Assembly: GCA_950295325.1 (NCBI GenBank)
Contig: OX485808.1
Location: 44,043,180 to 44,107,179 of the forward strand
From: Polytrichum commune
Lineage: Eukaryota > Streptophyta > Polytrichopsida > Polytrichales > Polytrichaceae
Direction of reading: 5' to 3'
DNA length: 64,000 bases
The position numbers were made by a program, and so were the translations under genes. Shown one piece after another: positions 1-64,000 of this stretch (the first letter of the stretch is position 1; every line of letters begins with the position of its first letter). The notes beneath the pieces are model-generated. The model ran no database searches, was not told the origin of the DNA, and saw only the letters and a program-made list of their open reading frames with translations.

Positions 1-106
1 TATTTGCCAAAAATTCCGATCCGAGAAGATAGAAATGCAAGCAAGCAAGTTAGAAGCCAATAACGAACTTACGCACACAACAAATCAAAATTGTGATTCG
101 CCATCT

Positions 107-938
107 TCAAGGAGGAGGAACAAAAACCGACTCTCGTTGAGGGGCAACATGCTGAGAAATGTGTTCTTGCTTAGGCTTACGAATGGAGAGGAAGATGGAC
201 TTGAAGATGTCGATGTCCGACTCAAGCGCTATAATATGGCGTTGAATGGAGCGGCATGCAATGATGAAACCTCCTAGAACAACGAAATGCGAATAGGTGA
301 GAATAAAGAAATGAATGAGAAATGAAACAAATACAAAAAAATTAGAACATAAAAAAACAAAAACATGAAAAATAAGGAGATGAAGAATGAACCAACGCCA
401 CATTGCCAATCCAAGATAATGTCGTCCTTGTTCTTGAGGACGGAAAAAATGATGGAAAAAAATTCGGGGCGCTTTTCACGAGCACCTTTCCAAGGCATGG
501 ATTGGTTCTTCACATCGGTGAAGCTGTTGAGCCAACCATCTCTTTTGAGATTGTAACCCATGTCCTCGAAGGCCAAGGTCCGGACATTCAAAACGGATTC
601 ATTACGTACAAGCACATTGATGAAGAACTTGCGAGTCTGCACGAAATTTAAACGGTAAAATTAGGAATACCAAAATGAAAGAAGGAAGGGAAGAATGAAA
701 ACAGATGAAGCCGAAAATGATTTACCAACTCAAAAGGATTAGGTCATTTATGCCAAACCAGTCTTCGACAACATAGAATTCCTCAGTGTATGTCCAGTTG
801 CACCAAGCTGAAGAAAAACTCAATCCTAATCCCCCACCATTCATACCTCCTTTTGCTCCATTCTGAGCCAAACTTCTGCACCAAACTTTCTAGGTCGAAA
901 CTATCGATGATCAATGCCAGTTTTGGAGAAGATCCTAT
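107..938 (-). CDS. 3' part of a DNA methyltransferase-like gene
   Basis: Two exons are well defined on the minus strand. Exon 636-393 follows an acceptor (CAG) at 637 and ends at a GT donor in phase 1. Exon 273-107 follows a TAG acceptor at 274 and ends with a TGA stop at 109-107. Joined, they read through a motif close to motif I of amino-methyltransferases (N4-cytosine/N6-adenine type): KNKDDIILDWQCGVG, then GFIIACRSIQRH and IIALESDIDIF, that is, a FxGxG-like loop followed by an acidic residue on the next strand. A further stretch at about 938-845 reads PKLALIIDSFD and could be an upstream exon, but I could not connect the frames between 845 and 640, so the 5' half may be decayed. The fold assignment rests on motifs only. 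It could be a host gene or the tail of another mobile element. Confidence 0.5.
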
Positions 939-2224
939 CTAGTCACTGAAAACAGAGAAAATGAACACAACTTGGAAATTTCCTTCAAGGCATGCACACT
1001 TCATTCAGATATTTGCAACTTACTTCGAATCCGTTGAATCATCAAACCCTCGTTCTCTTTGGAGAATAGAACATGGGGCCTCTTATCTCATCTAACACAA
1101 TATTCATTAAAATGAGAGTTTTCCAGTGAATTGAGAGTACATAAAGCAAAATATTAATCCAAGAATGAAATGAAAACCACTGGAAAGTTGTAGAGTACAA
1201 GTAAAAAATTACATTTGATTTTCCGCCGTAAATTCCGCCGTAGTTTCCATTAAAATGATAGTATGTTAAGTTGGGAAATCGACTCATTTAGGTCGACTCA
1301 ACCTAAATTGACAACATATTGTCCTCATTTTAATGGAAACTACACGTCTGAAGTATAATTTAGTATTTATCAACCTAACATGACTTTTAGGTGTCCAAAT
1401 GGCCAATATTATTTTGAGAGGATCCCACTCTCTCAAAATATTGAATATCGTGTTATCTACAATTACAACCACTGAGTGCTTATCAAGGAATTTGGATTAT
1501 GAAAAAAATTATGTCTTTTGAAAAATGAATTGCAATAAATTACCCTAAACAAGACAATGTATTGTTCAACTTTAACCTCTGAACGTTGAAAAATGCCATG
1601 ATCTTAAGCCCAAAATGGTTACGAAGGTCAAAGATGGACTTGAAATCGTACGTATAAGATTTTACATATAAGTTGATCTTATAGATTATACATATAGTCG
1701 TTGTTGGATCACATGTGACAACAATTTTCACTTCTACTTTGCAAAAAGTTGGGTAATTACCAATATTGGATCGGTATATAGGTGAATGCAAGGGTATCAA
1801 TTCATCAATAAGGGTATAAAGAACCTACCCCAAGATATCCAAATTGTGATACCAATCAAGTATTGATATTTGGTGGGTATGTCAAGGTGAGAGAATCTTT
1901 GGATATCCGAGTTATTTGGGCCAATACCATACTAAGCAATATTGATATTGTAACAATAATTTTACCTAGGTTTGAAAGTTCTTGTATGGTATATCGACCC
2001 ACATGATATCGAAAACATAAAACTGTCAAATAACCATACCCTATTTGGTATGATAGAATGTGAAATTGTCACTGAAAATACCCAAATGGTATTGTCAGCC
2101 CTAAACACCCACCCTTAGGCGTCCTAGTCCGGGTGGATGCGTACGGCCAACATGTCTTTCCTTCTCCTCACCACCATCACAATGTGTAGTCCATTCTTCC
2201 ACTCACAATTTCTTAGTACAAGGC
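939..2224. other. AT-rich spacer left of the 17 kb element
   Basis: No convincing gene is visible. The stretch holds a foldback repeat at 1240-1343 and a small hairpin at about 1408-1443 (complementary TTTGAGAG and CTCTCAAA arms). The 5' exons of the methyltransferase-like gene at the left edge may begin here, but I cannot place them. Confidence 0.4.
1240..1343. repeat. foldback (inverted) repeat
   Basis: The arm starting at 1240 (GTAGTTTCCATTAAAATGA) is complementary to the arm ending at 1343 (TCATTTTAATGGAAACTAC), and imperfect pairing continues toward a centre near 1290 through AAGTTG/CAACCT. The size of about 104 bp and the arm structure resemble a small foldback MITE. No target duplication was identified. 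Confidence 0.5.
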
Positions 2225-2228
2225 CTTT

Positions 2229-2256
2229 AACACTATATTCGTTAAATTGAGACTTT
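2229..2256 (+). repeat. left terminal inverted repeat
   Basis: This 28-bp repeat is identical to the reverse complement of 19313-19340. It is preceded by CTTT at 2225-2228. Confidence 0.75.
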
Positions 2257-2760
2257 CTCTAGTCTCAAATTAATATATGGATCAAACAACATTCCGTGTT
2301 CCGAAACTATATTGAGAACGATCTCAAATATATTATATGTTCTAATATCCCAAATCTATTATGTGTGGACATAAGCACATGTGGTAGAGCACTCAACACC
2401 AACTTCATCTACAAAAACACTTTGGGTAGAGCACTCCAAACTAGTTTCACCCAAGAAACATATAAAATGATTTCTATTATTAGCATGGTCAATAAAATAT
2501 AGACATTGCAACATACAAAGTGCATGCAATAAATGCATTTTTCTTCAATGGAAAATTTAGTCCCAAACTTAATAAAAAAAATGAACTTCACAACTGTATT
2601 GAAATATAGTAAATGGATATTCATCCAACCCCAAACAATATAGCATTCGCAAGTTCTACCCAAACTTTGCCCCAAGTTTGAGGAGCACACATATGAGTAA
2701 TATATATTCGTCGAATTACAGTTTACACTATAATCATGCTAACACAATCCTACCAACTTC

Positions 2761-5700
2761 TCATTCAACGTGGGTTGCTTCTTCTGCGATCCGAGCAAGG
2801 TTGTCTTTTGCAAAAGTTATGTACTTTTGAGGGATGGACACTGATCCACTATGATTTTTCCGTGGTTTCCATGCTATGAATATGGAATCTGTATCTACCC
2901 AAGATGGACCATGCTCAGAATCCACCTTCCACCGAAAGTTAGGGTTTGTATCCCAGCCTGTATAATGCCGAACAACATCTTCATTCCGTGCTGTCGGTCG
3001 GTAGTACTCTACTTGTATTTGTCGAAAATGAGGGCTGGAAGTTACAAAATTTGGTTTGGACAAAGCTCTTGCCACCCACACTGGCTTTGCATATGTCTCA
3101 TCTCCAGGACGCAAAATGAGCATATAACCTTCATGACAATCCACTGCAATGCGGAAAGATGGTGGCGGACGACTACTAGCAGGCCCCACGTAATGGTCGT
3201 CCACATCAAACTCCTCTCGAACCTCTCCATTTCCCAAAAGACTAGCCTCCGAAGCTTATACATTGACACGTGTTTGTGGCCAAAACCCATGCCTTAAAGT
3301 AAGGGGTGTATCTTGATGAAGGTTTGCCAAAGCGCCACGAACACGTGTCCAATATTGTATCCAACTTCCGTAACGAAGCCAACACGATCCACCAACATCC
3401 GCTACCCTCAAACTCTCCCAATATTGTATGAAGCCTGATATGCCTTTACAAATGTCCTCCAAATTCTTCATGGGTATTGGTTTGCAAGGCTTAGGCTCTC
3501 CGTCAGGCAACATCGTCCTTCCTTCCCCATCAACACGCCATACAAGAAGACCCTCCGGCAGGCTCCAGTCTTGTGATGTGCACAACAACTTGTATTGCAT
3601 GGCGGGGACACCATCGTCACGCACGTAGAACCGAAATTGTTGTGCCTTCGTATGCCCGATCAATCGGTGAGCTCCGCTTCGAATATACGGTTCTATAAAT
3701 GCCTTGAAGTCTGGAACCTCCTCAATCATATGGGGGATGACGGGAATGTTCTCCAAATCCATGTACGACTTCATCAACAATGGGATTGTTGGAAAATCCT
3801 CCTCGCGCAACTTCATGCTCCACCGCCCAAAGGACGCATCAATATCATCGTGCGTGTGGCCTACCAATAGAAAGGACACAAAAACCTCATTGAAAATGCC
3901 TTTCGCAACCAACAACGACCAATATGCAAAAACATATCTACTTTTATTGTCTTTCGCACAATTGTCCAATTGGACACGCAGAGTTGGGGGCAAATTCTTG
4001 GCAATCACATCTTCACTTGGTGGCTCCGGCAATGAGTGCACGCATACATCTCTTCCATCCAAGACCGCTTCATATAGAGGTGTTGATCCCGAGTTTTCAA
4101 ATAACAATCTTGATGAATAGGACGGCGGTTTCTCCAAATCACGTAAAAGCTTTGCAAATGACCCTATCGTGTGGTTTGAATCCGCCGGATACAAATCAAG
4201 AGCATAATGAGCATATTTGACATCACCATGCCCATGTGCAATCATTCCTGCAAAGGCAACCCAATGGTTTAATATTCAACTATAACACCAAAAAATTCAC
4301 ATGGTGTACATGTATGGCCCCAAGTACAAACCTAAACGCACAAATTTGTGTTTAGGTAATGCAATGCAATTGTTATCAAAATCACCTGTAACCGAAACAA
4401 GAAGCTTAAAAAGGCCGTCCGTGGCTTTGATTCGATTTGCAAAACATGGTGAGGCTGTTTTGGCATGGTCCATCTTGTCATGGATGATTGTAAGGACTTC
4501 CAAAGGCCTGGAGATGGACAAAGCTCTATTTGTGTAGTAATCATTACGGTGTGCCTCTTGCATGTTCACATGCTTGAAATAGTTCATTTGATGTGCGGCA
4601 TAGGACTCTGTCCCCATCGTGTGTGCATCTCGAAGGCGTTTCAACTTCTCGCATTTGGAACAACGGGCAAATTTGTCGCCTCGTCTTTTTGTGATGTATT
4701 CGCTAAAGTGAGATTTTTTTATAGCACTCAGTTTCGACAATGAAATTGGGTCCAACCCGGCCTTCTCGCCAACTGCGTTTACGTCCAACAATATGTCTTT
4801 CCATTTCGTGCCTGTAGGAAGAACCTTCTCCACAACCTTTTCACCGGTTGCGAGTGTGCGTGTTTTGTGCGGCATTGCATCGGCAAGGGGGACAATGAAG
4901 GTTGCCAAAGTGGCTGTTGCTTGTCTCGTTGCTTTTCTTGGTTTCTTTAAGCCCATGTTCCCATGGTGACGGGCACGGCGGCCTTCATTGGCATACGCGG
5001 CTTGTCTATAAAATTCCGCTTTCGACACACCATGAATGGTGTACCATGCCGTACAACACACGTCTATGCTCTCAAGGGTGATGACCTTGCGACCCGCTCC
5101 GTTCACATGTATCGCCCTATGGACATCAAGTTTTTTGGTGGATCTTAGACGGAAATCTCTAAGCCACATTTCTTCACGGATGGCCTTCAATTTATCTCTT
5201 GGGAACAATTGGCAACAACGATGTACACAACAATCCTTCGTAGCAACTTCTCTAATAGACTCCTCACAGAGCAACCTTTGACGTTTACACTTATTTGCAG
5301 ACGGAGTAGGACGTGTCAATGTTTCGTACTTCCGAAGGCCTTTGCGTGGCCGAATGTTTGCTTGGAGCTCCTGTTGGATTTGGACGTGTCGTCGCTCATG
5401 GTCGCGCAAGCTAACCCCCTCAATTGTCACATTCCTCAACGGCCACCTTCGCAACGAGAACCTATGAGTTGGATTGACTTCTAAATGTACGAGTGATTCT
5501 AATATAACAACTCCAACGTCCTCGGTGCCAAGGGGGTGTTCATCAATGCAATCTTGTGGATGTGTGTTACGACAAATACCCTCCGCCACAGCAACTCCAC
5601 TGTCATTAACAAGTACCACATCCAAATTCACCCATGAAGCTCGTGAAAGCCCCGCACATTCCACAATGGGGCAAAAAGGGTCAGATGGCGAAGAACTCCC

Positions 5701-5787
5701 CAAATGACCTTCATCTGCACTGTCATCAAAACTATCCTCCCCGACAATGTCTAGCTCATCCCCAAACAGAGATTGGGTGCTGCCCAT
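2761..5787 (-). CDS. DUF7869-type transposase-like protein
   Basis: Two exons are joined by a clear intron. Exon 1 (5787-4386) ends ...VSVTG and exon 2 starts at 4247 (GMIAHGHGDVKYA), with donor ACAG^GTGATT, acceptor TTTGCAG and phase 1. The protein has an acidic, low-complexity N-terminus, Cys/His clusters (CCVHRCC; RCSKCEKLKRLRDAH), and three acidic motifs in the order of an RNase H-like DDE enzyme: IIHDKMDHAKT, QLDNCAKDNK and VGHTHDDIDASFGRWS. This layout matches the family annotated as DUF7869 in algae, early land plants and invertebrates, which I believe to be transposon-derived. A TAA codon at 3258-3256 interrupts the frame after about 797 residues. The same frame then continues 165 codons to 2761 with good protein-like sequence (a BAH-like stretch around RPGDETYAKPVWVARAL). 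So either the protein stops early or the copy has one nonsense change. It lies at the left end of the TIR element, divergent from the ParB-like gene. Confidence 0.6.
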
Positions 5788-6030
5788 GTCTTAAGAGAAG
5801 GAATCCCCTCTTCCACCAACTCCCTCCATTACGCCTACACACATGCACATGAAACCTCAACAAACATGGACACAACGTAAGGGTCCAAAAGAATCAAATA
5901 TTGGAAAATGCAAAACATCACGATGAATGGGGACACTGAGGATCAAGACATTTGCAACACAAATGCAATGTGAGCTCCCAATACTGTGCGCCAGTCCACA
6001 AAATGTTCCACAAAATATTTTGGGTGGGAG
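5788..6030. promoter_or_regulatory. upstream region of the transposase-like gene
   Basis: This short spacer lies between the minus-strand start at 5787 and the palindrome array. As the region directly 5' of that gene it probably holds its promoter and leader. No core motif stands out. Confidence 0.3.
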
Positions 6031-7014
6031 TTTGGGTCGGCCGACCTAAACCCTGTGGCACCAGGGATTGAGGGCCATCTACACCTTGCCCGTGGGATAG
6101 GGTCGGGTTCCGGTCGACCGACTCAAACCTTGTACAATGATGGGTTGAGGGCCATTTAGAATTCCATCACACTGTGGGGAAAACTTTGGGTCGACCAACC
6201 CAATCCTTGTCATGGTCAACTACAACCGCCGAAACTGGGGAAGGGGTTTGGGTCGACCGACCCAAACTTTCACAGGGTAAACCCACCCACACTCAGAAGG
6301 GGTTTGGGTCGGTCGACCCAAACTTTCACAGGGTAAGTCCACCCACACCGGGAAAGGGTTTGGGTCGGTCGACCCAAACTTTCACAGTGTAAATCCACCC
6401 ACACTGGGATGAGGTTTGGGTCGCTCGACCCAAACATTACATATGATGGGATAAGGTTCCTACTCTGTCCGTCCAAACCTTCTGAGTACCTTGAGTAAGG
6501 GCCATTAACAATTCGTTCACGATGTGCGAAAAAGTTTGGGTCGACCGACCCAAACCTTCTAAAAGGTTTTACGATAAACGCCCACAGTGGGGTAGGGGTT
6601 TGGGTCGACCGACCCAAACCTCACAAGGGTCAGAGTAGACCCCCCCCCCCAACACTAGTGAAGGGGTTTGGGTCGACCGACCCAAACCTCACAAGGGTCA
6701 GAGTAGACCCCCCCCCCCAACACTAGTGAAGGGGTTTGGGTCGACCGACCCAAACCTCACAAGGGTCAGAGTAGACCCCCCCCAACACTAGTGAAAGGGT
6801 TTGGGTCGACCGACCCAAACCTCACAAGGGTCAGAGTAGACCCCCCCCCAACACTAGTGAAGGGGTTTGGGTCGACCGACCCAAACCTCACAAGGGTCAG
6901 AGTAGACTCCCCCCAACACTAGTGAAGGGGTTTGGGTCGACCGACCCAAACCTCACAAGGGTGAGACTCGAACCCGCCCACACTACTGGAGGGGTTTGGG
7001 TCGACCGACCCAAA
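6031..7014. repeat. array of 15 near-palindromes
   Basis: Fifteen copies of TTTGGGTCG-NN-CGACCCAAA start at 6031, 6108, 6185, 6247, 6303, 6359, 6415, 6535, 6599, 6667, 6735, 6800, 6866, 6931 and 6995. The first three are imperfect. Copies 4-7 recur every 56 bp, and copies 9-15 every 64-68 bp inside a longer unit that also holds CAGAGTAGA, a C-run of variable length (6-10) and an ACTAGTG hexamer. The two middle bases vary (GC, AC, GT, CT) while the 9-bp arms are kept. The array lies between the two divergent genes of the element, as expected for a shared control or recognition region. Confidence 0.9.
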
Positions 7015-7059
7015 CCTCACAAGGGTCAGACTGGAACCCGCCAACACTAGTGTCGACCG

Positions 7060-7101
7060 ACGTATAATACAGCGTATAATGCGGCGTATAATGCAGCGGA
7101 T
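7060..7101 (+). repeat. short tandem repeat (GCGTATAATGCAG)
   Basis: Three to four near-identical copies of CGTATAATGCAGC or CGTATAATACAGC follow each other at the right edge of the palindrome array. The unit contains TATAAT, but a promoter role is not shown. Confidence 0.6.
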
Positions 7102-9600
7102 ATTGAGAGGTGTGTGGAATTTCAGCTCATTGCAAAGTTCACTGCGGACTTGCATGCTGTGGATAGGTCCTCATGAACAGCAGCGTGAACGAACCTCGAA
7201 GTACAGCTCCGACTAAGAGTTCTCTCTACGAATTCAGGAGTGGGAGAAGAGCAAAAAAAAACCAACTTTTGGGGGGTGCGCCCCTTTATACTATCCACCT
7301 CCACTTGCCCGACTTCCTCATTGGATGCCTTTCCCGCCTTGTTATTTCAAACCTCCTGACAGAATTCCCCGTTTTCTGTTTATTGTAGAAAATGCGCATC
7401 TTTCAATGCCCCTCTCATACCCCAGCCGTCATATGATTTAGTCTATGATATTTAATCTTTTTTTGGTTTTGTGTGTATATGACATACGACATTGGGAGGA
7501 AGGGTGGCGGCCACATTAATTTTTTCAAGTGTCACAACGGTATATTTTAACCAATATGTATACCCAACCACAACTCCATTCAATGCTTTCAAGTGCAAAC
7601 CTATTTCGGTGGGGTTGGGGCCATTTGGAGGCTGCAATTATGAGAGAGTTTCCAAGGCTTGAGGCCATTGTCATGATGAATAAAATTATTTATTTGTCTC
7701 CCCTAAACCCTAAACCCTAGAACATTGCTCTATTATCTCGCATGGAAGTGTGGCAATGATAAACGTATGTAACACTATATTCGTTAAATTCAGACTTTCT
7801 CTAGTCTCAAATTAATATATGGATCAAACAAAAACTTCTACAATGTCACCCTAATGCATCATATACATATTAAATGATGATATTGATCTACTTTAATTCA
7901 AACATTACGGTATGGCATTAACCAATATGTAGACAAAAGAAGTCTAAACATTGTGTAACGCCTTTTGGTAAGAGTCACTAAATACAATAGTTAAAGTGGT
8001 TATGAAGATCCTCGCAAGGGGAATTATTAATTTTGAAATCAAATTATGTCATGACAAAGTTCATTTATTGTTCCAAATATGAATTTGCAACAATGCAAGT
8101 GACAAGAGCTTTTATATATAATATGTTGTCATCCCTAAACCCTAAACCCTACAATATTGTCCTCTTCTCTCGCATGCAAGTGTGGCAATGACGAATGTAT
8201 GTGGACGTCGATAAGGGGATACTAACTACCAATGTCGCTTTTTAGTTCAATATTTCCATGCTAATTGAATCCATCCTCAAGTTCACTTCAAGCTTACTAA
8301 TGTGTGTGAACAAAACATCCAAAGTTGAACCCTAAACCCTTATAACATCCACAACATGAAATTATACGTATTGACTAAACCATACACCAATTAGTATATC
8401 ATGTTTAGACGTTCCAAATAACATATTCACATGATCAAGATTGTGGTCACTATAACCTTCCTATTAGACTCTTCTTAATATATAAACAACATTTCTTATA
8501 TCTTTCTCCATTATCTAATATACGTGGAGGGAACAATGAACAACAACACGATTGCTTGCATGGCTTCATTTGATGTTGTGCTTAACCGATTTACGTTTAT
8601 ATCACATTCCATATATTAAATACATCACGAACCATAGTTTATTGGCGACTATGTGATTCATCAAAGGGAGCAAAACATCCAAAGTTAGACCCCTAAGTCC
8701 TAATAATATCCACAACATGAAATGCTATTTGAATAAACACAAGACCAATTAGTATATCACGTTTAAACGTCCCAAATAACAACTTAACATACTCAACATC
8801 ATCTTTACTATAACCTTCCTATAAGACTCTTCTCACCAGTAAGTCAATGTTGTACGTTAATATTGGATAGATTAATATGTTATAACCATGACTCCTAAAC
8901 CCTAAACCCTAAACCCCAAATGTTGTAGTTGTTCAGTGCTACCTCCATATACAAACAACATCAAGTTTGTCTTGCGCCATTATCTAATATACTTGGAGCG
9001 AACCTTCAATAACAACATGATTGCTTGAAGGGCTTCATATGATGTTGTGGTTCTCCGATTTGCTTTTATATCACATTCCAAGTACATATATCACGATCCA
9101 TGGTTTATTGGCGACTATGTGATTCATCAAAGTGAATATCTAGGGGATACCCTATAAAACTTGAGCATGTTAGCATTTTGAAATAAAGATCATGCAATTC
9201 CAAACCCTCACAATATGCACTTGGGGAAGGTATTCATTTAGGCTCCACATTCAAATATCCTCAATTTCCGAATTTCATGTTGGGGGGTGGGGATTGTCTT
9301 TTTTATTCATTGCATATTGTGTGAGTTGTTGGCATCAATGGTAAAGTCTATTGTATTTGGCACGTAATTGTATTTTTTTTATAACGTGCTCAAACAAACG
9401 AGAAACCAATGACTTCAACTTGTTTGGAAAATTTAGTTAATGGTGTCATGTAAGTAGGAATTAAGTATTAGTGTTAGCATAAAGTTGCGTTGTAAAGATG
9501 TATTAGTTGTATAAATGGTTTAGTTTTTTAGAATACCTCATTTGATGTATACCTTAGGCTACTCCAAAGTCTATTCAAAATTGTACTACCCGCTAAGGGT
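7102..9600. other. AT-rich spacer with telomere-box motifs and duplication
   Basis: No gene is supported. The stretch carries plant telomere-type CCCTAAA runs at about 7699-7717, 8141-8159, 8327-8338 and 8890-8915. The context around the first two is duplicated (…CTCGCATG(G/C)AAGTGTGGCAATGA…). A diverged tandem duplication links about 8326-8667 with 8680-9135: shared blocks include the CCACAACATGAAAT, CCAATTAGTATATCA, ACTATAACCTTCCTAT, TTATCTAATATAC and GGCGACTATGTGATTCATC segments. It may be the promoter-distal region of the long plus-strand gene. Confidence 0.55.
7771..7831 (+). repeat. internal copy of the element's left end
   Basis: Sixty-one bases match 2229-2289 with a single mismatch (position 19: C here, G at the true end), so the match covers the whole TIR plus about 33 bp of subterminal sequence. 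Its flanking four bases (ATGT) do not match the right flank (CTTT). It is therefore an internal duplicate or a relic of a nested related element rather than the functional left end. Confidence 0.8.
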
Positions 9601-9699
9601 TTACTCCTTAGAGGGATGGGAGTTAGGGTTCCCCGTAACCCTATTCCCGTTGCTGCCCTAATCACGTTGGCACCCTATTCGCGCGGTTGGGGGCCAATT

Positions 9700-10446
9700 C
9701 CCGAGGGTAACAAAACCCCAGCCGCCAAGCATTCTCCTCCTTTCTCTCTCTCTCTCCCGCCAACCTTTCGCTCCGCGCCTCTTGTGGAAGCGCCGCCTCT
9801 CCTGAAGCGCCGTGGCGATTCAGGGTGGCGCTTTTCTTTACATTCCTTCTCCACCCTTTTTTCTTCTCCTTCCCTCCCTTCTCTTGCTGTAGCGGGAGAT
9901 TGCACTAGTGTTGCAATATATAGCATTGTTGAAGTGTTTTCCAGATTGTTGAAGGGTTTTCCAACATTCTGTGTGAGCTTTAGGCAGTGCTTGCGAGAGT
10001 TCGAAGTGCGGATGAGTGCATGTGAGTGCTTGTGAGTGCATGTGAGTGCTTGTGAGTGCATGTGAGGGCTTGTGAGTGCATGTGAGTGCTTATGAGTGCA
10101 TGTGAGTGCTTGTGAGTGGTTGTCAGATTAGGAAGTTCTATAAGAGATACAAAAGTGCTTTCAGAGATTTAGTTATTGTTTTGAGAGATTCAGTTGTTGT
10201 TTTAACAGACTCAGTTGTTGTTTGAGAGTTACAATTGTTGTTTGAGTGATTCTGAAGAGACTCAGGAGTTGTGTGAGAGATTGTGGGTTTATTGAGAGAT
10301 TCAAGAAAGGTTTGAAATCTTTGGTAGTTGTTTGTGAGTTTTAGCGTGTCTGCGAATAGGAATTCACTGATTCTGTCTTAGTCAAAGAAGAGCACTTGTT
10401 CAAAAGCAACCATCTGCAACGACTACAACAGAAACCCTCAGCAAAG
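9700..10446 (+). promoter_or_regulatory. probable promoter and noncoding 5' exon
   Basis: A CT-rich tract (TCTCTCTCTCTC at about 9741) is followed by a 20-bp tandem repeat (GTGAGTGCATGTGAGTGCTT, about five copies, 10012-10116) and by GTTGTTTGAGAGATTCA-like repeats to about 10260. A GT donor (CAGCAAAG^GTATTG) at 10446/10447 faces a strong acceptor (TTTCTTTGCAG) at 10890, directly before the ATG of the long gene. This suggests a 5' untranslated exon. Open frames here look like low-complexity leader sequence. Confidence 0.45.
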
Positions 10447-10567
10447 GTATTGTTTTTCAAGGGGTTCCAATATGTGTTTCTTAATTGACAGTGTTGTAGC
10501 ATACACAATGCATAAGCATTGTATATGCTACATGCCAAGTTTTAAAAACTATATTAAAATAGAACAG

Positions 10568-10863
10568 TTTGGGGAGACGACCCAAACACAGCCTATAGTT
10601 TGGGTCGATCGACCCAAAGCACATCCTGCTGTTTGGGTCGGTCGACCCAAACGCAACCTCTACAGTATAAACTTTTCAAGAAATCCTTGATGACAATATA
10701 AAACGCAAATCCACCCAAGATAACGAAATACCATATAAACATATAAATGAAGTTCTAAAATAACAAGACACAATCCAAAAATAAATGCGTTGATGCATTA
10801 CATTTCCCTTCCATCACGTGACATCTAATCTATTGTGAAGAAGTTTGGGTCGAACGACCGAAA
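10568..10863. repeat. near-palindromes in intron 1 (4 copies)
   Basis: Copies lie at 10568-10586 (degenerate centre), 10599-10618 (perfect palindrome, AT centre), 10632-10651 (GT centre) and 10844-10863 (AA centre, one arm mismatch). All four lie inside the inferred intron 10447-10890. Confidence 0.85.
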
Positions 10864-10890
10864 CTAACATCCTTGCTTCTTTCTTTGCAG

Positions 10891-13800
10891 ATGGCCCCAA
10901 AGAAAAGACCAGGAGAAAGGTGGTTCATGCTTGCGCCAGACGTGTTATGGCAGGAGCACGAAACACCTCAGGATGACTCATATGTCCCTAAGGACGGGCT
11001 TGTCCTCGCCTGGTCAATTCAAGTAGTAAAAACCTCCATTTACAAACTGATATTCGTTGTCAAAGTAGGGACCGTGGAAAAACATACCTGGGCGACTCTT
11101 ACGGGATGGGAGGTGGCGTCGGTCCAGTCTTTTGGAGACTACGCAGACGTCATCCTTGAGAACAGCGCTGTGCAGAATGCTCATATGTTTCTGCACCAGT
11201 TCGTCGAACCCTTTGACGCTACATATGCAAGGGAGTCATGTGTCGAACCTGATGTAATCAAACCCGAGACAATTTTCATCGATGCCAGTACATCGAACAC
11301 AAAGGTCTCGAGCCGGTTTACGAAACTAAAGCATGCAATCAGCGTGCTCAACAAAGCCCTGCAGAGCAAAACGAAGTCTCAGCAAGCCGTCAGGCAGAAG
11401 GTACCCACTGAGGAAGGTGCAGGGTCGTCAAGGCCTCAATCGGTGAGGATGCCGCAACCAGTCCCGGCTAGCTCAAGACGAACCACTCCATCGGAGACAC
11501 CGGCGGATAGCCAGACTCCTACGCCTTCTGGCAGCCGCCAAACAACTCCCTCCAAGAGGGCGAGAGAGTCATTTGTGATGACTGACGAGCCAGTCTCTCC
11601 AGAATTGCGCATGCCGAAGCCAGGGCAGGAAGTGGATGTAGGGGAGATCCAAAAAATCGTGAACAATTTCACGACCAAGTGCTCCCATTGCTTTTTCATG
11701 GGCAGGGATTTCAAATTCGACGTGAACATCATTCAGTGTCATCTCGCGCCACCAGAAAAATGTGTCCGGGCAAAAGAAGACGCCTACGTCGATTGGATAA
11801 TCGCGCAGATCGTTAGCGAACAATTTAAAGACGACAGGCAAACCATTGTAGTGATGCCCCAGGGACTGAAGAAAATGCCTACCCCTGAAATGTGGGCGAC
11901 AATTCAGAAAGGCGATTTTTGGCTCATAGACGGCCAACACAGCGTTGAGGCTTCCAAGAAAATCCAACTGATGACTGAGTGGGACGATCCCAACCATCAG
12001 AAGGAGAAGTTGAAGGTGTGGAAGGCACTGGTGGTGTGGTCTGACGATGAGACCCGACTGAGCGACATCTCCCGTTACTTTAACATGGGGAATAAGAAAA
12101 GGGCCTACCAAGCTTCCTGGATAAGGAATATCATGGCCTCGCGGGAGGTGTGGGAGTTCTATGGTAGGCCTCCCAAGGAGAGGGAGAATGCAAAGGACAA
12201 GAATCCCAAGTGGGAGGTGAGTATTGTTTGGGTCGATCGACCCAAACTCCTTTTGCAGCTTTATTTGTGTACTTTGGGTCGATCGACCCAAAGTCTTGTT
12301 GCAGTCATGTTTTTTTAGTTTGGGTCGATCGACCCAAAGTCTTGTTGCAGTCATGTTTTTTTAGTTTGGGTCGATCGACCCAAACTCTTGGTGCAGGCAC
12401 TGGTCATGATATGTTTTGGAAATCACATGTTCATATCTAACATGCATTCAAATGATTTTTTTGATCACATGCAGGACTTCAAATACCAAATGATAAATAA
12501 ATTCTCCTCCATTGATAATGCTAGTCATAAACAGAAGAAATACAACGAGCTTAGAGGGGAGATTTATTTAATAACAGCATCCGACTCCGTTTGGATGAAG
12601 TGGAAGAGTGTATTTGAGAAGCATGAGACGGGTGAGCTCATCAACCCGGACACAGGAATTTTCTTCAACCAAACCACGCGCTTCAAACAAATGAAGCCTC
12701 TCGTGAGAGAGTTCTTTAGAACTCTTCAAGGCCTTTCCGAGACGGAGATGGAGAAGGCGGCGGCGCACATCCTGCATTTCACGCCCACGGCGAAAAGGTG
12801 TTGGGTGCACCCGAAGATTGTCTTCTTAAAGCCCAAATCCTTCGTCCCTTCATGCTACACCATGAAGGAATGGACTGAGAATAGGAAAAAGAAGACAACT
12901 ATAGTGCAGGAGCTGCATAAATTGGTGCCGGAGAGGAATATTGTCGTGGACGGCGAGGTTCATGAGGCTAACTGGAAAGCATTCAAAGCTGAATATAAGT
13001 TCACTAGTGCCTCCATGGCGGCTCTAATAAGGGAAGCGGGGGATGACTTCTTGCGGGCCAAGATGGTGAAGGGTGGGAAAAACCGGGCGCTTCCGGATCA
13101 CACAGCGCGTGCGTTCTTGAACTTCATCAAGGAGAAGAAGATTGTCCAGTTTGAAGGGGACGCTTACTTCAACCTTGTCACCTTCGAGCCTTTGAAAATT
13201 CAGGGTTGGCCAGGTCAAGACGCCAGAATGGCGATAAGGACGAAAGCAGGGGGGCGTTTCCCATTCGGAATGATAGATTTCAGGAACATTCCTGGAAGCT
13301 CATTTGAGGGTACGATGAGCACACTGTTTTACGACCCCTTCCTATCTAAGTTCGTCGATTATGCGAGTCCTAAGTTCAGGGAGGTTGATGTCTGGCTATG
13401 GATAGTCGAGGATAGGAGGGCGGAGCAGGTGTACGACCTTGTCCGGAAATTGCAGCCGGAGTATGCAGTCTCCAAGTCTCACTACATCGCCGCACCGGCG
13501 GAGGGGGCCTACACGTCGTTGAAGGACAAGAAGACCAAGGTCGTCAACGTCCTGTGTTTGTACTTCGTGTACAAAGCGGAGTTGTTGAAGGTGCCGAACC
13601 ACCCTATATCCCGGATGGACAAGCTCTTCCAAGTTCCAGATGGGTTAGGTTCCAGCAAATGCCTATACGACGAGGCCAAATACGCAAACTATCCTGCAGA
13701 TGAGCTGCGGATGGAATTCTACATGCGGATGCTGAGGACGCTGACTAGGAGAGGGGACTGTATCTTCAACGTGTTCGGGGGCTCGAAACCCCTCTATGCT

Positions 13801-16715
13801 GCCATGGTAAGTTACATTCTTTAGCTCTTGCGCAGTTTGGATCGGTCGACCCAAACTAGTCTCTCTCTTGGTTTGGGTCGGTCGACCCAAACTAGATATT
13901 GTTTTTGGTCTTGTTTTTTGTCTTGCAAATTCTAATTTCTATATAACTTGGATTGTGTAGATGTTGGGGTTGAACATCTACTCGTACATAGAGGATAGCG
14001 ATCTGCAATTTTACAGGACGCAGAAATCGCTGGCAAAGAAGATGGATATCCTCGATTGGATCCCGGGAAGCTACGTGGACAAGGTTGTTGAGGGGGGTGA
14101 GAACCCTCTTGATAGGGCGAGGCGGATCAACCCGGAAGAAATTGCGATGAGGGCAACAACCCAATTACCCGAACCTCTAGTCGGGTTGCATCCGGGCAAT
14201 CCGTCCCGTACAGGAGGTGGAGAGGTGGAAGAGGAGGAGGAAGAAGAAGAACACGGAGAGGAGGAAAAGGAGGGGGATGTGGAGGAAGGGGCAACGGGAT
14301 TCACGCAAGAATCTGAAGCCCCTCAGAGGAAGAAGGCTATGCGTGTGGCAACCCCGCAGAGTAAGATGATGCCCGTCCTTACGGTGGACGATGCGAGGGA
14401 CATGTACTCCAGGGACGCGACTGCCACGTTCCGGGAGAGGAGGAAGTTAAAGGGAAAGAAGCTCTATGGCGATTACGCATTGGAGGAGACCATTGCCATT
14501 AGCAGCGAGGACGACGACGACATTGAGCTCGCCAAACGGCTCAGATCGGATCCCCCTTCCCCGACAGCGTTCGCAGGCATGGTTAGGGTGAAACCCGAAG
14601 TCCTCACTGTGGAGGAAGCCAACGAGAAGATGCGTAGAGACGAGGAGCAGCGCGTCCGCCTGCAGAGGGCTGCCGCGGAAGAACCCTCCGTGCGGAACGA
14701 GGTCGCAGAGCTGAGGGCTCTCCTCTTGGAACAAGAAAGACTAAGGGCGATGGCCCAACCTCCATCCAGCACCGACTTGATATCGCAAGTCATACAAGGG
14801 ATGTGGGCGCAAGGATTGGTGGTGGCTCCATCCAGCTCGTTTCCGCACTTGCCCCCCGGTTTCCCAGCGCAGAGCATCCCTCAGCACCCAGTGTCGCAAG
14901 GGTCATTCAGCTTCCAGCACATGATGTGGCCGCCCCATGTTCCGTACGCGCCGGTCCAACAAGTGGACGATTCCAACATCTGGCGCGTATCTGGAGCCTC
15001 CTCCCCGTTGGGCCTTCCACCACTACGACCCCCCATAGTGATGGCGCCCCCTCACCAGCCGGACGATCCCAGGATGTTTGGGTCGACCGACCCAAACCCA
15101 CCCTCGACTGTAGTGCCCCAAGGCACCTCCCCCGATGCAGGACAGTTTGGGTCGCCCGACCCAAACCCCGGAGCAGCTCAGTCCTCCTTTGACGAACTTG
15201 TGTCTCAAAGAGACACAACCATGTTAGATGTTGAAGGCCTCCAAGGGCCTGGTGATACCTCTAATCCTAACCAAATCGATGAACCCATGCATGATGCATA
15301 TGCGGAGATTGGTTTAGGACAAGGGCCTGATGCTCAACCTTTGCAGGACAAGGTCCCTGATGTAGGCGGAGAAGGCGGTGGCGAGAGAGGTGGGGCACCG
15401 GGGACGGTGGAGGCATCCACATCGTCGAGACATGACCAGGGCGAGGTAACACACTGAGCCCTCCCAGTTTGGGTCGACTGACCCAAACCTCCTTGGTCAT
15501 TGTCTTGTTGGCGTGGTCTTGTCCCCCCTAGCTATGAGGAACTACACCCCCCCGACGCACCCAACAACGTGCTCCCCCCGCGATCCCCTTCGTCTCACCT
15601 CACTCGACTATGCTCAACCTTGGCGGCGCGCAACCAATTTTGTAGATGTACAATTAGGATAGTGTGAATGCCCTCGTTCACCGCGCCCCCCCCCCTCAAA
15701 TTGTACACAGAGATTTGTAACAATAAAATTATTATTTTTGGCGCCCATATGTTAGCATCCGTGTCCCAATGTATGTTGTTCCCCTTGTATGTTTTTGTTG
15801 CCACCAATGGTCCAATTCTTCTTGTGTTTGCACAAAATTTCCGTTCTGCTTGAATTAAACATAGCATAACATAGTCCTCGCCGCCTTCTCTCGCTCGTCG
15901 CCGCAGGGATCGGAGCATAGCGTCGTGGCTCCCCACCGGTCCTCCCCGAGGAGCGTGGAGGACAGCGCGGTGGTCCCCCCGATTTTGCCCTCCCCGTCTC
16001 CGCCGCCCAAGACACCGTTCCTGGTGCTAGACCTCAACGGGGTCCTCGTCCAGTGCGTGCACTGTCCCAAGGTCCCCACGGTGCCTTTCTGCAAGCCCGA
16101 GGACGGGAACTACGATGGTCCCCCCGCGTACATCAAAAGCAAGCTAGTGTACCTCCGCCTGTGGCTTCGGCGCTTCCTGCAGGTCGCCCTATCCAAATGG
16201 TGGGTGATCGGAGCTCCATGAAGTCCGAGAACACCCAGGCCGTCGTGGAGTTCATCTTCAAGGGACTCCAACCCCCGTGCTTGGTCCTAGGACAAGATTC
16301 TTGTAAAACATTATACACCCCCGAGGGCAGGGTTGTGAAGAAGCCCAACAACCCTGCCGTAAACCAATTTCTTAAGGTCTTGAAGCCAGTCGTATGGGAC
16401 CAGCGTCCGACCATGGTCGGCTGTCCCTACGACGTTCGTCCCACCCGTGACAACACGTTGATGGTGGACGACAGCGCTTCCAAGAACATTTTGAACCCGA
16501 CCTCGAACTTCATAGTTTGCCCCACGTGGACGGTCGAGAAGGTCCGAGACCGCTTTTTGTTAGACCTACTTAAGTACCTTCAAACGCTCGTGGGGAGCGG
16601 ACTACCCGTGCCCCGGTTCCTTAGTTGTAATCCGATAGGCGAAAGATACATGGATCCGAAGGACTATATGTACAGAGAGTTGTACTCTCACGCAAAATAT
16701 AATAAACTCATTTGA
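10891..16715 (+). CDS. ParB-like/methyltransferase-like/phosphatase-like fusion
   Basis: The ATG at 10891 sits right after a 3' splice site. Exons are 10891-12216, 12475-13806, 13961-15445 and 15907 onward, with consensus GT-AG borders and phase 0 throughout. Residues about 265-420 resemble a ParB/DGQHR domain: CVRAKEDAYVDWIIAQIV, then WLIDGQHSVEASKKI (D347), then ISRYFNMGNKK. Residues about 700-910 resemble a beta-class amino-methyltransferase: TLFYDPFLSKF (D729, in place of DPPY), then DCIFNVFGGSKPLYAAM (motif I, about 870) and NIYSYIEDSD. ParB-methylase fusions are known in phages and bacteria. Exon 4 is a charged linker with Glu-rich, coiled-coil and Pro-rich parts. Read without the last splice it stops at 15457. 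Spliced, it continues into an FCP1/NIF-like domain: FLVLDLNGVLVQ (second catalytic Asp is Asn), MKSENTQAVVEFIF, NTLMVDDSASKN. The frame slips by one base near 16209, so this domain may be broken. Activity of all three domains is unproven. Confidence 0.6.
12227..12384. repeat. four perfect palindromes in intron 2
   Basis: Perfect 20-bp palindromes (AT centre) start at 12227, 12273, 12319 and 12365, with a regular 46-bp spacing, inside intron 12217-12474. The sequence between copies 2-4 is itself repeated (CTTGTTGCAGTCATG). Confidence 0.9.
13836..13891. repeat. two near-palindromes in intron 3
   Basis: Copies at 13836-13855 (one arm mismatch) and 13872-13891 (both GT centre) lie inside the 154-bp intron 13807-13960. 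Confidence 0.9.
15077..15165. repeat. two near-palindromes inside coding exon 4
   Basis: Copies at 15077-15096 (AC centre) and 15146-15165 (CC centre) are translated in the same frame as FGSTDPN and FGSPDPN. They lie in a Pro/Gly/Ser-rich part of the fusion protein that tolerates extra sequence. Confidence 0.9.
15468..15487. repeat. near-palindrome in intron 4
   Basis: One copy (AC centre, one arm mismatch) lies within the inferred intron 15446-15906, as in the other introns of this gene. That supports treating this stretch as an intron rather than a 3' untranslated region. Confidence 0.85.
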
Positions 16716-16825
16716 GATACTACATGGTGTGCCATTGTGTGTGATATATTATGCCTCAATTGTATATCGATTTTCACATGCTCCCCCCTCCCCTTGGGTT
16801 TTGTTTGTTTTAATTTTCCCATCAG

Positions 16826-17182
16826 CGTTTGGAGCCCTCGATTGACATCGTCAGCGAATCAAACTTGGGGAGCTTCTTCTACGAGACCGTCTACGATGCC
16901 GCGTCCACCATCGACTACTCCAAGGAGCCTATTGACGCCGGCGTCGTCGATAGCCCCCCACCCAAGCAAATCTTCCCGCCATCTCCGTCCCCGTCGCCGC
17001 TCAAGGGCATAAATCGCAAATGCGTCCGGACGTCCCCCTCTCGGCCTGGCGGCAGTAGTACACCTCAACGGCGGCTGCGGATGGACGCTCGGCCTACGAA
17101 GAGTGGCACCCTTCCTATTCCTTTGCGGGACGCATTGCCCCTCCTCGCCAACTCCGACGGGAACGCCCCCGGTGTCGAGTAG
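16826..17182 (+). CDS. possible downstream exon of the fusion gene
   Basis: An open stretch follows a good acceptor (TTAATTTTCCCATCAG) and begins RLEPSIDIVSESNLGS, then runs through FFYETVYDAASTIDYSKEP into a Pro/Ser/Arg-rich tail ending at a TAG (17180-17182). It has no start codon of its own near the splice site, which suggests an internal exon. The exon before it ends in a stop at 16715, so the exact junction is unknown. Function is not recognised. Confidence 0.35.
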   Translation, partial: RLEPSIDIVSESNLGSFFYETVYDAASTIDYSKEPIDAGVVDSPPPKQIFPPSPSPSPLKGINRKCVRTSPSRPGGSSTPQRRLRMDARPTKSGTLPIPLRDALPLLANSDGNAPGVE

Positions 17183-18470
17183 AGAGGGTTCCGCCTTGGG
17201 AAAGCACTGGGCTTCTGGCTGCAACTAGATTTTATCGGACCCGTCGAATCTTCTTGTCTTCAATCGAGTCTTCTGCTCTTCTAGTCTTCAATTTCTTCAA
17301 TTTCTTCTAATCTTCAACCTCTTTCCCGTCGACCTATCCTGTTGCGGCTCTATATGGGTAAAGGGTAAGGGTAGTGTGATAAGAAACCACGGGCTTCGGA
17401 CGGGTAAAACGGGACGTCAAAACACGAGCTGACGTCCGAAAGATTGGCTCCTAAACTTTCAAACCCACGGTGACCAACAATCGCGCCTCACCAGTGGGAA
17501 CGACAGAAAACAACCTTGTGGGTGATCAATCCCACTTCGTTGTCACAAACAACCTTGTGGGTCATTAATCCCACTTCGTTGTCACACAGGAAACAAATTA
17601 CGATGCAGAAATGAAATGCAACTAGCCTCCAAAACCGGCTTGGAATCACACACACAAGAAAAAGACAACGTGCCACAAGCAACCACACATTCGAGTCTTG
17701 AAGCCTTCAATTCTTCAATCTGTCCGTCTTCTATGGTCGGTCGAAGTCTCAGCTCTTCTTTTAAGAACCAACAGACTTCCCTCCACTCAAACAAGCACAA
17801 ATCTTGATTGCTAACTTCCAAAACAACAAGTGAGATCTCCCATGAATCACAAATCCCTCGTATTTTATTTCATATTCTTCTAAAAAAAACCCACACCGTG
17901 AGCTTTGAATCCACTTCTCTCTCTCAACAACTTCCCTCCCACAATAATCACATAACATCTTTCCTTCACCACCTCTCCCTATCCATGCGAGAGACAAAGT
18001 TCTCTCTTATCCTCATCACATGGCTTCTAATCACCCATTGGTCCAAAGTAACTCAAGATAACTAAAAGACAAAAATAAACTATGAGTAAATAAAAAGGTA
18101 ATCTATTTCTATCATTTGGTAAAGGTAACTAAGAGTAACTATGAGTAAACATAAAGGTAAGCAACTTCTATCCACTTCTATCCTTAGGTAATGATAACTA
18201 AAATAAACTATGAGTAATAAAAAAAGTAATCTACTTCTATTCTTTATTATTTTTCTCCAAGACCAAGAATCACAATGCAATATTAAATACGTACACATCT
18301 ATATAGTGTACATATTTACATCACGACACCGGTGACAAGGTGAACCCCCCCCCCCCCAAAACATGGTTAACCGCGCATTACAATCATCCGGCACTTAAAA
18401 AATGAACGTGTGACACATTTGGGTCTTCCTCCCTAAACTAACACGTGTGTTCTTGCATTCACGCGTTGCA
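17183..18470. other. noncoding stretch with small tandem repeats
   Basis: No gene is supported. A 37-bp direct repeat (ACAACCTTGTGGGT…CCCACTTCGTTGTCACA) occurs at about 17511 and 17548. Three diverged copies of a roughly 60-bp unit (AACTATGAGTAA…GGTAAT(C)…CTTCTAT) span 18070-18240. A run of 14 C lies at about 18343-18357. It could be an intron between the two candidate exons on either side. Confidence 0.5.
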
Positions 18471-18804
18471 GGTTGCTCCCACCCGTAAACCTATGCGGGC
18501 TAGTACGTCCGTCGAGTTGGAGCGTTTCTACTCCATGACCAGAAATGCAAGACAGTCCACTTCATCGTATTCGAATTCTTCGTCGTATAATTCGGGCGGC
18601 CGACGGAATCCAAAATGTGTTATTGATGGCGGTCACCCCAAGAATGGCTATAGTCGCGGGGCGGAGATTTTCAGGAATGTTGAAGCAATGCGAGCAAAAG
18701 AAGCCGCAGCAAAAGAAAAAGAGGCAAAAGAAAAAGAGGCAAAAGAAAAAAAAGCACAAGAAAATGAAGCAAAAGAAAAAGAGGTAGTCTCCGAGGCTAG
18801 ATAG
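18471..18804 (+). CDS. possible last exon, charged C-terminus
   Basis: An open stretch after a consensus acceptor (ACGCGTTGCAG at 18470) reads VAPTRKPMRASTSVELERFY, then a Ser/Asn-rich part, then a Glu/Lys/Ala repeat (units of AKEKE) likely to form a long charged helix. The stop is the TAG at 18802-18804. It may be the 3' end of the element's fusion gene or of a separate small gene. No family is recognised. Confidence 0.35.
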
Positions 18805-18971
18805 GCCATAGTAGGCGTAGGGTTTTGGGCCATAGGCAAGAACATTTTGGGTCGCACTATCCAATGGATGTGTTGTGTTAGCATGCTATGCATTTTACAT
18901 GCCACACTTTGTATGTTTTTTTTTGCAATAATATAAGTGTCACATGATTTCCCCTTCCATATGGTCTAAGG

Positions 18972-19180
18972 TTTGGATTGCCCTACCTAAACCATCACAA
19001 ATATGAGTTTGGAATATTTTGTATGTTATATTATATTGGTTCACATATTTCCCCTTCAATATGATCTATGGTTTGGATTGCGCTACCTAAACCATATTCA
19101 TACAAGTTTTTGTGCGATAATATAAATGTTTTAAGATTTCCCCTTCAACTTGGCCTAAGGTTTGGATTGCCCACCCTAAA
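18972..19180. repeat. three decayed palindromes in a ~95-bp tandem repeat
   Basis: At 18972, 19072 and 19161 the sequence TTTGGATTG-CC-CTACCTAAA and close variants aligns with the palindrome, with mostly C-to-T or G-to-A differences. Each copy follows TTTCCCCTTC(A/C)A and a (T/C)(A/C)TA(A/T)G segment, so the unit is a roughly 95-bp tandem repeat near the right end of the element. Confidence 0.7.
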
Positions 19181-19312
19181 CAATCCCAAATATGAGTTAT
19201 TAATGGGGTTCTTCTAAACACCCGCTTCAAAGTGTTCGCATCTTACAACTTTCTCCAATATGTGTTCCATTTATCCTTGTTCTTATTTCTGTGATTGTCT
19301 CAAAATGCCCAA

Positions 19313-19340
19313 AAAGTCTCAATTTAACGAATATAGTGTT
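19313..19340 (-). repeat. right terminal inverted repeat
   Basis: This is the exact reverse complement of 2229-2256. It is followed by CTTT at 19341-19344, matching the left flank. Confidence 0.75.
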
Positions 19341-19344
19341 CTTT

Positions 19345-21799
19345 ATTTATTTCACCCAAGGTTCAAGTATTAACAAATACTCTACTATCTAGTGGTGCCA
19401 GTCATTACATGCCAGTGCTTAAACCTTAACCCCCCCTCCTATTGCTAAGTCAACCTCCTACTCACTAATCCCAAGTCATTACTGACTTCATGCCTAATTA
19501 ACTCAGCTCCCTAATGAAGCAGAGATCTAACCCCATTCCCTAATCCATATAAATCCAGCCTATCCCCCTAAGTCCCCTATCGCACCAAGTCGTCCCTAAC
19601 CAGCAACACCCTGTTCACAGCCCGGTATCCAGCAGCCCAAGGCCTCTGGTTCACTTCGCCCCTGGTCCCTCGGTCTCCCAGCCGTCCCAGCCCACGTGGC
19701 ACCTTCTGCATTCACCTGTCTCCCCACTGTGGATTTCGGAGGAGGGCCGACCTCCCCTGTTCCGAGCGCTGGACTCAACCAGCGCCCTCTTGCGCGATCT
19801 CAATCCCTCCTCCGAGCTTCAGTCCCCAATTCACTAGGGAGATTTAGATGCGGCTGATGGATAGGATTCATTACTATGTTCCTGCTCTAATGCTCCTCTC
19901 CCCCTTCCTGTGGGATTTCGGTTCGGCCACAAGAAATTGGTCAGTTCTCCGCTCCGACTCCCTGCTTCTTTCCAAGGTGGCATTTCCCAAATACCTCTCC
20001 CAATGCAACTCATTCCCTTACCCACATTGTATGCGATTACCCAACTCATCCCTCTCGCTTCCCTGCCTCAGATTCGTCGGCTGCCCACATCTGAACTGCT
20101 TGCCCTCATTCTAGACTTGCCAGCTTCTTCGAAACCCATTCAGTAGTCAAAATTCGTGATTCAGCATTCGAATCACCCGCACCTCGCCAGGATTGCCCCA
20201 TTCTCCGGTGGGAGGATCTTCCCCCTCTCTCACCTCCAGCATTCCCTCTCACGATCGGTGCTGCTTGGGCCCCGCCGCCAGCCTCTCGGTGCACAGAGAA
20301 AAAATAACCAGAGAGAGCATGAGCCCCCTTGCCGCTCGACTTCGGCCCCCCGTACCTGGCCTTCCGGTATTCCCGAGCCTGATCTCTTTGAACCGAAGCC
20401 CTTAACCCCCCAATTCAGAGTAATGTTGACCCAAGAACGAACAATACGTACCTTGGTTCAACAGACCAATCTAAGCCAAGTTCTAAGCTTAAGTTCTATT
20501 TAGGCTGAACCTACCCTTAACCTACAATCATATAATCCCTGCATTAACACTCCTAATCTTCTACCCAAGTAACTTCCACACAACTCTTTAACTCAAATTC
20601 AACCTAAACTCACCATCCCACTCTTTTTTATCATTTTTGATACTAATATAAATTCAAAATCACGTACGAGTACTTTTTAAGTCTAACACACATGTGAGCA
20701 CCCTATTTGGGCTCACATGTATTAAAAGAAGAAAGGTAACACCATACCAACATTGGTTATAACATCTCTTTTTAAACTCCTAAACAAAGAGAATTATATG
20801 CTTTTGCTAATTGGCAAAGGCTGTCACAAATTGTGTTCATGTAGACTATATCAATGTTTGATGGAAACCCAATGATCGACCTTCAAGGATTAAGGGAAGC
20901 ACTGGTGAGAACATTATTTGGTTCTAAAAAACAGGCTTTTGCAAATGCTGAATTTCACATTTGAATGTTTTTGAAGTGGCACACAATTCAAAATCCAAAA
21001 CTTGCATGCAGAAAGGAATGAAATGTTATGCTCACTTCGCACGATGTCTATGAGCTCCTGATCGATCTCCAGTGTAACGGAGCCACTCATGACAGCTTCC
21101 ATCACAAAGATTGTACACTTCCAACACAAACGATCAAGTTTCTTGAGATTTCATGAAATTTATTCCGATTCCATGCAAGCTTGTTCATCTCGATTTTGGA
21201 CCCCCATGGAGTTAATACTTATTCATTGTTGATTCAATAACATCAAAGTTCAATGCTAGTTTAATGTATTTTTTGGTATTGTGTCATCACTTAAGCAATG
21301 ACCATTGAAGCAACAATAAATCAACACTAAATGATACAATCTTGTTTTTATGCTTATTAGACAATTGGCATTGTAACAACATCCATATAGTGCATTTTTT
21401 CTTCCATTTCTAAATCAACATCAAGTTTGTGCAAATTGATTCAATATTTTATGAACAAGTATTCAAGATGCGACATTGCATCAACCTTGTTTCTATACTA
21501 AATCACCAATCAATCATCTATAACATTGATTCAACATTATTTATGCAACATCCAATCAATGATATGATGTTGTTTATTTATTGATTCAACACTATTTTAA
21601 CACTATTGATGTTTAACAAAACCATGAATCAAACACACACTCACTATACTTGTAGCCTTTGAACCTTTCCCTGCAACAATCTACAATCACTGCAATCTCT
21701 ATGTGCATGAAAGTAAGTACAAAAATTAGGCACTCACCTGATAACTCAAGAGAAACTAGTGATACTCAAAGTTTAAAATTTAAATGAGTTTAGAAAGAA
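19345..21799. other. gene-poor spacer right of the element
   Basis: 19.4-20.5 kb is pyrimidine-rich with a TATA-like CATATAAATCC at about 19547, and could be a promoter or an old repeat. No protein family is recognised in its open frames. 20.6-21.8 kb is AT-rich with loose repeats of ATTGATTCAACA. A short minus-strand open stretch at 21129-20914 is not recognisable. Confidence 0.4.
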
Positions 21800-24700
21800 G
21801 AAGCCTACTTTCACAAAATGAGGAACCACTTGCACAGCTTTGAGAATAGAAGTTGTTTCTATCACTACATAAGCTTCTGTTTGTGTCTGTAACCACTTCA
21901 ACTCAGCACACTCTACAGTATGTTGAACCTCACATAGTGATACATTCTTACAAGTGCTAAATCTTTTGTGACCTTGTTTCTTTCTACATCCAATAAGCTA
22001 CATCGAAATAACAAACAAAGCTCACCATATGAAGTCCTCTCCTCTTCACCAACATCTTCCATTTGAATGGCAATTGAACTGTACCACTCTTTTCCATGGA
22101 ATTCGTGAGATGATCGTGCATACATAGGCCAGTCCCCAAATCGAGCACCATTGCCAGGATGTATAGCTAGTGAGCCATAAACCTGCAATACCTGGAATTG
22201 ACAAAAGGAAGCATCATATGTCAACAAATATGAACAAATATCAAGCCCAAAGATAAATACTGAAAAATACAAGATATCCAAAAATTTGAATTGGTCGACA
22301 TAATTTACTTACTTCAGCATCTTTCAAATTGTTGTCATGGGTGTAGGATTTCAAGGCCATTGCCAATTCCAAACCAATCTCTGGTTGTGCAAAAAGTATT
22401 CGTTGCAATTTGGTTGGATTTGAGTAGCTGGATGTGGCAATGCTGTCAAGTGCCAAAGTTCGTATGCGCAAGGTAGTTTGGTATCCGGCTAAGACATTTT
22501 GCCCAACCTCCACAGCCTACAATCCACTCAAAAAATTATAGATAGCATAACTACTTCAAATACATAATAAAATTTTGCATTATAAGCCCACTTGGTAGGT
22601 TTAAAGCATTAGGTTTGGATCATACCAAGTCTAGAGCTGTTGTTTTCTCAACAATGGGTGCAAAACCTTCTCTTTCTTGGGCATTTTTCCGAAGTGCTTG
22701 TAATCTTCTATTGTGCTTGACAATATAGTTGATATAGTCTTTTCAGTTGCTCCGTCTGTAAGCTGATTTCATTAAAGCTATATGCAAGTGCTCGTACAGA
22801 TTAGAGCTGTATTCAAATGGCGTACCAGACCTCCGAATTGCATCACTAAAATGGCTCATTGCATGGACTTTTACTAAATGAAAATATGATTTTTGCCATT
22901 TTGATAATGCTCCTGTAAATGCTTGAATTGCTCTGTGAAACCACAAACATCACATTACAGTTCATTAGAAAAAAGATGACTAGATCGTACATAATAAAAC
23001 TTACCATCTTCACAACACATAAAAAGGATTAACTGGATAAGCATCTAAACCTAGTTGGAATGCAATATACAAGAAGTCATCAATAAACTCTGCTATGAGC
23101 TGATCACTTACTCTTGCATGAGCTTATCCATATTTGCAAGGGATTCTTTAGTGTGTTCCTTTGATCGGCAAGCTTTCTCATACCACCTTAAAAATTTCAC
23201 AACAGCTTTGATGATATCCCTTCTGAACAATCCAATTATGCACACAGCAATCACCTGCACCACAATTTTGGATTATGTTAAATAATAATAAATACATTCT
23301 CAAAGTTTCTACATGTATTGAAATCACACCTAAATTTGAACACCTAAATCTTATTAATCATTATTTTTATTATATTAGTGACATAAATCTCATTTGCAAC
23401 ATAATTACTAACCTGCATTACTGACCGATGCTCAAAGGCTGCATAATTTGAGTTGGCAGTGAAGTATCCTCCTTTGTCTGTGCCAGGAACTCGGAACTCT
23501 GAAAATCTAGAAGAATTTTTAATGCAAAGAAGCCTTTGATCCAACTCAGGGAGAATGGCTACAGACGTTGAAGTTGCAATGCTTCTTAATATATCTACAA
23601 GTGTCTTAAACACTCCTAAATCTGACTGATGAAGCATGTCAACATTCACTGCTCTATAGGGATTACCAAATGTAGTATCTCCTCCTGCAAAGCCCCATAG
23701 AGCACACTGTTCCAACATGACAAGTAATTAGACAAATAAATTTGATCATATTTCAAAGATCTGCTTAATATATGCAATTAAATTTTCCTAGGTTTACAAG
23801 CAAAATACAAAACGAGGTAAGTGGCATACCTGTACAGGATGAATAGAATATTGTTTGGAAAGCTCAGTAGCCATAGATGGGGAAGAAATCTGAATCTCTT
23901 CTAAGAGCCTCTTCATTTCCATCTCTGTTCTATACGGGAATCTCTCCTGGACATCCCTCAATTTATCTGAAGGGCAAAAACACATGCTACAAGGAAGCAT
24001 ACACTTGTTTGTGTGAAAAGTACACGCAACCTGTAAAATTCAACATTTTTTTTATATTAGTAACAAGAAATTATAATCTCCAAAACTTCAAATGAAAATA
24101 CCAAAAAATATATATTAGAATCATTTATAACTTGTGTCAAAACTTGATATACCTTACAACCCTCTGGATGGTCACACACATATGAGTACAATCGAGGATA
24201 CACCCATCTCTCTTCACCATTAGGATCTGATAGTAAGATTCCGCTGCAGCAAACAAATACCATCAAGTTAGAATTGAAACAAACTCAACTTAGAAACAAG
24301 CATTTCAGCCATATAACAACAATTTGAAACAAAATTTTAGATCATGATTAGGCTTACGTTTTGCTAGCATCTTTCAATGGTTTTAAAATATGCTCCAAAC
24401 AACTCTGAAAAAGTTGCAATCTCTCCAAGTAGGTAGTTTCCGTAGATGGAAGTATGGGAAAAACTGCTAGAAGAGCATGTCCTTCATCCAGATATCTGTT
24501 TTCACAAGATATATTTCCAATGCTGAGCACTAAAGGATGCCCACTAACTTTTCCATCTTTAGACAGTGAAGTCTGATCGCTGTAAAGTATTAGTGGAGCA
24601 ATCACAGCACCTTCACTATTGACATGGTCCTGCAAAGACACAATAAGAGGGTTTAGAAAATGAGACATCATACATCAAAAAATCAAGATCTTGCAAAATA

Positions 24701-25333
24701 CCAAAATATCATTAGCTTGTAACTTACTTGCATTTGTTTCCACCAATTAGCTGTGCCAGGAGTTGAATACACCTTCTCATAGATAGCCAAATTCTTGGAG
24801 TTTGGGTATATTTCAAATCCTTCGGCTACAATAGGAGAAGAGAATAGAGATCCCAAAGCATCTATAGGATCTCGATAGTGTAAAATGTGCCCTTGAATAA
24901 GTTCTTGTTTCCAACCATCCGCTGCAGCTAATGTCTCTCCTTCATAGCTATCCAAATCAACACTTGATCTTACTGAAACATCTTTTAATTTAAAGCTTGG
25001 GTGAAAGAGGACTTGGTTGAATAGAACATTTATGTCTCTTATTGATAGACCACTGTTGTTTCTGCAAGTACGTATCCAATGTACTAGACTAAATGTAGAA
25101 TCATAAGGGACCTTAGAATCATCCTCTTGAAAAAAAGAAAAATCATCCACAGGAGACTCAGGAGACTCAAATACAAGAGGTGGTGGATCTAAATTCACAT
25201 GAAGTGGGGCAATAGTTGGACTTCTTGGCCTCTTGGAGCCACATCCCAAATACTTCTTGTGAGCACCAAGAGCCCTTGCATTCCCAAATCCTGTAGCTCC
25301 ACAAACACTACAACTAAAACTAAAGGCTTCCAT
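21800..25333 (-). pseudogene. Plavaka-like (KDZ) transposase gene, broken
   Basis: Nine minus-strand exons have consensus borders and compatible phases: 25333-24728, 24629-24358, 24243-24153, 24030-23830, 23706-23413, 23254-23112, 22932-22626, 22516-22313 and 22191-about 21800. The protein starts with a C2H2 finger (CSVCGATGFGNARALGAHKK), then WWKQMQDHVNSEG, LILYSDQTSLSKDG and HPLVLSIGNIS. These are followed by a CxxC segment (LPCSMCFCPSDKL…FPYRT), NVDMLHQSDLGVFK, and VKVHAMSHFSDAIRRSG with EHLHIALMKSAYRRSN, the ordered hallmarks of Plavaka transposases (KDZ group). An in-frame TGA lies at 22745-22743 where the next codons (KDYINY) continue the family pattern. Near 21925 the frame shifts before TVECAELKWLQTQTEAYVV. 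So this copy is disabled, although its splice sites are intact. No terminal repeats were found. Confidence 0.75.
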
Positions 25334-26700
25334 TCAAACACATACCCAATCAAGTGCACTAGTTCAGTAATTCCATAACTCTCCCTGCAAATATCCACAC
25401 CAAGTGGCTAAGAATTGAGCTTCCATGCTTCAAATAGTAGGAACAATATATCAGTGCATAAGTTCATAAGATTATAAGAATATAAGAACAAATAAACAAA
25501 TATAAATATAAGAATATAACAAATGAACTTCAGCTGTCAATGACATTCCATTCACCCAATTTTGTAAAAGCCAACAAGTTGAAGAAATAACCTACCACAC
25601 TTTAAAAATACCTCCTGATACCTGACTGGCCTTGTTAGCTGTCGATGCTCGTGCCTCAATCAACAGCCTCAATCATCTCCTAATCCAATTGATCGCATCA
25701 ACCTTCACTTCCCAATCGCAAACTTCCAATCTAACACCTAGCACAAGCAAACCCTAATAACCCAGTCCGACCAAAAAACCAACGCAGAATTTCACGCACA
25801 CATATCTGCCATACGCATCCATAGCAATCCACTACCTCTAAATACACACACACACCTAGAACGAAAAATTCCCCGATAGCTGCAATTTTTCTATCTATCG
25901 CTCACTACGAGGGTTTCAGGTTGGGGGTTGAGATGAAAGACCATCGCATCTACTTAGAATTTCAGACCCTGTGACAAATGGCTCGCAGGATCGCTGAATA
26001 GAAGGTTGTACCAGCCATTGATCCATCATAAAGCCCAATTTGCGAGTACTCACACAAGCTTAACATCGAAAATTCAAACCCTAATATGCTGACTATCATA
26101 CATGATTCTGAAACGTGATTCTAAATATCATACATATCCTCCATCATCCTCGTCCATAACTATCCACCGCCCCTCATTACACACACACACCTAGAACGCG
26201 ATATTGAAGGGCTCCAATTTGGACGTATCTCGCTCACAACAAGGGTTTCGAGTCAAGGCTTAAGGTTACAAACCATCGTATGTGCTCAGCTTTTCAAATC
26301 TTTCAAATCTTTCAGATCTTATGACCAATAGCCAGCAAGATCCAGAAGGAAGATTGCACCAGCCATCGATTCACCCTAAAATGCGATCTGCGAGAACTCG
26401 CATACCAGCTTGACATCGAAAAGCGGCCAAAACATGAGGGATAGAGATGACAGCCAGTCACGGCCAATTGCAGGGAGGTGACGAAAGAGTGGATGAGAGG
26501 TACCGTCAGATTGCAATTGGTCCTCGGCCATCGCCGGGGAGGCTCCGTCTGCTGATGCTGGCGGTGCCATGAAACCCTAGCGTCGCAAGATCTCCGCCAT
26601 CGCCAGTCGGAGGAGGAATACAAAGAGCCAGGAGCGAGGCTGCGGGCAGCGGGCAGAAGTTAAAACAATTCCTGCCTCTCCATTTAATGTTCATAACACC
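25334..26700. other. spacer with a diverged tandem duplication
   Basis: No gene is supported. Two related blocks, about 25845-26070 and 26180-26425, share ACACACACACACCTAGAACG, then CTCGCTCAC…AGGGTTTC, then GACCAATGGC-like, CCAGCCAT(T/C)GAT and CTTAACATCGAAAA-like segments. This marks an old tandem duplication. It could include the leader of the Plavaka-like gene. Confidence 0.5.
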
Positions 26701-27028
26701 TACTGAGAAGGAGACCTCACATAAAAAAAAATGAGATCCTGCTGCCCAAACACATCCGCCAACCTCTTAGTCTCATCAAAGAAACAAGCATAAACGATGT
26801 CCCGCCTGCCGCTTCTTTCCACCATATAGCCCAAGCACATGAAGTGGTAGCTGGCAGGGGGCGCAGCCTGCCAGCCTTGCCAGAATGGATGAAAAACATC
26901 CGTCCAGTCCCGTTTTTTTTTTTTTTTTTTTCGGTCGGTGCCCGCCGTTTGTGGGGCAGCCCACCCTAAACCTGTATGCGGTTAGCTGGGATGTGGGTGG
27001 CTGCGAGCATAATTTGAGTGTTTAGGGT

Positions 27029-28450
27029 ATGTTTTCAAGGATTTTTTTTTGTTGTTGTGGTGATGTTTGGTTATATTATCTAGTGTTTTGGGTTGTGGGT
27101 TTAGGGAAGGGGTCTTGTAAGGGTAGTGGAATGGACACACATGACAAGATGTGGGCACTTATTTCATCGTTTTTTCTTTTTAATGGAGTGACATTACGGT
27201 GTATGTCAAGGAAGAGAAAGAGAGTTCATTTGGGAAGTTCTTCAATTTTGGAAGAACGTCCTTTCGTGGTGAGGGTATTCCCAATTATTATAGCCATTCT
27301 CTCATTGTTTGAGCCGCAACCTGGACGTGTGTGGTGGAAGGAGCCTCGACAATCAATACAATGGGACATCATTGAAGGCTTGGTATGGCACACTTCACCA
27401 GAGATGAGAGATAGAAAATACCTAGAAGCATATCGTATGTCTTATGCATCTTTTATGTATTTGGTCTCCGAGCTTGAGCCTTATTTGCAATCTACTTCTA
27501 TTCACTTTGTACGTGCTCCTTTAGAAATTAGAAAAGCTGTCGGTATAGTGTTATACCGTCTTGCTCATGGAATCACTGCAGAAATTATAGCGGATAGATT
27601 TAATGTAGGTGCTTCAACAGTATGTAAGTATATGAGAATTGTTTTGGATGCTTTAGTATCTAGAGACAAGTTATTTGGGAAGTATATTTTGGTGCCTTCA
27701 GGTGCTCGTTTAGATAGAATTATAGCAGGGTATGTTCATAGTTGTGGATTACCGAATGTGTGCAAGAGTATAGATGGAAGTCACATTCCTCTTCAACGAA
27801 GGCCCGACAAACGTCAAACTGCTGTAGTGGCAGATTTCTGGTGTAGAAGAAAAAGTTTTAGCTCCGTAGTTCTACAAGCTGTTTGTGACATGAACAAGGT
27901 ATTCTGGAATGTATGTTGTTCGGTACCTGGTGGAACTGCGGATGGAGGTCAATTTAAGATCTCACAGATCTATGAGCAGATTCGACAAAGAGAAATATTG
28001 GCTACACTAGTTATCATCGTAGATGGAACACATATCAAACATTTTTTACTAGGTGATGCAGGGTATCCTAGCAGAACCTACTTGCTTCGAAATTACAAAC
28101 CGGCAAATGGAGATGTAGACAAAATAAGGTTTGATAGACAAATAAACGGTGGTAGAGTAAGCATTGAGAATGTTTTTGGATTATTAAAAATGCGATGGCG
28201 CATTCTGAATTCTGTAAATTCTAGGGTAGATATTGCACCGTCTATAGTTGTAGGTTGTTGTGTTCTACACAACTTTTGTCAGCTCATGAATGAACCACTT
28301 CTGAGAACAGATTTGGTTCCACTACACATGGTGAGAGGCCGACGACCAGTTATTAGAGAAGGTCGTGCAGCTAAAGAGGCTGGAGAAATGATGCGTGATG
28401 TTTTGTTCAATAATTGGTTGAATGTGCAAGAGAATGCACCAACCTCTTGA
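27029..28450 (+). CDS. PIF/Harbinger (HARBI1-like) transposase
   Basis: The reading frame is uninterrupted. The first 30-60 residues are hydrophobic and unusual, so the true start is more likely the ATG at 27131 (MDTHDKMW) or 27199 (MSRKRKRV). The domain includes a helix-turn-helix-like segment (ITAEIIADRFNVGASTVCKY) and the DDE nuclease with VCKSIDGSHIPL (D about 249), LLGDAGYPSRTYLLRNYKP (D about 342) and VSIENVFGLLKMRWRIL (E about 379), followed by VVGCCVLHNFC. This is the standard HARBI1 pattern. The endonuclease works with a Myb/SANT-like partner, which lies convergently 209 bp downstream. Both frames are open, so this may be a recent or autonomous copy. Terminal repeats were not found by eye. 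Confidence 0.85.
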   Translation: MFSRIFFCCCGDVWLYYLVFWVVGLGKGSCKGSGMDTHDKMWALISSFFLFNGVTLRCMSRKRKRVHLGSSSILEERPFVVRVFPIIIAILSLFEPQPGRVWWKEPRQSIQWDIIEGLVWHTSPEMRDRKYLEAYRMSYASFMYLVSELEPYLQSTSIHFVRAPLEIRKAVGIVLYRLAHGITAEIIADRFNVGASTVCKYMRIVLDALVSRDKLFGKYILVPSGARLDRIIAGYVHSCGLPNVCKSIDGSHIPLQRRPDKRQTAVVADFWCRRKSFSSVVLQAVCDMNKVFWNVCCSVPGGTADGGQFKISQIYEQIRQREILATLVIIVDGTHIKHFLLGDAGYPSRTYLLRNYKPANGDVDKIRFDRQINGGRVSIENVFGLLKMRWRILNSVNSRVDIAPSIVVGCCVLHNFCQLMNEPLLRTDLVPLHMVRGRRPVIREGRAAKEAGEMMRDVLFNNWLNVQENAPTS

Positions 28451-28658
28451 ACTGTTTGAAACTTAATCAATATGAGCATTTTTTGTAACAATTTAGACAA
28501 ACTCTTTGAATGACATATCATTGGTAGTGCTCAATACCACAGATTATACTTGTATGTATGAAGACAAAACATATATATAAGAGTATAATCTTGGATAACA
28601 ATAGCTATAGATGTAAAAACAAACATACAAATGAAACATTACCAATGACACCAAACTA

Positions 28659-29675
28659 TCATGATGTTGAATTCCGTGCACTACGGAGGTTGTTGCTAAA
28701 CAACTCTGCAATCTTGAGTTGCATCACAGCAGCTTCACGCCGAGCCGCCATATCAAGTCGCCTTGTCTCCATCTCCATGTCCATCTGCTTCATTGCAATG
28801 GCCTTATTGGTTTCTATTTGGATATTGTGCATCCGTTCTTGGGCCTCCATTTTGTGTCGTTCCATTTGGAAAGAACCTTCAGCAAACTTAGTGATTGCAT
28901 CTGCCATATATGCTGCATTCCCAATGAGTGCACGCTTACGAGAATTTGGTTTCCCATCCACCCCTGGCTTCATGCATGAAGCGGTCTTGGGAGAAACATT
29001 CTTCTCCGAGGCAACTGTTGTGGGAGTACTAAAAGAGTGTTCTCCACTAGCGGTAGACATTGGCGTCTTAGGAATTCCCCCTTCTTCCAAAACAACTGTA
29101 TCCTCTTCATCTTCTGACAATAACACACTAATTCCCATATCCACCCCACCAGGAACTCCTTCTCCTTTTGCTGATCCAGTGAGTATATCGGACATTCGCT
29201 CAAACCATTGCCACGAAGATCCTTCTCCACCTGTGGCCTCCTCTGGAGATTTCTTTTGAAGTCTCCATTCAGCCTTGAGCTTCTCAATCTTCCCCTTGAT
29301 ATGCTCTTTCTTACGACGCACAGCTAGTGGCATTTGTCTATGGTGCTCAGTACGTATGTGTGTCCAGTGTTTAGGTTTTAGATTACCTTTGTCTATGCGA
29401 ATCCACTCCTCTTGATACAAGTCCAAAATGTTGTTGATGGCATCGTCGCTCCACCGCCCGCCAACGGTAGCTTCGTCATCTACCAATGTAGAAGCAACAA
29501 CAACCTTCTTTTTTTGCACCCTCTTTGGTTTAGAATTGGGTTGTATACGTCGTGGTTTCGGAGTTGTCACTGAAACCAGTAGAGGAACTGGTTCGATCCG
29601 CTCCACGTGTACTACGTTAGCACTACTTCCTTCCATCATAAACTCCATGAATGACCCTGGCAATTCATCCCCCAT
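28659..29675 (-). CDS. Myb/trihelix DNA-binding partner of Harbinger
   Basis: The single open frame is 338 codons. Residues about 68-160 form a Myb/SANT-like (trihelix) domain: GGRWSDDAINNILDLYQEEW…HWTHIRTEHH…VRRKKEHIKGKIEKLKAEW…SSWQWFERM, with the conserved tryptophans in place. An acidic Ser/Thr-rich linker follows, then a predicted coiled coil (from about 265; ERHKMEAQERMHNIQIETNK, then RRLDMAARREAAVMQLKIAE). Plant PIF/Harbinger elements carry such a second protein, which binds the element's ends and helps import the nuclease. It runs tail-to-tail with the transposase gene. The GC-rich stretch upstream (about 29,930-30,160) may hold its promoter and one element end. Confidence 0.75.
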   Translation of the reverse strand: MGDELPGSFMEFMMEGSSANVVHVERIEPVPLLVSVTTPKPRRIQPNSKPKRVQKKKVVVASTLVDDEATVGGRWSDDAINNILDLYQEEWIRIDKGNLKPKHWTHIRTEHHRQMPLAVRRKKEHIKGKIEKLKAEWRLQKKSPEEATGGEGSSWQWFERMSDILTGSAKGEGVPGGVDMGISVLLSEDEEDTVVLEEGGIPKTPMSTASGEHSFSTPTTVASEKNVSPKTASCMKPGVDGKPNSRKRALIGNAAYMADAITKFAEGSFQMERHKMEAQERMHNIQIETNKAIAMKQMDMEMETRRLDMAARREAAVMQLKIAELFSNNLRSARNSTS

Positions 29676-30160
29676 CTAACAACAAAACTCTTACTATGAA
29701 CCCTAAGATTCGAAAAATCCACAAAATTGAAACCTCAAAATGTGAAGAAATCTTATCCTAAACAAAAGGCATGATGAGTACAATCTATTTGTCATGAACA
29801 TATAAGCATAAACTAGATCTAGAGAACTTCCACATCGAAAAAAAAAATTGAATAAACTCAAAAACTCACCTTGTGGGAAGCGAAAGAACTTGGCTGCAAA
29901 AATGAGACAAACGAATGGCTGCGAAAATGAGAGCTCTCGGCCCCTGGAATCTGCAGAGAAACACAGAGGGGCAGCAAAAATAAAAATTTACCTGCCCGAG
30001 AGTGGCTGCCCGCACCCTGGGCAGTGGATGTGACGCGCCTCCTGCCCAGGCAGCTCGCGCGAGGCCTCCCTCCCGAGCCCCCAAAGAAGCGCCGCTTCTC
30101 TGTGCAGGGGGACGGGGGCGCAGCCTGGGCGGAGGATATTTCCTTCATGTGCGAGGGTCA

Positions 30161-30608
30161 ATAGCCGCTGTGCACACTGCTCTCCCGCTCTACCATGAAA
30201 GCTAACTAAGATGTCTACGTCAAGTGACGTGTTGGATGAAATTTGTTGCTTAGGTGGATGAATTATGAACATATTGGATGAAACTAGTCATTTGAAATTT
30301 CCTTCTGCTCACTTGAACACACTTCCTCCGGTGCTCCTTCTGCTTCCTTCCTCTCCTCGCCGGGCTTCCATTCTTCCTTTTTTTTTTTGGTTTCCACTCT
30401 TCTTTCTTCTCCTCAGCAATTTGTGGCAGGTCGTCATCAATCCAGCTAGTAGGATTTAGAGTATCGGAGAGACTTTAGTTTAAGAAGAATCGACAATGAA
30501 AGTTGTAGAGACGAGGAGCAAGAGACTCGAAAGTTTTATTGAATAAAGTTGAATTTCTCTTTGCTTCTCTTGTGCGTTGCGTCGCTTGTTCTCTTGTTCT
30601 CAGTTTCA
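30161..30608. other. upstream region of the five-exon gene
   Basis: This stretch lies between the Harbinger pair and the next gene. It contains pyrimidine-rich sequence (CTTCCTTCCTCTCCTC, and a T-run at about 30378-30388) and probably the promoter and leader of the plus-strand gene that starts at 30609. Confidence 0.3.
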
Positions 30609-33600
30609 ATGGACTCCAGGTCGAGAGCACGTGCAAGGCGATCCTCATTTGTGTCCGCTCTTCCATCGCCATATTCTCGACCTTCTCAATTCCGTCATGC
30701 TGGAAGATCCATTCGGTTCCAGGTGCCTCCAAGTAATATAGGCGATCATGTAGAAGGAGAGAGCAGTGCTGTGAATGTTGCTGTGCCAGATCAGCTTGCT
30801 CCCGAGACAATGCCGAATGCACTTGCCCCCAATACACCAGGTACTGTACTCCCTTCCCCTTGTTCCTTTGTCGCTCGGAGGATTCTCTCTTTTGATATGT
30901 TTAAAAAAAAAATTAGATCAGAGCTATTTTAAAAAAAATTAGATCAGAGCATGCTGAAACTAATTACCGAAGCTCCAGCACAAGATGGTTCAGATAAAGA
31001 GACTGGCCAAGAACCACGATACATTGTTGCCTGAGGACTTTTGACAGAGATGAATTGCAGTGTGACGGGAGTAGTTTGCGACGTAATGAGGGATGATGCC
31101 ATAGCCGTCCTGTTCAGAAATGATGCCAGAAATATTGGACAGTGTTCAAAGCATGAGAGAGATTGTAGATCACCGCATCGTTTTATTGAGGTTCTACGAA
31201 AAAGCTTGGACAGTGATGGAATTTGTTCAAAGCATGTGAAGTTGTAGATCATTTAGTCTCATTGGAACGAGTGTTCGCACTATTTGATAACACGCTTAAA
31301 TTTAGTGCTAAAATTGAAATTGAAATTGAAGTAGTTTGCCTAAGCCTGAGTCCCAGGGAATTGTTGGTTGCCACCGCCTCGTTTCATTGAGGTTCTGCGA
31401 AAAGGCTAATTGGACAGTGATCAAATTTGTTCAAACTAGCATGAGCGAAGTTGTAGATCATATAGTCTCACTGGGATAAGTGTTTGCAATACTTGATAAC
31501 ACACCATAGGCCGAAATTGATATTAAAATTGAAGTACTATTCCTAACCCTGATTCTCAGGATATTGTTGGTTGCCACTGCATCGTTTTAGTGAGGTTCTG
31601 CAAGAAGCCTTATAAGAGGTATCGATTTTTGTTGAGAGAGAGAGAGAGAGAGAGAGAGACTAGACCGGACCGCCGCATCGTTTGATTGAGGTTCTGCAAA
31701 AAGGCTTTGGACAGTGATCGAGTTTGTTCAAACTAGCATGACCGAAGATATAGCTCATATGGTCTCACTGAGATACGTGTTCGCACTGCTTGATAACATA
31801 CTATCGGCCGATGTTCTGTTGCGATTCCTCGGGAAGAGTTGGACGGAGCTTCGCACCTGTGATCAATACAAATTGATCTCAGGAGTATGAATTGTGTGCG
31901 CAATACTACTTCTGAGTGAGTCACGTCTATAATAAAAACAGAAAAATTACAAGTCATGTCATTCGGGAACTTCAACATCCATAATAACAGCATGGCTTAG
32001 CTGATGGAGAAGTCCATGCACAAATTTGAGGCGAGTGCAACAGGGTGAATGAGTTAGTACCGACTTACTCTTAGTGTGGATTCTAGCACCATAACCCCTG
32101 AATTTCTAAATCTTCACCTTCACCTTCACTGACCTTGTGAGGGTCTGAGGGGTTAGTAGTTAGTACCTTGGAAATCTCTCTCCAGACAGTGATGGAGAAG
32201 AACACACCTAATCTTTATGTGAACAGAACACTTTCCTAGAGCTTCAAGTAATGAAACGACCATGGGGAAGAATTCTCCGGTCCTTCATTCCAAATCCTCA
32301 TATGACGCCTTTTTGAAAACTACACAATGAACTGATGGAGAATGGACACCCTGTGGCAAATCTTGGAGCAATTCTTGGAGAAATTTGGAGTTGTGTAAGC
32401 AGAAACTTTATTGGGAAAAAGTGGCTATTAAAGCATTATCACAGGACTTGCAATGTTGAGGTGGAATTTTTTTAGGTTTCACCTAGTCGATATGGCGCCA
32501 TGAATCTGTGCAGATTTCCTTCATGGAGATGAGGAGTTGGTGTCTAGGTTAAGTGAAGTCAATAAGTCCTGCTGTCCGGTGTACTAGATTGACTGCAAAG
32601 AGTCGTGCACCGACGCACTTTTCAAAGTCAAAATACTTCTCAGGCTATGTGGAACACGAGTCAAATAACAAAACCGTTTTCATTCATTTAAATCCTGCAC
32701 AACCAGGTAATGTGAGTCGGTTATCAAACGGCGACGATGAAGTTCAAATCCTCAGGCTTTAAAAGGTGCTAAACTGCCTAATCTTTCACTTCAAATCCAC
32801 TGAACATCTATCGAGCGCCACCTGATTCAGCAGAAAAGAGGAGTTCGTAGTTGAAGAGCAGGGAGAATAAATCTGATAAGACCCGTGCACTTCGATTACT
32901 TGTTCGTCTTCAATAAATACTGATGAAGAAGAACAAGAACAAGAAGAAGAGTCCAAAATTTGCATCAACAGTCCCTTAATAGTCCCGGCTAACCTTAACA
33001 TGTCACAAATTCGGACATGTTAAGAGAGAGACAGAGAGAGAGGATCGGATAGGAACAGAGATGGCAATTGACATGGAATTTGTTTGTGTACAAACTGGTT
33101 GGTTACTTTCTGTGTTCCCGTAGCCTCGAGGAATTATTGTTTGAGGTTACTGCAAGAAGTCTCTTGCTATTCTCTATTTTCTGCTGTAACTGATTTGTTG
33201 TACAGATGTTGTGAAGCTTCCCCATTCCTGGCCGGTTTGATCTTTCCTCCTTGCCATAATATTCATCATCAATGTTCTTCTCTGCACTGTGGTTTTATAG
33301 AATTATATAGAATTATATTTTCGATTGGTATGTGTGTGGTACAATCAGTTCAAGAGCAACAACCTTAGCCTCAATACTCACTTTCACACTTTTATCTTCT
33401 ATGCAGATGTGGCTAATGGACTCTCAGCCTCAGAGCGGATACTTCTTCACAAATTGAACAAAGACACCAAAGATCAATCCAGCCAAATTTCAAAACTCAC
33501 CGACCTGTTAGCAGTTGCAGTTCGAGAGAATGTGGCACTTCCTCATTGCACTCAATGGGAGTATGTTAAGGTTTGGCACTTGGCTTATATAACTGGTGTC

Positions 33601-34687
33601 TTTTCATTTATTGTTTTGAATTTTGAATTTGTAAGTTTAGTGGTTTCAAATTAATGATTCTAAACAGTTGAAATTTAACCTGGTAGCGGAGGTTGGCTGG
33701 GATCATTCGGTTTTTCCTTCTTGGGAGGAATCCATCCACAAGTTCCATTCACCCAAGGCAAGAGAGCATTAAAAGGGCCATTTTAGAAGATTTTGGTGTC
33801 CTTGATGATCCAATAGTTTGCAAGCAGTTTGACCAAGCATGGGGACCGCAGTCAAGCATGGAGCCTGGCTTCCAGAGTAGAGTCTCACGAAAGTTTCGAG
33901 ATGCTAGAGGTCACATGACAAGAGTCATGAAGGATGAGTTGTATCGTCTTTTAGAGATTCCCAAGCCCCCTGCCAATGAAACAACTGAAGTAAAGGCTGT
34001 GTGGAGAAACAAACTTGTTGTGATGCAAGAAGGTACAAACGTTCATTCCTCTTATTGATTTAATCTGTTTAAATTCTTGTTATAGTATTTTCCATATTGT
34101 AATTCACCATCAATTGTAGTCTTTTGGCATGCAAAGCTCTGGTTTTCTTGGTTGAGTTCAAAGGTAATTATTGTGGCATGACCTTTGAACACTGACAAAA
34201 TATGAAACGGTGTTTGTTTCAGAGGACAAATGGCGCTACAGTTTGGATTTAGAAGATCCTTACGGATCAGATGCTGTATATGGAGCAATATCAAAAGTGG
34301 TAGTAGGTTCCAAGTATCCCAAGAATGGAGTGGTGAAACTCCTTATGAATCAAGTGGCATTCTTTGTGTATGCGGTAAGTGAATAACACTTAGGCTTGTG
34401 ACGCTTAGCACTTGTCTTATATAGGCTTGTGACGCTTAGCACTTATCTTATGTTTGCATTCACATTTGTGTTTGTGTTTGTCTGGTGTTCTTTTGTAGAT
34501 GGAGTTTGCAATGGCTAACCAAAATTTAAGAGAAGGGGATTACAGGGAGCATGAAGCAGAAATGTTAAAAGTTGAAGAGCATTTGCAGGAGTGTGTTCCA
34601 TTCATGAAACGTGTGAAGATCATTGATTTTCATCTTGCATCACCAGTGAATGGTAGTGAAGCAAGTAGTGATTCTCTTGAGATGTGA
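30609..34687 (+). CDS. five-exon gene of unknown function
   Basis: Exons are 30609-30840, 33407-33570, 33689-34035, 34223-34374 and 34499-34687, with GT-AG borders and matching phases (G|AT, 0, G|AG, 0). The product is about 360 residues. It has an Arg/Ser-rich N-terminus (MDSRSRARARRSS), a short helical stretch (SASERILLHKLNKDTKDQSS), then a compact middle and C-terminal part with RRLAGIIRFFLLGR, KFRDARGHMTRVMKDELYRL, KWRYSLDLEDPYGSDAVYG and a helix ending EHEAEMLKVEEHLQEC. I do not recognise the family. The coherent splicing argues for a real gene, perhaps lineage-specific or derived from a transposon. The 2.6 kb first intron contains tandem repeats. Confidence 0.6.
31174..31820 (+). repeat. 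diverged ~200-bp tandem repeats in intron 1
   Basis: Four units start at about 31176, 31377, 31580 and 31676 with (C/G)(A/C)TCGTTT(T/C)ATTGAGGTTCTG-like sequence. They continue through TTGGACAGTGATC, TTTGTTCAAA, AGTTGTAGATCAT, GTCTCACTGG and TTGATAACAC. The third unit is short and is followed by a (GA)n run at 31634-31659. Confidence 0.75.
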
Positions 34688-34699
34688 CTTTGCATTGCA

Positions 34700-37600
34700 T
34701 TGAACTTCATAGTGAGACTTTGTTTACTCTTGACAAACAACACTTTTTGTAAGACTGTTTTCAGTACGTTTGATCCTGTGCAATCTGATTTGGTTTCCTG
34801 GAAGTTGTGTTTGTATGTGATATGGAGGTGGCTATGGTTTTGAGAAGGGAGTTGTAGCTCTATTTGATGAGGTTTACAATGGAGGTCGTATTTTAGTGAT
34901 GTGGTTGTATGTGTGAATGGTAGAGTGATAATATGCAATGTTGAAATTTGGTGAAATCAGTATGAAAATTTGTAATGCCATTGTAACTATTTAGTGTGTA
35001 ATTCTCATTATTACATTTCTACATATTAGTATTAATTCCTTATTGAATGAGTAATGTCACATTTCTATAAGTTGATATTAATTCCTTTTTGGATGAGTAT
35101 TGTTACATGTCTATAAGTTGATATTAATTCCTTTTTGGATGAGTAATGTTACATTTCTATAAGTTGATATTAATTCCTTTTTGGATGAGTATTGTTACAT
35201 GTCTATAAGTTGATATTAATTCCTTTTTGGATGAGTATTGTTACATGTCTATAAGTTGATATTAATTCCTTTTTGGATGAGTAATGTTACATTTCTATAA
35301 GTTGATATTAATTCCTTGTTGAATGAGTCATGTGAGGTTCATAGATGTGGTATGAATGCAACAAAATAATCGATGATTTTGCATTAATGAATCAGTAATG
35401 TGACCAACTTTGTTGTTTCAACATTAACTATGAAATGGCACACCCTTGCACATCAAAGCAGTTGAATTAGTGTTGTATTGATACACCATCGGTATTGTGT
35501 CCACCGGAGTCAGAAATCGAGATGAAGTCTTCTAGCAGCTGAAACCAATGGATAACTCCGTGTAAGCAAGTGCACACCACATGAATTCCAGCTTGAAACC
35601 TGGCTAGAAGGAAGTTGGGAAACCATCAACAACTGGTGAGTATAGGTCAGATCATACAATCAAATGTAACAGACCACGAAATGCATCTGGGGTGAGAAGT
35701 CACAAGGTCCATTCTGTTTTGATTGTAAGTACCGATATGGCGATTTAAGATTAGATCATGGTCAGAGGGGGAGTGATAAAGGCTGTGTGATTAATTGTAT
35801 AGCTCCGCTTCGTGGATGGAAAGAGAAAGTCGGTAAGGTTGTGTTGTTTGTAAACCTATTGATGTTGAGAACAACCAAAAATGTCTGTGAGACTGAGTCT
35901 CTTCTCTCAAGCAAATCCTTCTCGTGACATTTACCATAACCGCAGGCACTGCAGTACTCTCGTTTCTGTTTTGAATTACTTACGGCTAGAGCGATTTAAG
36001 ATCTTAATCAGTCACAGGGAAACATAATGTATTATGTGTCTGTGTATCTCTGGATCTTTGTTGTAGAGCAACCAAATTAACCATTGTTACTCCTGTTTCA
36101 AGCTGTCTTTTGAGCTTGGCGATGACTGGCTTCGGTGCACAGTTTGTTCTGTTATGAATGTAAGCTACACTAGATATGATATTTAGTGTCACTTGCTATT
36201 CAGAGTTACGCATTCCTATAACTTTTTATTATTAATGTATTTTATTACCAAGTAAAGATTTTAATGTTCTATGATGTCCAAACAATCAATTCAACCTTTG
36301 TTGGTTAAAAAAATGAGATGTACAGTAAACAATTATGGCATTGCATATTTTTAAATACTAAGTAACACTAAATATCATATACAGTGTAGTACATTGTGGT
36401 TAGCCATGGGGGGGGAGATAATAAAGAGGTTGTAGTTTATTTGTTTTCCTTAGTAGGAAAGCTAGAACTTTTAAGTGGCAGAATACAAAGGTTGCAATGT
36501 GATTAAACGTCATCTTTTGTAAGTTACCAAAAATCATGGAAGATTGAAAATTGAGTTGGTCATGATTTTGGCCATTGAATTGAGACCATGCACTAGTAGA
36601 AGCAGGACTTTCAACTGGGTTACCAAAAAATCATATTAATTGAGCTTGTGCCAAAAATTGTATCCAAAATTTAGTAATTTTCTAATAATGGAGGTGTCAA
36701 AAGATAATTCAACCCTTTCAGCACCAAACATCAATTTCAATTTTCCAGAGACACTTTTGTTGAGATAGAGAGAGGTAGTGAGCAAAAATATACTGCTATA
36801 TATTATAAACACATATTCATGGGGAGCACAAACCCCTAAAATAAAAATTGGAAAGGGCAAATGTTGTCACCCTTCCAATTACCTTCATCAAAGACTAAGC
36901 AGATTCAATAAGAATGTTAGCTACTAAAGAGAACTCCTAATTGTTGCGGCCCTCAATCCAATGGTAAGAATTCCAACATCATCGATGTGATGAAAGAGCC
37001 GCATGAAGAGGAATCTAGTTGTATCATTTGTGTTAGAATTGCTAGAAGTTTCCAAGTCTTTCAAATGTCATTTCTAATCCATGCATACTCCCTAGGTAAT
37101 TAAAGGTATCATGAAATGGCTAGTCTCCTTAAGAAATGGCTACAAAGATCATAAGGTAAGGAGACGTTGTCAAAATCCACAAGATATCCTTCCTACTAAT
37201 TCTTCAAATTATACAAGATCATTGGTTCAAGATACAAGAACAAAGATCACCAAAATATGCAGATCTATAACCTTACTAAACACAATGACTAAATATAGAT
37301 TGCTTGCAAACATGCACAAACATTTTTTGATTGTCAAGGGCATATCAAGTTGAAAGTAGAAGAGAGTGTGACCAATCAATCGCCTGCAAGAAATATAAAA
37401 TGACATCATAACATAAACAAAGTAGCATCTTCATTTATACAGCTGACAATGAATACCCTACTAGAATCATAGTCAAAACACAAAAATCGTTGACCTAAGA
37501 TAATGATAACACACTTCTCACATCAATGGGTTAGCTATTGCTAGTCAGTTTCAAAATTCCACAAAGAGATTGACAACCCAAATGCAGCTCTAAATTTTTT

Positions 37601-37869
37601 GAAGAAGGTTCAGCGGATATTTACAAACTCCACTCTCCAAAGCTTTGATAATAGAAATAGACCCACATTTCAATGAGGCCACTATGTTTGGGAACATATC
37701 CAAGATTGGGGCATAGCAATTTGGAAATGTAATTCTTGAGTGTGTTTGAAGCAACTCTTGCTACGTACCCTTACACAACATATGGCATGCTTAACCTTCA
37801 ACATGTTGTCTACAAAGAACTTGATTGCTTGATCCTTATTTGCTAGAAACTGGAGAGCATGTCCACGAC
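34700..37869. other. gene-poor AT-rich spacer
   Basis: No gene is supported. It contains the minisatellite at 35010-35330. A purine-rich tract, CAGAGGGGGAG at 35764-35774 followed by TGATAAAGG, resembles the primer-tract/LTR junction of a retroelement, but no LTR pair or coding remnant was found. Confidence 0.4.
35010..35330 (+). repeat. 47-bp minisatellite, about 7 copies
   Basis: The unit contains CTATAAGTTGATATTAATTC, then CTTTTTGGATGAGTAATGTTACATTT. Two sub-types alternate (TATTGTTACATGT and TAATGTTACATTT). The outer copies are more diverged. Confidence 0.85.
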
Positions 37870-37872
37870 TTA

Positions 37873-38408
37873 GGGCCGCTTTACACCTAGAGGTCGGGCC
37901 AATTCGTTGTGTAATAGGCTTGAAATCCTCACTTGTGATTAATCAAAAGGTTGATATCGACCCAACCCTTGTACACCTATAGGCCGGGGCGATTTGGTGG
38001 TATGAATTTTTTAATCAAAAAATGCATGATCTGACATGGCCCGAGCTCGTTGAATTGGGTGCACTCAAAATGGAGGGCCAAATCTTGGCCTCGGGGCCAA
38101 TGTCAAGTTTCAATAAAAAAAATTAAAAAATTAAATCAAATATAATTTTTTGGGTGAACCAAATCCATTGGATTATGTGGAAATCTGAACGGCTCTATGC
38201 TAGATTATGCTAGATCCGTTGGATTATGCTATTTTTATTGAATCGGCATGGCTTCTTGGCCCCAAGGCCTTTACATATGAAAAAATTGGCCCCGTCATGA
38301 TCTTATTGTAATGTGTAGTTGAGGTTGGCCTCCAACCCAAAAGGGGCTGAAATTTCATACAATCGGCCTCAAGGGGAATTGGCCCGGCCTCTAGGTGTAA
38401 AGCGGCCC
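37873..38408. mobile_element. Tourist-like MITE (PIF/Harbinger type)
   Basis: This 536-bp element has 33-bp terminal inverted repeats with one mismatch (starting GGGCCGCTTTACACCTAGAG) and is flanked by TTA on both sides (37870-37872 and 38409-38411). A 3-bp TTA duplication is typical of Harbinger-driven MITEs. It contains no coding frame. An internal degenerate copy of the end motif (CACCTATAGGCCGGGGCGAT) lies at about 37976. It could be mobilised by a Harbinger nuclease such as the one at 27.0 kb, but the ends of that element are not known. Confidence 0.85.
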
Positions 38409-38537
38409 TTAGTTTTGAGATTTTTCTAACCCCAATCTAAATTTCCACAACACCTAGTATTTCTCCTTAACCCGGATTGAAAGCTAGCATGAGTTCCATT
38501 CATAGCAAGAACCCATCCTGCCAACCCTAGCAAACAA

Positions 38538-40250
38538 TGAGACAAACCCTTTCTGAAACTAAGTTCAAGGCAACCAAAACCCCAACTAAGTGTAATATTG
38601 CACCTTCCCTTAAATTGCATAACTACATACTGCATGACAGCCAAGAAAGATTTAAAGCTGAAAGAGGAACATCTAGGCAACTTCAACTCCTCATTGCAGC
38701 ATTAGAAGATGCTAGACTTACGAACCAAGATATATACATCCTCTATATCGACTTCAAAAATGCTTTCGGCTCCATTGACCATGCAAGACTTTTAGCCATA
38801 ATGAAGGGCCTGGGCTATCCAACTGACGTCATAAACCTCGTCGGGAATATATACTCACAAGCATCTACCATATTTACGGGAGAACACTTTGGTAAAACCC
38901 TACCTATCCCCATTCAAAAAGGTACAATACAAGGAGACACTCTCAGCCCATACTTATTTATAATATTTTTAGAACCCCTCCTTAGATGGCTACACCAAGG
39001 TGATAATGGATACACCTTCGGAACATCTAAAGAAAAAATTACATCCGCAACATATGCAGATGACTTGGCAGCTATTGCTAACAAACTAAAATCATTACAA
39101 GTACAACTAAATAAATTAGACAAATTCTGTGGATGGGTATGAATGGACCTCGGAATACCCAAATGCGCAATGACCGGATGTTCTAATAAATCAAAAATGA
39201 ATCCCATAACATTCAAAGCCTTGATCCAATCTACTAATATAAATTATAGAAACCAACCAATTCCAGTTTTAAACCAACACGAACCATACACTTATCTTAG
39301 AATAAACCTCGCACCTTCACTTAAATGGAAAACACAAATAAACACCACTACAGTAAAAACCATCAAATAATGTCAAGCCCTCGTAGCATGCCCAGTCACC
39401 ATGAAGCAAAAAATCAACATGGCAAACACAGTCATACATGCTGGAATAGCCTATAGCTTTTACGCAGTACCATACTCTATTCCGGCCATCAAAAAACTCG
39501 ACAAAAATATTATAGCACTTCACAAGACAATATGCGGATTACCGAAATGTACATCTAATATTGCTACACAGCTTCCACATGATCTATTCGGAATTGAAGC
39601 ATTCTCACTACAAAATGCCTACCCGCGCTGTATTGGAGAACAACAACAAAACGCCCTCAATGACAAAGGTAGACTTGGCAAAATCTATTATGGATTGACA
39701 CAATTTATGCTAGCTAAATTTGGAGGCTCCAAAAAAATATCCCGCATTAAATACTACCACTGCGTTAGATCACCTATCACCAGAACGTTATTCCTACTCA
39801 AACAAGAAGTTGGAGTCCACCTAAAAAATACAATAGAGACATTTCTATTAAATCCGTCCCCACTCGAAACCGCATGGTTGAAAGAAGCACAAAACCTACA
39901 GGGCCTAAATCCCAACACTTCACTTAAACTATTACAAAAACTTCTATTGCATAATATAATAAAATTAGAACAAATAACCATGCCCAACAGTGTCACCTTA
40001 ATGAACCCAGATGACTTTAAAATATACCACTCCAACCCTACAAAACTCATAAAGAGTGCATTAAACATCGCAAACCAATTATTCTGCCACCCTTCCTGTC
40101 ACCGAGAATGTCCACTCCCATGCCCAAACCACTATCCTCCACGAACCCTGTGGGAACACGCGAACACCAAAATATCCGGATTGGCATGTTTTAAGTGCCT
40201 AATCCGGTTTTGTCCGGATGACCCTAGTATCGTCCAGGGATTCTGTGAAG
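38538..40250 (+). pseudogene. LINE reverse transcriptase part
   Basis: One frame runs from 38538 with the RT fingers/palm (DFKNAFGSID about residue 72; YADD about residue 177) to a TGA at 39140-39142, then to a TAA at 39368-39370, then on to about 40,255. Both stops fit a transition (TGG to TGA, CAA to TAA), since the sequence around them (GWV*MDLGIPKCAMTG) follows the family pattern. The N-terminal edge near 38.5 kb lacks recognisable RT motifs, so the copy is 5'-truncated just beyond the MITE. The last codons before 40,255 belong to the inserted element. Confidence 0.7.
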
Positions 40251-43200
40251 TGTAGGAGGTCTAGAACTCTCCGTACCTGCTTATTTCCTCTTCCTTAGCC
40301 AAATTTCCGGAGACCCTAGTTTCCGGACTTTGGGTTTTTATGGACACTCTTAGCCTTTTTCCGGAGTGTGCCTTTCTGGATTGTACCTCTAGGTCCTAAT
40401 TATAATGCTTACTCACCCCTCTACGCCTACCCTCTAGAATAAGATTAGAATCCGGAAACTCCCTCACAACCAATCCGGATTGATCAGGTCCGTCCTGGCA
40501 GGTCACGCAGAGAGATCCGGATTGTTTCTTGGGACCATAGTGACCAGAGGAGTCCGGATTCCGACCGGAGATCTGACTCGACGGGATGAGTAGGTGACCC
40601 GTACCACTTTCCGGATTGTCCCGTTCACCAGTGATGATACCTCTTCGGAAGATCAGTTAAGTCCGGATCCCTTCCGGTCCTTTGCCTAATCTCTCCCACG
40701 GCTGTCTCACCGGGATGTTACCCAGACACCCGGAACAATGAGGATCTCTCCCTACTGCACCTCGGAGGTGGCCTCCAATCCGGAATCCTTACTGATCCGG
40801 ACCTCTCCTTCTCCGTCCGACGGATCTGTCCGGCTACCTCTACCTTGGATTCTACTCAATCTGAGCTAACTGGGCGATCCGTACCACCAATCCGGATAGG
40901 TCCGTCTAAGGACGGTGGGACCTCTTCAGAAGATCAGATTGGCGTAAGTCCGGATCCCTTCCGGATCTCACCCAATCTTCCCAGCGGCTATCCCACCTAG
41001 ACGTTACCCAACCCACCGGATTAGTGAGGTTTCCCTCCCACTACACTTAGAGAGGATCTACAAGGCGATAACCAGATCTGATCCGGGTCTCTTCTCTCAT
41101 GTTCTATCCGGAACTCCTATCCCTCATGCTCTCTTTCTTTCTTCCACTAACAATCTCCGGATCATTTACGCAAACATCAAACAAGAGAAGTCAAGGACTG
41201 AGAAGCAAAGACATTTATTCAGAATAGGAGTAATCGCAATACAACAATTGAGAAGGAACCCTTCTCAAGCTCCTTATTCAGCCTTAAGTAGAGGCTCAAA
41301 AATCCCTAACTGAGGGCGGCGGCCCAAGCGGCCGCCGCTCAAGAAAAACCCTAACCACACGCGGTCTCCCGGATTTCCCGGATCCAGATCCGGGTTTTCC
41401 GCTGACACTTCCAAGGGAAAATTTTATTACTCGTCTTCAAAAACTCCTAAGTCCTACCTGCCTATCTCTATTCTGCCTAACTAATCTAGCTACTCTCCTA
41501 ACTAAGAAGACCGGTGCTTCTTCGGAGCCGATCCCTCCTTTGAGTGACTCCCTAACCCGCTGACGGCGGATGAGCCCCCTACCGGCGATGCCTTCTCCAG
41601 CCGCGTGAGCATCCTCCTCATGTTCGGAGACGGAGCAACCTCATCCTCCAAATCCGCTACCCTCTCGGTCCGTGGGGTAGCGGTCCCTGGTGTTCCGGAG
41701 ACTGTCCCTGGGGTTCCAGAAGCTGTCCCCATCCGGATGCTTCGGACTGGAGAAGGATCGCTTCCGGTGCCCTGCTCCGGATTCCGTCCGCCCGAGAGCG
41801 AAGCCGTCCGCGGATCCCTGTTGGAGGCCGCCCTTGAGGGTGGCGGAGGAAAGGGACTCACCATTTGGCAGTCCCGTGGAGACGATGGCGAGGCGTGGGT
41901 CATAGGGGCCTTGCCCCTACTCGGAGTTGCCTCCCGATCAGAAGTCTGGTGCCGGATCGGCGTCCTAGCCCTATCCGGAGTCCGGGACCTATCTGGGTTC
42001 CGCGGAACAGGGGACTGGCCCCTTCCGGATCGGACCGACCCGGTGCTCTTCCGCCTCACCTGGGGAGAACGGACCCTTTCCTGAGCCCCTCTAGAACTAC
42101 CAGGCCGAGAGCCGCCTCCCTGCTGGCTGGGTCCTGTAGAGGACGGCGGATTCTAAACCAGGGCTACTTCACCAACCACCTCGTAAAGGGTTCCGGTTGG
42201 TGACCCTGGCGGACCCGGATAGAGCACCCTCCGGGGTGTTCCGCTTGGCGGGACCACCCTCTGGATTTCCGCCAGGAGATCCTTCATCGTCCGTGAATAC
42301 TTCACGAGGATGGGGAGGGTCTGCCTGGCGGAAGCGGGTTCTCCGGACTCCATCATCCGGTCGTAGAGATGCGCCTTGTTGACGATCTCCGCCGGATGAC
42401 CCACCAGCTCCCGGATCTGGTTGAAGAGCACTGCTTGCTCCGCATGGTACTTCCGGATCTCCTCGCTCTTCTGACTCAGCTCCTGAGTCATGGCCGCTAC
42501 CTGTGCGGTGAGGTGGGCGTTCTCCGTCTTGGCCTATTCCAGCTCCTTCCGGTCTGCCCTCTTTGCCAACTCCCGGAGAATGTTTCCGGGTCCGTAGTCG
42601 TCCAGAGCATGGTTCGCCCCCCTGACGATGTGCTCCAGCTGGTAATACTGGGTCTTGAGGTCCTCCATCCCCTCCTGGAACCGTTTGAACGGATTCTCCG
42701 GAAAGTCCCAAGCGGATAGATCCACGTTTCGCCATGGGGTCTCCCGGCTGGGTCCGGCTTCCAGATGTTGGTGAGGGGGAGGAGGAGAGAGTGGCCTCGA
42801 GACGGTTGGCGGCGGGCTTCCGGGTGACGAGGGAGGTGCTTCCGGAAGAATAGGGTCGCTGGAGGTCTCCGTCTCGACATCTCCGGCTTCCGGAAGCAGC
42901 TTGTAGGTGACCTCGTCCACCGCTATCGTGAGCAGGTCCTCCTCCTCGGCCGTGATGCAGTCGAAATGCTGGTAGAGATGCAAAATGAAGGGGGAGAGGA
43001 AGGAGGGTTTCCGGCCAATATGGGGGAGGGCCCGCCCCACTACTTCCTGGATAATTAGCCCCCAATTCACAGGCCGGACTCCGGACATGGCACCGAACAG
43101 CGTGTTCGCCATGGTAAGGCTAATCCGCTTCGGCTTGTCCGGGTTAAGGATAGGCAGGAGGAATTCCAACACCCTCCTCTCTCTCAGGTTCCGGCAGTTC

Positions 43201-44170
43201 CCGGGGTGGAAGCCGTCCTTCGGATCCGCGTCCCCTCTAAACTTTCCGGCGAACAAGCCGTCGCGGCGGCCGGCCCATCCTTCTGTAATCTCCCGAGGAA
43301 ACCCGTAGACCCTGTTCCAAATGTCCGGAGTCCAGTGTTCCGGATCTCTCCTCTTTGTCCCTAGCCACTGATTTCCTCTCTCAAACTTAAACTCTCGGAG
43401 GGTATCTTCGGCTCGGAGGTTCCAGGGTTTGGCTAGCAACCCCGCGCAGCCCATAACCCGGAGATCCTCCGCGAGCTCCTATAGCTCCCTATCCTCCCTC
43501 GGAATTGCAGGGATGAGGGCTTTGAGCGGAACTGGGATAGGTTCCCTCTGATCGTCTTCCCGTGCTTCCGGCATTTTCCTCTTCTCTCAGGTTCCGGCTC
43601 AACCACGGAAACTCCCTCTCTTCCGGATTCCTTCCCTTCCGTCTAATTGCCACAGAGTCCGGGTAATCCCACTGCCGGTGACTGAAAAGTGCAGAATCCC
43701 AGCAATCCCACTGCTGGCGGCTCGAAAGAATTAACACCTCACCACTCGTTCTCTCAACAGGATGCCTTTTTCAGAAAAAAGTGGGAGGGAGAAGGAAGGG
43801 ACCCTTAAATATCCTTCCTCCCTCTTCCTTCCCCTGTTACCGTTTGGCTTAACGGAAAACGGTTACCAACCATTTTCCGGCGGTTCTCACCAACGGTTTT
43901 ACTAACATTTTTACCAACGGCTTTCTTTTCCCCCAACCGTCATAAGACCCGTTATAACCGCCACTTCCGGGCCGTTGGGTAATCTTGGCGCGTCCGTTAC
44001 TTGGTCCGGACCAATGGTTTGGACCATGATTACATGGTCCGCCCATCCTATTTAACGGACCAGTCATAGTACCTATTTAGAGTCGTTTTATCGCACAAGG
44101 CGGGGTTAGAATACTCTATTTCCTAGTACAAGTAATTTTAACCTAAAAGACCCTATTACTTTCAGATAAG
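40230..44170 (-). mobile_element. GC-rich insertion splitting the LINE
   Basis: Base composition changes abruptly from A/C-rich LINE to GC-rich sequence with very frequent TCCGGA/TCCGGAT. The borders are approximate (within about 50 bp). On the minus strand a roughly 650-residue, Pro/Ser-rich open region (about 43454-41502) begins with a globular part (SLTMANTLFGAMSGVRPVNW; FLSPFILHLYQHFD) followed by low complexity. It resembles gag-like or orphan proteins of plant retroelements, but I am not certain. No reverse transcriptase and no flanking LTR pair were found, so the family is open. The copy looks broken, with few interruptions. It is younger than the LINE it interrupts. Confidence 0.45.
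40598..41055 (+). repeat. tandem duplication inside the insertion
   Basis: Blocks at about 40598-40775 and 40873-41055 share GATCCGTACCAC, CCTCTTC(G/A)GAAGATCAG, AAGTCCGGATCCCTTCCGG, CCACGGCT-like and GATGTTACCCA-like segments in the same order, offset by about 275 bp. Confidence 0.6.
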
Positions 44171-44187
44171 CACGAAAAAATACGGAA

Positions 44188-47127
44188 ATGGAACCCGTAT
44201 TTCCGTATTTCCGTCTTTCCGTCGAATTTGGACTCCCACAAACCTTAATAAATGATTATACAATAATAAACCACAACATCCTTCCTCAACACCCAACTCC
44301 CCCTATACACCCCCCGAACCCCCCGGTCCCCCACCTACCCCCACCTCCCAATAATATGCTTAAAAACCCCCGTAAATTTCCCATACACACAATACTTGAC
44401 CACAAACAACGACAACTCACAGATTCTAATGGGATACAAAGAAAAGACACATCATATCTATGCCAATGGATTACCCCAAATAATAATACATACAACAAAT
44501 GGCGCACCCAAAGAGATTTATTCCCTTATTGTGACGCATATACTAGTCGTCACAACACCGAACTACTTACCCAATATTATACAAAAAGACAACACAAACA
44601 CTTCTCAAACATCATCAATGCATACTTCTCCATAGAACAACAACGAGACACTAGATACGTTATCCCTGCCACAATTATCCCATTGGCACATATCTTCATT
44701 AATGAATACAACCCAAAGAGTGACATCGAAACAAACACTAACACTATCCAAACACAATTCGACGTCACTCACATATATGAAGACAACGGTCAGCACCTCA
44801 TTACCATCTCAAAAACTAGATTATTGTGGTTATGGAAACAATACCATCAAGCTAAAGATACCCCACATAGTCTAGAACCACCTACCCAATCATTTGAAAC
44901 AGAAATCATGTGGCTATACCAAAGGTATAAATACCGTATTCCAAAAAACGATCCACTTAAACGTGCCCAATACACAATACCAACTCCAATACTAGACTTC
45001 CTAATAACATCCTTCAATATCAACCATTCATACTTCTCATCCCCAGTTACTTGCCCCATACAATTCACCCAATTCCACTCACCATTCTCCAGGGATAGAA
45101 TATTTGGATCCCTAGGAAAAGCGTTTGACCAAAAATGGAAGGGAATTGGTTACGCCCACCCCCATAACGCAACAGACTTACAACAAGCCATCCATTGGGC
45201 CCGCATTGCGGCCAAAAACGATCCAAATACAATCACTATATTTATTTCAAAAGACATGGATTGGTACCACAATTTTAACCCATATACTGGCCCATTCTCG
45301 GACACACACATCATTGCCCACTTTGCAGCAGACACCATTATATACGAAGAACCCACAATTCCCCCCGAACTCAATATCATGAGGAAAGAATTATCAACAC
45401 TACGAATATTCTGTATCCACCACCAAAACAATCACATCGGTATCTACGAACAAATGAATCAACTCACCAACATAGCAAATAACCTCCAAATATTACAAAT
45501 TCACACACAAATTGCACCACCCACCCCCGTAAATACCACCGTTAACCCTAGCAAAAAATGGGCTAAATCTAACTACCCAAACACACCCGTAAATAATAAC
45601 ACACCTATTCCACAACTCCCAGATTACCAAACTAACTTACCACTAAAATTCCACCCTCAATTCAGCTACTACACAGACGGCTCTTTCATGAAACCCAAAG
45701 AAATTAACCCTGGAGTATGGAGAAGAGAAAGAGCCGGCTATGGAATCTATAGCCCCAAGGGCCTTAACATCTCCAAAAGACTACATGGACACCAAAACAT
45801 ATTACGAGCAGAAATGATAGCAATACATGAAACACTAACAACCATTAATACACTATACCCAAATGAACCCGCATACATATTTACCGACAGTCTAAACGTA
45901 TTACACTTACTCAACACACAAATTAAACACCCCACACTTCACAATAGCCACCCCGACCAAATTACCCTCGCCACCATGGTACAACTACTTCAAAACCGGA
46001 CACAACCAATCACACTATACAAAGTTAGAGCACACGTCAACATAGACGGCAACGAACAAGCAGACAAATTGGCAAAAGAAGGGCTAGAACTAGAGCATAG
46101 AATTGCCATTCATCCATATGAGCATGCTCATGCCACCCCATACTACTACCAAAAGGACATTTGGGCCTCAATGACGGACGTTCCTGATAAAGGCCCCGTT
46201 AGATTCTTAGAAAAACAAATTATTAAATACGATAGGGAAAACAACTTGGAAAACATGGCCACACAAACCCCCAACACTTACAAATGGACAGGAAATGCAG
46301 ATATAGATAAAGAACTTTCTAACGAATTCTGGGAAAACCCGGAAGTCACGGATAAACAAAAATCATGCCTCATCAAATTCCGAACAGGAACCTATATGGG
46401 CAATGCTCGAAAACAATTGTTCTTCGGTAGATAAACATATCCCTCTATTACATGCCCCATTTGCACCTCATACGAACCGGACACGTGGTTACATGTACTA
46501 CTTACGTGTAAACAACAACATATACATTCACTCCACGTCAAAAGACACAACAAAGCAGTATGGGAAATTAGGAAATTACTAATCTCATCTGAGAAATCTA
46601 GATGTTATACTCTCATGAATGCTGGCACTTTCAATAATACACCCCAGGAAAACACCGTTTCCAACTGGCTACTCCCTTGCACATGCGGTACACAAAGATG
46701 CCATTGTAACTCCAGATTTAGACCTGACATCCTCTGTGTTAGAGGATTACCATACCAAAATGACCCCCCCACAGACTTGGACCCCAACCTCACCATACAA
46801 TTCCTCGAATTTACATACTGTAATGATAGATTCTCTCCAGAAACACTTGAAGCAAAAAATAGCAAGTATAAACCATTAATTGATAGTATTGCTACTAGAG
46901 GATGGAAAGTTGACCCCCTTATTATAATCACCGCTGGCGCTAGAGCCACTACACACATTCCTTCAATGAAATCACTCAAAAATAAATTTAAAATACCTAT
47001 GTCTACCATTAAAAATACCTTTAAAAACATCAATACTATCGCTATAAAATATGCCATGACTATCCTCCTACACAAAAGAAGAATAGAAAACCATCAACCA
47101 CTACCCCAAACACTAGACCCCCCTTAG
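44188..47127 (+). pseudogene. LINE RNase H and endonuclease part
   Basis: This is the continuation of the LINE beyond the insertion. An open frame of 748 codons carries an Asn/Pro/Thr-rich linker and then RNase H, with catalytic acidic residues in YYTDGS, AEMIAI, FTDSLN and NEQADK. A TAA at 46432-46434 interrupts the same frame, again explainable as CAA to TAA. The frame then continues through the CPIC…H…C knuckle to RPDILCVRG and EFTYCNDRF…EAKNSKYKPLIDS before the final TAG at 47125-47127. The last part fits a PD-(D/E)xK-type restriction-like endonuclease by motif order. Confidence 0.65.
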
Positions 47128-49105
47128 ATAAAGCCATAAAACCTTAACAACTAAGCTACTCCACCCCATCCACTAACAATGAACTAGAAACATGGCGACC
47201 CAAATCATACTAACAACCCCCCCCCCCTAATAACTAACCGTTTTGGTTCGTGTTACTAGTGACTGGTGACTATAGTGTCTACTCTCGAAAGGGAGGAGTA
47301 GATCTTCACCTCCATACCTTTGTCCTGTGGGCATTGGATTGGAGGAGGATCGAACAGACACTTCATTCACGTCGGTCTCTTCGGAGACCGAAGTTTTTCT
47401 CTCTCTCTCTGCATAACTACAAGTGTACAAACAAGTCACGGGTAATAATATTATGGGTATGCAAGGGGGTGAGGATCTCATTGTTAATATTAATGGAAAC
47501 AATATGAAAACAATGCATGCCAATGTTTGTGGACGTCTATTCTAACGAGCCACACCTTCGTTCATCTATTAGTGCACTTTCTAGCCCATCCTAAAGTTGG
47601 TGGTAAGCCAAACTTCACAAGTTGGAGGTTGGGTTTGGGCCATTGTGTTGACACCCCCAAAACAAGGTTGCAGAAGTGGCCGTTGGATAATAACCAGTTC
47701 CGTAAAATCTTGCAAGTCGTTCATGTCACACCTAATAAGGGTCAACTTCCATGGGGCAAACTAGGCACCATGGTCCAAAATACTTTCAAGAGTTTTGATT
47801 AGAAGATAGCTTAGAGGTTAAATGAAAAGACAACATGGACCCTACCATGTGAATGGGGTGAAATGATGAGAAAGTGCACATTGCACACATTCTCACCCCT
47901 TTAAAATGTGTTTGCCATGTAGCTTATTGAAACATACATATCAAGTCTACCACTTCCCTTCATTATTAAAACCCATATATTTTGTGAAATAATTGAGCAC
48001 CATTCCTTGGTTACTTCTAGGTCCACTAAACTAATCGAGTGAAGGTTGAGTAATGTTGTAACCATTTATGTATATTTTTCCTCTTCATATGTACATTGCT
48101 CTCTACAATTAGGTTGCCCTATGTTAATTTATCAACAATCTCAAAATGTTTTCTAAAATAATTGCCTCATTACCAAACAAGAGTATTGATTGTTTTATTA
48201 TGGTTGCTATACAAATGAATAGGCAAAGTTGTAAGTTTTTGTGATCTAGTTTTGACATGAGGTGATTTTCTTGGATTAGAGACAACCTATTTGTGAAGAT
48301 AACCTAATTGAAGATAACCCTAGCATTCAATCATTTGACTTTGCTTGTTATGTATTGAAGTTTGTATGGAAATCAATAACCCTCAGAGGTCCAAGAGGCC
48401 TATTATATGCCTCAAGACAACATACAAAAGTTTATGATTACTTATTATTGATTGTAGTCAAAATCCTCAAAAGTGACCCAACCTAAATCAACCCATTCAT
48501 CAATTGCATTCTTCCAATATCAAGAGCAAGCATTATGTAAAGGATTATATTGGGAGTTTTGATCTGTATAAATGTCATAGATTCATATACACAACACTTT
48601 TGTTTTAATCACTGTAGTTACAAAGGGCGAAATTTCACTTGTTCCTCTTTGTAGTGGGTTGTGTTGAATATAGTGTGAGTCGTGTATTAAAGCTAGTAAA
48701 TTTTTTGATTTTAAACCTTTTGAGGGGTTTGTATAAACCGTTGCGTAGACCATAGAATGGGCATAGAACATACATCGATGCTTCTAAGGTGGTGCAAAAA
48801 GAGGTTCGTATTCTTTTACCCAATACTCGTTGTAACTCTACAACAACCATATCTAGACAACCTTTTAATATCATAACATTATTCATATTCATAACAGTGT
48901 TATGTGCAACTGACAATATTCCACAAAGTAATTCCCACATTCAATGCTACCTTGCTCAAGGATAATATGTGTACAAATTTCACAATTCATCATTCTCAAA
49001 CTCGACATAACTTTGCACTTCAATTCCTCACCCTTTGCATCTTGAATGATGGGGTAAGAGACACAATTATACAATGCTAGATACATATTGTTCAATATGT
49101 ACTAG
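47128..49105. other. gene-poor spacer after the LINE
   Basis: A C-run at about 47217-47227 marks a likely LINE 3' end. Beyond it no gene is supported. The stretch around 48878-48956 shares loosely conserved sequence with 58068-58170 (GTTATGTG…CTAACAATATTCCAC…CCACATTCAA), an old dispersed repeat. Confidence 0.4.
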
Positions 49106-49230
49106 GTAGCGGTCATCTACAGAGGGGCTACCGGGTGTAGCAGGGGAGCAGAACCTGCCATGTCGCGTCAGCGACGAGGGAGGTTATGTTCACCTGCTAC
49201 ACCCGGTAGCCCCTCTGGATGACCTGCTAC
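49106..49230. repeat. 125-bp inverted repeat with nested hairpin
   Basis: Arms 49106-49144 and 49191-49230 pair over about 38 bp, with a perfect 25-bp core (from CAGAGGGGCTACCGGG to the end of GTGTAGCAGG). The 46-bp loop itself contains a smaller hairpin (GTCGC-GTCA-GCGAC). It ends about 190 bp before the ATG of the tyrosine recombinase gene. It may be a foldback MITE or a recombination or recognition site of that element. Confidence 0.75.
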
Positions 49231-49422
49231 CATACGTAGCCGATGAAGGATCTCAAAATTAGTTACCTGCCTATCCAGTTACTACTAGGTACCTTCTTTG
49301 TTGGCAGGAGGTAGGAATTTCAAAAGTGTCACGTCGAGCTATCTCCAACACTTCTATTCTCAGTTTAGGCTTTTTGTGTTCTGTCAGTTCTGTCTTTGTT
49401 GTCTGCCAGTCTTGTCGCTGTC

Positions 49423-52400
49423 ATGGAAGGTAATCAGGAGGATGGTGACGTTGAGCAACATCAGCCTATGCCGTCATTCAAGTTGTTTAGTGATGACGAT
49501 GAGTTGGAGAGGGCGTTAGAAGTTGGTGCTTCAAGTGGTAGAAAAAAGGGATGTTCTGGCACCAGGTTTCGTGGTTCTGGAAGGCGCAGTCGAGGTCGAG
49601 GTCGAGGACGAGGACAAGCTCCTGTGCATCGTGATTCACACAGTGTCGAAGAGATCTATGTTCCATCATAAACATCTTTGTTGAATTCATCACAGTTTGC
49701 TTGTGGTGCAAATGGCGTTTTGTTGAGTGATAGCCATAATGTTGTTTCAAGTGTGCAAACTGTTTGTATTGACGCACCTGCATCCTCAGATGTTCGTGTT
49801 GATGGTGTTGATTCAAACATTGTGAGAAGCAACACTATTCCCAATGTTTTGAATGCACCAGTGTTTGTGAACACTACTGTGTGTGCAAATCTCACAACTA
49901 CTGCATCCGTAAATGCTACCTTCATAAATGGGACAAGAAGTGATGGCAATCCAAGCTCTAGTTCTGTGCATCTTGGGGAGGTTCCAGTGCATGCTAGTGA
50001 GTTTCCACTCCAAGATAGATCTTCACAGGACCTTGTCGTGCATGTGGCACATGCGATTGTTCCATCTTCCTCGGAATTTATGGATTTAGATCAAGAGGAT
50101 TTCAATAGTGTCCAAAATGACGATGAATCGAACAGTTACCGAAACGAGAGGTGGTGTATCAATAGATTTAATGCTTGGCGTAGGCACATGAATATCGCCA
50201 CTGATATCCCCGTGGAAAAGATTCCACTACAGGAACTTGGTGTGATTCTTAGCAAGTTCTTTTTTATGGTTTGCAAGGTTGATGGCAGCAGGTATCCAAC
50301 CGAGTCCATCAAAAACCTCTTGATGTCTTTCAATCGCATAATTCTAAGAGAGCAGAAAACTCACATCAATTTGACTGGGAATGAGGAGGTTGAGTTCAAT
50401 ATTCAGAGGCATCCGTGGTTTATTGGTGCTTGTCGCGCCGTACAAAAGGCAATGACCAAAAGTAAGGATCTAGGGCCCAATAAACCTCGGAGGAAAGTCG
50501 ATCCTCTAACTTATGAGCAGGAGAAGTTAATCTTGGCCCATCCTTTACATCAGGTTACATCTGCTCATGGGATTCACAAGAGAATGGCCTTTTACTGTTT
50601 TATTGTCTTCCTCATCAGAGGTAACACTGAATTGTGGAAGGTAATGGTCAAGGACTTCACAATTGAAGTGGATCAACGTGGACGTGTTCTTGAAGTAGGT
50701 GTCCTCTCTTCAGAATCCATCACTTTTTAGAATCTACAAGTGCCTTTGTTGTATCTATATATGTGCACTAAAGTTCTGAGTATGAGCGTAATATTATTCT
50801 CATTTGAATGGCCTTTGGTCTTGAGGTTCAGAATGATGCATGACTAACAACTTCAGTAATTAGGTGTCTACGGGCCTGCTCGGAGTCTCAAACATTTTCG
50901 GTAGTGTGAGTATGAACATATTAACAATATTGATATGTTGTGCAGGTACGATGAGCGTACTTCAAAGAACCACAAAGTTACACTCATCAGGTTCCAAGAG
51001 GAACACTTCAAGAGGCCAGTAGTTTCTTTCGATCCTGATGTAGTAGCCACATTTCGAGCTCTTTTGTCTCATATGCCAAGCAACTCAGAGCATGGTCATC
51101 TATTTCTTGCTGCAATTGTCAATCCACGCTCTAATATTTGGTTCAGAAGTGGCATCAATGTTGGTGAGTCTGCTATGAGAAACTGGATGCGTCAAATGTG
51201 TAAGACAGTAGGTCTAGTTGGTGATTTTACTAATAAATCAGGGAGAGTGACTGCAATTTCACGCATGTCAGCAGGTATGGTCCCTAGAAAAGCAATCGCT
51301 TCAGTTACTGGTCATCGTGATGAAAAGACTCTTGAAAGGTACGATAGAACGTTGCAATTGCAACAAAACGCTGCCCAAGCTCTTTGTAGGGAACCTTACG
51401 ATGAGGATGGTAATCCTCTTACATATGAAGACCATTATCCAGGCAAATGGAGCATTACCATGCGCATGAAAATGTGCCAGAGGATAGTACATCAGAACTT
51501 CCTCCCTCTCATGGAAGTGGCATCCAACAATGTTTTGGTGGCCGACTCTAGATCCGATCTACACCGGACCAGGTTGAGGAACAAAATTTTGTTTCTGAAG
51601 CTTTTGAGGAAGATGTTCATAATACGAGTGAAAATGATGATGAAATTGTTGTTTGTCCTGAAGTTCAAGAGTGTGGCCAAATTTTAGACGATCCTCTATT
51701 CTCCCACCAACAAAGACTAGGAGATTTGATTCCACTTCGCATGTCAGATTCCAGGTTCCTCCTACTACAATTCCCCATGCAAGTGCCTTTCGTCCAAGTA
51801 ACGTGCACAGTGCATTTCGTCCAGTAGCTTCTTGCCGACCTCATGTGCCGCCTCCAATATACAGACCGCAAGCGGCTCCATTGCAGAGGCAATTTTATAC
51901 CCCTTCAAGGCCTTTTAATCATGTGTACAAACCATACGATATCTATCGTGATAGGGTTTTTGCTCCTCCGCCGAGGCCTATGGCTCCTTATCAACATGTT
52001 CAGTCTATTGGTCAGGCAAATCCCGGTAACATCAGGACAAGTTGCGGTAACATACCATATGTTGTGACACCTAATACATCTACCCCGGAAGCTGTGTGGT
52101 TAGAGTACGTTAAAGAATGCTAGAATTATGAATGGACATCTTTTGAGAAAGAAGATTTCAATCATCACATCCCGGCTACTACTGTTGATGCTGTAAATTT
52201 ACCGTGTGTCCAAGCTGTTTCAAGTGGTCAATGTGCACAAACTAATGATGTTAATCAGGTCATGCAAGATGCTGAGAGGAATAACCAACAAGTTGGTGAA
52301 GGAGTTGCAGTATTGAATCCCGTGGCATTGCAACAAGTTGATGTCCCTAGGCAAGCTGATGTTGGTCGAATTCAGTTCCATGCTGGAGTTCACCACCACT

Positions 52401-52489
52401 ACAATATTGTTTTAGGCGATCCCATCTCTTTGTCAAGAGTTTTGGAGAATATATTCCAACGAACTGGACGTGATGGTTCAGGGAATTAA
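49423..52489 (+). pseudogene. Crypton-like tyrosine recombinase, eroded
   Basis: The first part (49423-about 50695) has an acidic N-terminus, an Arg/Gly-rich tract (GRGRGRGRGQ), a Ser/Asn/Val-rich linker and a helical core (RNERWCINRFNAWRRHMN) typical of an SAM-like N-domain. After an intron of about 240 bp the catalytic part follows: YDERTSKNHKVTLIR (beta-hairpin Lys region), NKSGRVTAISRMSAG (box II, KxxR instead of HxxR) and VTGHRDEKTLERYDRT (GH motif and the nucleophile Tyr). The first Arg is probably in FLIRGNTELWK. A Pro-rich tail continues to 52489. Several in-frame stops (for example 49669, 52120) and frame changes near 51.46 kb and 51.7 kb show that it is inactive. No reverse transcriptase lies nearby, so Crypton fits better than DIRS. 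Confidence 0.6.
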
Positions 52490-53485
52490 TGCAGGAAGAT
52501 TAGTGCAAACCCAGTGCAGGTATGCGATTGAATTAATTGTGCTGGCAGCTTTGAGCATGGGTTGATCTGTAGCTAATTCCTCTGCCTGCATTAATTTGTG
52601 CAATGATCTGTAGCTGGCTGTTCATGTGCCTGCCTTACTTTGTTTTCGATCATCCTCCTGGATATAGATTGCACCCTAGCTTGATAATTTCTGAAGCTAA
52701 ATGTGTTTTTGGTGTGAATGGTTAGCATATTTTGTGCACGTAGTCCAATCTCTTTTAAGCACATGTCTTTTTGATGCTACACTTTCTTAGATCCACACAT
52801 AACCACACTCACATATAGGTGTCCAAATTTATGCATATCTACCTTAGATGGAGAATCAACATAATTTCAGCCGCAATTTCGAGAAGGTTGACTTGATGAG
52901 ACCATTGCTGCAGTATTAACTTATTACTAAGGTACAAATATGTTTGCATGTTGTTCCAGCATCCGAATAAATTAATAAATAAATGAATAAATGTTTGGGT
53001 AGTAAGGTCGAGGGAATCTGCCCAGGTGTGAGCTTTGTGTTTGTTTCAATTGCAAAGCTGCTAATTACAAAAGTTTGTTTTGTTTGATTTAAAATTTTGG
53101 TAGCTTAAATGGTGAAAGGATGTGGAATTCTCTTCATCGCTATCTGTGTGATGATGTAGCTGGAATTGGGTTTGGGGTTAGGTCTTGAGGATCTGCCATG
53201 GCGACGGTGTGAGCTTGGTGTGTTTTCATTTGCAAAGCTGCTTATGTAATAGAAAACATAATTTGTTGGTTGTTTGTTTTTTTAGTTTTTCTTGTTTTTA
53301 GCTTATACGATGCAAGGATGTGGATTGATGCATGTGGGTTTTGCTCACAGCGAGTATTGATTCTTGAGCTCCAAAAATAATGGGTTTGTGAATTGCGTTT
53401 AAAAACAATTTCTAATTGTTGTTCTGAACTCTTGCAGGTCTGAAGTGTGCTTTTTCCAATGGTGAAGATGCTTAGAAAGAGTCTA
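52490..53485. other. spacer with a diverged tandem duplication
   Basis: No gene is supported. Two units, about 53005-53190 and 53190-53350, share CTGCC(C/A)…GGTGTGAGCTT(T/G)GTGT, GCAAAGCTGCT, TTTGTTTG and AAGGATGTGGA-like sequence. They may be leader or intron sequence of the region to the right. Confidence 0.45.
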
Positions 53486-53530
53486 TCTTGACGGTATTTT
53501 TCCATTTCTATTTCTTCCTTTTTCGCCATC

Positions 53531-53843
53531 ATGGTGATGGCTGCTCTGTCACTCTCTCGTCTTTTCTCGCAATCTATTACGGGGACGGCTCTCTGGCGAC
53601 CGTTGTTTTGTGGAGGTGGGACTCAAATTCGCCGAAATGCGCGACACCGAACTACAACCTTACTTGCTGTGTCAGAAAGGTCCAACCTATTTTCTTCCGA
53701 TTTTCAATTAACTCTTAGCCCATCTCTGCCGCAACGAAGCAATAGGGTGTGTGGGAGAGCTTCAAGTGGCGATAAAGAGCCCGGTGGATCAGCATCCATC
53801 ACCACATCTCTGGCTTCTGAAGCAGCGGGATTTGTGTTTTCTG
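53531..53843 (+). CDS. possible first exon with organelle-targeting peptide
   Basis: The frame from ATG 53531 reads MVMAALSLSRLFSQSITG and remains rich in Ser, Arg, Thr and Leu with almost no acidic residues for about 75 residues, as in plastid or mitochondrial transit peptides. It reaches a GT donor (TTTTCTG^GTATGG) at 53843. I found no convincing second exon, so this may be a gene fragment. The end of the exon is part of a tandemly repeated unit. Confidence 0.3.
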
Positions 53844-54625
53844 GTATGGATCATTTGTTGTTATGGTACTCTCAATTTGAGTCAATTTGTTCGTGTCAAT
53901 GTTGCTATCGTTGTTAAGGGTTGCTGGCAGTTCTATGATGTCAACTGGATACCTATAGAATCCACCATTTTCTTGGGTGATTCTATTGAGTGAATGGAGG
54001 TGAACTTCTGAAGTTAAACTGAATCTGAAGCTGAATTTTGCAATGAGGAAAGCTTTCTGTTAAGATTAGAAGTTTCTGAAAATGTGATCTCTGGCTTCTG
54101 AAACAGAGTGCTTTGTGTATTATGGTGTGGTTCAATTACTGTTATGGTACTCTCAATCTGAGTCAATTTGCCTGTGTGATTGTTCTTGCTATTGTTGTTA
54201 AGGGTTGCTGAGAGTTCCATGATGTCTACCCGGAAATTGTATGCTAAATTTCTCAGTAGAATCCATTATTTTCTTGGTGGGTTTTGTTAAGTTAATGGAG
54301 GTACAGCTGAAGCTGAATCTTGTCCTGAGGAAAGCTTTTCTGTTTAGATTTGAAGTTCCTGAGAAGGTGATCTCTGTCTCCTGAAGCAAGAAGTTTGAGT
54401 ATTCTGGTATAGATCAATGGCAGTGATAATACTCTCAACTTGGGTCAATTTGTCTATGTCATTGTTGCTATCATCATTTAAGGTTTGCTGTCACTTCCCT
54501 GATGGCAACTGAAGCCTTACATTTTCAATATTGCAGTAGTATTCACCATTATCTTTAGTGATTCTTGTACTGGGAAGAGCTTTCTGTTTGGGTTAGAAGT
54601 TCCTGAATGGGTGATCTCATGGGAT
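53805..54625 (+). repeat. three ~282-bp diverged tandem units
   Basis: Units begin at about 53805, 54087 and 54368 with ATCTCTGGCTTCTGAA-like sequence and continue through TATGGTACTCTCAA, GAGTCAATTTG, TTAAGGGTTGCTG, AATCCACCATTTTCTTGG-like and GAGGAAAGCTTTCTGTT. A fourth start (GTGATCTC) lies at about 54613. The end of the possible first exon is inside the first unit. Confidence 0.75.
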
Positions 54626-55180
54626 ATTTTGGGTACTTCCTTGATGTGGGTCAGACAAGGTGACGACGTCAACAATTGATGGCATTGCAGTAGTAACCCC
54701 CATCTGTGAGCGTCTTGCAACGCACTTGACATGTCTTGAAGACCTTCTTCAGTGTAGAAGAATAATAAAATCATCAATACACAAGACACCGATACTGAGA
54801 ACTTTCAAACTTTGTACATTACAAGAGTTTCTTGAGTCCATAATTGAAATGGATAGTAGGTGCATATGGATAGTTTCATTCATTCAAGTACTGGCAATTG
54901 GAGACATTAATGTTGCAATTGAAACTCTTGGTGCTTTGGCGATTGTTATCACCGGCATTCAAGCTTTGAAATACAAAAACAACTCATGTTCCATACAAAT
55001 TACTCTGTGCATTGGGAGCGTATTGTCTCATTTTCAAAGTTTGAATGGCAATTGGCATGCTGGATCTCCATTTTGAAATTTGAAATTGGCGGGTAGTAGT
55101 GGTTTCATCCATTTAGAAGTTGATTTGTCGTATTCATCCACATAGGTGGGTCATATATGGATGATGATAATTCAATTTGG
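54626..55180. other. spacer with an unassigned open frame
   Basis: A plus-strand frame at 54660-55076 (138 codons) has no recognisable family and no clear splice connection. It could be a decayed exon. Confidence 0.25.
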
Positions 55181-55443
55181 TGTAATAATCTAGTCCCACA
55201 TGGTGAAAAGGGTAGGTAAGTAGGTCGGAACAAGTTAGGTAGGTCGCTATGGTCTTGGACCATCCAGTGGAGAGCCAATGGGACTTCGTCACATCAGTTC
55301 CTATATCTCCAGAATCGGCTACGTGCATCTATATGTGCACTTAACTAGCAACTCTATGTTTGAACAAAATACCATAGTTGCCTATTCCATCACCTTGTAA
55401 TAAGGTTGAGGCATTTGTAACCAATTAAATAAGAGAGTTTGCA
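55181..55443 (+). mobile_element. possible solo LTR (Copia-like)
   Basis: The 263-bp segment begins TGTAATAATCTAGTCCCACA and ends GAGAGTTTGCA. It has the AGTCCCACA motif common at plant LTR starts and an AATAAGGTTGAGG/ATTAAATAAGAGAG tail. The flanks TTTGG and TTTGT agree at four of five bases. No internal retroelement sequence is present, so it would be an old solo LTR. Confidence 0.4.
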
Positions 55444-57460
55444 TTTGTTTAGGGGGAGTAATAGCAAGGAATTATTTTTCTTGCGAATATAAACAAATTA
55501 TGAGAATGCAAAGGAAAAAAAAAATATGAATATGAAAAATTGCTACAAAAGTTTTGAAGAGGTAAAGTTAGGGCGACACATAGTCGACCTATAGGTTAAT
55601 CCATAATTGCTCATCTAAATTCTAATGCTTGGGCTACGACAATTATCAAAACTCTTATGAGGGTGATTAATCAAAAGCCGCCACTATGTAAACCTTAACT
55701 CCATTTGCCTAATAATATAGATCCCATCCATGTTGGCATTGCCTGACCCTAGTGAGCGGTTAAATGGACTTGGTCGATTGTGAATTCCTCGACCTTCATT
55801 TAATACCCTAAATTGGCATATGGACCAGTGCATCATGGCCATGTGTCAACCCTTCGACTGAGCGTATAAGAAAGCCCATATTGAGCACCTCCACAAATAA
55901 AAGCATGTATTAAAGCTACATTTTTCATTTTAGCCAATAATGTCATAAACAAACCTACCTAGAATTGACTTATTTTTCAAGTGCATTTTTTGAACCAATT
56001 GAATATCTCGATGCAAGTGAAGACTTTAACTCTAATCTAATATGCAGCATAAACGTCCTTGGATGCAAATACATATGTTGTATGTTAAACATCAATGTCA
56101 AGTATGAGTAGATTTTTATTTTTTCTCCTTCACATAAGATTCACAATGTATAATATAATTACAAGGTTTCAAACCCCCAAACATATAAAGCATGCTTCAT
56201 GAACTTGATGAAGCCCATATAGATTGTGTAATTGGTAATTACATTGCGACCCCACGCTCTTTAAGGGTTAACCCCACCCACACGTGCTTGCGAACCTTTC
56301 TTGACCGGCATCGTCAATTGAAACTTGCTTGGGTCACGGCACTACAACCACATCTAAATGAATAGGTTAATGTGGGTGACATCATTTTGAGGGCCCGACT
56401 CATCGTTGAAATGGTCATCCAATGGCATAGATTGATGACACATAAGGCACCATGAAGTCAAGTTCATGCAATACTACAATACTCCATTAGCCTTTCTCTA
56501 AGGGCGTCCCCTCATGGTTCTATAAGACTTGCCCTCAAAATGTCGGTGTGCTTATTGGTATGTTCTAAATGGACCCATCCTAGTTCGTCGTATCAATATA
56601 AGTGGACTCCGTTTCCTAACACCTACCCATAGGGGGTGCAATACATATACGGCCCTATAGGTTTATTGTCGATTCATGTTAGACTAAATTCTATGGAGTA
56701 ATTAATTTGGGGTCTATGGTCGTGATCGAGGTGTTAAATTGTCTTTAAAAGTAATATTTGGGTTTTGTATAAGAATCAACATTTTTACCTTCTCCAATGG
56801 TAGGTGTTGTGAACATGAACCCTTATAAGTTAGGCGTGTAAGAGAATACGGCATAACTTACTTTCACTGAATATAGAAGACCCACATCATATTGCATGGC
56901 CCTCTAAGAGTTAAAGAGGTAAAGAAAGCACATACCCTTCAAATGGCAAGAGGGAATTATCGTATGCTTGCATATGAGCATACCTTTCATTCATCCAACA
57001 TAAAAAGTCTTCAAATAGCATTCAACCTAGAGGTTACATTTTTAGTTGATTGGACACCGAAATTAGTTTCAAATATTCCAAATTGGTCCAGTTCAAGGCA
57101 TTAATTTGAGATGGATTGACCATAAACTCGCAGGGGGTCAAGCTTCTATGTTGGATTGATGAGAGGTGTGCTTTATGTGATAATACTTCTCACCCTTCAA
57201 GACATTGCACCACATTACCATGAGTTGATTGTCTTTTTTATGCATAAAACAATTGTACTTTTTATAGGTCTCACCCCACATTTATGACCCCTAGCACATG
57301 AATGATTGATATCATATATAGATCATCTTAACCTTGAAATTTTAACCCAAAAGTAAGTCAATTTAAATATGTACAAGGTGCAATTACCCCCGTAAATTTG
57401 AGAAGGACAGATTTGTAGGAACACAGTCTCCAACAACAAGGTCATGAACAATTTCCTTGT
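55444..57460. other. gene-poor AT-rich spacer
   Basis: No gene, RNA gene or strong repeat could be supported. Open frames are short and lack protein-like composition. Confidence 0.45.
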
Positions 57461-57462
57461 TA

Positions 57463-58053
57463 ACCCCTAAAGGACCGGGGGTATTTTAGCTTAGGTCATG
57501 TTTTCTTGATTAGCTCTTGTAGCAAGCTCAATTTCTTATTAGTGTGGGGTAATTTTCACGATCGGCACCGTTGAAACTAAAGAAGACTTACATAGCTTGT
57601 TTATGAAAAAAAGATCAACAAGATCGCACAATTTCTGAGAAATTGCCACCGTTGAGAAGATTGATGGAAATTGTTCGGGCAGGGGTACTTCGTACTTATG
57701 CTGGAATCGGATTGCTTACAAATGCTCCAAAACTTCTGAAATATTTACCACATGTAAAGAACATTATGACCCTCATGTGGAATTTTTTTCGTCAAATTCT
57801 GAGGTGTGGAAAAAAGATATGGGACTCTGAAGTCTCCAAGCAATGAGATTGGGCCCAAAAACTGAAAACTCAAAGAATTCGCCAAAAATCCAATCCTTCA
57901 TCATTTTCTTATCAAAAAATACCATTGGATCCATCTCGCAAAAACAACCAGGGTCCTCTCCCGGCAAATTTGGACTTCTTTGGAACAATCCCATCCAATT
58001 TGCACTTTTCTACAATCAAAAGCCCCCTGGGGGCCTTACGGTCCTTTAGGGGT
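57463..58053. mobile_element. MITE with TA target site (mariner/Stowaway-type)
   Basis: Fifteen-base terminal inverted repeats (ACCCCTAAAGGACCG) bound a 591-bp segment flanked by TA on both sides (57461-57462 and 58054-58055). It lacks a transposase frame. Near the right end a small palindrome (GCCCCCTGGGGGC) occurs. The TA target and short repeats suggest Tc1/mariner mobilisation. The repeats are short, so the family is tentative. Confidence 0.55.
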
Positions 58054-58055
58054 TA

Positions 58056-61000
58056 AATTTGTGCTATTACATAACATTTTTTAGATTCGTGACAATGTTA
58101 TGTGAGACTAACAATATTCCACGTAGTATTTCCGGATATTCTCCACATTCAAACTACATAACATTTCTATGGATCTAAATAATGTTATGTAGTATAATAG
58201 GGATCTAGATTGGCTTATCATATTCACAAATCACATGTTTGGAATTGTAATCTTTGGGACTAACACAAACTACTAAGTAGGTACATAGTCTTGCACCGAA
58301 AGGTGGGAAGGTCTTGCATGGAAGAAGACGCTCTTCGTTTATTCTCACTTCTTACAAAAGTCAATGTACTACGAGTACGAGGTAGGTGATCCTAAAACAA
58401 ACAATTTTTTTCTTTGCACCCACTTTTTTTTAGAAAAGTAAACACGCAACTCGTACGAAATGATTAGCAAAACCAAGTTGAGGTTGTCATCATGTTCCTC
58501 TCAATGTATGGAGGTTGTGCAAATATCATACTCCTTCTCAAAGTGGAACATCAATGGCCAAGCAGAGCTTGGGAGCTAAAATGACCATACAAGTCGAGTC
58601 TCCAGTCATGTTCATTATTGAACCCATAATATCAACAAGTTTTGAAGAGACAATATGATCTCATTAAAATATGCATTTTTTATTAGGTTATGCAATCTTA
58701 TTAGATCACCCAACCACACACCACTCAAATATAAGTAACCAAGTTAGGCGTGGTTGGTAACACCTTAGCAATAGCGATATAAGCTTAGTGAGATCATGGT
58801 TTTAACTTTAGGAGGGTGCATTGTTGACTTTCATAGGGACCCTTCCCTCATAAATGATGTGGGGTCTTGATGACGTGGCAGGACGGGACTTCATGGTGCC
58901 TCTCTTTGCAATGCCTCCATGCTTTGCTCATAAAAGTTATTAGTTGGCTTCTAGAAGCTCAAAGTGATGTGGCCAAAGGGAAGGAGTTGGCAAGCCAGTT
59001 TCACCACACCTCATCAAAGTAGCAAAAGACGACACACCTTTCATCCACTCATTCATTATCCTTTTCCATACATCTGAGGGTGAGCCACGAAAAAGGACCC
59101 CAAGGATGAAAGTATCGATAACGGTGCAGTGTTATCATCTACGTGGACCGCTCTTCATCTGTCACACCTCTGCCACAGAGTGGGAAGCGAAGTGGGATAC
59201 CAACGATCACATCCAGGTATGGATGAATAGCCATTCCCAACAGTCTACTTCATCCCCTCTCGTTGGCCGATCACGTGGAGCTTCTTCATCCAGTGCCGTT
59301 GGATGCCAAGTTTCATCGTCCATCCAGTCTCTCGCATCCACAAACCGGATGTCGTTCATACCGCTCGCACCTTATCATCCGTCATATATATATATCTTTA
59401 ATTCCAATGCATGGTTTCCACCTGTGGACCCAAGATATACACGTTTGTTATAAAAATATTTTATTTTATTTTATCGTGTCCCTTACCAAATCCTTAGACC
59501 TGGATCCTTGAAGAAACCGATATTCAAGTTCCAAGTGATGCGGGCATTGAATGTGCATAAACATTGCATGCCTCGACGAGTCATCGCTATACTCTATAAT
59601 TTTGTCACTGCCACAATTAAACTTCATAAATGAAGAAATCCCTTCCAGATGGCCCAAATAAATGACTTTCATATCCCCCCCCCCCCCACAACACATAATT
59701 GAAGAGTTGGCATATTGCATTAACTTTCATCTAATATGAATATATGTGGTGTGTGATTTCATCCATAGTGGCTAGCGGTGAGAAGACAAAGCCTCCTCAT
59801 CCAAGTAGAGCCCAACTAAATTCATTCCAAAGAGTGAACGTCTATGAGTTTGTCTGATCCGTTCATCCGAGGGTTAGCCTCACATATGCCTAGTCGATTA
59901 TAAGCATTTTCATGCTACCAACATAAACATTGCAAATAAGCCATATTTTCATCAATGTCTTGGTTGTAGTTGTGTTTCTCGATTCAATGGAAGTTCAGTC
60001 TTAACATCAAAATTGGAATTTAAATGAATTGCTTAGAAAGAAAATGAATCCATACAAATGAAACAACATGTAATTGATTTTAAGTCATGCATCAAAAATG
60101 TTGATTGTTTTTACCTACATGTCGCTTATCTTCGGTCAATGTGTTTCTATTGATTTAAAAATTATGTTGATTCCACCTTCCATCAATATGTATTTTTGGA
60201 TCATGGGTTTACGGAGCTAAGCTTATTCACCCATGGGACAAGTGCTACTGCCTTTTGTCAAAGACTCGGGGGTGATCTTGATCTTATGAAGGTCCACGTT
60301 ATTTAGAATTCACATAAATTGAGATATATGACGTAGTTTAAAGAAACACTGTATGTAGTTTTGAGAAAAATTGTGTCAAAAATGACCATATCTAAAGTTC
60401 CATTTAGCAGTAATTCCAAACTCAATCACATATCAATAAGAGACCCAAAACAAAGCCCCTTAGTTGCTTGAAGGTTAATATCCATAATTGTCACCATTTC
60501 ACCATTCAATACATGATACCTATTTGTAGAGAGAAGGGATTTGAGGAGTCACGCTATAAAACATTGGAATGGATGACTATTGACTTGGACTATATTAAAT
60601 ATCATATCTAGTGTAGTCCATACTCTCCATCATCGATCCACACTAATTGTCTTGCAATCACTGTTTGGAAACTTAGCGAAGTCATCACATTATGATACTT
60701 GATGCTACATGGCAAGTCACATAGACCACTCTAATTAACATGGCGTACCAATGTTAAATCCTACAACCGTTCATGTATATTTAGTGTAGTTAGTGGTGAA
60801 CGTGCTTTCATGCTTGGGGAAAGTGGTCGTTCCTCTTTGCCTTTTGAACACATGATTCAACGTCCATATATTGGACAGAGTAGATGATGTATCTCATCCA
60901 TCAAGAAACGTGGCGCTGCAACAAAATGGGCCAGGAATTCTGGAACAGATAGCTCATTACGTTGGATGATAATCATCTACACTCTTGTGAACGCGTCACC

Positions 61001-62350
61001 TAGACTAGCCAACTAACGGTCTTTACATTCTATCCAGCATTCATCTACCTGGATGAATAACATGGACAGAGAGAAGTGGGAACATGGTGATAGAAGAGTG
61101 CGAAACGGATTGTTCATCCATAACGATGAAAAACATCCACAATCTGGACAGAAGTAGAGCGTGACCATGTGTCCCTTTGCAAATCGGTCGTCTCTCTCGT
61201 CGCCAAGTGCTTCTGGAGCTCTTGCACTTTTGCAGAGGCTCCCATTAAGCTTCCCGCATATTAGGCCGGAGCTTGTCACTTTCTCCATCTACCTTGTAGA
61301 TAGTATGTATGTTGCCTGGTACATCATACTACTTAACAACCCAGGTGGAAAGTGCGAAATCGACTGGCTCCTGGCGCAGGACTTCGCAGTTGCCGTTTTA
61401 TTTATTAACGTTAGGTGGGACACGAGGGCTGTGTTGTGTAAGAGTATTTTGTTGGAAGAGTCCTCCCAGGCTGCCGAGTGTTACAATTCTTGCTTGTCGA
61501 ATCCAGCAGCGCGGTGGTCGGTGCCAAGGCGAATTCAAATTTGTTCATCCGATGCGTGGCCCTGTTTTGGCAATGGCGGATTTGCACCTTTCTATAAGTA
61601 ACGTTTTTCCAAGACAAAGTGTCTCCTGTTTAACGTTGCTTGGCGCACCTCGAAAACCTGCAGCAGTTTAGAGAGATTTGTTGCTTATGCCGATCATGAG
61701 ATCAACTGATATTTGCTTCCAGCACCCAATCTTACTATGAAGCAGAGACGCGGCCTTCCATCAGGCGTTATGTACATGAAGTGGTGAATACTTGAGATCG
61801 AAAAGCGTCTTGCAAATCTCTTTTTCGACGCAGGTTCGTATTGCCTGTGCTGGACCCTTGGAGAGCGAGTGGCGCTTTTAAGAAGACTTGTTTTGTTGCG
61901 CACATCCGGTATTCGGATGCTCAACAGCTGTTTGTATGCTCACTTGAACTCGAAGTCAAATTCATTTGCATTATGTTCTGAATGAGGTGTGGCAGTGAAG
62001 TTGCTGTATATTTGAGTGATTGACGGTATCGTGGATGTTCCTGGCTCCATTCGAGTAGGCCTCTTCCATCCCTCTCGTTCTTTCCACTTCACTCAGTAAG
62101 TATCCGCGATATGGATACGGATGTGGAGGCTGGCAGCGGCTGGCTAAGGATGCTACGATCTACTAAAGACTTCGCCGCCATGCGACGAGGTTCTGGTGGA
62201 ATGGAATCGTTGTAAATGCACCACAATCCATATTGGAGCGAGTATCACCAGGTTTGGAATTTTCTGCCTTGAAAGATAGGTGTTAAGGATACATGTTAAA
62301 CGCTTAGAGGATAATCAGTAGGAGAATATTTCGCGAGCCTTGCCGTCATC
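58056..62350. other. gene-poor spacer and upstream region of the right-edge gene
   Basis: No gene is supported up to about 61 kb. From 61.1 kb the base composition becomes more balanced, as expected for a promoter and leader of the gene at 62351. It includes a 146-codon plus-strand frame at 61161-61601 without recognisable family that may be an upstream frame or chance. A C-run at about 59676-59687 is present. Confidence 0.35.
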
Positions 62351-64000
62351 ATGGCAGATGTTGCACCTGGTTCAATGGCCTTGTGGCCAAAGCTTCGCCG
62401 TCGTGCTAGTAAAGGATGCAAGTCGTGGAAAGCGAAAGGTAAGCAGAATCCGTACGCATCACTAGGTCTTGAGAAGTTTGCTGTAGTGTATGCCGAGCTT
62501 CAAGCGAGAAGAGACTCAATGGCGGAGAAGGTCGGAGCTCCAGTGTCCATGGTGAGATTCCTATCACGGTCTGCACACAGCCACACCACGGCTCTGTTTT
62601 CACAGGCTTCTTCTGGCAAGGTAAAGTCTCCGTGTGAAGAAGATACTACCCCTGTTGTTGTGTACCTGAAACCCTCTCCTGAAGCAAATTCGAAGTCCGG
62701 AAAGCAAAGAAGAACTGTAGCAGTGAAGGAGCCAGAGAATTCGATTTTAGAGGATGACAAAACCGTTGGGAAGCCGTTGGAGGAAGTTTCTCTTCGACGA
62801 GATGATAGTGTGAGAGTGCTACCTGCGAGGACAAGTGTGGAGGTGACGCTGGAGAGAGAAATTTCGTTGAAGGATGCGTTTCCCATCCTTCCACTGCGGG
62901 GAGAACGTTCTTTGAAGAGGCGTGGACAGCAGCAGGTGTATTTGCGGGAGAAACGGTGGAGGCACGTAACGAAATCAGCAGTTGTATTGGCCGTAAGTGT
63001 GATCGTGTATACCGTAAACAGAGTCGCAGATGTGGGAGGCTCGGCATTGGGAGTTCTCTCTTTCGGTATAGTTGTTCGTCGATGGCGGAAGAGCAAACAA
63101 TTTTTGTCCCGTCTCTTTGCTGCTATTGCGAAGTTCATCATCGGGCCCTTGCATTCCCACATCACTTCTCTGGGAGGAAGTAGAAGGTTGAGCTCTGTTC
63201 CTACTATTAGCATTAGTAATCACGAAGACACTGAGCACAGTAATGTTCGTACTGGAGCTCGAATTAGTGCTTGTTGCTCACCTGTTCAGCGCAGTCCCAT
63301 CTTCTCCTTACCTGTTTCGTCCCCCAATTCTTCTCCTAGTTTTTCCCTCCCCTCCCCATCCTCCCCAAACGTCATCGAACCCGCTGTTACTTCCTTGTGT
63401 GAAGACCGTTCCAAGATCTGCAGGACTGACTCGGCACCTATTCTGTCCGCCTCTCCTAGGAGCGATGCTAGTTCCCCCCCTTCTAGTGTAGAAAGGGCTA
63501 ACAAACTTAGTCACTTCAAGGATAAGATATTCAAATCCTTTCCGCTGAACAGAGCAGTTAGTAATGAGAGAGAAATCGCATGTTGTGCGTCGTCTAGCTC
63601 AATGTCTGAAGGTATTCATGGATCATTTTCACGATCTGAGGTTCCGGAGGTCAGCAGTTCGTCTCCCATAACAGAGAACGAAAACAGAGGATTGAATGTC
63701 GACGATCCGGTCGTGAAGAAGAAATCGTTTCTTCAGCGAAGATCACTGTCTAGAATTGATGATAATGCAAGGGAAAGGTCGGATGGTACATCAAGTAGCC
63801 CTCGCACATTACAATTTGCGAAGTTGAGAATCAGTATCTCTCGTTTGGATGACGATATCAACAACACATCCACATTACAAAACTCGCCCCGTACCCTACG
63901 CCTTGGGAAGCTGAGAATTAGTACTTCAATGAAGGATTCGCCCAGGAAGGTTGAAGACGATTATGTTAATAGCAGGGCGCAGTGTAGCAGCCCTGGGCGG
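62351..64000 (+). CDS. ZCF37-like membrane-anchored protein, 5' part
   Basis: An uninterrupted frame of 550 codons starts at ATG 62351 and runs off the window. The N-terminus carries QNPYASLGLEKFAVVYAELQ, then ARRDSMAEKVGAPVSMVRFL and a VVVYLKPSP strand. This pattern resembles the plant-specific ZCF37-like family (Arabidopsis members have NPY…GL-KF, an L-EKR helix and a VRF motif); the assignment comes from memory of that motif. Residues about 209-243 form one long or two short hydrophobic segments (SAVVLAVSVIVYTVN; SALGVLSFGIVV) flanked by basic residues, so membrane anchoring is likely. The remainder is Ser/Pro/Arg-rich and probably disordered, with a repeated motif (SPRTL…KLRIS) near residues 493 and 525. 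No intron is visible in this part. It is probably a host gene. Function is unknown. Confidence 0.6.
   Translation, partial: MADVAPGSMALWPKLRRRASKGCKSWKAKGKQNPYASLGLEKFAVVYAELQARRDSMAEKVGAPVSMVRFLSRSAHSHTTALFSQASSGKVKSPCEEDTTPVVVYLKPSPEANSKSGKQRRTVAVKEPENSILEDDKTVGKPLEEVSLRRDDSVRVLPARTSVEVTLEREISLKDAFPILPLRGERSLKRRGQQQVYLREKRWRHVTKSAVVLAVSVIVYTVNRVADVGGSALGVLSFGIVVRRWRKSKQFLSRLFAAIAKFIIGPLHSHITSLGGSRRLSSVPTISISNHEDTEHSNVRTGARISACCSPVQRSPIFSLPVSSPNSSPSFSLPSPSSPNVIEPAVTSLCEDRSKICRTDSAPILSASPRSDASSPPSSVERANKLSHFKDKIFKSFPLNRAVSNEREIACCASSSSMSEGIHGSFSRSEVPEVSSSSPITENENRGLNVDDPVVKKKSFLQRRSLSRIDDNARERSDGTSSSPRTLQFAKLRISISRLDDDINNTSTLQNSPRTLRLGKLRISTSMKDSPRKVEDDYVNSRAQCSSPGR

Follow-up and report, generated by a model that had tools for sequence, protein, structure and literature searches.

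A conserved 20-bp palindrome within a DNA transposon of Polytrichum commune, a putative binding site for a dimeric protein

The 64-kb window of Polytrichum commune DNA that was analysed here contains a DNA transposon with numerous copies of a palindrome, TTTGGGTCG-NN-CGACCCAAA, which on its sequence features is supported as a putative dimer binding site and not a drifting satellite. Altogether 21 exact copies were found, and a scan of the window at up to four mismatches over the 18 arm positions yielded 32 copies (21, 4, 1, 2 and 4 copies with 0, 1, 2, 3 and 4 mismatches, respectively). All 32 are located within positions 2229-19340 and none in the other 46.9 kb, in agreement with the preliminary description, which had counted about 30 copies confined to the element. 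In a Markov-1 simulation, no copies with up to three mismatches arose by chance and those with four numbered about 0.1 per window, while at five mismatches the window has five matches, two of them outside the element, when 2.0 are expected by chance. In an unbiased check, twelve 12-mers recurred in at least four places more than 1 kb apart in the window, and every one was a piece of the motif. The single palindrome match in prokaryotic genome contigs, in a Rikenella MAG, is taken as chance; by simple arithmetic, about 3.7 would be expected in 257 Gb. No full 20-mer occurred among the listed literature matches to the exact motif strings, with subscription papers largely outside the search, and the site was undescribed among the listed matches on transposon-encoded binding and anti-silencing systems, most subscription papers being outside that search.

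The boundaries of the element were placed at AACAC...GTGTT, where CTTT directly flanks both ends as an apparent 4-bp duplication, whereas a boundary at the CACTA found 2 bp inside the terminal inverted repeat (TIR) leaves mismatched flanks (both read by eye). A short relative at 1094-1454 has an ATCT duplication, also read by eye, when its boundary is AACAC...GTGTT. A palindrome-like stretch at 1287 was left uncounted because it forms part of a larger foldback structure belonging to a short element nearby. The element carries a minus-strand gene with a DUF7869 domain (139.6 bits versus a cut-off of 26), probably the transposase gene, and a long plus-strand gene. The reading frame of the former is interrupted near 3237-3256, so that this gene is perhaps not intact. 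Three pieces of it gave no Mutator-type Pfam match at E values up to 1, the piece compared with solved structures had no match, and a literature search for DUF7869 returned no papers. In viral contigs, a collection presumed poor in eukaryotes, neither the palindrome nor the TIR had a match, one pattern match to a DUF7869 piece was unconfirmed, and searches with two long-gene exons gave no pattern match in one case and two unconfirmed ones in the other, so that these misses carry little weight.

Table 1. Features of the element and of its palindromic sites (positions in the window)
Feature	Position	Strand	Remarks
Whole DNA transposon	2229..19340	.	17,112 bp; terminal inverted repeats, CTTT outside both ends
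Left TIR AACACTATATTCGTTAAATTGAGACTTT	2229..2256	+	28 bp, perfect match to right TIR
End-type variant TTTGGAGTGCTCTACCCAAA	2421..2440	-	192 bp from left end
Probable transposase gene with DUF7869 domain	2761..5787	-	Pfam PF25273, E 1.2e-40
Array of 15 palindromes	6031..7014	.	Units of ~56 and ~65 bp; upstream of minus-strand DUF7869 gene
Inferred leader intron	10447..10890	+	Palindromes at 10599, 10632, 10844
Long gene, first coding exon	10891..12216	+	Box WLIDGQHSVEASKK, like DGQHR box
Intron with four palindromes in 46-bp tandem array	12217..12474	+	12227, 12273, 12319, 12365
Long gene, second coding exon	12475..13806	+	Gene model
Intron	13807..13960	+	Palindromes at 13836 and 13872
Long gene, third coding exon	13961..15445	+	Palindromes at 15077, 15146
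Intron, or 3' UTR if stop at 15455 is used	15446..15906	+	Palindrome at 15468
NIF/CTD-phosphatase-like stretch	15907..16715	+	PF03031, E 1.3e-4, 22.2 bits vs cut-off 21.8
Weak palindrome copy	18418..18437	+	4 mismatches
Weak palindrome copy	18846..18865	+	3 mismatches
End-type variant TTTGGATTGCCCTACCTAAA	18972..18991	+	
End-type variant TTTGGATTGCGCTACCTAAA	19072..19091	+	
End-type variant TTTGGATTGCCCACCCTAAA	19161..19180	+	160 bp from right end
Right TIR	19313..19340	-	28 bp, perfect match to left TIR

The 27 strong copies are distributed between the two genes of the element (Table 1). The region upstream of the DUF7869 gene contains fifteen, whereas the long gene has ten in its four modelled introns (3, 4, 2 and 1 from first to fourth) and two in its exons, which upholds both the 15-copy array and the occurrence in every inferred intron of the preliminary description. 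Copy density reaches 11.8 per kb upstream of the DUF7869 gene (5788-7060) and 7.6 per kb across the four introns, compared with 0.5 per kb in the three long-gene exons and zero in the DUF7869 gene including its inferred intron. Both coding copies read in frame as FGS(T/P)DPN. A shortened copy was also noted near 10567 in the inferred leader intron. The first part of the NIF/CTD-phosphatase-like stretch is in frame with the long gene, and this frame is broken near 16200.

Conservation is concentrated in the arms, which carry 1.8-1.9 bits of information versus 0.3-0.4 bits in the flanks. Tandem amplification around the palindrome occurred in three separate settings, namely the upstream 56/65-bp units, a 33-bp unit in the leader intron and the 46-bp unit of the second intron, and in these three arrays substitutions affect 0 of 270 arm positions and 54 of 535 flanking positions (Fisher p 1e-10, indicative only as array copies are related). 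The lower variability of arms that had been proposed is thus evident, whereas the proposed 9-bp arms with a free 2-bp centre hold in part. The centre also varies in one of the three arrays while the arms are unchanged, but it is purine-pyrimidine in 24 of 27 copies (AC 13, GT 5, AT 5, and GC, CT, AA and CC once each), and an outer G...C pair in 23 of 27 copies brings the arms nearer to 10 bp. Among nine arm substitutions, none is compensated across the dyad and six break a pair. The lack of compensation, which is what conservation of sequence and not of pairing would produce, speaks for a DNA site and against an RNA hairpin. One palindrome is met in several settings with differing flanks: most pairs of settings have at most 12 of 30 flanking bases in common. 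The exceptions are the related 56- and 65-bp units (16/30), counted as one setting, and the copy at 10632 compared with the coding copy at 15077 (17/30), so copying between places probably happened. These observations (fixed arms beside changing flanks, several settings, no compensation) support the earlier preference for a dimer site over a drifting satellite. Spacings within clusters of 33, 36, 46, 56, 62-69 and 77 bp have no common helical phase, and changes at CpG sites (2/54, versus 7/378 at other arm positions) are too few to bear on methylation.

Near both ends of the element a diverged, asymmetric version of the site, TTTGGANTGCNCTACCYAAA, is located 160-350 bp away. The copy at 2421 is on the minus strand and those at 18972, 19072 and 19161 on the plus strand, so that all face inward. 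These end-type copies lose inner pairs and match the internal site poorly, with PWM scores of 7.4-11.9 when simulated window maxima average 8.5 and reach 13.2.

Our best reading, to which we give a probability of about 0.5, is that a dimeric protein encoded by the element binds the palindrome and so sustains the activity of the transposase promoter and of the gene for the protein itself. From the sequence and its placement we infer a docking site of 20-22 bp, with the long-gene product as the most likely ligand. By occupying many copies ahead of the transposase gene and all through its own introns, this protein would keep both genes transcribed through activation or chromatin opening, probably as a counter to host silencing, in the manner of VANC in VANDAL21 or of TnpA in Spm. 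At the diverged, oriented site, the ends are probably marked for transposition by this protein or by a partner.

In its layout, the system resembles VANDAL21 of Arabidopsis with its VANC targets and, in part, Spm with its TnpA sites. VANDALs are by definition Mutator-like, whereas the present element has TIRs of 28 bp, a duplication that is apparently of 4 bp, and a DUF7869 gene without a Mutator-type Pfam match. According to Hosaka et al. 2017 (PMC5735166), VANC21 targets are found upstream of VANA21 as well as in introns of VANC21 and VANB21, multiply as tandem repeats and are dense in VANDAL21 only; the word itself, YAGTATTAY, is 9 bp long and repeated in a single orientation. The present element, in the one copy analysed, resembles this in having a short, tandem-amplified word that lies in accessory-gene introns and ahead of the transposase gene, and in the confinement of the word, as judged within the 64-kb window only. 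However, the word is a 20-bp dyad here, whereas the VANC word has one orientation and its paper uses no term beginning with palindrom. For Spm/En, PMC2613891 and PMC10398659 present TnpA as an element-encoded DNA-binding protein that is distinct from the transposase and has repeated sites close to each end; it also activates Spm, and this activation correlates with demethylation. The end-type sites at both ends may parallel those of Spm and other CACTA elements; in contrast, CACTA sites cluster beside the ends, while the best sites here are internal and intronic. The termini are also not of the CACTA type, being AACAC...GTGTT with a 4-bp duplication and not CACTA...TAGTG with 3 bp. Fungal transposons that carry TET/JBP dioxygenases (PMC12730594) are similar in that a transposon has its own probable anti-silencing gene, but targeting here would go through a DNA word. 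No dioxygenase match was found among the element pieces scanned.

Several points count against the best reading. Pfam and NCBIfam profiles revealed no DNA-binding domain in the long protein, and its one sub-threshold Pfam match is to GHBP (E 0.0015, 18.5 bits versus a cut-off of 24). Two single-sequence structure models had mean pLDDT of 33.7 and 32.7, too low for use, and the one weak match of the first coding exon to solved structures, transcription factor EB (E 2.5), was given no weight. Further points are the two copies in coding sequence, an inferred DUF7869 intron with none, the single orientation of VANC sites as opposed to a dyad, and the lack of relatives in the contigs searched, with which site and protein could be seen to co-evolve.

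ParB-parS also involves an array of palindromes, a likeness extended by the DGQHR-like box of the long protein, which is a lead only. Pfam and NCBIfam gave no ParB_N or DGQHR domain in this protein. In hhalign comparisons with a DGQHR profile, a 202-residue piece reached 35% probability over 16 columns only and the whole exon 21%, compared with at most 2.1% for five shuffles and at most 0.9% for six other window proteins or pieces. ParB itself was not matched: against its profile the 202-residue piece scored 0.4%, below the window's Harbinger transposase (6.7%). The DGQHR profile comprised 12 open frames from 12 loci, two of them in one gene region, and the ParB profile 25 open frames from 30 loci, both picked by box and not individually checked. 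It is quite improbable, though conceivable, that addressed anti-silencing arose a second time in a non-VANDAL lineage, where the long protein would load at the palindromes in ParB fashion, spread across the element and mark the ends via the asymmetric site.

Other binders have to be weighed. If the DUF7869 protein itself bound the palindrome, internal copies would serve titration or the autoregulation of its promoter and end-type copies would be functional transposition sites. The inverted end-type variants at both ends and the main array directly upstream of its gene are consistent with this, but the best sites lie ~3.8-9 kb from the nearer end, the end copies resemble the internal site poorly, and dense sites in the introns of the other gene would be superfluous, which makes this explanation possible but doubtful. 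Transposons can exploit host factors, and a long dyad with conserved arms would suit any dimeric one, so a host transcription factor or chromatin protein, for which the element had accumulated sites for its expression, could be the binder instead of an element-encoded protein. This is somewhat less likely still: such sites would be expected elsewhere, yet the other 46.9 kb, a small sample, contains none at up to four mismatches, and 18 fixed bases are long for a host factor.

Explanations without a protein binder fare worse. Palindromes in all four modelled introns and one of three counted exons, together with a CTAAC at 10864 and at 18438, each directly after a copy, that resembles the plant branch-point consensus, would fit hairpins in the pre-mRNA of the long gene that affect splicing or stability. 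However, 15 of the 27 strong copies are upstream of the other gene, inner pairs are lost in the end-type variants, and such a role is disfavoured, to the point of being very improbable, by the absence of compensatory changes and the predominance of pair-breaking ones. Hardly more probable is a functionless, selfish palindromic micro-repeat or minisatellite spreading by slippage or copying. The tandem arrays, the two coding copies and the partly alike flanks agree with it, but flanks changed by ~10% beside unchanged arms in the same arrays, the mostly dissimilar flanks between settings and the absence of copies outside the element within the window do not.

If the best reading of an element-encoded dimeric protein is true, self-addressing by a private DNA word, set within introns and ahead of the transposase gene, would be a convergent strategy beyond the Mutator-like elements of Arabidopsis. 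Given the length and near invariance of the word, a single oligonucleotide and a single protein would allow direct tests of its binder, targets and off-targets, and chromatin state could perhaps be steered through it with high specificity.

Scanning the window for the 20-bp palindrome TTTGGGTCG-NN-CGACCCAAA, two 9-bp arms around a 2-bp centre, revealed 21 exact copies and four, one, two and four further copies with one, two, three and four mismatches, respectively. All 32 are located inside the terminal inverted repeat (TIR) DNA transposon at 2229-19340 (17,112 bp; the element), and none was found at up to four mismatches in the other 46.9 kb of the window, as the preliminary description had proposed for about 30 copies. 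The chance control, simulated sequence with the dinucleotide content of the window, contained no palindromes at 0-3 mismatches; at 4 mismatches the rate was about 0.1 per window. In an unbiased count, all twelve 12-mers present at no fewer than four places more than 1 kb apart were parts of the motif. Counting nested readings separately, 59 perfect palindromes have 9-bp arms separated by 0-6 bp, and just four of them are unrelated to the motif.

The element is bounded by a 28-bp perfect inverted repeat, AACACTATATTCGTTAAATTGAGACTTT, and CTTT adjoins both of its ends on the outside. A 4-bp target duplication is supported because ATCT flanks both sides of a short non-autonomous relative. A well-matching right end was not seen for the second left-end copy, which lies inside the element. 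Viral contigs, searched with the motif, the TIR, two exons of the long gene and the DUF7869 piece, yielded no confirmed relatives. The minus-strand gene is probably the transposase, judging by where it lies in the element and by features of the DUF7869 family; its reading frame is interrupted near 3237-3256. The long plus-strand gene may continue in frame into the apparently captured phosphatase-like stretch. Its putative leader intron (10447-10890) was placed solely by splice-like signals, and its last modelled intron could alternatively be 3' UTR if translation ends at the stop codon at 15455. No recognised domain scored above cut-off in the part of the long protein that precedes the phosphatase-like stretch. 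In its first coding exon, WLIDGQHSVEASKK weakly resembles a DGQHR box, the best among the window pieces compared, over 16 columns only. The DGQHR box belongs to bacterial DNA-modification-associated proteins. The telomere-like CCCTAAA words in the window are of the plant type, and these words and the Pfam matches to transposon proteins point to a plant or alga.

Features of the element and of the remaining window
Feature	Position	Strand	Details
Short non-autonomous relative, 361 bp	1094-1454		ends with 4 and 8 mismatches to the TIR; ATCT on each side; further foldback inside, TTTAGGTCGACTCAACCTAAA at its centre
Left TIR	2229-2256		28 bp
End-type site	2421	-	192 bp from left end
Minus-strand gene	2761-5787	-	DUF7869, E 1.2e-40
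Palindromes upstream of this gene	6031-7014		15 copies
Repeated blocks	7694-9135		telomere-like CCCTAAACCCTAAA words
Second copy of left end	7770-7831		98% over 62 bp
Long gene, coding exons	10891-12216, 12475-13806, 13961-15445	+	GT-AG introns, joins phase 0
Palindromes in four modelled introns			3, 4, 2 and 1 copies
Palindromes in third coding exon			2 copies
NIF/CTD-phosphatase-like stretch	15907-16715		initially in frame with long gene; frame break near 16200
Weak palindrome copy	18846
End-type sites	18972, 19072, 19161	+	349, 249 and 160 bp from right end
Right TIR	19313-19340		inverted copy
Plavaka-transposase match	24683-25333		weak, E 0.0012, under family cut-off
PIF/Harbinger-type transposase	27029-28450		DDE_Tnp_4, E 6.7e-24
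46-bp tandem repeat	35030-35333		6.6 copies, 94% matches; without palindrome
Reverse transcriptase piece	38537-39142
Single open frame	44188-46434		RNase H and PCIF1_WW match
Phage-integrase (tyrosine recombinase) match	50935-51687		weak, E 6.6e-4, under family cut-off

Both the 15-copy array and the occurrence of palindromes in all four introns, as described beforehand, were recovered. Palindrome density per kb is 11.8 at 5788-7060, 7.6 in the introns and 0.5 in the three exons, where both coding copies lie in one frame and are read as FGSTDPN and FGSPDPN. At up to three mismatches, no palindrome occurs in 2229-2760, in the minus-strand gene including its inferred intron, in 7061-10446 or in 15907-18805.

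Tandem Repeats Finder placed the palindrome in repeat units of 56, 65, 33 and 46 bp. Because the 56-bp unit is related to the 65-bp unit (16/30 flanking bases agree), there are three separate tandem settings. The flanks of 10632, a member of the 33-bp array, match those of the coding copy at 15077 at 17/30 bases, which hints at copying; among 11 sites (55 pairs), six pairs have at least 13/30 flanking bases in common. With one copy per region (8 regions), the arms average 1.91 bits, the centre 0.77 and the flanks 0.38-0.43; when 13 copies are used, including six upstream-array copies, the values are 1.80, 0.93 and 0.31-0.36, the flank values being near chance level for so few rows. The expectation that arms change less than flanks held in the 56-, 65- and 46-bp arrays (0/270 versus 54/535 substitutions; p 1e-10, indicative because array copies are related by duplication), and all 15 upstream copies have 6/270 arm and 161/525 flank changes. 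The conserved arms of the preliminary description stand, but the centre is not fully free, with AC or GT in 18 of 27 copies, AT in five and others in four. An outer G...C pair flanks the arms in 23/27 copies, and the true arms may therefore be 10 bp.

Four further, end-type sites have a common asymmetric form, TTTGGANTGCNCTACCYAAA, one with two mismatches; this consensus was derived from the same four sites, so zero mismatches to it arise by construction. All four have the same orientation relative to their own end. Direct alignment of the element ends returned the TIR and four short matches (E 0.003-0.01), two of which are the end-type site (85.7% over 21 bp, E 0.01). The right-hand sites each lie within diverged ~100-bp repeats (three at 18918-19198, 74-84% alike) and are therefore not independent. 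On a 27-site PWM the end-type sites score 7.4-11.9, within the maxima of simulated windows (mean 8.5, highest 13.2), so a single weak site carries little weight. The evidence for this putative class lies in how the sites are oriented and placed and in their likeness to one another.

The dyad could be read as an RNA hairpin or as a DNA site. Among nine arm substitutions in the 27 strong copies, three left a wobble pair, six broke the pair and none was compensatory, and the end-type sites have lost inner pairs. Both observations favour a DNA site.

In Arabidopsis VANDAL21, the element-encoded protein VANC21 binds its word and brings methylation loss; numerous copies ahead of the transposase gene and in accessory-gene introns, and repeated local tandem amplification, are common to that layout and the present element (PMC5735166). 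A second model is TnpA of the CACTA-type Spm, whose binding sites lie close to the element ends and whose activation of Spm is accompanied by demethylation (PMC10398659, PMC2613891). From the VANC21-like layout and the TnpA model we therefore propose an element-encoded binder, with binding, dimerisation and anti-silencing all inferred. An element protein, most likely the long-gene product, would bind the palindrome as a dimer and keep the genes of the element active, and the end-type form of the site would tie the bound protein to transposition.
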